A stretch of DNA of 48,843 nt from NCBI GenBank assembly GCA_029057985.1, contig JAIDYR010000049.1, forward strand, positions 1 through 48,843, read 5' to 3'. Each line of letters starts with the position of its first letter. Within the stretch, counting starts at the first letter, position 1. Under the pieces are notes generated by a model. It was not told the origin of the DNA. It worked only from the letters and a program-made list of their open reading frames with translations, and made no database searches. Both the position numbers and the translations under genes were made by a program. Positions 1 through 48,843 of the stretch are shown in pieces. The stretch comes from Muribaculaceae bacterium. Its GTDB lineage: Bacteria; Bacteroidota; Bacteroidia; Bacteroidales; Muribaculaceae.

Positions 1-1
1 C

Positions 2-679
2 GACCCCCACAATGATTATCTCGTAGGCGGATTCGATGGTAATATAGCTACTGAAAACGGCTTGCAGTTCAATATCGACTGGCTGAAAGGACAGAAGACC
101 GGATTCTTCGTGGATCAACGAGAGAATCGATCTCTGCTTGAAAAATTTGCGAAGGATAAGACTGTCTTGAATATGTTCTGCTATACAGGGGGGTTCTCCG
201 TCTATGCAATGCGAGGAGGAGCAAAGTCTGTAGATTCAGTTGATTCCTCTGCAAAAGCAGCGGCATTGACTGATGCAAACATATCATTGAACTTCCCTGA
301 CGATGACCGACACGCCACTCATGCCGTCGACGCATTCAAATTCCTTGCCGAGATGCCGAATGACAAATACGACCTTATAATACTTGATCCGCCGGCTTTC
401 GCCAAGCACAGGAGCGCATTGAAAAACGGTCTTATCGGCTATCGCAAATTGAATGCAAAAGCTTTTGAGAAAATTAAACCCGGCGGAATTCTTTTTACTT
501 TCTCCTGCTCTCAGGTCGTCACCCGCGAAGCATTCCGGCTCGCTGTCTTCTCCGCAGCCGCAAAGTCCGGAAGAAAGGTCAGAGTCCTCCATCAGCTGAC
601 CCAACCGGCCGACCATCCTTTTGACATCTCCCATCCGGAAGGTGAATATCTGAAAGGACTCGTGCTTGCAGTAGAATGA
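2..679 (+). CDS. RlmI-like class I SAM-dependent rRNA methyltransferase, 5' partial
   Basis: The reading frame is open from base 2, so the gene begins outside the window and only the C-terminal part (about 225 residues) is present. What is seen is the catalytic Rossmann domain: FFVDQREN, then the SAM-binding segment VLNMFCYTGGFSVYA, the acidic VDSVDSS, and the DPPAFAK loop of motif IV, followed by FSCSQVV. This arrangement is that of the RlmI/YccW family, which makes 5-methylcytosine in 23S rRNA. The N-terminal PUA domain expected in this family would lie upstream of the window. The 80 bp after it carry no strong terminator. Substrate position is inferred from the family only. Confidence 0.85.
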   Translation, partial: DPHNDYLVGGFDGNIATENGLQFNIDWLKGQKTGFFVDQRENRSLLEKFAKDKTVLNMFCYTGGFSVYAMRGGAKSVDSVDSSAKAAALTDANISLNFPDDDRHATHAVDAFKFLAEMPNDKYDLIILDPPAFAKHRSALKNGLIGYRKLNAKAFEKIKPGGILFTFSCSQVVTREAFRLAVFSAAAKSGRKVRVLHQLTQPADHPFDISHPEGEYLKGLVLAVE

Positions 680-759
680 CTTTAGCCGGATTATTGCCGA
701 TACGGCATCACCTCCCGGTTTCCTTATATAAACGATAACAACTAATCAATCCGATAATC

Positions 760-2781
760 ATGAAAAAAATACTTCCGACAATCGCCTTGAGTTCAATGCT
801 TGCCATCCAGGCGAATGCAGTCGAAAATCCCGATTTCAATTATCATGTCGACAACTTCGCCGACATTGAAGTCCTTCGATATGAAGTTCCCGGCTTCAAG
901 TCCCTCTCCCTGCAGCAAAAGCTGATGCTTTATTATCTTTCGCAGGCTGCCCAGGCAGGCAGAGATATCACATGGGATCAGAACGGCAGATATAATCTGC
1001 GTCTGCGTCCGGTACTGGAATATATCTACGTTAACTATGACGGCAACCGTGACTCCAACGACTTCAAAGCTTTTGAGAAATATCTTAAACAAGTGTGGTT
1101 CGGCAACGGCATCTACCATCACTACTCCAATGATAAATTCACTCCTGAATTTTCCGAGTCATTTTTCAATTCGGAATTTGCCAAAATTCCCGAATCGAGT
1201 CTTAATCTCAAAGACGGAGAATCAGCCGCCGATCTTCAGACGCTTCTTGCGAAGGTGATATTCGATCCTACGTTCGTACCCAAGAAAGTAAGCCAGGACA
1301 GTTCTCAGGATGTAGTGGTCAATTCATCAGGCAATCTATATGGCGAGGGAGTGACTCAAAAGGATGTGGAGGACTACTTCAATGCACTGAAGGATCCAAA
1401 TGACGCTACACCCATATCCTATGGTCTTAACTCTCGAGTGGTCAAGAATAATGGCAAAGTTGAGGAAGAGGTATATCACCTTAATGGTCTCTATGGCCCT
1501 GCTATCTCAAAGATCATCTATTGGCTCGATATGGCCAAGAGTGTGGCAGAGAATGATGCCCAGCGCGAATATATTACCAAGCTGATCGATTTCTATATTA
1601 CAGGTGATCTGCGCCTTTTTGACGAATACTCTATCCTCTGGGCGGAAGATACAAAGTCAGATATTGACTTTGTCAATGGTTTTATAGAGTCTTACAATGA
1701 TCCTCTGGGCATGACCGGCTCCTGGGAGTCATATGTCAATTTTAAAAACCGCGAGGCCTCCGCACGCACTGAAGCTATCTCGAGCAACGCGCAGTGGTTT
1801 GAAGATAACTCCCCCATCAATCCCGTTTATCGTAAGCCGGAAGTGAAAGGCGTCTCAGCAAAGGTCATCACAGCCTCATTCCTCGGTGGCGATGCTTTCC
1901 CGGCCACAGCCATCGGCATCAATCTTCCTAATGCCAACTGGATTCGGGCTGCCCACGGTTCGAAGTCGGTCACTCTGGAGAATATCACAGAAGCATACGC
2001 TATGGCATCAAAGGACAACGGCTTCAACGAAGAATTCGTAATCGATAAGGCTACTTCAGATATGCTTGACGAGTGGCTTTACATTACCGATATGCTTCAT
2101 ACAGACCTTCATGAATGTCTTGGCCATGCGTCAGGACGTCTGGCCCCGGGCGTCGACCAGGACGCGCTTAAAGAACATGGGTCTACCCTCGAGGAAGCTC
2201 GTGCCGATCTCTTTGCTCTCTATTACCTGCCGGATGCTAAACTTCAGGAAATCGGAGTACTCTCAAATCCTGAAGCATACAAGGCGGAGTACTATAAATA
2301 TATGCTCAACGGCCTCATGACTCAGCTCAACCGTATCGAACCGGGCAAGGATGTAGAAGAAGCCCACATGCGCAATCGCCAGTTGATCGCCAAGTGGGTG
2401 CTCGAAAAAGGTAAGAAAGATAAAGTCATGGAACTCGTGAAACGCAACGGCAAGACTTATCTCAAAATCAATGACTATAAGAAGATGCGTAGTCTAATAG
2501 GTCAGCTTCTCGCCGAAATCCAGCGCATCAAGAGTGAAGGTGACTACAAGGCAGGTAATGAACTCGTGCAGAAGTATGCTGTCAAAGTAGATCCCAAGCT
2601 CCATAAAGAAGTGCTTGAACGCTACGCCGGTCTTAATATTCCTCCCTATCGAGGATTCCTTAATCCTGTCTATAATCCGGTGAAGAACGACAAGGGAGAG
2701 ATTATCGACGTTACTCTTGACTTCACTGAGACTTATCCCGAGCAAATGCTCCGTCTGAGCCGAGACCACTCCAATCTCTGA
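760..2781 (+). CDS. Dipeptidyl-peptidase III-like zinc peptidase (family M49), exported
   Basis: The 673-residue protein begins with a signal peptide (MKKILPTIALSSMLAIQANA). The zinc motif of family M49 is HECLGH at residues 451-456 and the second glutamate motif is EEARAD at 478-483; both fit DPP III, which removes dipeptides from the N terminus of peptides. The length matches bacterial DPP III. HECLGH rather than HELLGH is the form I associate with Bacteroidetes. The signal peptide suggests a periplasmic or envelope location. Only one base separates its stop from the next ATG, so it is the first gene of a three-gene transcription unit ending at 5049. Confidence 0.9.
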   Translation: MKKILPTIALSSMLAIQANAVENPDFNYHVDNFADIEVLRYEVPGFKSLSLQQKLMLYYLSQAAQAGRDITWDQNGRYNLRLRPVLEYIYVNYDGNRDSNDFKAFEKYLKQVWFGNGIYHHYSNDKFTPEFSESFFNSEFAKIPESSLNLKDGESAADLQTLLAKVIFDPTFVPKKVSQDSSQDVVVNSSGNLYGEGVTQKDVEDYFNALKDPNDATPISYGLNSRVVKNNGKVEEEVYHLNGLYGPAISKIIYWLDMAKSVAENDAQREYITKLIDFYITGDLRLFDEYSILWAEDTKSDIDFVNGFIESYNDPLGMTGSWESYVNFKNREASARTEAISSNAQWFEDNSPINPVYRKPEVKGVSAKVITASFLGGDAFPATAIGINLPNANWIRAAHGSKSVTLENITEAYAMASKDNGFNEEFVIDKATSDMLDEWLYITDMLHTDLHECLGHASGRLAPGVDQDALKEHGSTLEEARADLFALYYLPDAKLQEIGVLSNPEAYKAEYYKYMLNGLMTQLNRIEPGKDVEEAHMRNRQLIAKWVLEKGKKDKVMELVKRNGKTYLKINDYKKMRSLIGQLLAEIQRIKSEGDYKAGNELVQKYAVKVDPKLHKEVLERYAGLNIPPYRGFLNPVYNPVKNDKGEIIDVTLDFTETYPEQMLRLSRDHSNL

Positions 2782-2782
2782 T

Positions 2783-3214
2783 ATGATGATGAAGCGGGTA
2801 AAGCAACTCTTCATGACATATCGTAACGGTATCATCGCCGACTCCTTAAGAAAAGCCGGGATGCCGTACAAGGTGATTTTCGGTCTTCAGCTCCCGCAGT
2901 TGAAGGGTATCGCGTCCGAACTCAAAGAATCCTTAAATGTGGAGGAGCTCGTCGGTCTCGGCGAGCAACTCCACGCTGACAAAGACGTAAGAGAGTCCCG
3001 TTTGCTCGCCATGGCGATCTATCCCCCTGACAGGTTATCAATAGATAAGGCGCGGGAATGGATTGCCGACCTGCAGACCCGTGAGGAGGCCGATCTTCTT
3101 CCTTTCCTATTGCTTCGCCGGACGCCCTTTATCCCCGCTCTGATCGAGGATTCGGGGCATCCAGATGATAATCTCGGCTGCTACGCGAGAGAAGCTCTCG
3201 AAAGATTCAAATAA
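2783..3214 (+). CDS. Small DNA alkylation repeat (AlkD-like) HEAT protein
   Basis: The 143-residue, mostly helical protein resembles proteins annotated as DNA alkylation repeat (AlkD-type HEAT) proteins, with the pattern YRNGIIADSLRKAG, then GLQLPQLKGIA, then REEADLLPFLLLRRTPF. Full AlkD glycosylases are larger (about 230 residues), so this is a short variant and may have lost repeats. I cannot identify catalytic Trp/Asp residues with confidence, so glycosylase activity is not claimed. It starts one base after the M49 peptidase stop and ends two bases before the next gene. Several ATGs lie at the very start (MMMK), so the exact start could shift by one or two codons. Confidence 0.6.
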   Translation: MMMKRVKQLFMTYRNGIIADSLRKAGMPYKVIFGLQLPQLKGIASELKESLNVEELVGLGEQLHADKDVRESRLLAMAIYPPDRLSIDKAREWIADLQTREEADLLPFLLLRRTPFIPALIEDSGHPDDNLGCYAREALERFK

Positions 3215-3216
3215 AT

Positions 3217-5049
3217 ATGCGAATAATACTAATCATTTTAGCAACCATATCTCTGGCTTTCAATTCGATAGCCAGAGATATCTCTTTTTCCTATAATTCG
3301 GATCAACAGCCTATTCACGGATATGGACATCCCCGCCCGGATAATTATGATATCTGCATCCGGATTGATGATCCCGAATTTATAGGGGCGACAATCAATT
3401 CTTTCAGTGTCCCTGTGCCCGAGGTCGAAGGATGCAGGATTAATCCTGAGGTCGCGGTCTGGGCAGTAGAAAATCTGGAATCCGATCCCATATCGGAATC
3501 CAATTCATTAGCTTTTATAAATGTGATTTCTGACGGAAAGACAGTTGAGGCCGTATTTCCGGATGGAGTGCGGATACCGGAGGAAGGACTTTATTTAGGT
3601 TATTCACTCAAGGTAGAGGAAAACTCCGGAGGAGCGCGTACATTTCCAATAGCCGTAGTAAATGGGACTACTCCGGGGAGCTTATATTTTCGCTCCTCGA
3701 TCCTTACGCAATGGGACAAGACTTACCATCGCATGGAATATATGAGTCCTATGACAGTGGATTTATCCGTTGACATGCCTGATTTCGCTATTGTTACCTC
3801 TCTGCCGGAGAAGATGAGAGTCAAAAATTCTTCCGAGTCCGAGGTATTGCTGACCTATACAAATCAAAGCATCGAACCGATCCATACTTTGAAATATCAT
3901 ATCTCCACACCTGAATGGGACGATGAAAGAGAAATAGAGATATCTTCTACGGATGAATTTGCCTACGGTTCTATTTCTACCCTATGGATACCCTTTCGAA
4001 CCCCGGACGTTAACGGCAATTCTACGCTGACATTGGAAATATTGGAGGTCAATGGTCATGCCATTGTATCCGACAACCGCTCTAAATCATCAATGAAGCT
4101 GAGAGTATTACCTGAGATTCCGGTCTATAGGCCGCTTGTAGAGGAATATACAGGATTATGGTGTGGCAATTGCCCCTCGGGATGGGTAGCGTTAGAGGAA
4201 GCACGCGAACGGCATGGAGAAGATTTTGTATTCATGACTTACCATGTCAATGATATCCTTACAGCCAACCTGCAGCAGCCGATGTCGCCGCGCTCCGTCC
4301 CGTCAATTACAGTAGACAGAGAGGAATATCTTGGATCAGGTGAACTGGCGGGAGCATTGACCGACCATCTCGGCAGGGAAACAGACGTAGATCTGAGAGT
4401 CCATATTCAATGGGAGGATGATAAAAAGGAGGCACTTAAGGCATCAGCCACAACAACCTTCATGGAGTACCGAAAAGATGCTGACTACTCCTTGGCATTG
4501 TATCTCGTAGCTGATAAACTGTCAGACAGTTCCTGGGGACAGACCAACTTTTTCTCAGGACAGCATGGTAAGGCCGGAAAGTATTGGGATATCTTCACAA
4601 AGGGTGGAAGCCAGATCTATGGATTGAATTATGATGGAGTAGCGACCGTATGTTATAATCCTCAGGGTATATATGGTCATATACCGAATCAGATCAATGA
4701 ATTTGAGAGTTTCGCTACTACAGAAACTTTCAAACTTAAAGATGGAGTTAGCATGCGCGGAATAAACTTGATTCGCGATCTTGACAATCTCCGGGTAGTA
4801 GCCGTTCTGATCGACAATCTCACCGGCAGAATAGTCAATAGTGCGACCTCTATTCCGACCTCGCGCATCGAAAAATATGAAGAATTTGACGGAGTTGATC
4901 CCATTATATATCCCTCGTCGACGATCGAATATGAGGAATATTATTCTCTCTCAGGCCAACGCCTGCAATCACCACTGCCGGATATGCCTTACATTCGCTT
5001 AAGGTATTTCTCTGATTCCTCAGTCGAAGTTTCCAAAATCATACGTTAA
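3217..5049 (+). CDS. Secreted Omp28-related / thioredoxin-like protein
   Basis: A 610-residue exported protein with an N-terminal signal peptide (MRIILIILATISLAFNSIA). The middle part is beta-rich. At about residues 309-322 it has EYTGLWCGNCPSGW, a thioredoxin-like CxxC (C315, C318) in the context seen in Bacteroidetes Omp28-related outer-membrane proteins. The last 40 residues contain YYSLSGQRL and end in a short sorting-tail-like segment common in Bacteroidales secreted proteins. It is the last gene of the 760-5049 unit and is followed at once by a strong hairpin terminator. A role in thiol redox in the envelope is inference; the substrate is unknown. Confidence 0.7.
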   Translation: MRIILIILATISLAFNSIARDISFSYNSDQQPIHGYGHPRPDNYDICIRIDDPEFIGATINSFSVPVPEVEGCRINPEVAVWAVENLESDPISESNSLAFINVISDGKTVEAVFPDGVRIPEEGLYLGYSLKVEENSGGARTFPIAVVNGTTPGSLYFRSSILTQWDKTYHRMEYMSPMTVDLSVDMPDFAIVTSLPEKMRVKNSSESEVLLTYTNQSIEPIHTLKYHISTPEWDDEREIEISSTDEFAYGSISTLWIPFRTPDVNGNSTLTLEILEVNGHAIVSDNRSKSSMKLRVLPEIPVYRPLVEEYTGLWCGNCPSGWVALEEARERHGEDFVFMTYHVNDILTANLQQPMSPRSVPSITVDREEYLGSGELAGALTDHLGRETDVDLRVHIQWEDDKKEALKASATTTFMEYRKDADYSLALYLVADKLSDSSWGQTNFFSGQHGKAGKYWDIFTKGGSQIYGLNYDGVATVCYNPQGIYGHIPNQINEFESFATTETFKLKDGVSMRGINLIRDLDNLRVVAVLIDNLTGRIVNSATSIPTSRIEKYEEFDGVDPIIYPSSTIEYEEYYSLSGQRLQSPLPDMPYIRLRYFSDSSVEVSKIIR

Positions 5050-5053
5050 ATTC

Positions 5054-5107
5054 CAATAATAAAATGATAGCATGCAGTGCAAATCGCATGCTATCATTTT
5101 ATTATTG
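5054..5107. terminator. Perfect 22-bp inverted repeat, bidirectional terminator
   Basis: Bases 5054-5075 and 5086-5107 are exact reverse complements around a 10-nt loop. The outer parts of the arms are A/T-rich, so transcripts from either side end in a hairpin followed by a U-rich arm. It lies between the converging genes ending at 5049 (+) and 5111 (-), exactly where a shared terminator is expected. Confidence 0.9.
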
Positions 5108-5110
5108 AAA

Positions 5111-6148
5111 TTAATATCCAAAATCCGACAATTTAAGATCTCCGGGATTCTTATTCAGTTGCTTGCTCTCTTCTGTTGAGATAAGTTGATAATTAATTGG
5201 TGTAATCTCAATTACTATATCTCCTTTCACTCCTTCATCCGTTTTGAAGAGTTTTTTAAAAAGTTTACCCTTAAAAATGATAGATTGAGCTGAAGTAAAT
5301 CCTATTAGATCCAACGCTGCATTAATTCCTGAAGGATTATAGTTATATCTATGGGTATAATCCATTCGTGTAATATCAAACGACATGCCGAAAAGACTCA
5401 TGATACCCGGAGATTTTATGGGTTCCGTGCGGCCATCCATTGCATCTACATATCTGCTGATTACGTCTTTCCTCCGCTTATAATGTAAGGTTATATTTTT
5501 GTTATATTCAATATCAACCGCGGCACGCTCCAAAGAATCCAAGACTTTAGGATAGGCAAACTTTTCCGCAGTCATTCTCTCCATATCTATGAACGTAGGA
5601 AATATAAAATCGGGTTGTTCGGATTCTACCCGATTCCCATCAGTTATAGTCAGCGTTTTGAGTTTTGAATCGAGGATCTTTGGATTAGATCTTTCCTTAA
5701 ATCCCTTAGGCTTCTTGCCGAACGGCAGAATATACTGCAAGAGATATTTATTCTGCATTATTACCGAATCCTTCCCTCTGGCTATAACCACATTCTCAGT
5801 CCCCAGACAAATTAACTGAACTCCGGTCTTATCACCGCCCACCGCCACTTCCGGCAAGTTAAAGACGTAGCCTTCCAGCAATATTGAATCTACCGGAGCG
5901 GCTACATTTTTCTCCCGGAATCCAAGATATGAGACTCTGATCGGAAAGGTCTGATTATCGTCCAATTCAAACCATCCGTCATTCTCAGAAATTCCGAGCA
6001 AATGCCCTTCTTTATTCATGACAGAGGCAGCAGGCAAAGGACTTCTATCTAAAGCATCTCCGATATATACTTTCTTAGCTGAATTATTTAGGCTGAGAAC
6101 CAATACCAATACGGTAGCTGCGATGGCTGCAATTAATTTTCGTTTCAT
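5111..6148 (-). CDS. Exported carboxypeptidase-regulatory-like domain protein
   Basis: A 345-residue leftward gene. The N terminus is hydrophobic (AAIAATVLVLVLSLNNSA) and reads as a signal peptide or anchor. Residues 25-95 form a beta-sandwich-like segment (IGDALDRSPLPAASV, then GISENDGWFEL, then IRVSYLGFREK) of the CarboxypepD_reg-like type found in Bacteroidetes surface proteins. The rest is not recognised. The gene lies 12 bp downstream of the leftward efflux pump gene and may be co-transcribed with it. Function is unknown; surface or periplasmic location is inferred from the signal and domain. Confidence 0.6.
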   Translation of the reverse strand: MKRKLIAAIAATVLVLVLSLNNSAKKVYIGDALDRSPLPAASVMNKEGHLLGISENDGWFELDDNQTFPIRVSYLGFREKNVAAPVDSILLEGYVFNLPEVAVGGDKTGVQLICLGTENVVIARGKDSVIMQNKYLLQYILPFGKKPKGFKERSNPKILDSKLKTLTITDGNRVESEQPDFIFPTFIDMERMTAEKFAYPKVLDSLERAAVDIEYNKNITLHYKRRKDVISRYVDAMDGRTEPIKSPGIMSLFGMSFDITRMDYTHRYNYNPSGINAALDLIGFTSAQSIIFKGKLFKKLFKTDEGVKGDIVIEITPINYQLISTEESKQLNKNPGDLKLSDFGY

Positions 6149-6160
6149 AATCTTCTTATG

Positions 6161-7405
6161 TCAGGGTTGGTTAAGGTCGGCAGGGAGTTTTTTTGAAAGA
6201 TGGGCAAAGAGAAGGACTATCGTAGCCAGTACTACGTAGGAGATCGCCGTCGAATGGAGTATATTGCCAATACCCACAAGCGGACTGACTATAGCACCGA
6301 AAACATAACCGCTCAGTCCTATCAATGCAGAAGCATCTCCTGCATGATTTCGCCCTTCATTCATAGATAACGTATTCCCGACTGTAAACAACATTCCCAG
6401 GCAGACAAGCATCGGGACGTTGAGACATTCATATACCCAGAAGTTATCGACAAGGAAGTAGCAGACGCATTGAATTATGGATATAAATATCAGACATCGG
6501 CCGGCTACTACAGCCGCACGTTTCATCAATTTGAACTTGAGAGCCCCCGTAGCGCCTGCTGCTACAAACAGAGCATTAATTCCCATAATGACACCGAAAG
6601 TCAGCTGGCTATATCCATAATGAGTCTGAATAACAAATGGGGCTGATGAAATGTAGGCGAAAAGTACTCCTAAGGCTGATCCTTTCAGCATTACATGCAC
6701 TACAAATCTTTTATTTCTTAATAACGTTAAATAATTTTTGAAAGCGACTCCAAAGCGGCCGGTCACCCGTCGGGACTTGGGCAGGGATTCCTTTAGAGCC
6801 GGGGACAGAAGTAAAAGAATTGCGCTGAAACCAAAAAGAATCCAGAAAATACCATGCCAACCAATGGATTTGGCCACCAGTCCGCCAACTACCGGGGCAC
6901 TCGCAGGCGCGAATCCATTGATCGCCCCTATTAAGGCCATTACCTTTGCAAGTTGCCTGCCGGCATACATATCTGCCGGAATCGTGCGCGCAAGAAAATA
7001 ACCTCCCGAAGCTCCGATTCCCTGCACAAGTCGCCACCCCAGGAAAACCTGAATAGTCGGTGAGAAAACGCTGGCAGCCGCGCCGATGCAGAATATGATG
7101 AGAGTCACAACCAGCACGGGTTTTCGTCCGACTCTATCGCTGACCGGACCGAGAATCAATTCTCCGACGCCAAGTCCTATCATCCCCATCGTCAGACCCA
7201 ACTGCACTACAGAGACCGAACAGCCGAAGAATTTCATCATCTCCGGCAAGGTCGGTAGATACATATCATTGACAAAAGAGCCGAAAGCACTCAGCATTGC
7301 CAGATATATAACCAGAAAAATAAAATATCCTCCCCGGGCAAGTCCGTTTCCTCCGGATTTATCACCTCCTGAGGATTTATTAGTAGATATAGTATTAGTG
7401 ACCAT
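6161..7405 (-). CDS. MFS drug-efflux transporter, Bcr/CflA-like
   Basis: A 414-residue membrane protein with about twelve hydrophobic segments. After a short polar N-terminal tail come FVNDMYLPTLPEM, the MFS motif A region ending GRKPVLVV, and GWRLVQGIGASGG; these match the Bcr/CflA branch of DHA1 proton-driven exporters (bicyclomycin, chloramphenicol and other drugs). The 20-residue Ser/Gly-rich head before the first helix is unusual, and a later start is possible. It is followed after 12 bp by the exported protein gene at 5111-6148. Substrate cannot be told from sequence. Confidence 0.85.
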   Translation of the reverse strand: MVTNTISTNKSSGGDKSGGNGLARGGYFIFLVIYLAMLSAFGSFVNDMYLPTLPEMMKFFGCSVSVVQLGLTMGMIGLGVGELILGPVSDRVGRKPVLVVTLIIFCIGAAASVFSPTIQVFLGWRLVQGIGASGGYFLARTIPADMYAGRQLAKVMALIGAINGFAPASAPVVGGLVAKSIGWHGIFWILFGFSAILLLLSPALKESLPKSRRVTGRFGVAFKNYLTLLRNKRFVVHVMLKGSALGVLFAYISSAPFVIQTHYGYSQLTFGVIMGINALFVAAGATGALKFKLMKRAAVVAGRCLIFISIIQCVCYFLVDNFWVYECLNVPMLVCLGMLFTVGNTLSMNEGRNHAGDASALIGLSGYVFGAIVSPLVGIGNILHSTAISYVVLATIVLLFAHLSKKLPADLNQP

Positions 7406-7500
7406 ACAATCGAATTTGATTACTTATTTAACGGCTTAGACAGATCGAATGTTTAATTGCCTCTCCTTACTCCGGCATGATAAATTCTTTTGGCAGCTAC

Positions 7501-7533
7501 AAAAAAGTTAGGACGACCTTCCGGTCGTCCTAA
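7501..7533 (-). terminator. Rho-independent terminator of the leftward DUF4250 unit
   Basis: An 11-bp GC-rich stem (7508-7518 with 7523-7533) with a 4-nt loop is followed, on the minus strand, by six T residues (7506-7501). It points leftward and lies downstream of the small DUF4250 gene. A second inverted repeat, AACGCC at 7631-7636 with GGCGTT at 7657-7662, lies between gene and terminator. Confidence 0.75.
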
Positions 7534-7717
7534 CCCGATTCCACTATAAACTATATCTAACTAAACTTTACTCACATTCTTCTATCCTCCCGGACTGAAG
7601 TATGCTTCCTTTTTGCTTTTGTATCTATCTAACGCCTCAATCGGCTTCGAAGTTGCGGCGTTAATACAACTTTAAACTCTTTAAAACTTCCTTAACATTT
7701 CATGCTCTGAAATTGAA

Positions 7718-7894
7718 TCATACAAAACGATTGGTCGCCTCATCATAATGATAACCTGCATCGGCAAGAGGCTTGACAATGTTTGCTTGGTCAATATCCA
7801 GACCGCGACATAGAGCGGAAAGAGAAGGATATTCATCACGAAGTTTCATGTTGATGACGCTATACAGCATGTTGGGATCTTTCGGAAGATACAT
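7718..7894 (-). CDS. DUF4250 domain protein, 58 aa
   Basis: Reading leftward from the ATG at 7894 gives a 58-residue protein that starts MYLPKDPNMLYSVINMKLRD and continues with a YPSLSALCRGLDID-like helix pair, ending ATNRFV. The pattern LPKDP..L...N.KLRD.YPSL..LC..L matches the whole length of DUF4250, a small domain of unknown function. It is complete and lies between a divergent promoter (7900-7930, +) and a leftward terminator, so it looks like a genuine monocistronic small gene. The role is not known. Confidence 0.8.
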   Translation of the reverse strand: MYLPKDPNMLYSVINMKLRDEYPSLSALCRGLDIDQANIVKPLADAGYHYDEATNRFV

Positions 7895-7899
7895 AATAA

Positions 7900-7930
7900 T
7901 TGGGTTTTACAATGATTTTTATTAACTTTG
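7900..7930 (+). promoter_or_regulatory. Candidate Bacteroidetes-type promoter, rightward
   Basis: TTGG at 7900-7903 (-33-like), a 19-bp spacer and TAACTTTG at 7923-7930 (-7) match the Bacteroidetes primary sigma consensus. Transcription would start near 7936, i.e. in the TTA target site of the MITE-like element at 7939, so the element would form the leader of the C45 peptidase gene. Confidence 0.55.
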
Positions 7931-7938
7931 CAGTATTA

Positions 7939-8121
7939 GAGCCGGTTTACTAAAGAATGTTAACGAGAAAATGTACAGATTTTGAGACAGTTTCGATTTT
8001 TGAAGAAGGAGCGATGCGGGCATCGCGACTGATGAAAAGATCGAAAATGGCCAAAAGATGGGCGTTTTATCGTTGATATTCGATCAAAATGAAATTTTAA
8101 CACTTCTTAGTAAACAGGCTC
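7939..8121 (+). mobile_element. 183-bp MITE-like element, copy 1
   Basis: The element starts GAGCCGGTTTACTAA and ends with its near-exact reverse complement (TTAGTAAACAGGCTC). It is flanked by a 3-bp direct repeat TTA (7936-7938 and 8122-8124). A second copy of identical length and more than 90 percent identity by eye lies at 10091-10273 in the same orientation. Inside is a small GC-rich palindrome (GCGATGC/GCATCGC). It is too short for a transposase and has no ORF of note. TNA target duplication and GAGCC ends resemble IS5-family relatives such as IS1031, which is inference. Confidence 0.8.
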
Positions 8122-8158
8122 TTATACTATAATAACAATCTCTCCATAATATTTACTT

Positions 8159-9403
8159 ATGACTGTTCCGAATTTAATCAGTAAGTATATCTTCCGCCAT
8201 ATAAAAAATCCCCGGCCTATAATTCAGTTTATCGGCATTTCCATGATCTTATTCTCTTCTGCAGAAGCTATCGGCTGCACGTCGGCAATAATCGGCGCTG
8301 AAGCTTCAGCATCAGGGAGGCCGCTTCTCTGGAAACATCGCGATACGAGCACCACCGACAATAAGGTTGAGTATGTCGCGGCCGGCGAGGATGGCGGATA
8401 TTCTTACGTAGCACTCTTCAATGCAAAAGATCGCCAGCTGAAAGAGGCTTGGACGGGAATGAATGAAGTGGGCTTCGCTGTAATGAATACCGCGTCTTAT
8501 AATATTAAGGATGACAACGTGCCCGCAAAGAATATGGATAAAGAGGGCCTGGTAATGACCATAGCTCTCAAGACCTGCCGCACTGTAGATGACTTCGAAG
8601 AACTTTTGCGTTCGCTTCCGCGCCCGATGGGTGTAGAAGCGAATTTTGGAGTAATCGACGCATTGGGCAACGGAGCTTTCTTTGAGACCAATAACCATTC
8701 CTATGTCAAATTTGACTTGAAGGATGCTCCGGGGCATGTATTGATTCGCACTAATTACAGTCATTCCGGACGCCCTAACCAGGGTTACGGTTATGTGCGC
8801 GAAGCAAATGCAGAGGTTCTCCTTGATGAAGCGATAAAAGAGGGCAACATTTCGGCTGAAATGCTGACAGAGAAGCTTTCAAGAAGTTTTTATCACGACG
8901 TGCGTAAGAAGGATGCTCTCGACTCAGGCGAACGTTGGGCCGTGGATGAAGATTTTATCCCACGGTATAAATCTACCGCCACTATCGTCATTGAAGGCAT
9001 CCGGCCTTTGGATAATATCGAATCGGCTACTCCTGATATTATTATTCCGCAATATATAATGTGGACCGGTCTCGGATATCCCCCGGTGACAGATATTTAT
9101 CCTGTATGGTGCCATAAGAATGGGATTGAGGAAGGACTGAGAGGAATCGGCCCGGGAGGCACCTCCCCTATTGGCAATGAGTCGAAGAAACGCCGTGCAG
9201 AGGTCTTCCCGCCACGTAAAGGAGGCAACAAGAAATATATAGATCTTACTGCTCTCTCTAACGAAAATGGCACCGGCTACCTTCAGATTCTGCCACCCCG
9301 CAATCATGCCACCTACGAAAAAATTTCCCGCAAGCGCGATGCAGGAGAATTCGAACTCTTCTCATCCTCGCCTGCCGGCAGGGCTGTGAATACGATAGAA
9401 TAA
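8159..9403 (+). CDS. C45-type Ntn-hydrolase (acyltransferase/peptidase-like), exported
   Basis: A 414-residue protein with a hydrophobic segment ending about residue 37, then GCTSAIIG: Cys40 fits the N-terminal nucleophile of the C45 / acyl-CoA:6-aminopenicillanate acyltransferase-like Ntn hydrolases, exposed after removal of the leader. Downstream GRPLLWKHRDTS and GMNEVGFAVMNTASYN are typical of this fold (compare choloylglycine hydrolases). The start at 8159 gives a long leader; MILFSSAEA at residue 29 is an alternative with a conventional signal-like segment. The substrate is unknown; amide-bond hydrolysis in the periplasm is the inferred role. A MITE-like element occupies the upstream leader. 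Confidence 0.7.
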   Translation: MTVPNLISKYIFRHIKNPRPIIQFIGISMILFSSAEAIGCTSAIIGAEASASGRPLLWKHRDTSTTDNKVEYVAAGEDGGYSYVALFNAKDRQLKEAWTGMNEVGFAVMNTASYNIKDDNVPAKNMDKEGLVMTIALKTCRTVDDFEELLRSLPRPMGVEANFGVIDALGNGAFFETNNHSYVKFDLKDAPGHVLIRTNYSHSGRPNQGYGYVREANAEVLLDEAIKEGNISAEMLTEKLSRSFYHDVRKKDALDSGERWAVDEDFIPRYKSTATIVIEGIRPLDNIESATPDIIIPQYIMWTGLGYPPVTDIYPVWCHKNGIEEGLRGIGPGGTSPIGNESKKRRAEVFPPRKGGNKKYIDLTALSNENGTGYLQILPPRNHATYEKISRKRDAGEFELFSSSPAGRAVNTIE

Positions 9404-9418
9404 GCTATTTCCATATTC

Positions 9419-10090
9419 ATGCAGACAAGAATATTCAAGATGAGCCAACCGGCATTATTGGCATATCTTTTCCGCCGTCACGGTAAGGGATGGACTATAG
9501 GACTTCTTGCCGGTCTGGTCGTTCTTTTATTAATAAGTCTGCTGTCAGGTGACCTGAGATTTGCGATACTGGCATTGATTTACGTCTTTATCCTCGTTCC
9601 CATGATTATGGCATTCCTATATTTCAATTATGCCCTCCATCCGGATATCTGCTTCAACGGCCTTCCCCATTTCCTGCGGCTTGCAGACGGGAATCTGGAG
9701 ATATGTATGCTACCCGTAGAAGATAATACTGAAGATGATGCACACAAAGATAAAGCCGGCGACGTCATGCAATCCTCCGATGAAGTATTTCCCAAGCCGG
9801 AAGATGATGCGGATAAGAAATGGAATTTGAAATGGAATAAGACGTTTGATACTGAAGACAGAGAGATAGATTATTTCCCACCAGAATCAGAACTGATAAT
9901 AAAGAAGATTCCTAAATCCAAGATAGGCAGATATGAAGTCGGAACGAATGAAATATTCCTTCAGATACCGGATGATATCAGCAATGAGACGTCAAATCTC
10001 GGATTCATTTATCTCCCCTCATCAGCCTTTATATTCTCAGCCGACTTCAAGTCTTTCATTGACTGCATCTATAAATCAAACTCTAACTAA
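9419..10090 (+). CDS. Membrane protein with two N-terminal helices, unknown
   Basis: A 223-residue protein. Residues 25-75 form two close transmembrane helices (GLLAGLVVLLLISLLSG and a second around ILALIYVFILVPMIMAFL). A charged, acidic linker follows (about 100-140) and then a soluble domain ending IFLQIPDD and FIYLPSSAF. This layout recalls YcxB-like proteins, but I am not sure. It starts 15 bp after the C45 gene and is probably co-transcribed. Its TAA stop codon (10088-10090) is the left copy of the target-site duplication of the second MITE-like element, which therefore sits directly against the gene. Confidence 0.55.
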   Translation: MQTRIFKMSQPALLAYLFRRHGKGWTIGLLAGLVVLLLISLLSGDLRFAILALIYVFILVPMIMAFLYFNYALHPDICFNGLPHFLRLADGNLEICMLPVEDNTEDDAHKDKAGDVMQSSDEVFPKPEDDADKKWNLKWNKTFDTEDREIDYFPPESELIIKKIPKSKIGRYEVGTNEIFLQIPDDISNETSNLGFIYLPSSAFIFSADFKSFIDCIYKSNSN

Positions 10091-10273
10091 GAGCCAGTTT
10101 ACTAAAGAATGTTAACGAGAAAATGTACAGATTTTGAGGCAGTTTCGATTTTTGAAGAAGGAGCGATGCGGGCATCGTGACTGATGAAAAGATCGAAAAT
10201 GGCTAAAATATGGGCGTTTTATCGTTGATATTCGATCAAAATGAAATTTTAACAGTTCTTAGTAAACGGGCTC
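10091..10273 (+). mobile_element. 183-bp MITE-like element, copy 2
   Basis: Same length, orientation and terminal inverted repeats (GAGCCAGTTTACTAA ... TTAGTAAACGGGCTC) as the copy at 7939. The 3-bp duplication is TAA (10088-10090 and 10274-10276); its left copy is the stop codon of the preceding gene. It differs from copy 1 by scattered substitutions, e.g. at the sixth base of each end and in the internal palindrome, so the two did not arise by a very recent duplication. Confidence 0.8.
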
Positions 10274-10294
10274 TAAAACCTCAAAAAGCCAATA

Positions 10295-10702
10295 ATGTCT
10301 TACATATTTGAAATAGAGATGGAAGTCAGGGATTATGAACTTGACACCGAACAGATTGTAAATAACGCAAATTATCTCCATTACTTCGAACATACCCGTC
10401 ATAAATTCTGCCGTGAGGCCGGAATGCCGTTTATCGACATGCACAATCAAGGTATCGATGCCGTAGTGCGCAAGATTGAAATCGAGTATATTTCTTCTTT
10501 GAGAAGCGGCGAGCATTTTATCAGCGCATTGAACCTTGAGCGCCGGGGCCCGAGATTTATCTTTGATCAGGCAATCCTTAAGGATGATGGATCGGTAGTA
10601 ACCAAAGCTCGGATCACAATTGTCATCCTAAAAAACGGACACATCTCAAAGGGGGATGAAGTAGCTGAAATCTTCTCCCGCTGGCTAAATAATAAGGACT
10701 AA
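10295..10702 (+). CDS. Hotdog-fold acyl-CoA thioesterase (YbgC/4-HBT type)
   Basis: A 135-residue protein with the 4-hydroxybenzoyl-CoA thioesterase pattern: VRDYELDTEQIVNNANYLHYFEH at the N terminus, holding the aspartate that precedes the active-site turn and the Asn-Ala-Asn-Tyr run, then RHKFCREAG. Length fits a single hotdog domain, which works as a dimer or tetramer in the cytoplasm to hydrolyse acyl-CoA thioesters. The true substrate cannot be told. It lies 21 bp after the second MITE-like element, which may have separated it from an original promoter or operon. Confidence 0.8.
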   Translation: MSYIFEIEMEVRDYELDTEQIVNNANYLHYFEHTRHKFCREAGMPFIDMHNQGIDAVVRKIEIEYISSLRSGEHFISALNLERRGPRFIFDQAILKDDGSVVTKARITIVILKNGHISKGDEVAEIFSRWLNNKD

Positions 10703-10709
10703 AAAGTTA

Positions 10710-11846
10710 TCATGCCGGACTATAGCGGTTGCCGGGATGCTTCATTACTACCCCGTCGAATTCCAGTTCCGTCATAAGTCCGAGCAGGCTTGCTATCGAG
10801 ATCCGCGTCGCTACGTGCAACTCATCGATAGCCATAGGTTCTGATGATCTGCGAAGAGCATCATAGACTGCCATGGCATCACCTTCAAGTTCCGGAAACA
10901 GACATCGCATACTTGGAGTAATCTTCACATCCGCAGGACGCCAACCTGTCACCTCGATAAGATCAGCCGCCGAGGTAATTATGTTAGCCTTCTGTTTCCG
11001 GATGAGATGATTGCAGCCGGCCGACATCGGATCCGTGACGCGTCCCGGTAGAGCAAAAACATCGCGATTTTCCATGAAAGCATGGTGGGCGGTCGACATT
11101 GCACCTCCCTTTATCTCACTTTCGATGACGACCGTAGCGTCTGTGGACCAGGCTACTATTCTATTGCGTTCAAGAAAATGACCCCTGTATGGACGCGTAC
11201 CGAACGGATATTCCGTAAGAATCGCTCCGCCTGACTTTATTATTCTCTTTGCCAGATCTCGATGAGCCGCAGGATAGATAGTGTCCAATCCGTGGGCCAC
11301 CACCGCTATGGTCTTTCGTCCTTCCTCAAGCGCTGCTGTATGAGCCGTCGCATCAGTGCCGTAGGCAAGCCCGCTCCATACACACAGATCCGGGAAATAT
11401 TCTCCAAGATCTTTCACGAGTCTATGGGTAAAATTGGCTCCATAGGGGGTGAGTTTTCGTGTTCCGACAATACCGATGGAGTGTTCCCCGTTTAAATCGC
11501 AATCTCCCAACTGATACACTACTATGGGAGCCGAATGGCAATTAGCCATTCTTATGGGATAGTCATCATCTTCTATAAATAGGACCTTTATCTTATGCCG
11601 ATCTATATTCTGCATCTCGCGTCGCGCAGCCATTAGAGCCTCCTCACGCGACGAAGGATCAAGAAATCCTACACTGTAACTTGGACTAATACCAAGTGCA
11701 TTCGCAAGCTCCTGATGATCCAGACGGAAGAAATCCTTAAAATCCAATCCTGACTGCAAGATACAACGCACGACATTCGCGGTGACACCTCGCGTCAGCG
11801 AAAGGGCCACCTTGAATGTCGTCGTTGAATCGGATGTAAATACCAA
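10710..11846 (-). CDS. dprA: DNA-processing protein DprA
   Basis: A 378-residue leftward gene. A short helical N-terminal region is followed by the Rossmann-like DprA core: GIVGTRKLTPYGANFTHRL, then VWSGLAYGTDATAHTAALE, VAHGLDTIYPAAHRDLA, ILTEYPFGTRPYRGHFLERN and FALPGRVTDPMSAGCNHLI. These are the signature segments of DprA, which loads RecA on incoming single-stranded DNA in natural transformation. The C-terminal 60 residues form a winged-helix-like tail (DELHVATRISIASLLGLMTELE). It converges on the thioesterase gene with 7 bp between stops. Confidence 0.95.
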   Translation of the reverse strand: MVFTSDSTTTFKVALSLTRGVTANVVRCILQSGLDFKDFFRLDHQELANALGISPSYSVGFLDPSSREEALMAARREMQNIDRHKIKVLFIEDDDYPIRMANCHSAPIVVYQLGDCDLNGEHSIGIVGTRKLTPYGANFTHRLVKDLGEYFPDLCVWSGLAYGTDATAHTAALEEGRKTIAVVAHGLDTIYPAAHRDLAKRIIKSGGAILTEYPFGTRPYRGHFLERNRIVAWSTDATVVIESEIKGGAMSTAHHAFMENRDVFALPGRVTDPMSAGCNHLIRKQKANIITSAADLIEVTGWRPADVKITPSMRCLFPELEGDAMAVYDALRRSSEPMAIDELHVATRISIASLLGLMTELEFDGVVMKHPGNRYSPA

Positions 11847-11935
11847 AATTAATCCGGAGTCTTGAGATTAAGATTTGAGATAATGAGGAGTGGAATAACT
11901 GCAATGAGAGCCTTATATCCTTATAATCGGAGTCT

Positions 11936-12817
11936 TTATATTCTGTCAAGCACAGTCTCTATAAGCCGCTTGACAGAGGGTTTATAATCCGTATTTGCTT
12001 TTGTCACTCTTCGTTCTGCAATGATGCAGCATACGGTCATGGCCTTATGGCCAAGCATCTTCGCCATGCCTTGAAGGCAACCGGATTCCATCTCGAAATT
12101 AGTCACTCGAAGTCCCTGGAAATTAAATGACTCTATCTTTTCATTCAGTTCGGGATCAGCGAGTTGAAGTCTTACCATTCGCCCTTGAGGAGCATAGAAT
12201 CCGACGGCGGAAATCGTGCATCCGGCTATCATATCGTCGCGTCCTATACGGCTGATGAGTTCGGGATCGGCATCTACCGTATAAGGAGCTGCCCACGTGC
12301 GGTCCCAGCCCGTATGCAGCATCAAGGCCTCTTCGAAGGCCAAGTCGCAGATCTTCGTGCGGTCGGCATAGTAGTTGATGATACCGTCAGTGCCGGTCCC
12401 TTTCTTCGCCATTACGAAGTCACCGATATGGATATCTTCCTGGAGAGATCCGGATGTCCCGACACGCACTAACTCCAAAGTTCTGTGCTCGGGTTTAACC
12501 TTGCGTGTCTCAAAATCTATATTTGCAAGAGCGTCAAGTTCAGTAACGACAATCTCGATGTTGTCAGAGCCTATACCATGAGAAATACACATCAGCTCCT
12601 TACCTTTGTATTTGCCCGCTATTGCGTGAAATTCGCGCGACTGCACATCATAATCGATCTCATCAAAATATGATGCGACCATATCGACCCGGCCGGGATC
12701 CCCGACCATTATTATCTTGTCGCGCAGCTGATCCGGACGAAGATGGATATGGAATGCGCTTCCGTCGGCATTGATAATTAACTCGGAAGCAGGTATGATT
12801 CGTTCTTCTTGATTCAT
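11936..12817 (-). CDS. Uridine phosphorylase-like nucleoside phosphorylase
   Basis: A 293-residue protein of the PNP/UDP phosphorylase superfamily. It shows IIMVGDPGRVDMVASYF (phosphate-binding GDPGR), REFHAIAGKYKGKELMCISHGIGSDN, the central VRVGTSGSLQ and VTNFEMESGCL (ribose and metal-side Glu-Met-Glu-Ser). These fit uridine phosphorylase better than purine enzymes, although Bacteroidetes members are longer than E. coli Udp and base preference is uncertain. It lies 90 bp upstream of dprA on the same strand. Role: phosphorolysis of nucleosides for salvage. Confidence 0.85.
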   Translation of the reverse strand: MNQEERIIPASELIINADGSAFHIHLRPDQLRDKIIMVGDPGRVDMVASYFDEIDYDVQSREFHAIAGKYKGKELMCISHGIGSDNIEIVVTELDALANIDFETRKVKPEHRTLELVRVGTSGSLQEDIHIGDFVMAKKGTGTDGIINYYADRTKICDLAFEEALMLHTGWDRTWAAPYTVDADPELISRIGRDDMIAGCTISAVGFYAPQGRMVRLQLADPELNEKIESFNFQGLRVTNFEMESGCLQGMAKMLGHKAMTVCCIIAERRVTKANTDYKPSVKRLIETVLDRI

Positions 12818-12920
12818 GGTTAATTAGATTTTAAAAATTAATTATGCAGGTAAACCCGGACGGCTATAATCACTCTTACTTGAAAATCAATATTACAACC
12901 GGATTTAACTTTCGGAAATT

Positions 12921-14063
12921 CTACCGTTGACCATACATTTCTTCATAGTACTTCTCATAATCTCCGGAAGTAATATTGTCTACCCATTCCTGATTATCGA
13001 GGTACCATCTTACGGTTTTTTCAATACCCTCCTCAAATTGCAGTGAAGGTTCCCAGCCAAGTTCAGACTGCAGTTTGCGGCTGTCGATTGCATAACGCAG
13101 GTCATGGCCGGCGCGGTCAGTGACGTATGTGATAAGTTCATCGCTGTACCCTTCCGGATTACCAAGCAACCGGTCGACTGTCTTGATCAATACCTTGATT
13201 ATATCGATATTTTTCCATTCATTAAACCCTCCGATATTATACGTGTCGGCTACCTTCCCCTTATGGAAAATAAGGTCGATAGCGCGGGCATGATCTTCGA
13301 CGAAAAGCCAGTCGCGCACATTCTCACCTTTACCATAGACAGGGAGTGGCTTGCGGTTGCGGATATTGTTTATGAACAAAGGTATCAGTTTTTCCGGAAA
13401 CTGGTATGGACCATAGTTATTGGAGCAGTTCGTGACGAGAGTCGGCATGCCGTATGTGTCGTGATAAGCCCTTACGAAATGATCGCTGGAAGCCTTCGAA
13501 GCGGAATATGGAGAGTGAGGATTATATTTTGTGGTCTCCAGGAAGAAATCATCTCCATAAGCATGGTGATGCTCCGAAGAAGCGGCAGTGGTGAAAGGAG
13601 ACTCTATGCCTTCGGGAGCAGTCAGGGCGAGAGCGCCGTAGACTTCATCGGTAGAGATATGATAAAAAAGTTTGCCCTCGAATTTATCAGGCAAAGACTC
13701 CCAATATTCTCTGGAAGCCTGAAGCAACGCAAGCGTACCCATCACATTCGTGCGTGCGAATGTAAAAGGATCCTTTATGGAGCGGTCAACATGACTTTCG
13801 GCCGCAAGATGGATGACCCCGTCGATCTCATTTTCGCGTATGATCTCACGCATCCGGTCAAGATCCGCGATGTCAGCCTTGACGAATCTATAGTTGGGAG
13901 CAGACTCTATATCCTTGAGATTAGCAAGATTGCCGGCGTAAGTAAGTGCGTCAAGATTCACGATCAGATAATCGGGATATTTATTGACGAAAAGGCGTAC
14001 TACATGGCTACCGATAAAGCCAGCACCGCCCGTAATCAGGATTCTTCTTTTATATTGATGCAT
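12921..14063 (-). CDS. rfbB: dTDP-glucose 4,6-dehydratase
   Basis: A 380-residue extended short-chain dehydrogenase. The NAD-binding GGAGFIGSHVV lies at the N terminus. HISTDEVYGAL carries the Thr-Asp-Glu catalytic triplet region, and YSASKASSDHFVRAYHDTYG holds the YxxxK pair. It catalyses the second step of dTDP-L-rhamnose synthesis. It is the last gene of the leftward rfbA-rfbC-rfbD-rfbB run, 35 bp after rfbD. Length is slightly above the usual 350 because of an insertion around residues 155-185 (SSEHHHAYGDD), seen in many Bacteroidetes homologues. Confidence 0.95.
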   Translation of the reverse strand: MHQYKRRILITGGAGFIGSHVVRLFVNKYPDYLIVNLDALTYAGNLANLKDIESAPNYRFVKADIADLDRMREIIRENEIDGVIHLAAESHVDRSIKDPFTFARTNVMGTLALLQASREYWESLPDKFEGKLFYHISTDEVYGALALTAPEGIESPFTTAASSEHHHAYGDDFFLETTKYNPHSPYSASKASSDHFVRAYHDTYGMPTLVTNCSNNYGPYQFPEKLIPLFINNIRNRKPLPVYGKGENVRDWLFVEDHARAIDLIFHKGKVADTYNIGGFNEWKNIDIIKVLIKTVDRLLGNPEGYSDELITYVTDRAGHDLRYAIDSRKLQSELGWEPSLQFEEGIEKTVRWYLDNQEWVDNITSGDYEKYYEEMYGQR

Positions 14064-14098
14064 GGGGTAAAACTTCGTAGTTCTGTTGGATTTTATAC

Positions 14099-14974
14099 TT
14101 AATTATTGTTTTGGGATAAGTTGGCGATGCAGACTTTGAGAGAGTCTGTCCAATAAGGGATCCGAAGACCGAATGTTTTTTTAAATTTGGTCTTGTCGAG
14201 TACTGAATAGCTCGGACGCACCACCTTTGACGGGAACTCGTCGGAATGACAGGGACGGATGTCGCAACTTTTCACGGTGCCTATTTCTTCCGCAATGTGC
14301 ATGGTGAAATCATACCATGAGCATACACCCTCATTGGAGAAATGATATATTCCTTCATTGTCTGAGTATTTCCGATTGCTGATTATATCCACAATAGCCC
14401 CTGCCAGATCGCCGGCATAGGTCGGAGTCCCGGTCTGGTCGAAGATTACATTCAGCTGCGGCTTCTCGGAAGTGAGACGCATCATTGTCTTAAGGAAATT
14501 ATTGCCGTATTCGCTATATAACCAGGCTGTGCGGAGAATGATATTCTTCACTCCGGTCTGCTTTATAGCTTCCTCTCCATGAAGTTTGGTGAGTCCATAG
14601 ATTCCGGTAGGATTCGTAGGTTCTGACTCACCACGGGGTGTATTGCCTTGATTGCCTCCGAAGACATAGTCCGTAGAGATATGTATGAGCAGTCCGTCTT
14701 TAGCAGCCATTGCTTCAGCAAGATTGCGCACTGCCTTGGCATTAAGGATTTCAGCAAATTCCGCGTCATCCTCAGCGCGCTCGACATTGGTATAAGCCGC
14801 GCAGTTGACGATAATATCGATATCCTTCTCCTTAACAATCTTAGCGACAGCCTCCTTATCCGTTATATCAAGCTCGGCTACATCAGTAAATATGTAATTA
14901 TCAGGGGCGCCGGTAGATGCCACACGAATTGAAGTTCCCAACTGGCCATTGGAGCCGGTGACTAATATATTCAT
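14099..14974 (-). CDS. rfbD: dTDP-4-dehydrorhamnose reductase
   Basis: A 291-residue reductase with the N-terminal nucleotide-binding GSNGQLGTSI, NCAAYTNVERAEDD, HISTDYVFGG and the YGLTKLHGE active-site segment: all typical of RfbD/RmlD, which performs the final NADPH-dependent reduction to dTDP-L-rhamnose. Its ATG overlaps the stop of rfbC by four bases (14971-14974), indicating translational coupling. No unusual residues seen. Confidence 0.95.
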   Translation of the reverse strand: MNILVTGSNGQLGTSIRVASTGAPDNYIFTDVAELDITDKEAVAKIVKEKDIDIIVNCAAYTNVERAEDDAEFAEILNAKAVRNLAEAMAAKDGLLIHISTDYVFGGNQGNTPRGESEPTNPTGIYGLTKLHGEEAIKQTGVKNIILRTAWLYSEYGNNFLKTMMRLTSEKPQLNVIFDQTGTPTYAGDLAGAIVDIISNRKYSDNEGIYHFSNEGVCSWYDFTMHIAEEIGTVKSCDIRPCHSDEFPSKVVRPSYSVLDKTKFKKTFGLRIPYWTDSLKVCIANLSQNNN

Positions 14975-15531
14975 TTTTCGTATTCAAAGGGTGAATCAAA
15001 ATCTTTGAGCATCGCATGATGCTTGTCTTTCTCGGAAAGAAGGGCTTCTTCAGTAGCTATGCGCCAGTCAATACCCAAGGATGCGTCTAATATTGAAACG
15101 CCTCCATCAGCCTCCGGAGCATAATAGTTATCACATTTATACTGAAAAACCGCTTCCTCACTTAAGACGACAAAACCATGAGCGAATCCGCGGGGAATGA
15201 AAAACTGAAGCTTATTTTCGGCCGACAACTCTACTGCTACATGCTTGCCATAGGTCGGAGATCCCTTGCGTATATCAACCGCTACATCCAAGACCTTCCC
15301 TTCCACGCACCTCACAAGTTTTGCCTGCGCGAAAGGAGGACACTGGAAATGCAATCCCCTCATGACGCCCCGGCTCGACTTACTCTGATTATCCTGCACA
15401 AAATCCGTAGGAGCTACCTTCTCATCAAACTCCTTCTTATTGTAGCTTTCATAGAAGTAGCCTCTGGCATCCTCGAATACTCGGGGTTTAATGATGACCA
15501 CTCCTTCTATCTCGGTTTTTATTATTTCCAT
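14971..15531 (-). CDS. rfbC: dTDP-4-dehydrorhamnose 3,5-epimerase
   Basis: The frame is open from 15585, but homology begins at the internal ATG at 15531 (MEIIKTEIEGVVIIKP), which I choose as start; the extra 18 residues upstream do not resemble the family. The protein (186 residues) has RGYFYESYNKKEF, the HFQCPPFAQAKLVRCVEGK segment and FIPRGFAHGFVVLSEEA with the catalytic His region of cupin-type RmlC enzymes. It epimerises C3 and C5 of the 4-keto sugar. It overlaps rfbD by 4 bp and follows rfbA after about 90 bp. Confidence 0.93.
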   Translation of the reverse strand: MEIIKTEIEGVVIIKPRVFEDARGYFYESYNKKEFDEKVAPTDFVQDNQSKSSRGVMRGLHFQCPPFAQAKLVRCVEGKVLDVAVDIRKGSPTYGKHVAVELSAENKLQFFIPRGFAHGFVVLSEEAVFQYKCDNYYAPEADGGVSILDASLGIDWRIATEEALLSEKDKHHAMLKDFDSPFEYEK

Positions 15532-15583
15532 TACCTTAGTACCTGGTAAAAATTTCACATAGTCACATTGAAGCTCGGACTCC

Positions 15584-15618
15584 ATTATGAATCATAAATC
15601 AAGATTATGAATCATAAA
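15584..15618. repeat. Tandem 15-bp near-palindrome between rfbA and rfbC
   Basis: ATTATGAATCATAAA occurs twice with a 20-bp period (15584-15598 and 15604-15618). Each copy is nearly self-complementary (TTATGA/TCATAA). It fills most of the rfbA-rfbC gap. No function can be assigned. Confidence 0.6.
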
Positions 15619-15620
15619 AA

Positions 15621-16526
15621 TTATTCCGGGCTGTTGCCATCATTGCGGGCGAGTTCGTCGATTACTTTCATCAGATATTGCCCGTATTGATTTTTCAACA
15701 TCGGGCGAGCGATTTCTTCCATCCGCTCTTTGGAAATCCAACCCTTACGATAGGCAATCCCTTCCAGACACGCGATCTTCAACCCCTGACGCTTTTCAAG
15801 CACTTCGACATAGATAGAAGCTTCAGCGAGTGAGTCATGGGTGCCTGTATCCAGCCATGCGAATCCACGCGGAAGAGTACTTACTTTAAGATTACCCGCT
15901 CTAAGATACGCCTGATTGACTGAAGTAATCTCCAATTCTCCCCTTGCGGAGGGTTTTATATTTGCAGCAATATCAACCACACTGTTAGGATAAAAGTATA
16001 ACCCGACTACTGCATAATTAGATTTAGGATGCTCGGGTTTCTCTTCTATCGAGAGACACTTGCCCGCAGCGTCAAATTCCGCTACGCCGTATCTCTCGGG
16101 ATCATCTACCCAGTATCCGAAGACAGTGGCCTGATTATGCTCCTCAGCATCTTTCACGGCCGTCTCAAGCATCTTTCCAAATCCGGCGCCATGGAATATA
16201 TTATCCCCGAGCACAAGACATGCCGCATCATCGCCGATGAAATCACGACCGATAATGAAAGCCTGGGCAAGCCCGTCGGGTGAGGGTTGCTCCGCATATT
16301 CGAATCTTACTCCGAAATCCGAGCCATCTCCGAGAAGACGCTTGAACCCCGGAAGATCTGTAGGGGTCGATATAATCAGGATATCGCGTATCCCCGCAAG
16401 CATGAGGGTCGAAATTGGATAATATACCATGGGCTTGTCATAGATAGGCAGCAATTGCTTTGACACTCCCTTGGTAATCGGATATAGACGAGTGCCGGAT
16501 CCGCCGGCAAGTACAATTCCTTTCAT
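15621..16526 (-). CDS. rfbA: Glucose-1-phosphate thymidylyltransferase
   Basis: The nucleotidyltransferase signature [20 protein letters not shown] begins eight residues after the ATG at 16526 (MKGIVLAGG), the start chosen here; the frame extends nine codons further upstream to 16553 but without family likeness. [26 protein letters not shown] and the C-terminal QYGQYLMKV are typical of RfbA/RmlA. It makes dTDP-glucose, the first step of dTDP-rhamnose synthesis. It is the first gene of the leftward rfbACDB unit, with a good promoter 70 bp upstream of its start. Confidence 0.95.
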
Positions 16527-16595
16527 CGGGTTTCGTAGATTTAAATTAGTCAATCGTAAGAGGAGTCAGCATTAACCTTGCCTCTTCTGACTTTA

Positions 16596-16626
16596 CAAAA
16601 TTAACAAAATTTTATGAGTCTGCAAA
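16596..16626 (-). promoter_or_regulatory. Promoter of the rfbACDB operon
   Basis: On the minus strand TTTG (16626-16623), a 19-bp spacer and TAATTTTG (16603-16596) match the Bacteroidetes consensus. It lies between divergent luxS and rfbA and points at rfbA. Confidence 0.7.
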
Positions 16627-16727
16627 GTTTTGGCATATATATCATAATCTCGTCTCTCAATCTCAATTTTTATTTGTAAATTTGCATACTATTATATGCC
16701 CTGATTAATTATATTGAACCACAACTC

Positions 16728-17210
16728 ATGAAAAAAATACCGAGTTTTACAATTGACCATACCCGACTTGAACCCGGAATTTTTGTGTCACGTCGCGATG
16801 TGACACCCTCCGGTGATATCCTTACCACGTTTGATATCCGCCTCACACGCCCGAATCGAGATGCCGCTCTCACTCCCGAGGCGCTCCATGCTATGGAGCA
16901 TCTGGCAGCCACTTTTCTTCGCAACCATCCTCAATGGGCCGATAAAGTCATCTACTGGGGGCCGATGGGATGCCTGACAGGCAACTATCTGATTCTCTCA
17001 GGAAATTATGAAAGTATTGACATATTGCCTCTGATTCAGGAGACATTCCGGTTCATATCCGACTTTGAGGGCGACATTCCCGGTGCTACACCGCGAGATT
17101 GCGGCAACTACTCCCTGATGAATCTCTCCGATGCCAAAAAAGCTGCCAATAAATTCCTGACCGAAACCCTCCTCTCCCCTGCAGCAGATAATCTTAACTA
17201 TCCAAGTTAA
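16728..17210 (+). CDS. luxS: S-ribosylhomocysteine lyase LuxS
   Basis: A 160-residue protein with all LuxS key residues: metal ligands H54 and H58 in HAMEHL, catalytic E57, C82 in GPMGCLTG and the third ligand C125 in RDCGNYS. It cleaves S-ribosylhomocysteine to homocysteine and the autoinducer-2 precursor, in the cytoplasm, as part of the activated methyl cycle. It is divergent from the rfb operon. A -7-like TAAATTTG (16677-16684) lies 44 bp before the ATG, though I see no clear -33 box. It appears monocistronic. Confidence 0.96.
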   Translation: MKKIPSFTIDHTRLEPGIFVSRRDVTPSGDILTTFDIRLTRPNRDAALTPEALHAMEHLAATFLRNHPQWADKVIYWGPMGCLTGNYLILSGNYESIDILPLIQETFRFISDFEGDIPGATPRDCGNYSLMNLSDAKKAANKFLTETLLSPAADNLNYPS

Positions 17211-17273
17211 TAGGACGGAATGAAAATTAGTTCGAAAAATTACCGGAGCAGCGACTGAAAAATTAGAATATTT

Positions 17274-17304
17274 TTTGTCAATTCAAAAAGAATCGCTAAC
17301 TTTG
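17274..17304 (+). promoter_or_regulatory. Promoter of tRNA-Ser
   Basis: TTTG at 17274-17277, a 19-bp spacer and TAACTTTG at 17297-17304: a textbook Bacteroidetes promoter, 21 bp upstream of the mature tRNA. Confidence 0.8.
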
Positions 17305-17325
17305 CAGTCGCTATCGAAAACCCGA

Positions 17326-17412
17326 GGAAAGATGCCGGAGTGGTCGATCGGGACGGTCTCGAAAACCGTTGTACCCTTACGGGTACCCAGGGTTCGAATC
17401 CCTGTCTTTCCG
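17326..17412 (+). tRNA. tRNA-Ser (anticodon CGA)
   Basis: The acceptor stem GGAAAGA pairs with TCTTTCC (17405-17411), followed by discriminator G. The anticodon arm ACGGT/ACCGT encloses the 7-nt loop CTCGAAA with anticodon CGA, which reads UCG serine codons. A long variable arm (GTACCCTTACGGGTAC) marks it as class II, as expected for serine. The T arm holds GGTTCGAATCC. CCA is not encoded. Confidence 0.95.
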
Positions 17413-17448
17413 CAACCTTGTCAGACCTAAGTCAGACAAATCAAGTCA

Positions 17449-17482
17449 AACCTCAGACTTTCAATAAGTTCTGAGGTTTTTT
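17449..17482 (+). terminator. Terminator after tRNA-Ser
   Basis: AACCTCAGA (17449-17457) pairs with TCTGAGGTT (17470-17478) around a 12-nt loop and is followed by a T-run. It ends the tRNA transcript. Confidence 0.85.
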
Positions 17483-17544
17483 AGTGTCTTATCCTTTCGA
17501 TTCAGGACCGAAATCAGAGATCATGGTTAAAATCTGGATAATTT

Positions 17545-19635
17545 ATGAGTAAATTTTTTACCTTTATATTATGTATGGGCGTATTGCATGTGAGTGCAGA
17601 GAATATCACTCTTGATACAATTCCCACACAGGAACTTCCTGAAATCACTATAGAGGCCTCCAATCAGGATGTTTCTCCATCTGTATCTACTTATTATCCC
17701 GGTATCAAACAAAAAAATGCAGCAAATTCAGCTATCACTTTGTTGGGGCTCATGGCCATCCCTCAATTAGATGTTGACATGGGGGCTTCATCAGTAAAAA
17801 CTTTATCAGGACAATCAGTAGCCATTTTTATAGATTTTAATGAATCAACTCCACAGGACTTAGATGGTATCAAAACTCAAGATGTAAAACGTGTTGAAGT
17901 ATATGATTTCCCTGCAGACCCGCGGTTGAAAGGAGCGCACCATGTTGTCAATCTAATTATGCAAAAATACGAATATGGTGGTTATACAAAGATTGCTGGC
18001 GAAAAACAAGTTGGCGTTAATAAAACAGATGCTTCCGTTTACTCAAAATTGTCATATAAATCGATGATTTACGATTTATATGCAGATGAATCATATCTGA
18101 CAGACAGACATCAAGGATCTGCTCAAACAGAGATTTTACGCTTCCCCGATCTTTTTAATGCAGGACCGCAAACAGTAGAACGTTCAACATATTCAGAAGG
18201 TGCGAGATTTAGAACCAATACTAATAATGTTGCTGTTCGGGCACTTTATTCCACATCTAAAATTAGATTATCAAACCGGATTAGTCTTAATATTAATCAT
18301 ACGCCTGTTAACGATACTTATAACGCCATAAATTATGAACCGGACATAATTAATGCAAAATCATCGATACAACAATTATCATCAGACAACTTAAGCTTGG
18401 GTTATTATGGCGATTTTTTGTTTACCTTTTCCTCAGGATTGACACTACAAACCGATCTGACCTATACTTATGGAAACAATAAATCAAACAGCGCATATGC
18501 TTCGGGAACGGATTTTTTAATAAATAATGATGCAAAAGAAATATCAAATGATGTGCATGTAAATCCTAAACTTTCTTTCCGTATTAACGATCATAACAAT
18601 ATTATGTTATTTGGGTCCGGCGTATGGAGGCGCAACAATATTCAATACTTCGGAGATTCTCCTTCTTTTCAAAAATACAATGTGCAGGCTTATTTTACAG
18701 GTCTTCACTATGATTTAATTTTTGCTAAGATTCAGGCAGGTGGAGAAATCGGTTGGGCATGGGAAAAGAATAAAATCAGTGGATTTGATAGCAGCGACAA
18801 TTTCCCACAAATAAATGTTTATGCTAATTATATGCCTGCCCCAAAACATTTATTGGCCCTTTCCTGGAATTATGGCAAGGATGTTCCTGATGCATCTCAA
18901 AAAAGTCCGAATATGCTTCAACAAAATGAATTGATGTGGTTTACCGGTTCTCCTGCCCTTAAAGACTATAAGTATATGAATACGAATCTGACTTATACGT
19001 GGTTGCCCAATAATCGATGGCAGGTAGCAGCAAACATCGGCTTATTTAATTTTGATGATAGATGTGTAGCTGTATACTTGCCTATTGCGCCCGATGGTAC
19101 CATGTTGAGAAAATATGTCAATGGCGGTAATTATCACACATGGATGTTTAGCATTAATGCGACTGGCAAGTTCTTTGGGAATAGTCTGGTTATAAGTTTT
19201 ATGCCTCAATATTGGTTGTATAGAACATCGGGGGAATACAGGCATTCTATAAATAACCTCAATGGCAGAATACAGGCAACCTATTATCTCAAGAACTTTT
19301 ACCTCATGGGTTCTTATTCGTTGAAAAGAAAGTTTCCGGCAACTCAGGCCGAATATATAGAGGAAGTTCCGGAGCAATATCAAGTGCGATTTGGATGGGG
19401 AAATGGCAATTTGAATCTCAGTGTGACAGCCTATAATTTTTTTCGTAACAGCTGGGTCGGTTCGGTTCAGAAACTACAATCCGAATATTATGATTTTAGC
19501 ACGATAAGATACTCTACAGCGTCTCACATGCGGATTTCTTTTGCTGCAACCTACACATTTGGATATGGCAAGAAGGTTGACCGATACGACGAAGTTAAGA
19601 AAGGTGAGGCCGTGGGAAGTGCAATTCTAAAATAA
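17545..19635 (+). CDS. Outer-membrane beta-barrel family protein
   Basis: A 696-residue protein: short signal peptide (FTFILCMGVLHVSA), then a TonB-receptor-like N-terminal plug (LPEITIEASN; GIKQKNAANSAITLLGLMAIPQLDV; DVKRVEVYDFP), then about 500 residues of alternating aromatic and polar strands typical of the OMP_b-brl_3 barrels of Bacteroidetes. The last residues turn charged (YGKKVDRYDEVKKGEAVGS) instead of ending on an aromatic, so the barrel probably closes at about ATYTFGYG. It is AT-richer than the backbone genes to its left and lies ten bases before an MG2-like partner gene. Ligand unknown. Confidence 0.75.
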   Translation: MSKFFTFILCMGVLHVSAENITLDTIPTQELPEITIEASNQDVSPSVSTYYPGIKQKNAANSAITLLGLMAIPQLDVDMGASSVKTLSGQSVAIFIDFNESTPQDLDGIKTQDVKRVEVYDFPADPRLKGAHHVVNLIMQKYEYGGYTKIAGEKQVGVNKTDASVYSKLSYKSMIYDLYADESYLTDRHQGSAQTEILRFPDLFNAGPQTVERSTYSEGARFRTNTNNVAVRALYSTSKIRLSNRISLNINHTPVNDTYNAINYEPDIINAKSSIQQLSSDNLSLGYYGDFLFTFSSGLTLQTDLTYTYGNNKSNSAYASGTDFLINNDAKEISNDVHVNPKLSFRINDHNNIMLFGSGVWRRNNIQYFGDSPSFQKYNVQAYFTGLHYDLIFAKIQAGGEIGWAWEKNKISGFDSSDNFPQINVYANYMPAPKHLLALSWNYGKDVPDASQKSPNMLQQNELMWFTGSPALKDYKYMNTNLTYTWLPNNRWQVAANIGLFNFDDRCVAVYLPIAPDGTMLRKYVNGGNYHTWMFSINATGKFFGNSLVISFMPQYWLYRTSGEYRHSINNLNGRIQATYYLKNFYLMGSYSLKRKFPATQAEYIEEVPEQYQVRFGWGNGNLNLSVTAYNFFRNSWVGSVQKLQSEYYDFSTIRYSTASHMRISFAATYTFGYGKKVDRYDEVKKGEAVGSAILK

Positions 19636-19645
19636 CAAACATTCG

Positions 19646-21325
19646 ATGAAAGCATCAAAATTGTCTTTTATAATAATTTTATCAATTCTATATCTCTCGG
19701 TAGACCAGATTTCCGCACGCGATTTTACTCATGTCTTCTTGAGCAAAGGCGTTTATGAAACCTGCGAGGATTTATGGTTCAAGTGTCTTGTACTTGAAGA
19801 CTCTACCTTTAGGTTGTCTGACAAAGCACACACTGCTTTTGTTGAGATCGTCAATCCGAATGACAGTGTAGTGTGGAAAGAGAAATATCCCGTAGTAAAC
19901 GGTGAATGTGACGGGCAAATATACATAGGCGACGATTGGGAGACAGGAGAATACAGAATGTACGTCAGTACACGGAATACACTCGGATCCACAGATTCGG
20001 TAATGTTCCCCAAACGTCTTCTTATAGTCAAGGAATTGCCGGAGGTTCAAGATTTCGTCTCAACATGGTCTAAAGAATCTGATAAGTTGGATTCCGATAC
20101 TGTCTTTAGACAGTTCAAGCCGCTTAAAGTGACTGTAGAATTGGATAGTACAGAATATCACACACGCAGCACAGTCAAGGCCAGAGTAACAGTTACGGAC
20201 TTCTATGGTAATCCCGTTCAAACTAAAATCGCGCTCACTGTCTATGACCGCCTTTATAATTATCCATTAGGCAATTTAGGTCTTTTATCCCATTGTTACG
20301 GACAGGCAAATAATATCGCTCAAAGTAATATCGATTCAAAAAACGTATTTCTATCTGATGGACCTGTATCAGGCAGACTGGTTGCAAAAAAGAAAACAAA
20401 AGAGTTTTCTTCGGCAGGACAGTTTATCAACGTATTTGATTTTTCCAATACAACCGGTTCGCTAAACATTGTTGAGACAAGTGAAGATGGCGACTTTGAG
20501 GTTCCTTCCGACATAGCCTCGGCACTCGGATGGGAGTTATTACTGAAACCGATATCAGGACAGAAAATGAAACCGAAGCTTGACTTTGAAGATTCATTTG
20601 CCTCAATAGATAAGGTTCGGGAACATTCAGAAGATGTTTATTTCCCAAACATACATTTGCAGGATTCTGTATCATACAACTTGGACTCTCTGGATTTCTC
20701 AGGGAGAAGAATTGTCAAACTGGAGGAAATTGTTGTCAAGGGTCATGCGGGAAGATACCCCAAAAGGAATAAACTTATTGGGTATCTTGACAGCATTTCA
20801 ACTTTACACGGAAACGCGTGGGTCTGTGGTTGTCCAGCAGGACATGGCACAACTTTCCTGAATGATTATATCCCGGGGTATACACATCATCCCGGAAACG
20901 AAAGTTATCAACCCGTAAAAAGATCACTTCCCGTCAAAGGGAAAAGTTATACTGTCGTTAAATATACTGGTGGAATATACCATGTAGATAAACTGGTGGA
21001 TATAAAAATTATTGAATATACTGGGCCCCGATATTCTGATGAAGAACTTCTTCGTATGAATGGTTTATGGAAAAGTAAAGGATTCTACCCTAAACATAAG
21101 TTTGAGATTCCAACTGAGGGAGATTGGGCTTTTGAAATGGAGGACAAACGCAATACTCTATTATGGGAGACAGAATTAATAACTGATCCGCTGGGAAAAG
21201 CATCTATTGAAATAAAAACATCTGATATAACGTCCTCATTTATTATTAAGGGAATTTGCCGGGCTTTGGAAGGTCATAACTTGGGGGAATTTGACATAAT
21301 GTTTAATGTTATTTCATCTAATTAG
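19646..21325 (+). CDS. Exported MG2-like protein, partner of the barrel
   Basis: A 559-residue exported protein (signal peptide before RDFTHVFLSKGVYETCEDLWF). Residues 25-130 look like a macroglobulin (MG2)-type beta domain, and residues 160-240 (VTVELDSTEYHTRSTVKARV) like a second one; the end (DPLGKASIEIKTSDITSSFIIKG) resembles the MG-like segments found in Bacteroidetes proteins paired with TonB-type barrels. An internal EIVVKGHAGRY recalls the short motif before a receptor plug. No catalytic centre is visible. It is almost certainly co-transcribed with the upstream barrel gene and may work with it at the outer membrane. Confidence 0.55.
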   Translation: MKASKLSFIIILSILYLSVDQISARDFTHVFLSKGVYETCEDLWFKCLVLEDSTFRLSDKAHTAFVEIVNPNDSVVWKEKYPVVNGECDGQIYIGDDWETGEYRMYVSTRNTLGSTDSVMFPKRLLIVKELPEVQDFVSTWSKESDKLDSDTVFRQFKPLKVTVELDSTEYHTRSTVKARVTVTDFYGNPVQTKIALTVYDRLYNYPLGNLGLLSHCYGQANNIAQSNIDSKNVFLSDGPVSGRLVAKKKTKEFSSAGQFINVFDFSNTTGSLNIVETSEDGDFEVPSDIASALGWELLLKPISGQKMKPKLDFEDSFASIDKVREHSEDVYFPNIHLQDSVSYNLDSLDFSGRRIVKLEEIVVKGHAGRYPKRNKLIGYLDSISTLHGNAWVCGCPAGHGTTFLNDYIPGYTHHPGNESYQPVKRSLPVKGKSYTVVKYTGGIYHVDKLVDIKIIEYTGPRYSDEELLRMNGLWKSKGFYPKHKFEIPTEGDWAFEMEDKRNTLLWETELITDPLGKASIEIKTSDITSSFIIKGICRALEGHNLGEFDIMFNVISSN

Positions 21326-21440
21326 CATTATGTTATATTCTGTTATTGAGAAACCCCTTTATTTCCATATCATATCCTCATTGATGATCTGGTCATAATA
21401 CTAAAGCGGGAGATAGGACGTTAAGAACGCGGAGTAGCTG

Positions 21441-21575
21441 ATGGGCGGCAGGTTTAGCGTAGCTTGCGGAGCATCCTGCAAAGACAGTAGCCACTCGGTG
21501 TTTAGTCCTATATTAAATAGTGGCTATGCGGTCTGCGGTAGTGCCGGACACGTTCCAAACGCCGCAGACGGCATA
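21441..21575. ncRNA. Candidate structured RNA or repeat (three stem-loops)
   Basis: Three consecutive inverted repeats are directly visible: GCAGG/CCTGC (21448-21452, 21475-21479), TAGCCACT/AGTGGCTA (21488-21495, 21519-21526, perfect 8 bp), and TATGCGGTCTGCGG/CCGCAGACGGCATA (21525-21538, 21562-21575, 13 of 14 pairs). The GC-rich block stands out sharply from its AT-rich surroundings. It does not match tmRNA, RNase P, SRP RNA or riboswitch signatures that I know. No promoter on either strand is convincing, so it could equally be a repeated mobile-element remnant. Confidence 0.35.
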
Positions 21576-21883
21576 GACCCCAGAATCATCGTGTTCGCAT
21601 ACGACAACAATACCTTAGCCGTTACGCCTCTGAGTTTTTCTGACTTAAGAAATTGTTATAACTATTAGAGTGAGTTGAAATTTTTGATCGCAAATATACT
21701 TATGGTTTATAGTGGGGAGAGAGAGATACAAAAGCTTTATTTTAAACTGTTAAATGCGAAAATACCCCTTAATCGATAAAAAATAAACTAATCATGAGGT
21801 TTGAATTATTAACTTTTGCGGTTATAAGATAATGGAATTTGATGCTATTCGTGAGAAATCTACATCTATGACGTAACATTTTA

Positions 21884-21932
21884 GTGTGGCAAATCGTTGT
21901 AATATAAAATTATTTTATTAACTTTGCCACAC
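21884..21932 (+). promoter_or_regulatory. Promoter and operator of the XRE-ImmA-PIN module
   Basis: A perfect 10-bp inverted repeat, GTGTGGCAAA (21884-21893) and TTTGCCACAC (21923-21932), brackets the promoter; its right arm overlaps the -7 box TAACTTTG (21919-21926). The -33 region (GTTG, 21896-21899) is weak. This is the expected layout for repression by the XRE protein encoded 18 bp downstream. Confidence 0.65.
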
Positions 21933-21949
21933 AAAAAAAGGGAAGAAAC

Positions 21950-22285
21950 ATGGATAAGATAATTGCCCGTAATCTAAAGAAACTCAGGGAAGTTGCTCAT
22001 TATACCCAAGATGAAGTGGCTTCGGCTATCGGTATCACTCGCTCTGCATATAGTAACTATGAGTCCGGTGATAGAGAGGTTCCATACGATGTAATAGAGA
22101 AGGCAAGCGATTTCTTTGGCTGTGAGATGGCGATCCTTTTTGAAGAGAATGAAAATATTGATGCCATGATTTTAGCAGCCGCATTCCGTATTGATGGATT
22201 GTCATCGGAGGATGATAAAGAAATACGTAACTTCAAGGACGTGGTAAAATCATACATTAAAATGACTGCAATTGAGGCGAGATGA
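21950..22285 (+). CDS. XRE-family helix-turn-helix regulator
   Basis: A 111-residue protein. Residues 5-60 form an HTH_3 domain (ARNLKKLREVAHYTQDEVAS, then GITRSAYSNYESGDREVPYD). The C-terminal 45 residues are helical and acidic. Its gene overlaps the ImmA/IrrE gene by four bases, the classic pairing of a repressor with a metallopeptidase that can cleave it. The perfect inverted repeat across its own promoter suggests autorepression. A toxin-antitoxin role is possible, but the third gene of the module is broken. Confidence 0.85.
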   Translation: MDKIIARNLKKLREVAHYTQDEVASAIGITRSAYSNYESGDREVPYDVIEKASDFFGCEMAILFEENENIDAMILAAAFRIDGLSSEDDKEIRNFKDVVKSYIKMTAIEAR

Positions 22286-22995
22286 AGACGGCATTACTCA
22301 ACTATGTGGAAAGTCAAGCCTCTCGTTTCCGGCAATTAGCCGGGCTGAGTGACTCTGAGGCTGTCAATCTCAGAAGCCTGTTGCTGAAACTTAATGTGCT
22401 GACACTTTTCCGTCCTATGTCAGATTCATTTTCAGGTATGAGTCTGAAAGGTAATGGTCGGTTGTTCATGCTCATAAACTCCAACCAGCTGAGATGCAGG
22501 CAGCATTTTACAATTTCCCATGAATTGTATCATCTGTTTATTGAAGATAATCCTGTGCCTCATAGATGTCAGGAGGGAGGGAAAAAGAATGAGTCCGAAC
22601 AATGTGCCGATGCGTTTGCATTGATGTTTCTGATGCCGGCTGACGGTGTGCGCCAGATGATTCCGGAAGATGAATTAAAGCAAGGTAAGGTCTCTCTTGC
22701 CACCGCCTTGAAACTGGGACAATATTTCGGCACATCCCATGCCGCTGTTCTCAATCGTCTTTCCGATCTGAATCTTATCGGTCGGAATGAACGGGAACAG
22801 TTATCCGGAATTTCCGTAAAAAGAGCCTGCCGTGAACATGGTTATGACACCTCATTATATGAATCCGGTAATGAAGGTCGCGTAATTGGTGATTTCGGAG
22901 AAAAAGCAAGGAAACTGTTTGAAGCCGATAAAATATCAGAGGGCCATTACCTTGAACTTCTTCATAAAATTGGAATAGATGGCAGCGAAGACTAA
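22282..22995 (+). CDS. ImmA/IrrE-family metallo-endopeptidase
   Basis: A 237-residue protein with the zinc motif HELYH (residues 80-84, in FTISHELYHLF) and the downstream ESEQCADAFALMFLMP (104-119) that supplies the third ligand region in ImmA/IrrE peptidases. The C-terminal part is helical and unassigned. Such enzymes cleave the paired XRE repressor in response to a signal. The upstream XRE gene overlaps by 4 bp and the truncated PIN frame begins inside its last codons, so the three were once a single translationally coupled unit. Confidence 0.85.
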   Translation: MKTALLNYVESQASRFRQLAGLSDSEAVNLRSLLLKLNVLTLFRPMSDSFSGMSLKGNGRLFMLINSNQLRCRQHFTISHELYHLFIEDNPVPHRCQEGGKKNESEQCADAFALMFLMPADGVRQMIPEDELKQGKVSLATALKLGQYFGTSHAAVLNRLSDLNLIGRNEREQLSGISVKRACREHGYDTSLYESGNEGRVIGDFGEKARKLFEADKISEGHYLELLHKIGIDGSED

Positions 22996-23119
22996 GATTG
23001 TGCTTGATGCGGATGTCATTATCCATTTTATTAAGGGTGGTCAGTTCTCCCTGCTTTTGGATATATTCCCTGAGTATGAGGCTTTTGATTTCTTCTTACA
23101 AACCGCTGGTTTAAATTGA
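22979..23119 (+). pseudogene. PIN-domain gene truncated to 46 codons
   Basis: From the ATG at 22979, overlapping the ImmA/IrrE gene by 17 bp, runs MAAKTKIVLDADVIIHFIKG followed by GQFSLLLDIFPEYE, which has the first PIN-type strand and acidic residue (VLDADVIIHF). After PEYE the frame continues AFDFFLQTAGLN and stops. Intact proteins of this kind are roughly 150 residues, so about two thirds is missing. The likeness ends abruptly near 23080, consistent with an insertion or deletion. I regard this as the likely left junction of the island. Confidence 0.6.
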
Positions 23120-23139
23120 TTGTATATCGTTCAAAAATG

Positions 23140-23162
23140 ATGTACAAACAAATGTACAAACA
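23140..23162. repeat. Two tandem copies of ATGTACAAACA
   Basis: ATGTACAAACA occurs at 23140-23150 and 23152-23162, a 12-bp period, just beyond the truncated PIN frame. Position next to a putative junction makes a recombinase-binding role conceivable but unproven. Confidence 0.6.
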
Positions 23163-23369
23163 TTTTCTTGAAGTTTTAATAGGTCCTCTTTCACGCCAAT
23201 TCTGAGATGACTTCAAGGGAAGAACAGAAATCTATCCCATTCTCTACCAAATCTTCCTTTTACCAGAGAATTTCTTCCGCATCTGCTTCCAATATTCGGA
23301 ATAATTTCTTATCTTCGCAAGTTATTTACAGTTGTCTCAAATATCAGACTATCAAACTTTTATTAGTGA

Positions 23370-23400
23370 CAAAGTTAATAAAATAGTCGATATTACCAAA
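23370..23400 (-). promoter_or_regulatory. Candidate leftward promoter near the island edge
   Basis: On the minus strand TTTG (23400-23397), a 19-bp spacer and TAACTTTG (23377-23370) fit the consensus exactly. TAGTCG/CGACTA (23384-23389, 23408-23413) forms an inverted repeat around the -33 box. No gene follows on that strand, so a transcript would run antisense into the broken PIN frame. Confidence 0.5.
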
Positions 23401-23560
23401 GAAATAGCGACTAAATTTTTACTCGTATCAAATAAAGTTTTTGTGATGTCGGAATGGAGTAACATATGGATGGGATTACCATCTTTGACCTTCCCTTTGG
23501 TATAAGGAGAAACAGTATGAAACAAATAATTGAAATCATTAAGTTCAAATTATAGCCATA

Positions 23561-24361
23561 ATGGATAAAGAGAATAGAGGAAATACAGGATGGATTGCTC
23601 TTTCAAGAGCTATTCAACATCATTGGATATGGGAAGAGCCACGCAGATTGAAGATGTGGATACAGCTGCTGTTCCTTGCCAAATATGAAGATGACGAGAT
23701 TATGGTGGGGAATAAAAGAGTAATCGTAAAGCGAGGGCAATTCACTTCCACCACCCGGAATCTGAGTGGTCTTTTCGGCTGTGCTAAACAGACTGCCCAG
23801 AATTTCATTGTGACTCTTGAAGCGCATAATATGATTCAGCGAGAGAAATTCAACAGATACACGCTGTTCACCATCGTCAATTATGACTTTTATCAACTCG
23901 GGGAAAATTTGGGGAGTAGAGAGCATTATGAAACTTCCAAAACAATAGGACGGAAATCAGCCCATATAGAAGAAAATAAAAATAAAGAAAATTCTTCTTT
24001 ATCATCATCACGCGAAAATTTTGAAAAATTATGTTTGGAGCTGAAAGAGGATTCTCTATTTTGGCAGACAACGGCAACAGCCCTAAAAACCACAACAAGT
24101 CTGCTTAGGGAACCAGCCAACGATTTCTTTCGTGAACGCATGGCCAAACAGGATTTCCCTGAAACTTCAACAGAAATACGTTCCCATCTCTTTAACTGGC
24201 TCAGGAAGAATGAGGAGATGAGGAAAGAGAAGGAGGAAAAGAAGGTGTCGGCTGCAAAAGCAGAATATAAAAAAGGTTCCCTAAGAGATTCGTATAGAGG
24301 TTGGGATCCTGCTCCCTCATATCCCACGTCTTATAAAGGTAACAGAAGGTTCTTCCCTTGA
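23561..24361 (+). CDS. Replication-initiator-like protein of a mobile element
   Basis: A 266-residue protein. Residues 10-115 (GWIALSRAIQHHWIWEEPRRLKMWI; VKRGQFTSTTRNLSGLFGCAKQTAQNFIVTLE; MIQREK..RYTLFTIVNYDFYQ) form a winged-helix domain like those at the N terminus of phage and plasmid replication organisers (DnaD-like/DUF7833 context in Bacteroidetes). A Ser-rich linker and a helical C-terminal domain (about 150-235, FFRERMAKQDFPETSTEIRSHLFNWL) follow, then a charged tail ending in PTSYKGNRRFFP. It is the first gene inside the proposed island edge, which supports a mobile-element origin. No helicase-loader partner is seen next to it. Confidence 0.5.
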   Translation: MDKENRGNTGWIALSRAIQHHWIWEEPRRLKMWIQLLFLAKYEDDEIMVGNKRVIVKRGQFTSTTRNLSGLFGCAKQTAQNFIVTLEAHNMIQREKFNRYTLFTIVNYDFYQLGENLGSREHYETSKTIGRKSAHIEENKNKENSSLSSSRENFEKLCLELKEDSLFWQTTATALKTTTSLLREPANDFFRERMAKQDFPETSTEIRSHLFNWLRKNEEMRKEKEEKKVSAAKAEYKKGSLRDSYRGWDPAPSYPTSYKGNRRFFP

Positions 24362-24393
24362 TTCCCTCTGTTTCTTATCGTTTTAATGTATAT

Positions 24394-24410
24394 GTTTGAA
24401 AACTTGACAA
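24394..24410. repeat. 17-bp motif shared with 46591-46607, left copy
   Basis: TTTGAAAACTTGACAAG here and TTTGAAAAGTTGACAAG at 46591-46607 differ at one base; a TCAAA follows at the same distance in both. The pair brackets the cargo genes from the NTase operon to the BREX/TcmP operon. Confidence 0.5.
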
Positions 24411-24536
24411 GAAATCAAAGGTAAGGTTAAGGGAGAAACAAGTAGATAACAAAATGAAAATATCAGTGATGTTGACCATATAGAATCAACACTGCGGTCA
24501 TAAGGAGTAAAAGGTAAGGGAGGAAGCACTGCGACC

Positions 24537-24567
24537 CTTGCCGGCGCTCCCGACCGCTGTAACTTTG
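24537..24567 (+). promoter_or_regulatory. Candidate distal promoter of the NTase operon
   Basis: CTTG at 24537-24540, a GC-rich 19-bp spacer and TAACTTTG at 24560-24567 fit the consensus apart from the first -33 base. It points at the gene starting at 24715. Confidence 0.45.
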
Positions 24568-24660
24568 CACAGAGAAACGATAGCCTGACGAATCGAGTCA
24601 ATTGAAAAGAGTAAGTATATCGGTCTATTTCACAAAACTCTTGATTTTATTGAGAGGAAA

Positions 24661-24692
24661 TTTGGGGTATTGGGATATATTCACTAACTTTG
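24661..24692 (+). promoter_or_regulatory. Proximal promoter of the NTase operon
   Basis: TTTG at 24661-24664, a 20-bp spacer and TAACTTTG at 24685-24692. A start near 24697 leaves a short leader before the ATG at 24715, which argues for that codon over the GTG at 24709. Confidence 0.7.
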
Positions 24693-24714
24693 CATAAAAT
24701 CAAGTTATGTGATT

Positions 24715-25698
24715 ATGTGCAAAATACCTGATTATATAGAAGTGGGAGTTCATCGCATGAATGATTTTTTACCCATAGCAGTTGAGATTAAGACTCTTGC
24801 GCCAGAGACCAAGAAGAAAATTCCTTTTGGTCTGGGGGGTGCATACGATTTCTACGAAACTGAAATAATGGGTAAACCATTCCTTCTTGCTGGGGTAGAT
24901 GGGGATGAATGGAATTTAGCAACCACAGTGATAACGAAGCAGCGAGATATTCTGGAACAGGAAACTGGAATAGAGACCATCTTTATTTTCAATAAATTGG
25001 AATCTTATAATTTCCAGCGGTATGCTAAAAAGGGACTTAATATGGTTGTAGGTGTAAAACAACTATTTCTTCCCTCCATATTTCTAGTAGCTAGTAAAAG
25101 CAAGGTATCCATCCAACCTAAAGAGGATAAGCCACCTGTATTCTTTCAACTGCTGACACTATATCATCTGGGGAAAGAGAACTTAGATGGGTTGACCACT
25201 CGTGAGATTGCCAAAAAAATGAATACATCTTACGCTACCGTCAACCGAGGAATCAGATGGATGACTGAAAATGGTTTTTTAAGGTTAAGCGAGGGTAAGG
25301 AAAAGAAAATCGAATTTGTCTTGAAGGGGAAAAAATTATGGGAAAAAGCGATGCCATATCTGACTACCCCCATAGATTTTATAGTCTATACACCGGAGAT
25401 AGGAATCGCTGAAAACTCTTATTTATCTGAGCTGAATGCGCTGGCCGAATATACACTTATAAATGGTGGGCCCTATAGGGTGGCTATCTCGAAGGAGGAA
25501 TATAAAGTTTTAAAGCAACAAGATATATACTGGGACCCTTTTGGGGAGTGTGGTATAGAGGTTTGGAAATATGATCCTGCACTTTTAGCTAAAAATGGAG
25601 TTATAGATAAACTTTCGCTCTATCTTATGCTAAAGGACTACGATGACGAGCGAGTGCAAATAGAATTGGATAATATGATGAATGAGATAGAATGGTAA
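24715..25698 (+). CDS. Winged-helix protein, AbiEi-like, partner of the NTase
   Basis: A protein of about 327 residues. The first 150 residues (IEVGVHRMNDFLPIAVEIKTL; QRDILEQETGIETIFIFNKLE) are not recognised but look like a compact alpha/beta domain. A winged helix follows at about 155-215 (NLDGLTTREIAKKMNTSYATVNRGIRWMTENGFLRL), then a C-terminal alpha/beta part. A DNA-binding protein whose gene overlaps an AbiEii-like nucleotidyltransferase gene by seven bases is the layout of AbiE-type (type IV) systems, where the first protein represses and neutralises. Likeness to AbiEi is structural and contextual only. The start is ATG 24715; an in-frame GTG lies at 24709. Confidence 0.5.
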   Translation: MCKIPDYIEVGVHRMNDFLPIAVEIKTLAPETKKKIPFGLGGAYDFYETEIMGKPFLLAGVDGDEWNLATTVITKQRDILEQETGIETIFIFNKLESYNFQRYAKKGLNMVVGVKQLFLPSIFLVASKSKVSIQPKEDKPPVFFQLLTLYHLGKENLDGLTTREIAKKMNTSYATVNRGIRWMTENGFLRLSEGKEKKIEFVLKGKKLWEKAMPYLTTPIDFIVYTPEIGIAENSYLSELNALAEYTLINGGPYRVAISKEEYKVLKQQDIYWDPFGECGIEVWKYDPALLAKNGVIDKLSLYLMLKDYDDERVQIELDNMMNEIEW

Positions 25699-26477
25699 GA
25701 GGAATCGAAAAATTCAGAGAGGCTTTTTCCGAATATTCGGGTAACTATGTAATAATCGGAGGTTCGGCCTGTGAAGTACATGAAGAGAGCGCAGGTCAGA
25801 CACCCCGTGCCACAAGAGACATCGACATCATTCTGATTGTCGAAGCCCTGTCGCACGATTTCGTTGCTCGTTTCTGGCAATTTGTAGCCGAGGCCGGTTA
25901 CAAGGATAAGCAAGTTGGCGAGAAAGGAACGGAGACACGCCACCAGTATTACCGTTTTAAGAATCCCTCCAACTCCGGTTATCCGGCTCAGGTAGAACTC
26001 TTCTCTCGTGCTCTCGGAATATTTGATCTGCCGGAGGGATTGCATGTGACTCCCATTCCTACTGACTCGGATCTTTCCAGTCTGTCGGCCATTCTTCTTG
26101 ACGAGGACTACTACCATTATACCATCAGCCATAGTGTGGTTGTTGAAGATGTCCACATTGCCAATATCGAGAGCCTGATTGCATTGAAGTGCAAGGCATA
26201 TCTTGAAATGAGGAAGTCCAAGGCAAATGGAGAATCTGTTGATTCAAAACATATCCGCAAACACAGGAATGATGTATTCCGCCTCGTAGGTGCCATTAGG
26301 TCATCGGAAGAGTCCTTTCTGCTTCCTGAAACCATTTACAATGATGTAATTGCTTTCTGTGAAGATGTAAAGACCGACCTTCCCAATTCCAACCTTATAA
26401 AGGATATGGGGTTGAGAAGAATCAAACCGGAAGATTTATATAACCGTCTTGAAATCCTTTTCGCTCCTGAACAATGA
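25692..26477 (+). CDS. AbiEii-like nucleotidyltransferase
   Basis: A 261-residue protein with the DNA polymerase beta-type nucleotidyltransferase core: YVIIGGSACEVH (GGSA at residues 23-26) and TRDIDIILIV with aspartates D43 and D45 for metal binding. The later ANIESLIALKCKAYLEMRKSKANG with conserved Lys, and the helical C-terminal part, match the family that includes AbiEii and related NTase toxins. It is likely to transfer nucleotides to RNA or protein, in the cytoplasm. It overlaps the winged-helix gene before it (7 bp) and the phosphoesterase gene after it (4 bp), so all three are coupled. Confidence 0.65.
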   Translation: MVRGIEKFREAFSEYSGNYVIIGGSACEVHEESAGQTPRATRDIDIILIVEALSHDFVARFWQFVAEAGYKDKQVGEKGTETRHQYYRFKNPSNSGYPAQVELFSRALGIFDLPEGLHVTPIPTDSDLSSLSAILLDEDYYHYTISHSVVVEDVHIANIESLIALKCKAYLEMRKSKANGESVDSKHIRKHRNDVFRLVGAIRSSEESFLLPETIYNDVIAFCEDVKTDLPNSNLIKDMGLRRIKPEDLYNRLEILFAPEQ

Positions 26478-27238
26478 AAATTCAATACGCCTCAGACCTT
26501 CATCTGGAATTTGGAGAAAACACCAAATGGCTCAAGGAGAATCCCCTGATTCCGTCGGCTGATATACTTGTATTGGCCGGGGATATCGGGTATCTTGGAG
26601 ATGATAATTACCAAAAACATCCATTCTGGGATTGGGTTTCAGATAACTTCAAACATGTAATAGTCGTTCCAGGCAACCATGAACTGTATAAGTTCTATGA
26701 TATAAATGATCTGCACGAAGGGATTATCCTTGAAGTGCGTCCAAACGTTAAAGTACATTACAATGATCTGATTCATCTTGACAATGAGACCGATCTCATT
26801 GTCTCTATCCTCTGGGCTAACATTCCTCCGGCAGAGTCCTATCTGACGGAAAGATGTGTCAGCGACTTCACGAGAATAAGGGACGGCCAATTCCGACTGA
26901 GTGCAGAGCGATTCAATGAAGAACATGCGCGTTGCCGTCTATTCATTGAGAAAGCCGTTACCGACTCAAAGGCTTCCAAAATTATTGTTGCTACGCATCA
27001 TGTTCCATCCTTTGAACTGATGTCTCCGGAGTTCAAGCACAGCAGTATTAATGGCGCATTTACCGCAGAGTTGGGTAATTTCATTGCCGACAGTAGAATC
27101 GCCTATTGGATATATGGCCACTCTCACCGGAATATTAACAAAACAATCGGTAACACCCAGTGCGTAAGTAACCAGCTTGGCTATGTTTTCCAAAACGAGC
27201 ATGGTGATTTCCGAAGAGAGATAACTATAATTGTTTAG
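26474..27238 (+). CDS. Calcineurin-like metallophosphoesterase
   Basis: A 254-residue protein with all five metallophosphoesterase motifs: SDLHLEF (D8, H10), GDIGY (D37), PGNHELY (N68, H69), VATHHVPS (H175) and YGHSHRN (215-221). Length is that of a single catalytic domain. Substrate is unknown; stand-alone members act on nucleotides, nucleic acids or cyclic nucleotides. Its ATG overlaps the NTase stop. A phosphoesterase coupled to an NTase could undo the transfer (antitoxin-like) or act on the same target; this is inference. The next gene begins 19 bp later and may be in the same transcript. Confidence 0.85.
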   Translation: MKIQYASDLHLEFGENTKWLKENPLIPSADILVLAGDIGYLGDDNYQKHPFWDWVSDNFKHVIVVPGNHELYKFYDINDLHEGIILEVRPNVKVHYNDLIHLDNETDLIVSILWANIPPAESYLTERCVSDFTRIRDGQFRLSAERFNEEHARCRLFIEKAVTDSKASKIIVATHHVPSFELMSPEFKHSSINGAFTAELGNFIADSRIAYWIYGHSHRNINKTIGNTQCVSNQLGYVFQNEHGDFRREITIIV

Positions 27239-27257
27239 TGAAATTAATCAATAATGA

Positions 27258-28232
27258 ATGGAAAGTATATTGAACTTAATAGAAAGATTAAGGAATTCTC
27301 AAGAGAGTGAGTTTGAAAACATTCTGTCTCAAGCTCTCATAGATGCTAAGCCTTCATCTAATCTCCTGCGAGATTATTTGTCGGAATCTCTTATCTATAT
27401 GCGAATCAGCCTGAATCTTTGGGAGCGTGTCATCAGTGTTCTTCCGTCGTTGTTTACGATTAATGAGTTTCTGCTTCTATTGGATCAAATTGTGAAATGT
27501 ATTCAAAATAGATATCAAGAGAAGGATGAAGAGATAATTAAATTCTGTAGGAAATTAGTAATTCATGAGAATGGAGAGATCCGTATGCTAGGTCGAAAAC
27601 TCTGGGACAGTTATAAGGTGTCTAAAGGAGATGTGGAGCCTCTTGAATTTCCTCCAGAAGATCAAGTCCGTTTAATTATTTCGTTATCTCAAGATATTCT
27701 TAATCCTGAGATAAGACTCCCAATGCTTTTACAATTTTTTAATTCTGAATCGGAAACTATTCGTAAAATACTCCTAATGGGGTTGTTTGAATACACATTA
27801 AATTACTTTGGCGTTGTCAAAGAACTATTTAACTCTAATAGATTCCTTTCGTCAGATGAAAGTGTCCTTTTTACTCATTTTTTAAATAATGGAGAGAAAA
27901 GATTTAAGCTTGGAGATAGTGCTAAGGAATTGCATTCTGAGTATATGATGCCGGATGTGTATGAAGAGTGTCAGCGGGCGGAAAGGGAAATGATGAAAAG
28001 TGTATATCGTGAGGCTTCGGCCAATCATACGGATTGGTTAAGCCAATTATTTATCCGAGTTGCCTTAGCTCGTGGAGGAGGCTTCCGAAGAGAAGATAGT
28101 TCAGTCCAACCTTTAGGACATGTCAAGGTGGAAAAATTAATGCCTATGATGGCTTCATCAAAAACTCCATTAGAAGAGAGTTCTTATTTTCATAAATTGT
28201 TGAAAAATTGGAGTAAAGAAGAGACTTTATGA
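27258..28232 (+). CDS. Helical protein of unknown function (repeat-like)
   Basis: A 324-residue protein that I do not recognise. It is rich in amphipathic helices (NLIERLRNSQESEFENILSQ; FTINEFLLLLDQIVKCIQN; IRLPMLLQFFNSESETIRKIL) that suggest an alpha-solenoid, HEAT/ARM-like fold. The region around 235-290 contains a charged helix followed by LARGGGFRRED. No signal peptide, membrane segment or catalytic motif is seen. AT-rich compared with the BREX genes. It overlaps the following nuclease-like gene by four bases, so the two probably form a functional pair. Confidence 0.5.
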   Translation: MESILNLIERLRNSQESEFENILSQALIDAKPSSNLLRDYLSESLIYMRISLNLWERVISVLPSLFTINEFLLLLDQIVKCIQNRYQEKDEEIIKFCRKLVIHENGEIRMLGRKLWDSYKVSKGDVEPLEFPPEDQVRLIISLSQDILNPEIRLPMLLQFFNSESETIRKILLMGLFEYTLNYFGVVKELFNSNRFLSSDESVLFTHFLNNGEKRFKLGDSAKELHSEYMMPDVYEECQRAEREMMKSVYREASANHTDWLSQLFIRVALARGGGFRREDSSVQPLGHVKVEKLMPMMASSKTPLEESSYFHKLLKNWSKEETL

Positions 28233-29920
28233 ACAACAGAATTATTAAAGATTATTTGGAGTCACTTAAAGAAGATGACGAACTGGATTATATCTTTCCA
28301 ATCTTATTGGAAAGTATGGGATTTCAAATCCTTTCTTCTCCTAAAATTTCTAAAGGTCAACCACAATATGGGAAGGATATTGTGGCCATTGGGGATGATG
28401 AGAATGGTATAAAACACAAATGGTATTTCGAACTTAAAGGGAATGCCGCTAAGGATATTACGGATACTAATTTTTTTAAACCGGATGGTGTAAGAGATTC
28501 AATTTTAGCAGCCAAAGATGTGCCTTATCAAGATGCTTCTATTCCTGGTTTAGAAAATCTACCAACAAAGATAGTATTTGTACATAATGGTAGACTTCAT
28601 GAAAATACAAGAGCGATTCTTACCAATTTGGTAAGTAGAGAATTTAAAGAGGGAGAGTTTGAGAGATGGGATATTGATAAGCTGACGTTTTTATTTCAGA
28701 AGTACCTGTTTGATGAATGTCTTTTCCGCGATTGGGAATGCTATAAACTAATAAAAAGAATATTAGTCCAGCATGATGCCCCTGGTTGGACTACTCGCGA
28801 CATTGATCAACTGATTGAGCATTTGCTGAAGGCATGTCCTGTCCGTAAATCAAATAGTCGTATGTTGGAACTAACCATATCGTCAATGGCTCTTATGGTG
28901 TTTATGCTTTTTAGTGAGGGTAAAGAGAATGGTAATATATCCTCCGCAAAGAAGTCAATTGATAGAGTGGTACTACTTACATGGGCCTGGATTATAGAAA
29001 ATAACCTTGACACATCTAAACAGATATTAAAAAAATACTTTTCTTTGATTGAGCTCCAATTAAAGATATACGATGCTTACTTTGAGAAATTACTTCCGTT
29101 AGCTGTCCAGTATAAGGGATTGTATATGTACAATGGGATGACAACTGAAAAAGTCTGTTATCCTCTTCGTTGTTTTGAATTTATAAACGATTTTATGTAC
29201 TACTGTATCCTCAAGTTTCGTTTTGTACAAAAAGAAGATATACCTAAGTTCTACTGCGAATCCTTAGAAGCTATATTTCAAGTCATGGAAAAAAATAGCG
29301 GATTTACAATGCCTTTATTTGATACTCACTATCTAACCTATACTCTGTTATTTAAGTTGATTATGCTATGGGGTCAAAATGGCGAGAAGGATTGGTTGCG
29401 CTTTGGAAAGATAATTTCAGAGACTGTTCAGAATCTTTTTTTAAGGAAAAAGGATTTAGATATGTTGCCGGAGTTATACAATAACAGGAAAGAATTAGCT
29501 CGCAGCTTATATAAAAAGTCTGACGGATATACTGATAGTTCCTCCATTTTGCTTTTGAGAATGTTAGAGTTTGTCAGTGTAATGGGTATGGAAGACCATT
29601 ACCAGCTCTTGTCTGAACTAATAGAACAAAATCATATTATTATACAAGATTGTTATCCGATACCATCAGAGGATTTTGAGGTAAAATTATTTAGACAAAG
29701 AATGTATGATGGTTTTTCTGTAAAAACACCTATTAATATACCTCCCACCATGGATGAATTTATTAAGCAACATAGAAGAGATATCTCTACGGTTTCTCTT
29801 AAAACTTCTCTATCCCCATATTCTTTCCTCACGATAATGGCCCATTTACATTATCAGACTGATTGGTTCCCGGAATTCCTTGATCTCGGATTTCTGAATG
29901 GGAATGAAGATAATCAGTGA
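28229..29920 (+). CDS. PD-(D/E)XK-type nuclease with long helical C terminus
   Basis: A 563-residue protein. Residues 1-160 resemble a restriction-endonuclease-like domain: an N-terminal helix pair (LDYIFPILLESMGFQIL), then QYGKDIVAIG with acidic D50, and KWYFELKG with E68-x-K70, the PD-(D/E)XK signature; LPTKIVFVHNGRLHENTRAIL follows as in Mrr-like folds. Residues 170-563 are helical with no recognised domain. The gene overlaps the preceding helical protein gene by 4 bp and is followed by a 70-bp gap and the BREX promoter. A nuclease triggered by, or targeted through, the partner is inferred; no homologue is named. Confidence 0.55.
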   Translation: MNNRIIKDYLESLKEDDELDYIFPILLESMGFQILSSPKISKGQPQYGKDIVAIGDDENGIKHKWYFELKGNAAKDITDTNFFKPDGVRDSILAAKDVPYQDASIPGLENLPTKIVFVHNGRLHENTRAILTNLVSREFKEGEFERWDIDKLTFLFQKYLFDECLFRDWECYKLIKRILVQHDAPGWTTRDIDQLIEHLLKACPVRKSNSRMLELTISSMALMVFMLFSEGKENGNISSAKKSIDRVVLLTWAWIIENNLDTSKQILKKYFSLIELQLKIYDAYFEKLLPLAVQYKGLYMYNGMTTEKVCYPLRCFEFINDFMYYCILKFRFVQKEDIPKFYCESLEAIFQVMEKNSGFTMPLFDTHYLTYTLLFKLIMLWGQNGEKDWLRFGKIISETVQNLFLRKKDLDMLPELYNNRKELARSLYKKSDGYTDSSSILLLRMLEFVSVMGMEDHYQLLSELIEQNHIIIQDCYPIPSEDFEVKLFRQRMYDGFSVKTPINIPPTMDEFIKQHRRDISTVSLKTSLSPYSFLTIMAHLHYQTDWFPEFLDLGFLNGNEDNQ

Positions 29921-29958
29921 ATCAATCCTTCAGACTGTTGTGAAATTTAACAAAATAC

Positions 29959-29994
29959 TTGGGAATGGAAATAAAATTTCGTAAATTTGCGAAA
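29959..29994 (+). promoter_or_regulatory. BREX operon promoter with operator half-sites
   Basis: TTGG at 29959-29962, a 19-bp spacer and TAAATTTG at 29982-29989 form the only clear promoter before the BREX genes. TTTCG (29977-29981) and CGAAA (29990-29994) bracket the -7 box symmetrically, a likely operator for the small XRE protein encoded next. The start would fall near 29994-29996, leaving almost no leader before the ATG at 30003. Confidence 0.6.
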
Positions 29995-30002
29995 TGGAAA
30001 GT

Positions 30003-30215
30003 ATGGAAACATCATATAATCGAATAAAGGAGGTTCTCGCTGAGCGGGGTATCAAACAGACTTGGCTTGCGGAAAAGCTAGGTAAGACCCAGCGTACTGT
30101 GAATATGTATGTTAATAATGATGTGCAGCCTCCAATTCCGGTTCTGTATGAAATAGCAAGGATTTTGAAAGTTGAAGTCAGTGAACTCCTTAATCCTTCC
30201 GAGCAGATTCAGTAA
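30003..30215 (+). CDS. Small XRE regulator of the BREX operon
   Basis: A protein of about 70 residues that is all helix-turn-helix: YNRIKEVLAERGIKQTWLAEKLGKTQRTVNMYVNNDVQPP then LYEIARILKVEVSELLNP. It is the first gene of the BREX run and ends 20 bp before brxE, so it most likely controls the whole operon through the symmetric site over its own promoter. It is unlike the WYL-type BrxR regulators described for other BREX loci. The frame also offers an ATG at 29994 (MES), but that codon lies at or before the predicted transcription start, so 30003 (MET) is preferred. Confidence 0.8.
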   Translation: METSYNRIKEVLAERGIKQTWLAEKLGKTQRTVNMYVNNDVQPPIPVLYEIARILKVEVSELLNPSEQIQ

Positions 30216-30235
30216 CCAACTTTAAGACTAATCTA

Positions 30236-30715
30236 ATGAGCGACCAAAATATTCTTGAAATCATCCGTCTTAGGTGGGCCATCTATTATTTAGGGGCGGA
30301 AACCGGCCTTTGGCGTTCTCTTTCTGATGAGGATGTCAAGGGATTTATGGAATTTCTGTTTCCTAAATCAAGATACATTGCCCAATATAATCTGATGTTG
30401 AATGTAGTAAGAAATTCAGAACCTGTAAAGGATGTGCCGATTGGCTCTTACAGTCTTTTTAAGTTTCCCGAACAGATTGAAGAGAAGGTTCTTGACTACC
30501 TTAAGCAACACGCGGATAAAGATTACTCTCAATTGGAAGAAAGTCCGGAGATATATCTTAAACAGCTCGGAACCATCCCCAGCGATGCTAATCTGTTTGA
30601 TTCCTCTGTTGGACGTCTGGACGTAATTGGTATTAACGACATGCTGAGAATATTGGCTTATAGATACTATCTTTCCTTTACGGGAAATACTCATAATTTC
30701 CCCTACTTCGAATGA
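30236..30715 (+). CDS. brxE: BrxE-like BREX protein
   Basis: A 159-residue protein. The N-terminal IIRLRWAIYYLGAETGLWRS, followed by FLFPKSRYIAQYNLMLNVVRN (40-60) and IGSYSLFKFPEQIEEKVLDYL (69-89), follows the pattern I know from BrxE (LRL.VGYLGE....W, FPRT..LAQY, G..HLFRLPEE.E). BrxE has no established activity and is described as the first gene of type 6 BREX. Here it precedes brxA with a 4-bp overlap. The assignment is by motif memory and would need an HMM to settle. The match is full length. Confidence 0.65.
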   Translation: MSDQNILEIIRLRWAIYYLGAETGLWRSLSDEDVKGFMEFLFPKSRYIAQYNLMLNVVRNSEPVKDVPIGSYSLFKFPEQIEEKVLDYLKQHADKDYSQLEESPEIYLKQLGTIPSDANLFDSSVGRLDVIGINDMLRILAYRYYLSFTGNTHNFPYFE

Positions 30716-31479
30716 GATACAATACAAATCTAACCGCTCAATTCGCACAAGGCGCCTCATTGATAAATGAGACCTTGATACTACTTCCTGCGTATCAGGA
30801 AGGGATGTCAAGGAGGCAGTTCTCAAAGTATGTAATTGAGAACGGTCTGATGTCATCATGCACTGAGCGGAGAATTACTAATGTTGTGGAAGAGGTGTTC
30901 TTCAAACGCTTTGTCGAGCGGAATCCGGTGTTGCCGAAATGGTTGGCCACCGTTCGGGAGAAAGGATTGCTTTTGGAGGAATTCCGACAGCTTCTTATGG
31001 TGTATTGTGCCCGCGATATGGCCATATACTATAATTTCATCACAGATGTGCTTAATCCTCTTCGTCGTGAAGGGAGGAAGTCAATGGATAAAAACTATGC
31101 TTTCGAATTTCTTAAGGATTTACAGGAGGAAGGGAAAATAAACTGGAAGGAAACAGTGCATAAAAAAATATCATCCAGTCTGAATACGGCATTGAAGAAT
31201 TTTGATCAGGTTTCTTCCAAAGGAAAGATTCTCGACAGCCGCCCATCAGATTTTACCTTTCTATATTTTATTCATGAACTTCATTTTGCCGGGCTTTCAG
31301 ACGCAGCTATTGTAAATGATTCAGATTGGCAGCTATTCGGAATGACTAAGGAAGATGTTATCTCAAGAATCATGGATTTGAGTATAAAAGGAGGATATAT
31401 CGCTCAAAGTAGCGGAGATTTGATTACAATATCTTGGAACCATAAAACAATGGAGGAATTTATCGATGCGACACTATGA
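30712..31479 (+). CDS. brxA: BREX protein BrxA (DUF1819)
   Basis: A 255-residue protein matching DUF1819: YNTNLTAQFAQGASLINETLILLPAYQEGMS at the N terminus, ENGLMSSCTERRITNVVEEVFFKRFV, then EFRQLLMVYCARDMAIYYNFITDVL. BrxA is a small helical, NusB-like DNA-binding protein of BREX. It overlaps brxE by 4 bp and brxB by 14 bp, so the operon is tightly coupled. Nothing unusual in length or sequence. Confidence 0.88.
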   Translation: MRYNTNLTAQFAQGASLINETLILLPAYQEGMSRRQFSKYVIENGLMSSCTERRITNVVEEVFFKRFVERNPVLPKWLATVREKGLLLEEFRQLLMVYCARDMAIYYNFITDVLNPLRREGRKSMDKNYAFEFLKDLQEEGKINWKETVHKKISSSLNTALKNFDQVSSKGKILDSRPSDFTFLYFIHELHFAGLSDAAIVNDSDWQLFGMTKEDVISRIMDLSIKGGYIAQSSGDLITISWNHKTMEEFIDATL

Positions 31480-32047
31480 AGAAAAAATAGACCGTGCCTT
31501 GGATTACCTCCAATCGCCGGGACTGCTCAACGCCACCGGTGACCATCCGGTCTGCTATGTGACCTACGATGTGGCCGATGCCGTCAGGATTCAACGTATG
31601 ATTGACACAGATATCCGTGCAAAGGCGGCTCATGTCGGCTTTGATATGTATTTGGTTTCGCTAAAGGATATAGTGTCTGACTTCATAAAGAATCATGATT
31701 ACTATGAAACGTGGGCAATGGAAGAGGACATCAGCGAGGAAGAGATTTTTCAAAGCATAAGTCAGGCGTTGCAGGATAACGATAGTTGGACCTCTGATAT
31801 CGACCCTATTTCCGAAGCTATCCTGACAAAGCAGGAGGAAGTCAAGAGGATGGGTAATCCCGTACTCGTATTTCATGACCTTGAATGGCTCCATCCCTTC
31901 GACCGAATAGGGAGAATAGAGGCCTTGATATATAAGCGCATCCAAGTGCCGATGCTTATCCTTTACCCCGGAGAGTCGCAAGGGAACGCACGCACATTTC
32001 TAAATATCTATCCCATGGACGGGAATTACCGCTCTAAGAATTTTTGA
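31466..32047 (+). CDS. brxB: BREX protein BrxB (DUF1788)
   Basis: A 193-residue protein matching DUF1788. It has CYVTYDVADAVRIQRMIDTDIR, a central acidic helix region, PVLVFHDLEWLHPFDRIGRIEALIYKRI and the terminal LILYPGESQGNARTFLNIYPMDGNYRSKNF, the latter being the family's most typical segment. BrxB is a core BREX component of unknown biochemical role that may bridge BrxC and PglZ. Start overlaps brxA by 14 bp. Confidence 0.9.
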   Translation: MRHYEEKIDRALDYLQSPGLLNATGDHPVCYVTYDVADAVRIQRMIDTDIRAKAAHVGFDMYLVSLKDIVSDFIKNHDYYETWAMEEDISEEEIFQSISQALQDNDSWTSDIDPISEAILTKQEEVKRMGNPVLVFHDLEWLHPFDRIGRIEALIYKRIQVPMLILYPGESQGNARTFLNIYPMDGNYRSKNF

Positions 32048-32049
32048 AC

Positions 32050-35000
32050 ATGAAGATACAGGAACTATTTGACGACGGCAAGAAACTCGACCGCAAGATA
32101 GAGAGCGTCGTGACCTTTGCCGACAAAGATACCGATGACCTCAAAAAGGAAATCAACGAATATGTCGTTACCGATAGGTTGAAGAACAGCTATCATACTG
32201 TTGTTGACCGTATGCAGGATGGATTTTCCGAAACGGCCAACGAAGTAGGTATATGGGTGTCGGGCTTCTATGGCTCCGGTAAGAGTTCATTTGCAAAATA
32301 CCTCGGTTTCTCTTTTGATTCCTCTCTCATTGTTGATGGAGTTACTTTCGGTGAAAAACTGCTCAACCGTATCGGAGAGACGGAAGTGACTCAAATGCAC
32401 AAATCTATCCTCAATCGCTTCAATCCAATGGTGGTGATGATCGACCTTGCCACGCAGCATTATACCGGAAAGACCATGCGCGTCTCCGATATCATATTTT
32501 TCGAGACACTCAAAGCACTCGGCCTGACCGTAAGCAAGGATGCCAAGATCATAGAGTTTAACGCCCTTTTGAAGGATTTAGGCAAATATGATGAGTTTGT
32601 TACTCTGGTGCGTGATCGTAAGAGGAAGGATTGGGAGGTGATTCAAAAAAATGACCTCTTAGCTAATCTTGTGGCCGACGAACTGGCCCCTGTCATTCTC
32701 CCTGATTATTTCCATTCCAAGGGGGAATTCAAATCTTTGAAGATTGATGCACTCGTATCGGAGGATGACCGGATAAAGCGCCTCGTCAATCTCATCAAGC
32801 AGATAAAGGGGAAGGAGAAAGTGCTGTTCATTCTGGATGAGTTGGGTGCCTACGTATCCACCAATGAAGATCTGATTTTCAATATGCAGGGCTTCATGCA
32901 GAACATCAAGTCAATATTCCGAGGAGACGTATGGGTAATAGGCACAGCTCAGCAAACCCTTACAGAGGACAATCCACAGGCGCAGCTCAATTCTGACAAG
33001 CTCTTTACCCTCGATGCCCGATTCCCGATAAAGATCGATATCGAGGCCGACGACATTAAGGAAATCATCACCAAGCGTCTTTTGGGCAAGTCAACAAGAG
33101 GGACAGACCGGTTGAAGGATATGTTCAAGTCAAATGAGGGCTCAATAAAGATGAACACTAAACTTAGTATCGACAATGCTCGATCACGGTACATCCAGAT
33201 TCCGGAACCACAAAAATTCGCGGACCTTTATCCCTTCCTTCCGGTGCATATAGACATCCTCATGGCTTTACTTCAAAAACTCGCAAGCCGTACAGGTGGT
33301 GTTGGCCTTCGTTCTGTAATCCGTCTTATCCGTGATATACTGGTAGAAAATCATTTGGCTGAGGAGAGCGTCGGTTTGCTCGCTACTCCTGCGCAGTTCT
33401 ATGATGTGCTTCGTTCCGATATGGAGAAGAATAACGACTATAAGGAGATAGTCATAGCAGCGAATCAGGCAATAAATCGTTTTCAGGATAGCCATTTGGC
33501 CATAATGATATGTAAGGCAATTGCAGTGATGCAGATTCTTGATGACTTCCCCTTGACATTCGACAATATCTGCGCTCTTCTTTACAATGAAATCGGTAAA
33601 GATACCGACAAAGGAAAAATCCGCGGACTGATTGAGGAAATCAAATCCGCTCCAGGGATAACACTTGAGGAGGTTGATGCCCAATACCGTTTTATGACCA
33701 ATGCCATTCTTTCCGTAAAGGAAGAGCGTAACCATCTGACTGTTTCCGATCAGAAACGTGACGAAATTCTTAAGGAACTGGTCAAAGACCTTCTTACTCC
33801 TGCTCCGCAAGTACAGATTTTCGGAGCTAAGACCATAAAACCGACTGTGGAACTTTCCATAGGCAGGCGCACTCAGAACATCCATTCAGGCGACCATCTG
33901 AAAATCAATTTCAGTTTTGTGGAAGCCTCAGACTTCGAGAATGTGGAATCGCGTCTAAGAAGCGAGAGCACGGAGAACGCAAACGAAAAGACCATGTATA
34001 TGGTCTGCACTCTTCCTTCCCCGATTGAAGGTTTGCTCAACGACATCGCCCGGGACAATGCTATCGTCAGTGCGCATATCAACGACAACAATAAGGAGGT
34101 GCGTGATTATCTCAAGAGTCAGGAGGAGGATGCGAAGACGAAGAAACAGGAGGTGAAGCGTCTGCTCGGTCAGGCTTTGGGCAACAGTGAGAGTATCTGG
34201 CGAGGCCAGACAGAGGCGGTCAATGCTACAACCTACGTCTCCAAGAGCCTTAAGAAATTCGCGGAAAAGACTTTCGAGAAATTCTGTTACGCACCTAAAT
34301 CCATGGGAACTAACGCCGTGAAGGATCTATCAAAGTATGACAACTGGGCTTCCCTGCCTGAGAGTCTGAATCCTATGGGATTCGTAAAGGCTGACGGCTC
34401 GATTGACTCCGGTTGTGACGCTCTGCGCGAAGTTTATGACTATATATCGTTCAAGGATCCCGATGGCAACAAGCTCCTATCCTATTTCGAGGCCGCTAAG
34501 TTCGGATGGGCAAAGGATACTACTCGTTATATAGTAGCTCTTCTCCTCAAGGATAATAAGATCATTGTCCGTGCCGGAGCCCAGAGTTTCAAGATGCTCA
34601 CAGATAAGGCTGCAGAGGCCATGAAGAACAATACTGTGTTCGGTCATGTGGGCCTGTCGCGCAATACGGAGAAACAACTTACCCCGGCCGAGTGCTTGAA
34701 AGCCAAAAAAGCATTGACCACACTTTTCAATCCGGGCAACATAGCTTTGACAGTCGATAGCATAGCCAAAGCTTCATTCAAAGCCATGACTGCAGGAGGC
34801 TTCAATGATAAGGCTGAGACATTGTGCCGTAAATTTCATGAAGTCGGTCTTGCCGGAGAGGATAAGGTGGAGAAGGCGATTGGATTTGCGAAACGTATCA
34901 TCACAAGCGAGGGTGTGGATGGTCCGACTCTTTTTGCTCAAAATCCGGAGTGTGCCGACACGATGAAGTATGTGATAGATGTGGATAAGGCAGAAGTCCT

Positions 35001-35706
35001 TCCCACGTTGCAGACCATCCGCCGTCGATTCAGCGAAATTGACCAGCTCACCAAACTCCCTCAGTTGAGGGATTTCTTTAAAGTGGTTGAGGATCTGCAG
35101 GAGGTTTTCCGCAATCTTCTCCAGGATTCGGAAGTGGTTGGCAATAAGTCGGAATATCTCGATATCGAGAGTCAGTTAAACGCTGCTGTCCGCAATGCCT
35201 GCATGGATTTCTGTGAGAAGCAGAACGTAGAGATAGAGAAAGAGATTGAAACATTGGTTTCCGGATATGACCTCTCGAAGCTCACCGATGAGCAAAAGGA
35301 GGCGATAGAAAGGAAGGGAGAAAGAGTAAGACTGTCGGAAGGCAACTGTTCGCTTTCTGACCTCAAGGCCGCCATCAATGAGTATAACCTGGCCTTCAAT
35401 CCCGGCGGTCCAATCAAGTATGGTATCAAGACCCAGATTGAGGATTTCCTCGCGGCCAACGAGCCTCCAACGGATTACGGAAATGACTCAACGGGAAATG
35501 AGCAATCCTCCAATGATGCAGATTCTTCCAATAATTCCAATTCCTCCAATGATTCCAATGACAACTCGACTTCCACTCCGAAGAAAAAACCGGTAAAGGT
35601 GAAGAGGAATCTTAGCAAGGCCGGTCTGAAGGATTTTATCGAGGAATTGAGAATGGCTATGGATGAGATGGCTGATAATGACACTGTTGAATTTAATCTT
35701 GAATAA
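32050..35706 (+). CDS. brxC: BREX ATPase BrxC
   Basis: A protein of about 1218 residues. Start: the frame opens with a TTG at 32044 overlapping the brxB stop, but ATG 32050 begins MKIQELFDDGKKLDRKIE, so I use it. Walker A is GFYGSGKSSF (residues about 72-81) and the Walker B/sensor region is KVLFILDELGAYV (about 257-269). The large AAA+/ORC-like N-terminal half is followed by a long helical region. Residues about 1140-1180 are a low-complexity Asn/Ser/Asp linker before a KKKPVKVKRN patch and an acidic tail. BrxC is essential for BREX exclusion and host methylation in studied systems. Confidence 0.92.
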   Translation: MKIQELFDDGKKLDRKIESVVTFADKDTDDLKKEINEYVVTDRLKNSYHTVVDRMQDGFSETANEVGIWVSGFYGSGKSSFAKYLGFSFDSSLIVDGVTFGEKLLNRIGETEVTQMHKSILNRFNPMVVMIDLATQHYTGKTMRVSDIIFFETLKALGLTVSKDAKIIEFNALLKDLGKYDEFVTLVRDRKRKDWEVIQKNDLLANLVADELAPVILPDYFHSKGEFKSLKIDALVSEDDRIKRLVNLIKQIKGKEKVLFILDELGAYVSTNEDLIFNMQGFMQNIKSIFRGDVWVIGTAQQTLTEDNPQAQLNSDKLFTLDARFPIKIDIEADDIKEIITKRLLGKSTRGTDRLKDMFKSNEGSIKMNTKLSIDNARSRYIQIPEPQKFADLYPFLPVHIDILMALLQKLASRTGGVGLRSVIRLIRDILVENHLAEESVGLLATPAQFYDVLRSDMEKNNDYKEIVIAANQAINRFQDSHLAIMICKAIAVMQILDDFPLTFDNICALLYNEIGKDTDKGKIRGLIEEIKSAPGITLEEVDAQYRFMTNAILSVKEERNHLTVSDQKRDEILKELVKDLLTPAPQVQIFGAKTIKPTVELSIGRRTQNIHSGDHLKINFSFVEASDFENVESRLRSESTENANEKTMYMVCTLPSPIEGLLNDIARDNAIVSAHINDNNKEVRDYLKSQEEDAKTKKQEVKRLLGQALGNSESIWRGQTEAVNATTYVSKSLKKFAEKTFEKFCYAPKSMGTNAVKDLSKYDNWASLPESLNPMGFVKADGSIDSGCDALREVYDYISFKDPDGNKLLSYFEAAKFGWAKDTTRYIVALLLKDNKIIVRAGAQSFKMLTDKAAEAMKNNTVFGHVGLSRNTEKQLTPAECLKAKKALTTLFNPGNIALTVDSIAKASFKAMTAGGFNDKAETLCRKFHEVGLAGEDKVEKAIGFAKRIITSEGVDGPTLFAQNPECADTMKYVIDVDKAEVLPTLQTIRRRFSEIDQLTKLPQLRDFFKVVEDLQEVFRNLLQDSEVVGNKSEYLDIESQLNAAVRNACMDFCEKQNVEIEKEIETLVSGYDLSKLTDEQKEAIERKGERVRLSEGNCSLSDLKAAINEYNLAFNPGGPIKYGIKTQIEDFLAANEPPTDYGNDSTGNEQSSNDADSSNNSNSSNDSNDNSTSTPKKKPVKVKRNLSKAGLKDFIEELRMAMDEMADNDTVEFNLE

Positions 35707-35709
35707 GAA

Positions 35710-38700
35710 ATGATAACAAAAGCTGCACGTTCAAGACTTCAATCGTTCGTAAATGATGCCAAGGATCTGCTTACAGATTTTGTGAAGCAGTCACTCCAAT
35801 CATCATACGGTATATGGGAGGACGGTGCTATACGTCCTGTCCACGATTTGCCTACCGATAACACTGAAATCATCCATACGGCAAGGTTGTTGCGTCAACG
35901 CATCGACCATATAAAAAATACTCTGCCAGGAGAATTTGAGGAGGGTTCCGTAGATGATAAAAAGCAGACTGCAAAGGCTATCAGTCAGCTCATAGCGGAG
36001 CAGGCTTTCACGCTCCTCAACCGTATGGCAGCTGTCAAGATGGCCGGAGAGCGAGGAATCATCCAACCTTCTATTTTCGGAGGATTTGAATCGGTCGGTT
36101 TCTCTCAATATGACGCTGTGACAGGGGGCGGGGCGGTCGGCACTACCTTCGAGCGTTACACATGGTTTATCTTCTCTATATTTGACGAACTATCAATTGA
36201 ATTGCCCGCTGTTTTCAACCGGTATAGTCCTTACGGTTTGCTGTGGTTCGATGAGATGACACTTCTCAAATTCTTCAATCTCATAAACGCAGAGGATTTA
36301 TCCGCATATTATGATTCGGCAACCGGAGAAACAATCAACTTCTGGCAGGAGGATGAAACCTTGGGCTGGATTTTCCAATATTACAACTCACTGGAGGAAC
36401 GCCGCAAGATGCGTGAGGAATCCACCAAGCCACGCAACAGCCGCGAGATGGCAGTCCGGAATCAGTTCTTCACTCCCGATTATGTCGTGGAGTTTCTGAC
36501 TGACAACAGTCTCGGACGTATATGGTGGGAAATGACCGATGGTAAATCCACGGCCATAGAGGAGAAATGCGAATACCTTATTCATCGTCCGGATGAGAAA
36601 TTCGAGAAGCGAGAAATTAAGGAACCTGCTGAATTGACCCTTCTCGACCCTACCTGCGGCTCGATGCACTTCGGCCTTTATGCCTTCGGAGTGTTCGAAA
36701 CCATCTACATGGATGCATGGGACAATCATCCTGATCTTTTGAAGGAATATAAATATGCGCTGACACGCGAAGAGTTTCATAAGATTGTTCCAAGACTGAT
36801 ACTGGAGCATAACATTTTTGGCGCGGAGATTGATCCACGTGCGTTACAGATAGCTGCTGTTTCCCTCTGGCTTCGAGCGCAGAAATCATGGGATGAGCAG
36901 AGTGTGGAATCGGCAGATCGTCCTGTAATCCGTAAGTCCAATCTTGTGCTTGCCGAGCCAATGCCCGGCAATAAGAAACTGTTGAGCCAGTTGACCAAAG
37001 AGATGGATGCTCCGATGCGGAAGCTCATTAAGACAGTTTGGAAAGAGATGTCTATTGCAGGAGAGGCCGGTCTGTTGCTTAAAATGGAGAAGGAGATTGA
37101 AGCGGATGTCGCCGATATTAAGAAAAACTGGCATAAGTATCGTGTGGCAAACGAATATGTGCTTGAGCTGACGGAAGAAGATCGTGAAAGCAATGAGGCT
37201 GTAACACGTGAAATTGAGCGAGTAAAGAAACTCAACAAAGAGGAATTCTTCGCAGAATTGAAGGATAATCTCACTAAACGCATTACAGAGCTATCTGAAC
37301 AGATGCCGGAAAATGAGGGTTACGAGAATGCCCTTTTCTCGGAGGATGCTGCTCGCGGTTTAGCTTTCATCGAACTTTGCATGCGTCGTTTTGATGTGAT
37401 AGTCATGAATCCTCCCTTCGGTGAAGGGAGTGAGGCATCGAGTCCGTATCTTGACAAGAATTATGATGCGTGGTGCAAGAATCTTGTCTGTGCCTTCTTT
37501 GACCGTATGCAAGAGATGCTTTCAAAAGGTGGTAAACTCGGAGCTATCTTTGATAGAACTGTGATGATAAAATCCAGCTATGAGGCCTTCCGGCGTAAGA
37601 ATCTTTGTGGCTATATTTCAGCTTGTGCCGATACGGGTTGGGAGGTTTTGGAAGCAAGTGTGGAAACCTCAACGTTTGTTATTGAAAAGGAATTTATAAA
37701 AAATAATGGTATTTTTATTGATGTCTTAGACGTATCTCAAAAGGACAAGAAGTTATTAGATAGAGTTCAGAATATTAATAAAGGAATAATAGATAGAAAA
37801 TTATATTCTGCATCTTCTGAAGAATTTGCCTATCTACCAAATAGTATAATTGGATACTATTTCGATAATGATGTCCTTCATACGTTTCAAAATCCTAACA
37901 TAGAAAATAGGGGATTTTATGCGATGCAAGGTATAGGATTTGTATCTCCTATTCATTTTAGACTATTTTATGAGATAATTGATGCTTCCAATTTCAAATT
38001 AATGTTTAATGGAAGTAATTATTCACTCTTCTATTGCTGTTACTATGATTGTACATCGTGGGAGAATAATGGTCAAAATGTGAAGGCGCATAAATCCTAT
38101 AGAAGTTCAAATTTAAATAGCCAATTTAATGCTGGGGTTTGTTATGGAGAACGTGGAGATATTTTGGATATGCAGATTTTTAAAAAAGACATGTTCTTTA
38201 CTAAAGAGGGTCTTGCCATAACTGAACCTAATAAAACCAATTCTTTGGCTCTTAACTCTATGTTTAATTCGATTTATGGGCAGTTTTTTTTAAATTTGTA
38301 TTCCGGACAGCATAAATGGACTGGATATACAAATCTTCTTCCTATGCCCGACTTCGAGACTAGACAGGAAGAGATTGAGCATATTGTAAATGAGATTATC
38401 AAGATTAAGCGTCACTGGTTCTCCCTTGATGAAACGAATCTTGAATATCATGGACTTATCAATCAGTTGGGGATTACAAATAACTTGAATGAGGCTTTCG
38501 ATAGGATGCAGGAAAGGCTGACCTGTGACTATGAGCGTTATCAAGAGTTGGTTAAGGCAAACGATGACCTATGGATGGATTTGGCTGAAATAGATCGAGA
38601 CAGTGATTTCCGTCAGACTCTCAATGACTATAAGTCACGTCGTCCTTACGAGGAATTACTTTCGATTGATAAGGCCTCAGATAAGAATATAATCAACCGG

Positions 38701-39702
38701 AAAATATTAACTTCTGAAATTCTTCAGGAGTTAGTTGGTATCGTCTTTGCTCGTTGGGAAATGGCTTACGCCAGCGGTGAAGCAACGATTCCGGAATTTG
38801 GAGATGTGTTTGATCCGTTGCCTTTTATGCCGGTAGTTCATTTTGATGGTTTTGTAAAAGAATTTTCCTTACCTGTAAATGAGAAAGAGAATATGCGGGC
38901 AAAATGGGGAGGAAGAATAAGTAAGTATATACCACATGAGACGATTAGTGGTATTCGTCTGGCTGGAGACAAATATAAAAATTTGACAGATTTAGTACGT
39001 GAAGCAATGTCTTATCTTTGGGGTGAACATGCCGCAGACATAGAAGCAGAGATGACAAAACTATTGGGCGTTGATTCACTACGAGATTGGTTTGATTCTC
39101 CAAATGGTTTCTTCGATTATCACTTCATGCGTTATACTAAGAGTCACCGAAAAGCTCCAATCTATTGGCCTATCTCTACTGAATCGGGAGAGATTTTCTG
39201 CTGGATATACTATCCGACACTCAATGCAGATACTCTAAAGCGAGTGACGCTGATGCTAGATGAGGAGATTGAACAGCTTCGTAGCCGGCTCAATCAGACA
39301 AGCGATACAGTTGCTGCCAATCGCCTTAATCAGAAGATTGACTCAATGCTGAACATGAAGAAGGAGATAACTAATGTCATCGCACTTCCATACGTTCCCA
39401 ACCATGATGACGGTGTGCCCGTCACTGCCGCTCCTTTGCGCAATCTCTTCGCCAACCGCAAATGGCAGAAGGAATGTGAGGAGAACTGGAGGAAACTCTC
39501 TTCCGGTGAGTATGACTGGAGTCATCTTGCATTCTCAATCCGTCCGGCGGAGGTGCGCAATAAAGCGAAGAAGGATTGGTGCATGGCTCTGACCCACGGA
39601 TTGGAGGAGATTTGTGAGAACAAGCCGAAAGAGAAGAAGGCTCACAAATCGAAGAAAGAGAAAGAACCGAAAGCGGGTAAGATAGATTTTGATTTCGATT
39701 AA
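35710..39702 (+). CDS. pglX: BREX adenine-specific DNA methyltransferase PglX
   Basis: A 1330-residue protein. N6-adenine methyltransferase motifs: FTPDYVVEFLTDNSLG (motif X-like), LLDPTCGSMHFG with D313-G317 (motif I), and NPPF at 567-570 (motif IV, in VIVMNPPFGEGS). The C-terminal third is helical, ends with a Lys/Glu-rich tail, and has ANRLNQKIDSMLNMKK. PglX marks the host DNA on one strand at a non-palindromic site. The stretch 37690-38340 (residues about 661-877), where target recognition is expected, is markedly more AT-rich than the DNA on both sides, a sign of specificity-domain exchange. Spacing to brxC is 3 bp. Confidence 0.93.
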   Translation: MITKAARSRLQSFVNDAKDLLTDFVKQSLQSSYGIWEDGAIRPVHDLPTDNTEIIHTARLLRQRIDHIKNTLPGEFEEGSVDDKKQTAKAISQLIAEQAFTLLNRMAAVKMAGERGIIQPSIFGGFESVGFSQYDAVTGGGAVGTTFERYTWFIFSIFDELSIELPAVFNRYSPYGLLWFDEMTLLKFFNLINAEDLSAYYDSATGETINFWQEDETLGWIFQYYNSLEERRKMREESTKPRNSREMAVRNQFFTPDYVVEFLTDNSLGRIWWEMTDGKSTAIEEKCEYLIHRPDEKFEKREIKEPAELTLLDPTCGSMHFGLYAFGVFETIYMDAWDNHPDLLKEYKYALTREEFHKIVPRLILEHNIFGAEIDPRALQIAAVSLWLRAQKSWDEQSVESADRPVIRKSNLVLAEPMPGNKKLLSQLTKEMDAPMRKLIKTVWKEMSIAGEAGLLLKMEKEIEADVADIKKNWHKYRVANEYVLELTEEDRESNEAVTREIERVKKLNKEEFFAELKDNLTKRITELSEQMPENEGYENALFSEDAARGLAFIELCMRRFDVIVMNPPFGEGSEASSPYLDKNYDAWCKNLVCAFFDRMQEMLSKGGKLGAIFDRTVMIKSSYEAFRRKNLCGYISACADTGWEVLEASVETSTFVIEKEFIKNNGIFIDVLDVSQKDKKLLDRVQNINKGIIDRKLYSASSEEFAYLPNSIIGYYFDNDVLHTFQNPNIENRGFYAMQGIGFVSPIHFRLFYEIIDASNFKLMFNGSNYSLFYCCYYDCTSWENNGQNVKAHKSYRSSNLNSQFNAGVCYGERGDILDMQIFKKDMFFTKEGLAITEPNKTNSLALNSMFNSIYGQFFLNLYSGQHKWTGYTNLLPMPDFETRQEEIEHIVNEIIKIKRHWFSLDETNLEYHGLINQLGITNNLNEAFDRMQERLTCDYERYQELVKANDDLWMDLAEIDRDSDFRQTLNDYKSRRPYEELLSIDKASDKNIINRKILTSEILQELVGIVFARWEMAYASGEATIPEFGDVFDPLPFMPVVHFDGFVKEFSLPVNEKENMRAKWGGRISKYIPHETISGIRLAGDKYKNLTDLVREAMSYLWGEHAADIEAEMTKLLGVDSLRDWFDSPNGFFDYHFMRYTKSHRKAPIYWPISTESGEIFCWIYYPTLNADTLKRVTLMLDEEIEQLRSRLNQTSDTVAANRLNQKIDSMLNMKKEITNVIALPYVPNHDDGVPVTAAPLRNLFANRKWQKECEENWRKLSSGEYDWSHLAFSIRPAEVRNKAKKDWCMALTHGLEEICENKPKEKKAHKSKKEKEPKAGKIDFDFD

Positions 39703-39717
39703 TAGGGGAACGACAAA

Positions 39718-42198
39718 ATGGATATACAAGGTTTTATAGTAGATAGCTGGCTATCGCGTCTTTCCGACAATCATCCCATCCTTGCGGTCTATGACCGAGA
39801 GGGAATCTATCATGAATTGTTGGACAGAGCCGAGGAGATGGGTATGATAGTGGTTGATACTACTCTCCAACCGATGATAGCCTACGATAAAATGTCGGAG
39901 GCTTGGGATGCGGTAAAGGAGAAAGCGGAAACACGGGTACTGATTTACCGCAACATCCAACGGCCAGCTGATGACACCACTCGCCGCGAAGACCCTTACT
40001 ATTCTTTTGCCCAAACCGGCCGATTCTTCCCTGAAGGGGCTCAAGACCAGCTTGAGCATATCTGCCATAGATTTCTTCCTACAAAGACTAAAGAGATTGA
40101 CACCCTCAAACGTAACGGCACACTTACTTTTGAGAATGTCAACAATCTTCAGGAGGATTCAAAATATCCGGCTTTGACCGCATTGACATCCGGCAATAGT
40201 CTCATAGAAATTGTTGTCGGTCTATTGGGATTGGAGACAGTGACGTCCCTTAGTTGGCTTCCGGAATGGGGACGCCTGGTCAACCAGCATTTCCCCGGAA
40301 TGAACACCACCGGTACACCGAATCTGAAAGAGGTGCAGGAGCGGATGTGGACGTATCTTCTTTTCAGTGAGTTCGTACTCGACCTTCCCGGTGTTCTGCC
40401 GGATTCCTTGTCGAGTGTGCCACGTGCCGGAGACTCACAGAAAACCGCCATTTACGACATCACCAAGCGTATCCGCAACTCCGTGGATATGCGCGACAAC
40501 TATGTGGAATCAGCCAATAAGGTAGCAAATGACCTGAATCTTGAATCACTCTTTTACGCTGCCGATGATTTAGGCGATATAGTGACATTCGCTTTTGAGA
40601 ACCGGGTGGAATATGATCGCCTGGCCAAGCTCCTTGAACTGCGCCAGATTCGCGATGCGGAGGAGTTATGGGAGAAAAACAGAAATTCAATCTGGTATAC
40701 CGCTGACAGGGAATCAAAGAATTTCTGGGATATTTCCAAAGCTGCGATAGACCTTTTCAAAGCAATCGAGAGAGGTGTGTCCTCTGCTCAAAACCGTAAT
40801 GAGATAATAGATTGGTATGCCAGGGATGGGTATAAGGCTGATTCTGCTTTCCGTCGTTTCCTGACATTATCCAAGCAGAATCAATATCCTCTAAATCAGA
40901 TTGCCAAGATAACCGATTTGGTGGATAATTCCTACCGGAATTTCAGCGACCGAACCGTTAGACTCTATCAGGAATTTACCAAGAACGATGGTTTTACGAT
41001 TGGTCAGACGGTGATGAACATAGGAGCCTTCGACCGACTCATCCTTCCTCTTCTCAAAAAGAGGAAACGGGTGGTGATGGTGATGGCCGACGCATTCCGC
41101 TATGAGATGGGTATGGAATTCCTATCCATGATTAAGCCACGCTTCGAGAAAGCGGAATGTGTGGCTTCAATAGCATATTTGCCTACGGTGACCCGTTGCG
41201 GTATGGCGGCTTTATTGCCGGAAGCGGAGACTTCACTTGAGTTGAAAACCGTGGATGGAAAACTCCAGCCATTCATCGGAGGAAAGATAATCGATTCTCC
41301 CGAAAAACGCGTCGAAGCAGTCAGGGAGGCCATCGGTGACTCCGTAAAGGTCAAGGATACGCTGTTAGAGAATTTCGTACCATCGGAGATAACCGGTGAT
41401 GTTCAATTGCTCATAATACGGAGCTTCAGGATTGACGGAGCCTGTGAAAGTAGTGGTGCGCAAGGTCTCGGCACCGTGGAGTTGGAAGTGCGAAGCCTAA
41501 TCCAGCAGTTGGAGAGGCTGAGGAATCTTAAATTCGATGATGTCTTTATCTTCGCCGACCACGGATTCATGCTTCAGTCAGGTTTCCGAGCAGGAGACAA
41601 GATAGAGAAACCGACGGGGAATGACATTGTTCTTTCCGAACGCCGTTGCATTGCGGGCAACCTGAATCAATCTGAAGACACTCTGCAATTAACTCCCTCA
41701 GAATTGGGAATCGCTGCCGATTTTCCAAAGATTGCTTTTGCCAAGAACTTCGGAGTGTTTGAATCAGGGAAAGCCTATTTCCATGAAGGACTTTCTTTGC
41801 AGGAGAATATTGTGCCGATCGTGCATGTTGTCCTCTCGAAAGAGAAGAAAGAGAGAAGAGGAGCAGCTTTTAGTCTTGATTACAAGGGACAGACTTCCGG
41901 AACAGTCAGGATCCAGCGGCCTCTTATTGGAGTGCAGGCAAATACTGCTGAATTATTTGGTGATGCTTTACGCGTGAAGATGGAAATCCGTAATGCAGCC
42001 GGGTCTATCGCCGGAGCCCCAGTTGATTCCGACTATTACGATGAGAATACCAGCATTCTATCACTTCCGGCTGCTGAGAAGATTAAACAGCCCATTGAAC
42101 TGATGGAAAATCTGATCGGAGACATAGTTATAACTCTTCTTGATCCTGATAGCAATGTAACTCTTGCTTCACTTCTTCTTAAAACAGACTTAAATTAA
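39718..42198 (+). CDS. pglZ: BREX phosphatase-fold protein PglZ
   Basis: An 826-residue protein. The alkaline-phosphatase-superfamily core is in the second half: RVVMVMADAFRYEMGMEFL with metal ligand D458, the region TVTRCGMAALLPEAE, and VFIFADHGFML with D614 and H615. The N-terminal 400 residues are helical, as usual for BREX-1 PglZ. The C-terminal beta-rich segment (SGTVRIQRPLIGV ... VTLASLLLKTDLN) is also typical. It acts with BrxB, BrxC and PglX; its physiological substrate is not established. It follows pglX by 15 bp and abuts brxL. Confidence 0.92.
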   Translation: MDIQGFIVDSWLSRLSDNHPILAVYDREGIYHELLDRAEEMGMIVVDTTLQPMIAYDKMSEAWDAVKEKAETRVLIYRNIQRPADDTTRREDPYYSFAQTGRFFPEGAQDQLEHICHRFLPTKTKEIDTLKRNGTLTFENVNNLQEDSKYPALTALTSGNSLIEIVVGLLGLETVTSLSWLPEWGRLVNQHFPGMNTTGTPNLKEVQERMWTYLLFSEFVLDLPGVLPDSLSSVPRAGDSQKTAIYDITKRIRNSVDMRDNYVESANKVANDLNLESLFYAADDLGDIVTFAFENRVEYDRLAKLLELRQIRDAEELWEKNRNSIWYTADRESKNFWDISKAAIDLFKAIERGVSSAQNRNEIIDWYARDGYKADSAFRRFLTLSKQNQYPLNQIAKITDLVDNSYRNFSDRTVRLYQEFTKNDGFTIGQTVMNIGAFDRLILPLLKKRKRVVMVMADAFRYEMGMEFLSMIKPRFEKAECVASIAYLPTVTRCGMAALLPEAETSLELKTVDGKLQPFIGGKIIDSPEKRVEAVREAIGDSVKVKDTLLENFVPSEITGDVQLLIIRSFRIDGACESSGAQGLGTVELEVRSLIQQLERLRNLKFDDVFIFADHGFMLQSGFRAGDKIEKPTGNDIVLSERRCIAGNLNQSEDTLQLTPSELGIAADFPKIAFAKNFGVFESGKAYFHEGLSLQENIVPIVHVVLSKEKKERRGAAFSLDYKGQTSGTVRIQRPLIGVQANTAELFGDALRVKMEIRNAAGSIAGAPVDSDYYDENTSILSLPAAEKIKQPIELMENLIGDIVITLLDPDSNVTLASLLLKTDLN

Positions 42199-42207
42199 TT
42201 GACAGAA

Positions 42208-44376
42208 ATGGACAGACTCGACATAAAATTAAACGAAGCTTTTCCCGGAAAGGTAGTCAGAAAAGACCTCCTGCACGACTTGCGCAAAACATCCAACGTG
42301 CCATCATTTGTATTGGAATTCTTCCTGTCAAAATACTGTGCATCCGAAGATCCAGAGGAGATTGAGGAGGGGAAGAAGGCTGTGCAGCAGACTATAGAGA
42401 AACACTATGTTCATAGCGATGACTCCAATCGCGCTCAATCAATGGTTGAGCAGAAGAACCGTCATAAGTTTATCGATAAGATTCATGTGCGCTATGTGGA
42501 GCGAGAGAAACGTTATTGGGCCGAAATGGAGAATTTCGGTTCTAAGCGTATTGCCATCAATCCTCGTTTCTATCAGGAGAATGAAAAACTTCTGGAAGCT
42601 GGTGTTTGGGCGGAGATCACTCTGGCGTATAATGAAGTCGAAGAGGATGATTATGCTTTCTACGTCGAAGATCTGCGTCCCATCCAGATTGCACATTTTG
42701 ATGTGGAGAGATTCAAAAAAGGTCGTGAAGCCTTTACAACTGAGGAATGGATTGATGTGCTTATCAGGAGTATAGGAATAGATCCCAAATGGCTGGAGGA
42801 ACGTTCCCGGCATCTAAAAGGAGATAAAGATGGAAAGCGATTGAAATATCATATCCTTTCCCGATTCTTGCCGATGGTGCAAAATAATTACAATAGTATT
42901 GAATTAGGAGGTCGAAGCACAGGCAAATCTTATTTTTATGCTGAATTCTCTCCATATTCAACATTGTTATCAGGAGGGCAGGCTTCTACTGCTACACTCC
43001 TTTACAACAATCAACGTAAACAGGTAGGAGCTGTAGGATTTTGGGATACTATCGCATTTGATGAAGTAGCAAATATGAAAATCAAGGATGCCGACACTAT
43101 CCAGATTATGAAAGACTATATGGCGAATGGTCGTTTCTCCCGTGGAACATCCGTGACCGCCTACGCATCTTTTGCCTTTGTAGGTAACTTCGATCTGAAT
43201 ATTCCGACAATAGTCAACAGCTACGACCACGACCTTTTAGCGACACTACCCAAGGCATTCGATTTAGCCGTAATCGACCGACTCTTCAATTATATACCCG
43301 GTTGGGAGATTCCGAAAATTGATGAGGAGTCTTATACAACCAATTATGGCCTGATAACGGATTACTTGGCAGAATATTTGGCTTATGCATTCAAACATAG
43401 CAGTGAATATACCGCCATTGTGCGAGAAATGCTTAAGAAGGGAGATAATATTGAGGGTCGTGATGATCTTGCATTGCAAAAAACTATCCTCGGCTTCGTA
43501 AAACTACTCTGGCCTTCCGGCAGACCAACACCGGAAGAATTCGATGAAGTGGTGGAATATGCGCTTGAAGGGCGCCGCCGTGTAAAAGAGCAACTTAACA
43601 AGCGGAAGCCGGATGAGGAGTATGCGCGTATAGATATGTCATATATCAACAGCAAAGGGGAAAAAGTGGTGGTCTATTGTCCTGAAAGCAAATATTCCGA
43701 GGCAACGCAAAATCCGCGCAGACAGCCCGATGTTGAAGTGCGTGTCGATCCTGAAATCACAAAGGATATAGATTCCCAGCCTCCTGTAAAGAAACGTCGT
43801 ACAAGAATCTCCCCTACGGATAAAGTCGAGAATACACCGGTTGCTGAAGATCCCACAAAACAATTCGAAGGAGATGAACCCAAACCAGGACGAAAGGAAT
43901 TAATGCACGGTGATATCGGTTATGATTACGAGACTCTTTACAAAGACTATCTCAAAGGGGCGAAAGTGATTCAATTAGAGGAGCCATACCTCTCCATGCG
44001 TTATCAGATGGAGAATCTGACACGTTTCGTGGAGATGCTTATAAAGATAGGCGACTGCCGTTCCTTCACAATCTACACCAAGCCTTGTGATCGACCCGAA
44101 GATACGGAAAGAGTGCGTCAGCAGCTCCAGCAGTTGAGTGACACCATCGCCGACATGGAGACCACTGACATGCGCATAGACTTCAAATTCGACGGGACTA
44201 TGCACGACCGTTGCATCCGTACCGATACCGGATGGCGCATAGATACAGGTCGTGGCCTCCATATATATCAGAATCTCAATCCTGACCGTGAGCGTACCAA
44301 TCCCTTCCAGATGGGTACCTACGACCTATCCCTACGTCCAACACATTCCACAACTATTACTTATACTAAGATTTAA
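42208..44376 (+). CDS. brxL: BrxL-type AAA+ protein with C-terminal MIT_C (MITD1-like) domain
   Basis: A 722-residue protein (ATG 42208; a TTG directly after the pglZ stop would add 3). Residues 1-225 hold the BrxL N-terminal region ([35 protein letters not shown]). Walker A is [11 protein letters not shown] (234-244) and Walker B [12 protein letters not shown] (277-288). Residues about 490-560 are a charged linker. The C-terminal 150 residues (43918-44373) are not a Lon protease: [52 protein letters not shown] and [13 protein letters not shown] line up with the PLD-like C-terminal domain of eukaryotic MITD1 ([62 protein letters not shown]). The canonical Lon Ser-Lys dyad region is absent. 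Confidence 0.85.
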   Translation: [722 protein letters not shown]

Positions 44377-44382
44377 CCAAAT

Positions 44383-45507
44383 ATGGCAAAAAACCATCAC
44401 AAGGAAGCATACGATGAGGGTACCCTAACTAAGCTTGATATTTTTCAGGCTTATGCAGAGGCATGGTTAGGAATTTGGTCTGTTACTACCAAAATGAAGG
44501 TAACAGATCTTTGGATATGGGATTTCTTTGCTGGCCCCGGAAAGAGTGTGATAGGACAATACGGAAGTCCTTTAAGAATTTTAAAAGTAATTGAAGGACA
44601 TGAATCCAGAATTACACAAAATGGGATTAAAATCCATGTGCGATTTAATGATAAATCCAAATCGAAGTATCGTAGTCTTATCTGTAATGTTGAATCTTAT
44701 GTTCAATCATCTCTGGCATTGTCTGCCCTAAAGTCAAAAGGATTATTCGACGTAGAGTATTATAATTCTGATTTTGGAGTTCTGTTTAAAGAGGTTATTC
44801 CAACTTTTGGGAAGGCTCCGGCTCTTATGTTTCTGGATCAAAACGGAGTAAAATATATTGGAAATGAATATCTTTTACCTTTATTGAAATCGAGACTTAC
44901 AGATTTCCTCTACTTTGTCTCAGCTTCATATTTTGCGAGATTTTCTTCCCAACCGGAATTTATAAAAAACGTCCCATTTAAATGGAATCCTGATAAACCG
45001 TTTAATTTCATTCATCGTGAAGTTATTGGGTATGTACGTGCTAAGATTCCACAGGGCTCAAGAATGCGTGTGTACCCTTTCAGCATTAAGAAAGGATCAC
45101 GAATCTATGGACTGCTCTTTGGAGCTTCTCATGTCCTGGCAGCTGAGAAATTTCTTGAAATTGCTTGGAAGGAAAATAGATTAAACGGTGAGGCCAATTT
45201 TGATATTGATGAAGATGCTGACAAACGGCAGGATTGTCTTTTTGAGGAATTTAGAACTTTTACAAAGATTGAAAAATTCGCAAAAGACGTAGAAATTGCA
45301 GTACGGGCATTAGAAGTAAAAAACAACCATGAAGCATATTATTATGCTGTAAATAATGGTTTTCTTCCAAGGCATATAACTTTTATACTCAAGAATCTTA
45401 AAAAAAGTAGAGTGATTGATTACGAAGGAAATTCTCCTCGGGTCTCTTATAAGGAGGCCTATAAGTTTGATCCATCCAAAGGTTTGCTTTTATATAAAGT
45501 AAAATGA
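44383..45507 (+). CDS. tcmP: Three-Cys-motif partner protein TcmP
   Basis: A 374-residue protein. HHKEAYDEGTLTKLDIFQAYAEAWL followed by LWIWDFFAGPGKSV (residues 43-56) and GSPLRILKVI are the signature of TcmP. The D47-FFAGPG run resembles a methyltransferase motif I. The mid part (PALMFLDQNGVKY, a DPxG-like loop) fits a methyltransferase-type fold. Its function is unknown; it is named for regular pairing with a three-cysteine protein, which follows here with a 4-bp overlap. It starts six bases after brxL, so it belongs to the BREX operon. AT-richer than brxL, suggesting separate acquisition. Confidence 0.85.
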   Translation: MAKNHHKEAYDEGTLTKLDIFQAYAEAWLGIWSVTTKMKVTDLWIWDFFAGPGKSVIGQYGSPLRILKVIEGHESRITQNGIKIHVRFNDKSKSKYRSLICNVESYVQSSLALSALKSKGLFDVEYYNSDFGVLFKEVIPTFGKAPALMFLDQNGVKYIGNEYLLPLLKSRLTDFLYFVSASYFARFSSQPEFIKNVPFKWNPDKPFNFIHREVIGYVRAKIPQGSRMRVYPFSIKKGSRIYGLLFGASHVLAAEKFLEIAWKENRLNGEANFDIDEDADKRQDCLFEEFRTFTKIEKFAKDVEIAVRALEVKNNHEAYYYAVNNGFLPRHITFILKNLKKSRVIDYEGNSPRVSYKEAYKFDPSKGLLLYKVK

Positions 45508-46241
45508 GTGCTACAAGTATAGAATGGACTGATGAAACTTGGAATCCTGTAACCGGTTGTAGTAAGCAATCGGAAGGATGTGCGCATTGTTATGCGGAAG
45601 CCATGTCTCATAGGCTTAAACTTATGGGAATACCAAAATATACCAATGGCTTCTCCATAACTTTGCATCCGAATACTCTTTCAGAGCCTCTTTCTTGGAA
45701 AAAACCGAGGAATATATTTGTATGTAGTATGAGTGATCTTTTCCATGAAAAGGTTCCATTTGAATTTATCGATCGTGTCTTAGATTCCATAAGAAAGACT
45801 CCACAGCATAGATATCAGCTATTGACAAAAAGACCCGAAAGAATGGTTGAGTATTTTTCTACTCGTTTAGTACCAGATAATGTATGGGTTGGGACTACTG
45901 TAGAAAGCAATTTATATAAGTTTCGAATAGATATTCTAAAATCCATTAGAGCTAAAGTACATTTTCTATCCTGTGAACCGCTCTTGGGACCTTTAGATGA
46001 GCTGGATTTATCAGGTATAGAGTGGGTGATTGTTGGGGGTGAAAGTGGTCCTAATGCGCGGAAGATGTTGTCAAAATGGGTTAAGAGTATTAAAGAACAA
46101 ACATCGAAGTTTAATGTGCCTTTCTTCTTTAAGCAATGGGGTACGTGGGGACCAGATGGGATTCGGAGATCTAAGAAAAAGAATGGTAAACTCTTTGAAG
46201 GGGCCGTTGTGCAGGAAATGCCAAAAATAATGTCAAAATAA
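45504..46241 (+). CDS. DUF5131 (phage Gp37/Gp68-type) three-cysteine protein
   Basis: A 245-residue protein. SIEWTDETWNPVTGCSKQSEG then CAHCYAEAMSHR gives C19, C26 and C29, the three-cysteine motif that likely binds an iron-sulfur cluster in a radical-SAM-like fold. IFVCSMSDLFHEKVP, HRYQLLTKRPERM, NVWVGTTVES, FLSCEPLLGP and WVIVGGESGPNARKM follow in the order usual for Gp37/Gp68 proteins of phages and defence loci. Reaction unknown. It overlaps tcmP by four bases, is the last intact gene of the BREX run, and is followed by gene debris. Confidence 0.85.
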   Translation: MSATSIEWTDETWNPVTGCSKQSEGCAHCYAEAMSHRLKLMGIPKYTNGFSITLHPNTLSEPLSWKKPRNIFVCSMSDLFHEKVPFEFIDRVLDSIRKTPQHRYQLLTKRPERMVEYFSTRLVPDNVWVGTTVESNLYKFRIDILKSIRAKVHFLSCEPLLGPLDELDLSGIEWVIVGGESGPNARKMLSKWVKSIKEQTSKFNVPFFFKQWGTWGPDGIRRSKKKNGKLFEGAVVQEMPKIMSK

Positions 46242-46360
46242 GGATACTTAGTTGGAACGTAAACGGGTTATATGCTCGTATAGATGCTGTCAATCGGTTA
46301 GCGATTGAATTGTTTGGACTGTGGATGCAGACATGTTCTTACTCCATCGAATGTAGGTAA
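46232..46360 (+). pseudogene. N-terminal fragment of an exonuclease III/EEP-type nuclease
   Basis: Overlapping the end of the DUF5131 gene in another frame is VKIRILSWNVNGLYARIDAV, followed by about 20 residues of unrelated sequence and a stop. SWNVNG is the first catalytic motif of exonuclease III-type (EEP) nucleases. There is no start codon of its own in this frame and the rest of the gene is missing. It appears that a third gene once followed tcmP and DUF5131. Confidence 0.5.
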
Positions 46361-46587
46361 CCATGATCTTCTTACACAATTAGATTCAGACGGTCAAAAT
46401 TTGGCTAACCTTGTATTGTGGGAATGTCTTTGATTGAGGCATCTCGAATGTAGCAACGGAAAACTCAAACTTACAAATTCTCCAATGTATCAAAGTCTCG
46501 GAACTTCTGATTCCGAGATTCTCTAGGTTAGAGGGATTTGAGGGTGTAAAAAGAGTAATTGTTCAAAGACTGGGAATTTAAACTTTT

Positions 46588-46618
46588 AATTTTGAAAAGT
46601 TGACAAGTTTTCAAAATT
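46588..46618. repeat. 11-bp perfect palindrome containing the shared 17-bp motif
   Basis: AATTTTGAAAA (46588-46598) pairs perfectly with TTTTCAAAATT (46608-46618) around a 9-nt centre. The left arm and centre form the 17-bp motif (46591-46607) that recurs at 24394-24410. A protein-binding or recombination site is possible. Confidence 0.5.
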
Positions 46619-46758
46619 TGTTTACCAAGATACCTTGATTATAATGGTTCCAAGTATCTGAGATTCTAAGTATGGAGGTATTGAATATACTCGAATCTCC
46701 CAATACTCATTTTTGCTCTGCAAAACAGCGATGGAATTGCTCTGACGCGTAGCAGGCG

Positions 46759-46816
46759 GCAAGTTACCTTTGGCCTTTACCAAGCGGAGCTTTGTACGGC
46801 AAAAGGTACAACTTGC
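46759..46816. repeat. Long imperfect GC-rich hairpin
   Basis: GCAAGTTACCTTTGGCC (46759-46775) pairs with GGCAAAAGGTACAACTTGC (46798-46816) with small bulges, and the loop contains a second stem (AAGC-GGA-GCTT). It stands out in AT-rich DNA. Possible structured RNA, transfer-origin-like site or repeat; no relaxase gene is in view. Confidence 0.45.
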
Positions 46817-46893
46817 TTGACAAATCCCGCAATGAATTTGGTATCCTTTTCGGGTATAATTCTATGGGAAATTAATCGCAAAGGAGGTCAATT

Positions 46894-46965
46894 ATGGGTA
46901 TTTATTCAAGAAATCCAGATTTTAGGACTCTGGATTATCAAATAGTCCAATACTTGGGTTTCTGA
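46894..46965 (+). CDS. Possible 23-aa peptide with strong Shine-Dalgarno
   Basis: AAAGGAGGT lies 6 bp before an ATG opening a 23-codon frame (MGIYSRNPDF ... QYLGF). Such a strong Shine-Dalgarno is unusual for Bacteroidetes, which makes the site stand out, but the peptide is not recognised and may be debris of a longer gene or a leader peptide. Confidence 0.2.
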   Translation: MGIYSRNPDFRTLDYQIVQYLGF

Positions 46966-47424
46966 AATTTTAATTTTTCTGGAATCTTGATAATTGGATT
47001 GCCAGCGTTTATGACTGTAGGAAAGATGAATCAGAAGAGAATTGGAATACGCAAGACCGCGATTTCTCAGATATTCATGTGCCTTTCATCCACAAATCCA
47101 AGACTTCTGATAATGATACATCCAATAATATTAGATGCCTGAGATTTCGGATGAGTAATAATTAAGACTTCAGAAACCAAGAAAAGAGAATAGCCGGATT
47201 AAATGATAACAGGATATGCAGATAGAAAGGGAAAAAGAGAACCAAGGTGACACAGCTATAGGAAACTGAGACATCAAGGTTATCGGAAACAGAGACTTTA
47301 AGTGCTTATGTATGCAGAATCGGGAAGAGACGGATTTGCATATATGCCGGTTGATGGGTTGTCAGTTTTCTCAGGATTCATATAAACAGAATCCTATTTA
47401 CCATCACAATTCTGAGAAAGAATT

Positions 47425-47478
47425 AGGACGGTAAGTAGGACGCTATTTAGGACGGAAAATAGGACGGTGATTAGGACG
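47425..47478. repeat. Five 12-bp tandem repeats at the integrase 3' end
   Basis: AGGACG begins at 47425, 47437, 47449, 47461 and 47473, exactly 12 bp apart, each followed by a variable 6-bp spacer. The last unit overlaps the final codons and the stop of the leftward recombinase gene. The exact helical-turn spacing suggests protein binding sites (arm-type or iteron-like). Confidence 0.85.
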
Positions 47479-48790
47479 CGGAGAGAACCAATCCTAATCT
47501 CTTGGCTTCTGTTTTCGTTAAATCATAAAATTCAGGAGTACCGGGTTTTACCAACTCTTTCCCATCAATCTTTCCATACAGTACCCAGTCGAGAACTTTT
47601 CGGTTAGCCGCATCCACTTTCTTGATATTGAAGTTGATATAGATATTGGTGATACGGTTGCCGTATTCGTGGCCAAGAGCCTCTGCAATCACACGGTCGG
47701 GTATATCGATATCGGCTGCGATGGTTGCCCAGGAATGGCGTGCCCAATATGCTGTGATGTCGGGAAAGAGGGGGTCATAAATCTTCTTGCCTCCGCGTCC
47801 CGGCTGCTTGTGCATCGGACCGATTTTCTGCAATTCCTTATTCATCTTGCAGCGAAAGAATTCATCATTCACCCAGCGGTCAAGGATAAAGAGGAGGTGT
47901 TCGGTGCCACGATATTTCTTGAAAAGCTCCATCGCCTCCGGCTCTACTTTCATTGAATAGAGATGCCCTGTCTTGGAACGGTTGAAGTCAAGACGGCCAT
48001 TGGTGATTTCCGTCAGTTTCGCAAGGTCTATCATATTGATTCCCATAAGGAAGAACATGAGTTTGAACATATCAAGATATTTCTCCTGATGTGGCTCGCA
48101 AGGGAAGAAGAAAAGTCGTCGCAATTCCTCCACTGTCAGCGACCTTTTCGCAGTCTCCACTGCCTTAATCTTGAACTTACGGAAAGGATAATGAGTGGTT
48201 ATTTCGTTCTCAATAGCGTTGTTGAAGATTGCGCGAAGATTACGGAAGTGAACGTTCCGTGCATTCGGGCTTGGGGATGTCTTTGACATGAAGGCATTGA
48301 ATCCGTTTAGCCAATCGAGGGTAATATCTTCAAATTTGAGTGCTTCCAATCCGTCTCTGCCGATATAGGCTTCTATTCGGTTTAGAGTATGGTGATAGGT
48401 ATTTCTTGTGCTCTCTTTCTTGGGCTCTACGAAGGTGTGGAAACGTGGCAGGAAAAGGGAATTGTGCGCGGATGGAATCTCTTCTTCCACCGGATTGAGC
48501 AACGCCATAACTCGTTCTTTGATTTCCATAGCGCTCATCTCTCTTAGCCCATCGCTTTGGTCAATGGAGATGATTGCGGAATCAATCTTGCGTTTCTTTT
48601 CCTGAATGATGGTGTTGAGCAGAAAGCCGTCCAGGTGATTCACAATCTTCTCCTTGTCGGCATTCCATTGATTTGATTTCAGGCGAACATCAAGCGTGAT
48701 GTAAGCCACTTTCCGGTTTTGAGTGATGGAGACTTTCAGCAGAGAGGCAGCTCCTTCCTTAGCTCTTGTAATCGGTAATTTTGCATCCAC
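47471..48790 (-). CDS. Tyrosine recombinase (integrase) of a mobile element
   Basis: A 439-residue recombinase reading leftward. Residues 10-110 are the arm-binding-like N-terminal domain (ITRAKEGAASLLKVSITQNRKVAYI) of Bacteroidetes SAM-like integrases, 115-200 the core-binding domain, 215-395 the catalytic domain. Visible catalytic residues are K273 (RSKTGHLY), R351 (YWARHSWAT), H374 (LGHEYG) and nucleophile Y384 (TNIYIN). The first catalytic Arg is replaced by N252 (MGINMID) and the HxxR His by Tyr348; loss of the first Arg is also known for IntDOT of CTnDOT. The start is GTG at 48790; an in-frame stop lies 36 to 42 bp upstream with no ATG between. Confidence 0.9.
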   Translation of the reverse strand: MDAKLPITRAKEGAASLLKVSITQNRKVAYITLDVRLKSNQWNADKEKIVNHLDGFLLNTIIQEKKRKIDSAIISIDQSDGLREMSAMEIKERVMALLNPVEEEIPSAHNSLFLPRFHTFVEPKKESTRNTYHHTLNRIEAYIGRDGLEALKFEDITLDWLNGFNAFMSKTSPSPNARNVHFRNLRAIFNNAIENEITTHYPFRKFKIKAVETAKRSLTVEELRRLFFFPCEPHQEKYLDMFKLMFFLMGINMIDLAKLTEITNGRLDFNRSKTGHLYSMKVEPEAMELFKKYRGTEHLLFILDRWVNDEFFRCKMNKELQKIGPMHKQPGRGGKKIYDPLFPDITAYWARHSWATIAADIDIPDRVIAEALGHEYGNRITNIYINFNIKKVDAANRKVLDWVLYGKIDGKELVKPGTPEFYDLTKTEAKRLGLVLSAS

Positions 48791-48793
48791 AAA

Positions 48794-48830
48794 AAATGGT
48801 AAAATTGAAAAACCAGCAAATGGTAAAATT
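48794..48830. repeat. Direct repeat upstream of the integrase start
   Basis: AAATGGTAAAATT occurs at 48794-48806 and 48818-48830, a 24-bp period, directly upstream of the integrase GTG. The last 13 bp of the window hold nothing further. Possible recombinase or regulator sites near the unseen right attachment site. Confidence 0.5.
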
Positions 48831-48843
48831 CAGTCACCAGTTC

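Follow-up and report, generated by a model that had tools for sequence, protein, structure and literature searches.

The BrxL protein encoded in the window (the whole 48,843-nucleotide stretch of a Muribaculaceae contig that we analyzed) ends in an MIT_C domain of the phospholipase D (PLD) type, and we consider it most likely that this protein is a BrxL ring on DNA with its own tethered PLD-type nuclease, which replaces an inactive Lon-like dimerization domain. The gene (brxL, 42208-44376, plus strand) encodes 722 amino acids and is matched by the PADLOC BrxL model PDLC02508, of which profile positions 1-694 of 698 cover residues 1-721. Because the model spans the whole protein, its authors must already have had proteins of this full length. 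Pfam places BrxL_N at residues 10-141 (42235-42630, plus strand, E 4.7e-43) and the AAA+ domain BrxL_ATPase at residues 151-475 (42658-43632, plus strand, E 3.8e-107). From the sequence and its alignment, we take residues 234-241 (42907-42930, plus strand) to be the Walker A motif and residues 280-286 (43045-43065, plus strand) to be the Walker B region; T238, G239, K240, and S241 of the former and D280, D285, and E286 of the latter are invariant across 22 aligned rows. A flexible linker of 49 residues (507-555; 43726-43872, plus strand), for which structure prediction gave a pLDDT below 50, precedes the MIT_C/PLD-like domain (residues 571-721; 43918-44370, plus strand). The Pfam score of this domain is 117.9 bits against a cut-off of 25, with the whole profile covered (positions 1-142).

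The first-pass annotation had proposed that this BrxL joins its AAA+ core to a domain resembling the C-terminus of eukaryotic MITD1 in place of a Lon protease, and both profile and structure comparisons bear this out. Pfam searches of the window BrxL at E ≤ 0.1 returned neither Lon_C nor any other Lon family, while Lon_C was detected in two BrxL controls. At the same threshold there was no N-terminal MIT domain as in MITD1, residues 10-475 being BrxL domains. In a comparison with solved structures, the Acinetobacter BrxL (PDB 8EMC) aligned over residues 3-482 only, and the C-terminus matched MITD1 structures (3.5e-18 and 6.3e-18). The predicted structure of the C-terminal domain is a PLD fold with MITD1 as its top match; the matches with the highest Z scores after MITD1 include SauUSI, the NgoAVII R-protein, PLD3, PLD4, TDP1, NucT, BfiI, and Nuc. 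The MIT_C match without Lon_C, the structural match to MITD1, and the Lon_C-positive controls rule out a Lon protease at the C-terminus, and the agreement of Pfam, solved-structure, and predicted-fold matches rules out a chance similarity to MITD1. The identity of this BrxL ending is thereby settled.

The accompanying interpretation, that this BrxL would have an outcome distinct from that of protease-type BrxL, is supported as to the PLD-like MIT_C domain, the lack of a Lon domain, and the connection with MITD1, but its contrast with a protease started from a wrong premise. The part of a survey of type 1 BREX drawn on here states that the Lon Ser-Lys dyad is missing in ordinary BrxL (PMC12839542), and the corresponding part of the Acinetobacter BrxL report describes a protein without an evident Lon active site (PMC10164562). 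The protease picture is therefore corrected, and the true comparison is between an inactive Lon-like domain and a PLD-type domain. The window and Acinetobacter proteins are alike over window residues 3-482 and differ at the C-terminus, which is Lon-like without a protease motif in the latter and PLD-like in the former. In 1030 of the survey's 2913 type 1 BREX taxa, the C-terminus of BrxL is an "HKD-endoDNase" carrying an HRD motif (PMC12839542; NAR 2026 gkag035); in the same portion of the text, an earlier report is credited to Li et al. 2025, and the DNase activity is predicted only. The main text of the survey contains none of the terms MITD1, MIT_C, PF16565, and ESCRT, and PF16565 is named as part of BREX in a section of another paper (PMC12715929). 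From position, motif, and frequency, we infer that the window BrxL is this published variant and that its domain is the same as that of the 1030 cases: both have the BrxL N-terminus, the AAA+ core, and a C-terminal PLD-type domain with H-R-D, and both lack Lon. To the published variant our analysis adds the alternation of D and N at the third motif position, the separate groups formed by the BrxL cores, and the closeness of MITD1 to one of these groups (group M, below).

Unlike the variant as surveyed, the window locus carries brxE, a gene that the cited part of the survey gives as exclusive to type 6 under the earlier classification (PMC12839542). All genes of the locus lie on the plus strand. 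The BrxE family gene comes first (30236-30715; NF033447, 77.2 bits, cut-off 40), followed by brxA (30712-31479) and brxB (31466-32047), both recognized by Pfam and PADLOC, brxC (32044-35706; PADLOC, and NF033441 with 600 bits), the methyltransferase gene pglX (35710-39702; Pfam, PADLOC, and NCBIfam), pglZ (39718-42198; Pfam and PADLOC, best PADLOC model PDLC02561), and, adjoining pglZ as the last gene of the run, brxL. All six type 1 core genes are thus present, yet the BrxE family gene precedes them, and the NCBIfam type 1 PglX match falls just below its cut-off (484.4 versus 500). The locus is a type 1-like BREX that also carries brxE.

The PLD-type domain contains the motif HxR(x)4D (H666, R668, and D673; 44203-44226, plus strand) at the position of the HKD motif of PLD enzymes, with K replaced by R. 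We counted motif residues in 114 BrxL-MIT_C rows, many of them close kin and none identical, out of 130 bacterial rows; the other 16 were not scored as BrxL, some of them merely cut short. The histidine is kept in 113 of the 114 rows and the arginine in all, as are a tryptophan and the G and L of the second half of GRGL. The third position, seven residues after H, is D in 94 rows, N in 18, and S in 2, and it is N in human MITD1, so the published "HRD" is better written HxR(x)4[D/N]. In the alignment of 49 bacterial HxR rows with GRGL (A2), ten columns are invariant, and human MITD1 is identical at all ten. Four columns that are otherwise near-invariant differ in the window BrxL (D to E, R to S, D to H, and C to T).

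Endings of this kind are common. Among 395 genomes of the phylum, BrxL_ATPase was found in 43 and MIT_C in 30, and MIT_C lies at most 600 bases downstream in 25 of 46 long BrxL_ATPase matches (taken from 57 listed, with 11 partial or sub-cut-off rows left out), which rules out the window BrxL as a rare oddity. Of the 21 long matches without MIT_C, two (G210 and G382) were checked for Lon_C, and eight are open frames of 477-503 amino acids. Two of these eight (G412 and G442:C151) sit at contig ends and have cores that group among MIT_C rows; they are probably cut short. MIT_C exceeded its cut-off in 20 of 200 near relatives of the window, in 7 of 398 genomes in the phylum of G594, and, in the phylum of one archaeon, in 1 of 246 genomes, namely that archaeon's own (G593). 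A further scan gave 12 of 240, an overcount, with 9 rows of at least 55 bits. The reason is that some weak matches of about 20-25 bits at profile positions 57-127 are false; judged by their motifs, three of them (L191, L203, and L205) resemble ABC transporter ATPases. None of 50,697 phage records gave a match. In the PLSDB gene table, a piece of one such gene is called "MIT C-terminal domain-containing protein." Elsewhere, a 585-residue protein (L022:1153-2910, minus strand; row L021) has its MIT_C match in two stretches and S at the third motif position, and lies beside a Fer4_12/radical SAM protein. In L084, a PglZ-like part and BrxL share a single frame of 1525 amino acids, with a masked stretch (N) between them; this fusion may be a mere effect of masking.

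In a tree of BrxL cores, built with the C-terminus omitted, the window BrxL and 17 others form group M (SH-aLRT 99), which is separate from the remaining MIT_C BrxL; the label M had been drawn beforehand from the domain tree, and two members (L053 and L082) are one record from two collections. The row adjoining M is L050 (branch 81), which has a Lon-like C-terminus; the tree was built quickly and came with a long-branch warning exactly at the M-L050 join. Sorted by BrxL core, the MIT_C endings make up distinct groups, and the neighbor of one of them is Lon-ended and bears brxE. A BrxE match was present in 6 of 10 genomes with an M-type BrxL versus 1 of 20 others, the latter being the genome of L050. 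Five of the six BrxE-bearing M genomes have BrxE on the contig of brxL, 12-20 kb upstream of it. For the sixth (G595), and likewise for G584, G594, G596, and G1196, which gave no BrxE match, less than 12 kb of contig precedes brxL. In each of two plasmid relatives, the first gene is an annotated BrxE gene, the last of the named BREX genes is brxL, and additional genes lie in between. On the IMG/VR contig L166 (8692-10962, minus strand), a Phage-tail_3 phage tail protein lies about 2.3 kb beyond the M-type brxL, and some M-type BREX loci may sit in prophages.

The part of the Acinetobacter report used here describes ATP-dependent assembly of BrxL on DNA into a ring dimer whose C-terminal domains lie at the equator (PMC10164562). 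By analogy, the N-terminal and AAA+ parts of the window BrxL would assemble as a ring around DNA, to which the flexible linker would tether the single-motif PLD-type domain. Many single-motif PLD nucleases act as dimers, and here two PLD-type domains would pair and hydrolyze the DNA held by the ring. Several observations point to a nuclease: the occurrence of MIT_C without Lon_C, the PLD-fold matches, and the near-invariant H and R, together with the Acinetobacter ring dimer on DNA and the HKD-endoDNase label in the cited portion of the survey. Distant MIT_C proteins in another defense context point the same way. In L018, L019, and L020, an AAA ATPase is paired with a stand-alone MIT_C protein in a two-gene, Menshen-like arrangement; in the two pairs tested (L018 and L019), the ATPase matches NsnB, and for that of L018 the candidate PDC-M55A outscores NsnB. 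Two of the three stand-alone proteins tested (L018 and L020) gave weak PADLOC matches to Menshen NsnC (1.8e-05 and 3e-08). NsnC itself is stand-alone, of low similarity, and without the BrxL core, unlike the window BrxL. We found no open-license literature that treats Menshen together with NsnC.

Alternatively, the PLD-like domain could be a noncatalytic, phosphate-binding dimerization module, a one-for-one substitute for the Lon-like domain of the Acinetobacter BrxL, which in the cited part of that report joins two rings tail to tail with no protease motif (PMC10164562). The replacement of K by R, the D/N variation at the third position, and the Lon-like C-terminus at the same place in L050, which adjoins M in the core tree, would fit such a role, but the near-invariance of H and R in 114 BrxL rows is, in our judgment, beyond the needs of a dimerization surface, and the disordered linker does not suggest a rigid joint between rings; we regard this explanation as unlikely. 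That the domain takes BrxL to membranes, coupling DNA sensing to the membrane as the first-pass annotation had suggested beside a phosphodiesterase-like effector, draws on the high fold and sequence similarity to MITD1, whose PLD fold was reportedly found by Hadders et al. in 2012 to bind membranes. We judge this improbable, and DNA cleavage likelier than membrane action, because the remaining domains belong to a DNA-binding AAA+ ring, HxR(x)4[D/N] lies in a PLD fold, and the published label is HKD-endoDNase. There is similarly little chance that the domain is a small-phosphodiester or RNA hydrolase acting as a suicidal effector: some of the PLD-fold structure matches are enzymes whose names refer to lipids, DNA, or other substrates, but fusion to a DNA-encircling ring favors DNA.

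The suggestion that this locus bears on a prokaryotic origin of MIT_C gains support, although the window BrxL itself is a divergent member, with 32.1% identity to MITD1, the lowest among the M rows. BLAST gives human MITD1, the sole eukaryotic sequence in our trees and comparisons, identities of 51.1% with L083 and 50.4% with L170 across 141 residues. In a single alignment, its median identity was 46.4% to 28 M rows (32.1-51.1) and 34.8% to 90 other BrxL rows (27.3-39.9), and that between M and the other BrxL rows was 35.2% (22.9-47.9); MITD1 is thus more like M than M is like other MIT_C BrxL. For the trees, 165 frames with a match were reduced to 130 bacterial rows by removing fragments and duplicates, and rows at least 78% identical to a kept row were dropped (82 of 131 kept, MITD1 included), as were the fragment L079, the very long L019, L021, L077, and L078, and later L018 and L020. 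The Menshen-like rows fail to root the domain tree because their branches are too long. The trees group MITD1 with exactly the M rows, with support of 100/100 (22 rows) and 100/98 (25 rows); the latter tree combined 25 chosen M rows with 14 chosen others, and several forks inside M were poorly separated. Nested, sister, and outgroup placements of MITD1 are all compatible with AU tests (sister to M, p 0.418, 0.21, and 0.213; outgroup to the bacterial rows as a whole, p 0.384). Bacteria are undersampled as well, since the pattern used in the contig scan misses M rows in which F or Y follows GRGLD, and 80 of 271 relatives were kept.

Because M and the remaining rows span several bacterial phyla, a bacteria-to-eukaryote direction of descent would be the simpler one. 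We tentatively propose that the brxE-linked BrxL sub-lineage gave rise, through its PLD-type effector domain, to the C-terminal domain of human MITD1, which partners ESCRT-III during cell division; this domain may keep a phosphodiesterase site, given that all ten A2-invariant columns are present. The source could instead be a mobile bacterial domain, since two M-side rows (L089, which is MIT_C only by Pfam, and L093) are not recognized as BrxL. Human MITD1 (PDB 2YMB and 4A5Z) has no BrxL core and has N at the third motif position, where the window BrxL has D; its N-terminal MIT domain is described as binding ESCRT-III. The open-license literature consulted yielded no statement on the closeness of MITD1 to BrxL or BREX and nothing on MITD1 and horizontal gene transfer. 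If MITD1 came from a phage-defense effector, its PLD fold would gain an origin and a testable activity.

An Olokun-like pair lies just upstream of BREX (27258-29920, plus strand; OloA weak at 1.1e-06, OloB strong at 3.4e-99), so the stretch looks like a defense island. Farther upstream is a capP/RmrA-like protein (22282-22995, plus strand; PADLOC capP 3e-19). Directly after brxL (44383-46241, plus strand) come genes for a Three-Cys-motif partner protein (TcmP) and a DUF5131 protein (weakly radical SAM mobile pair A); PADLOC matches the two as PDC-M30A and PDC-M30B/M41B. A tyrosine-integrase-like gene (Phage_int_SAM_5 and Arm-DNA-bind_5) occupies the contig end (47471-48790, minus strand), and the island may be mobile. 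The sole tRNA found, tRNA-Ser (17326-17413), is far from the integrase-like gene.
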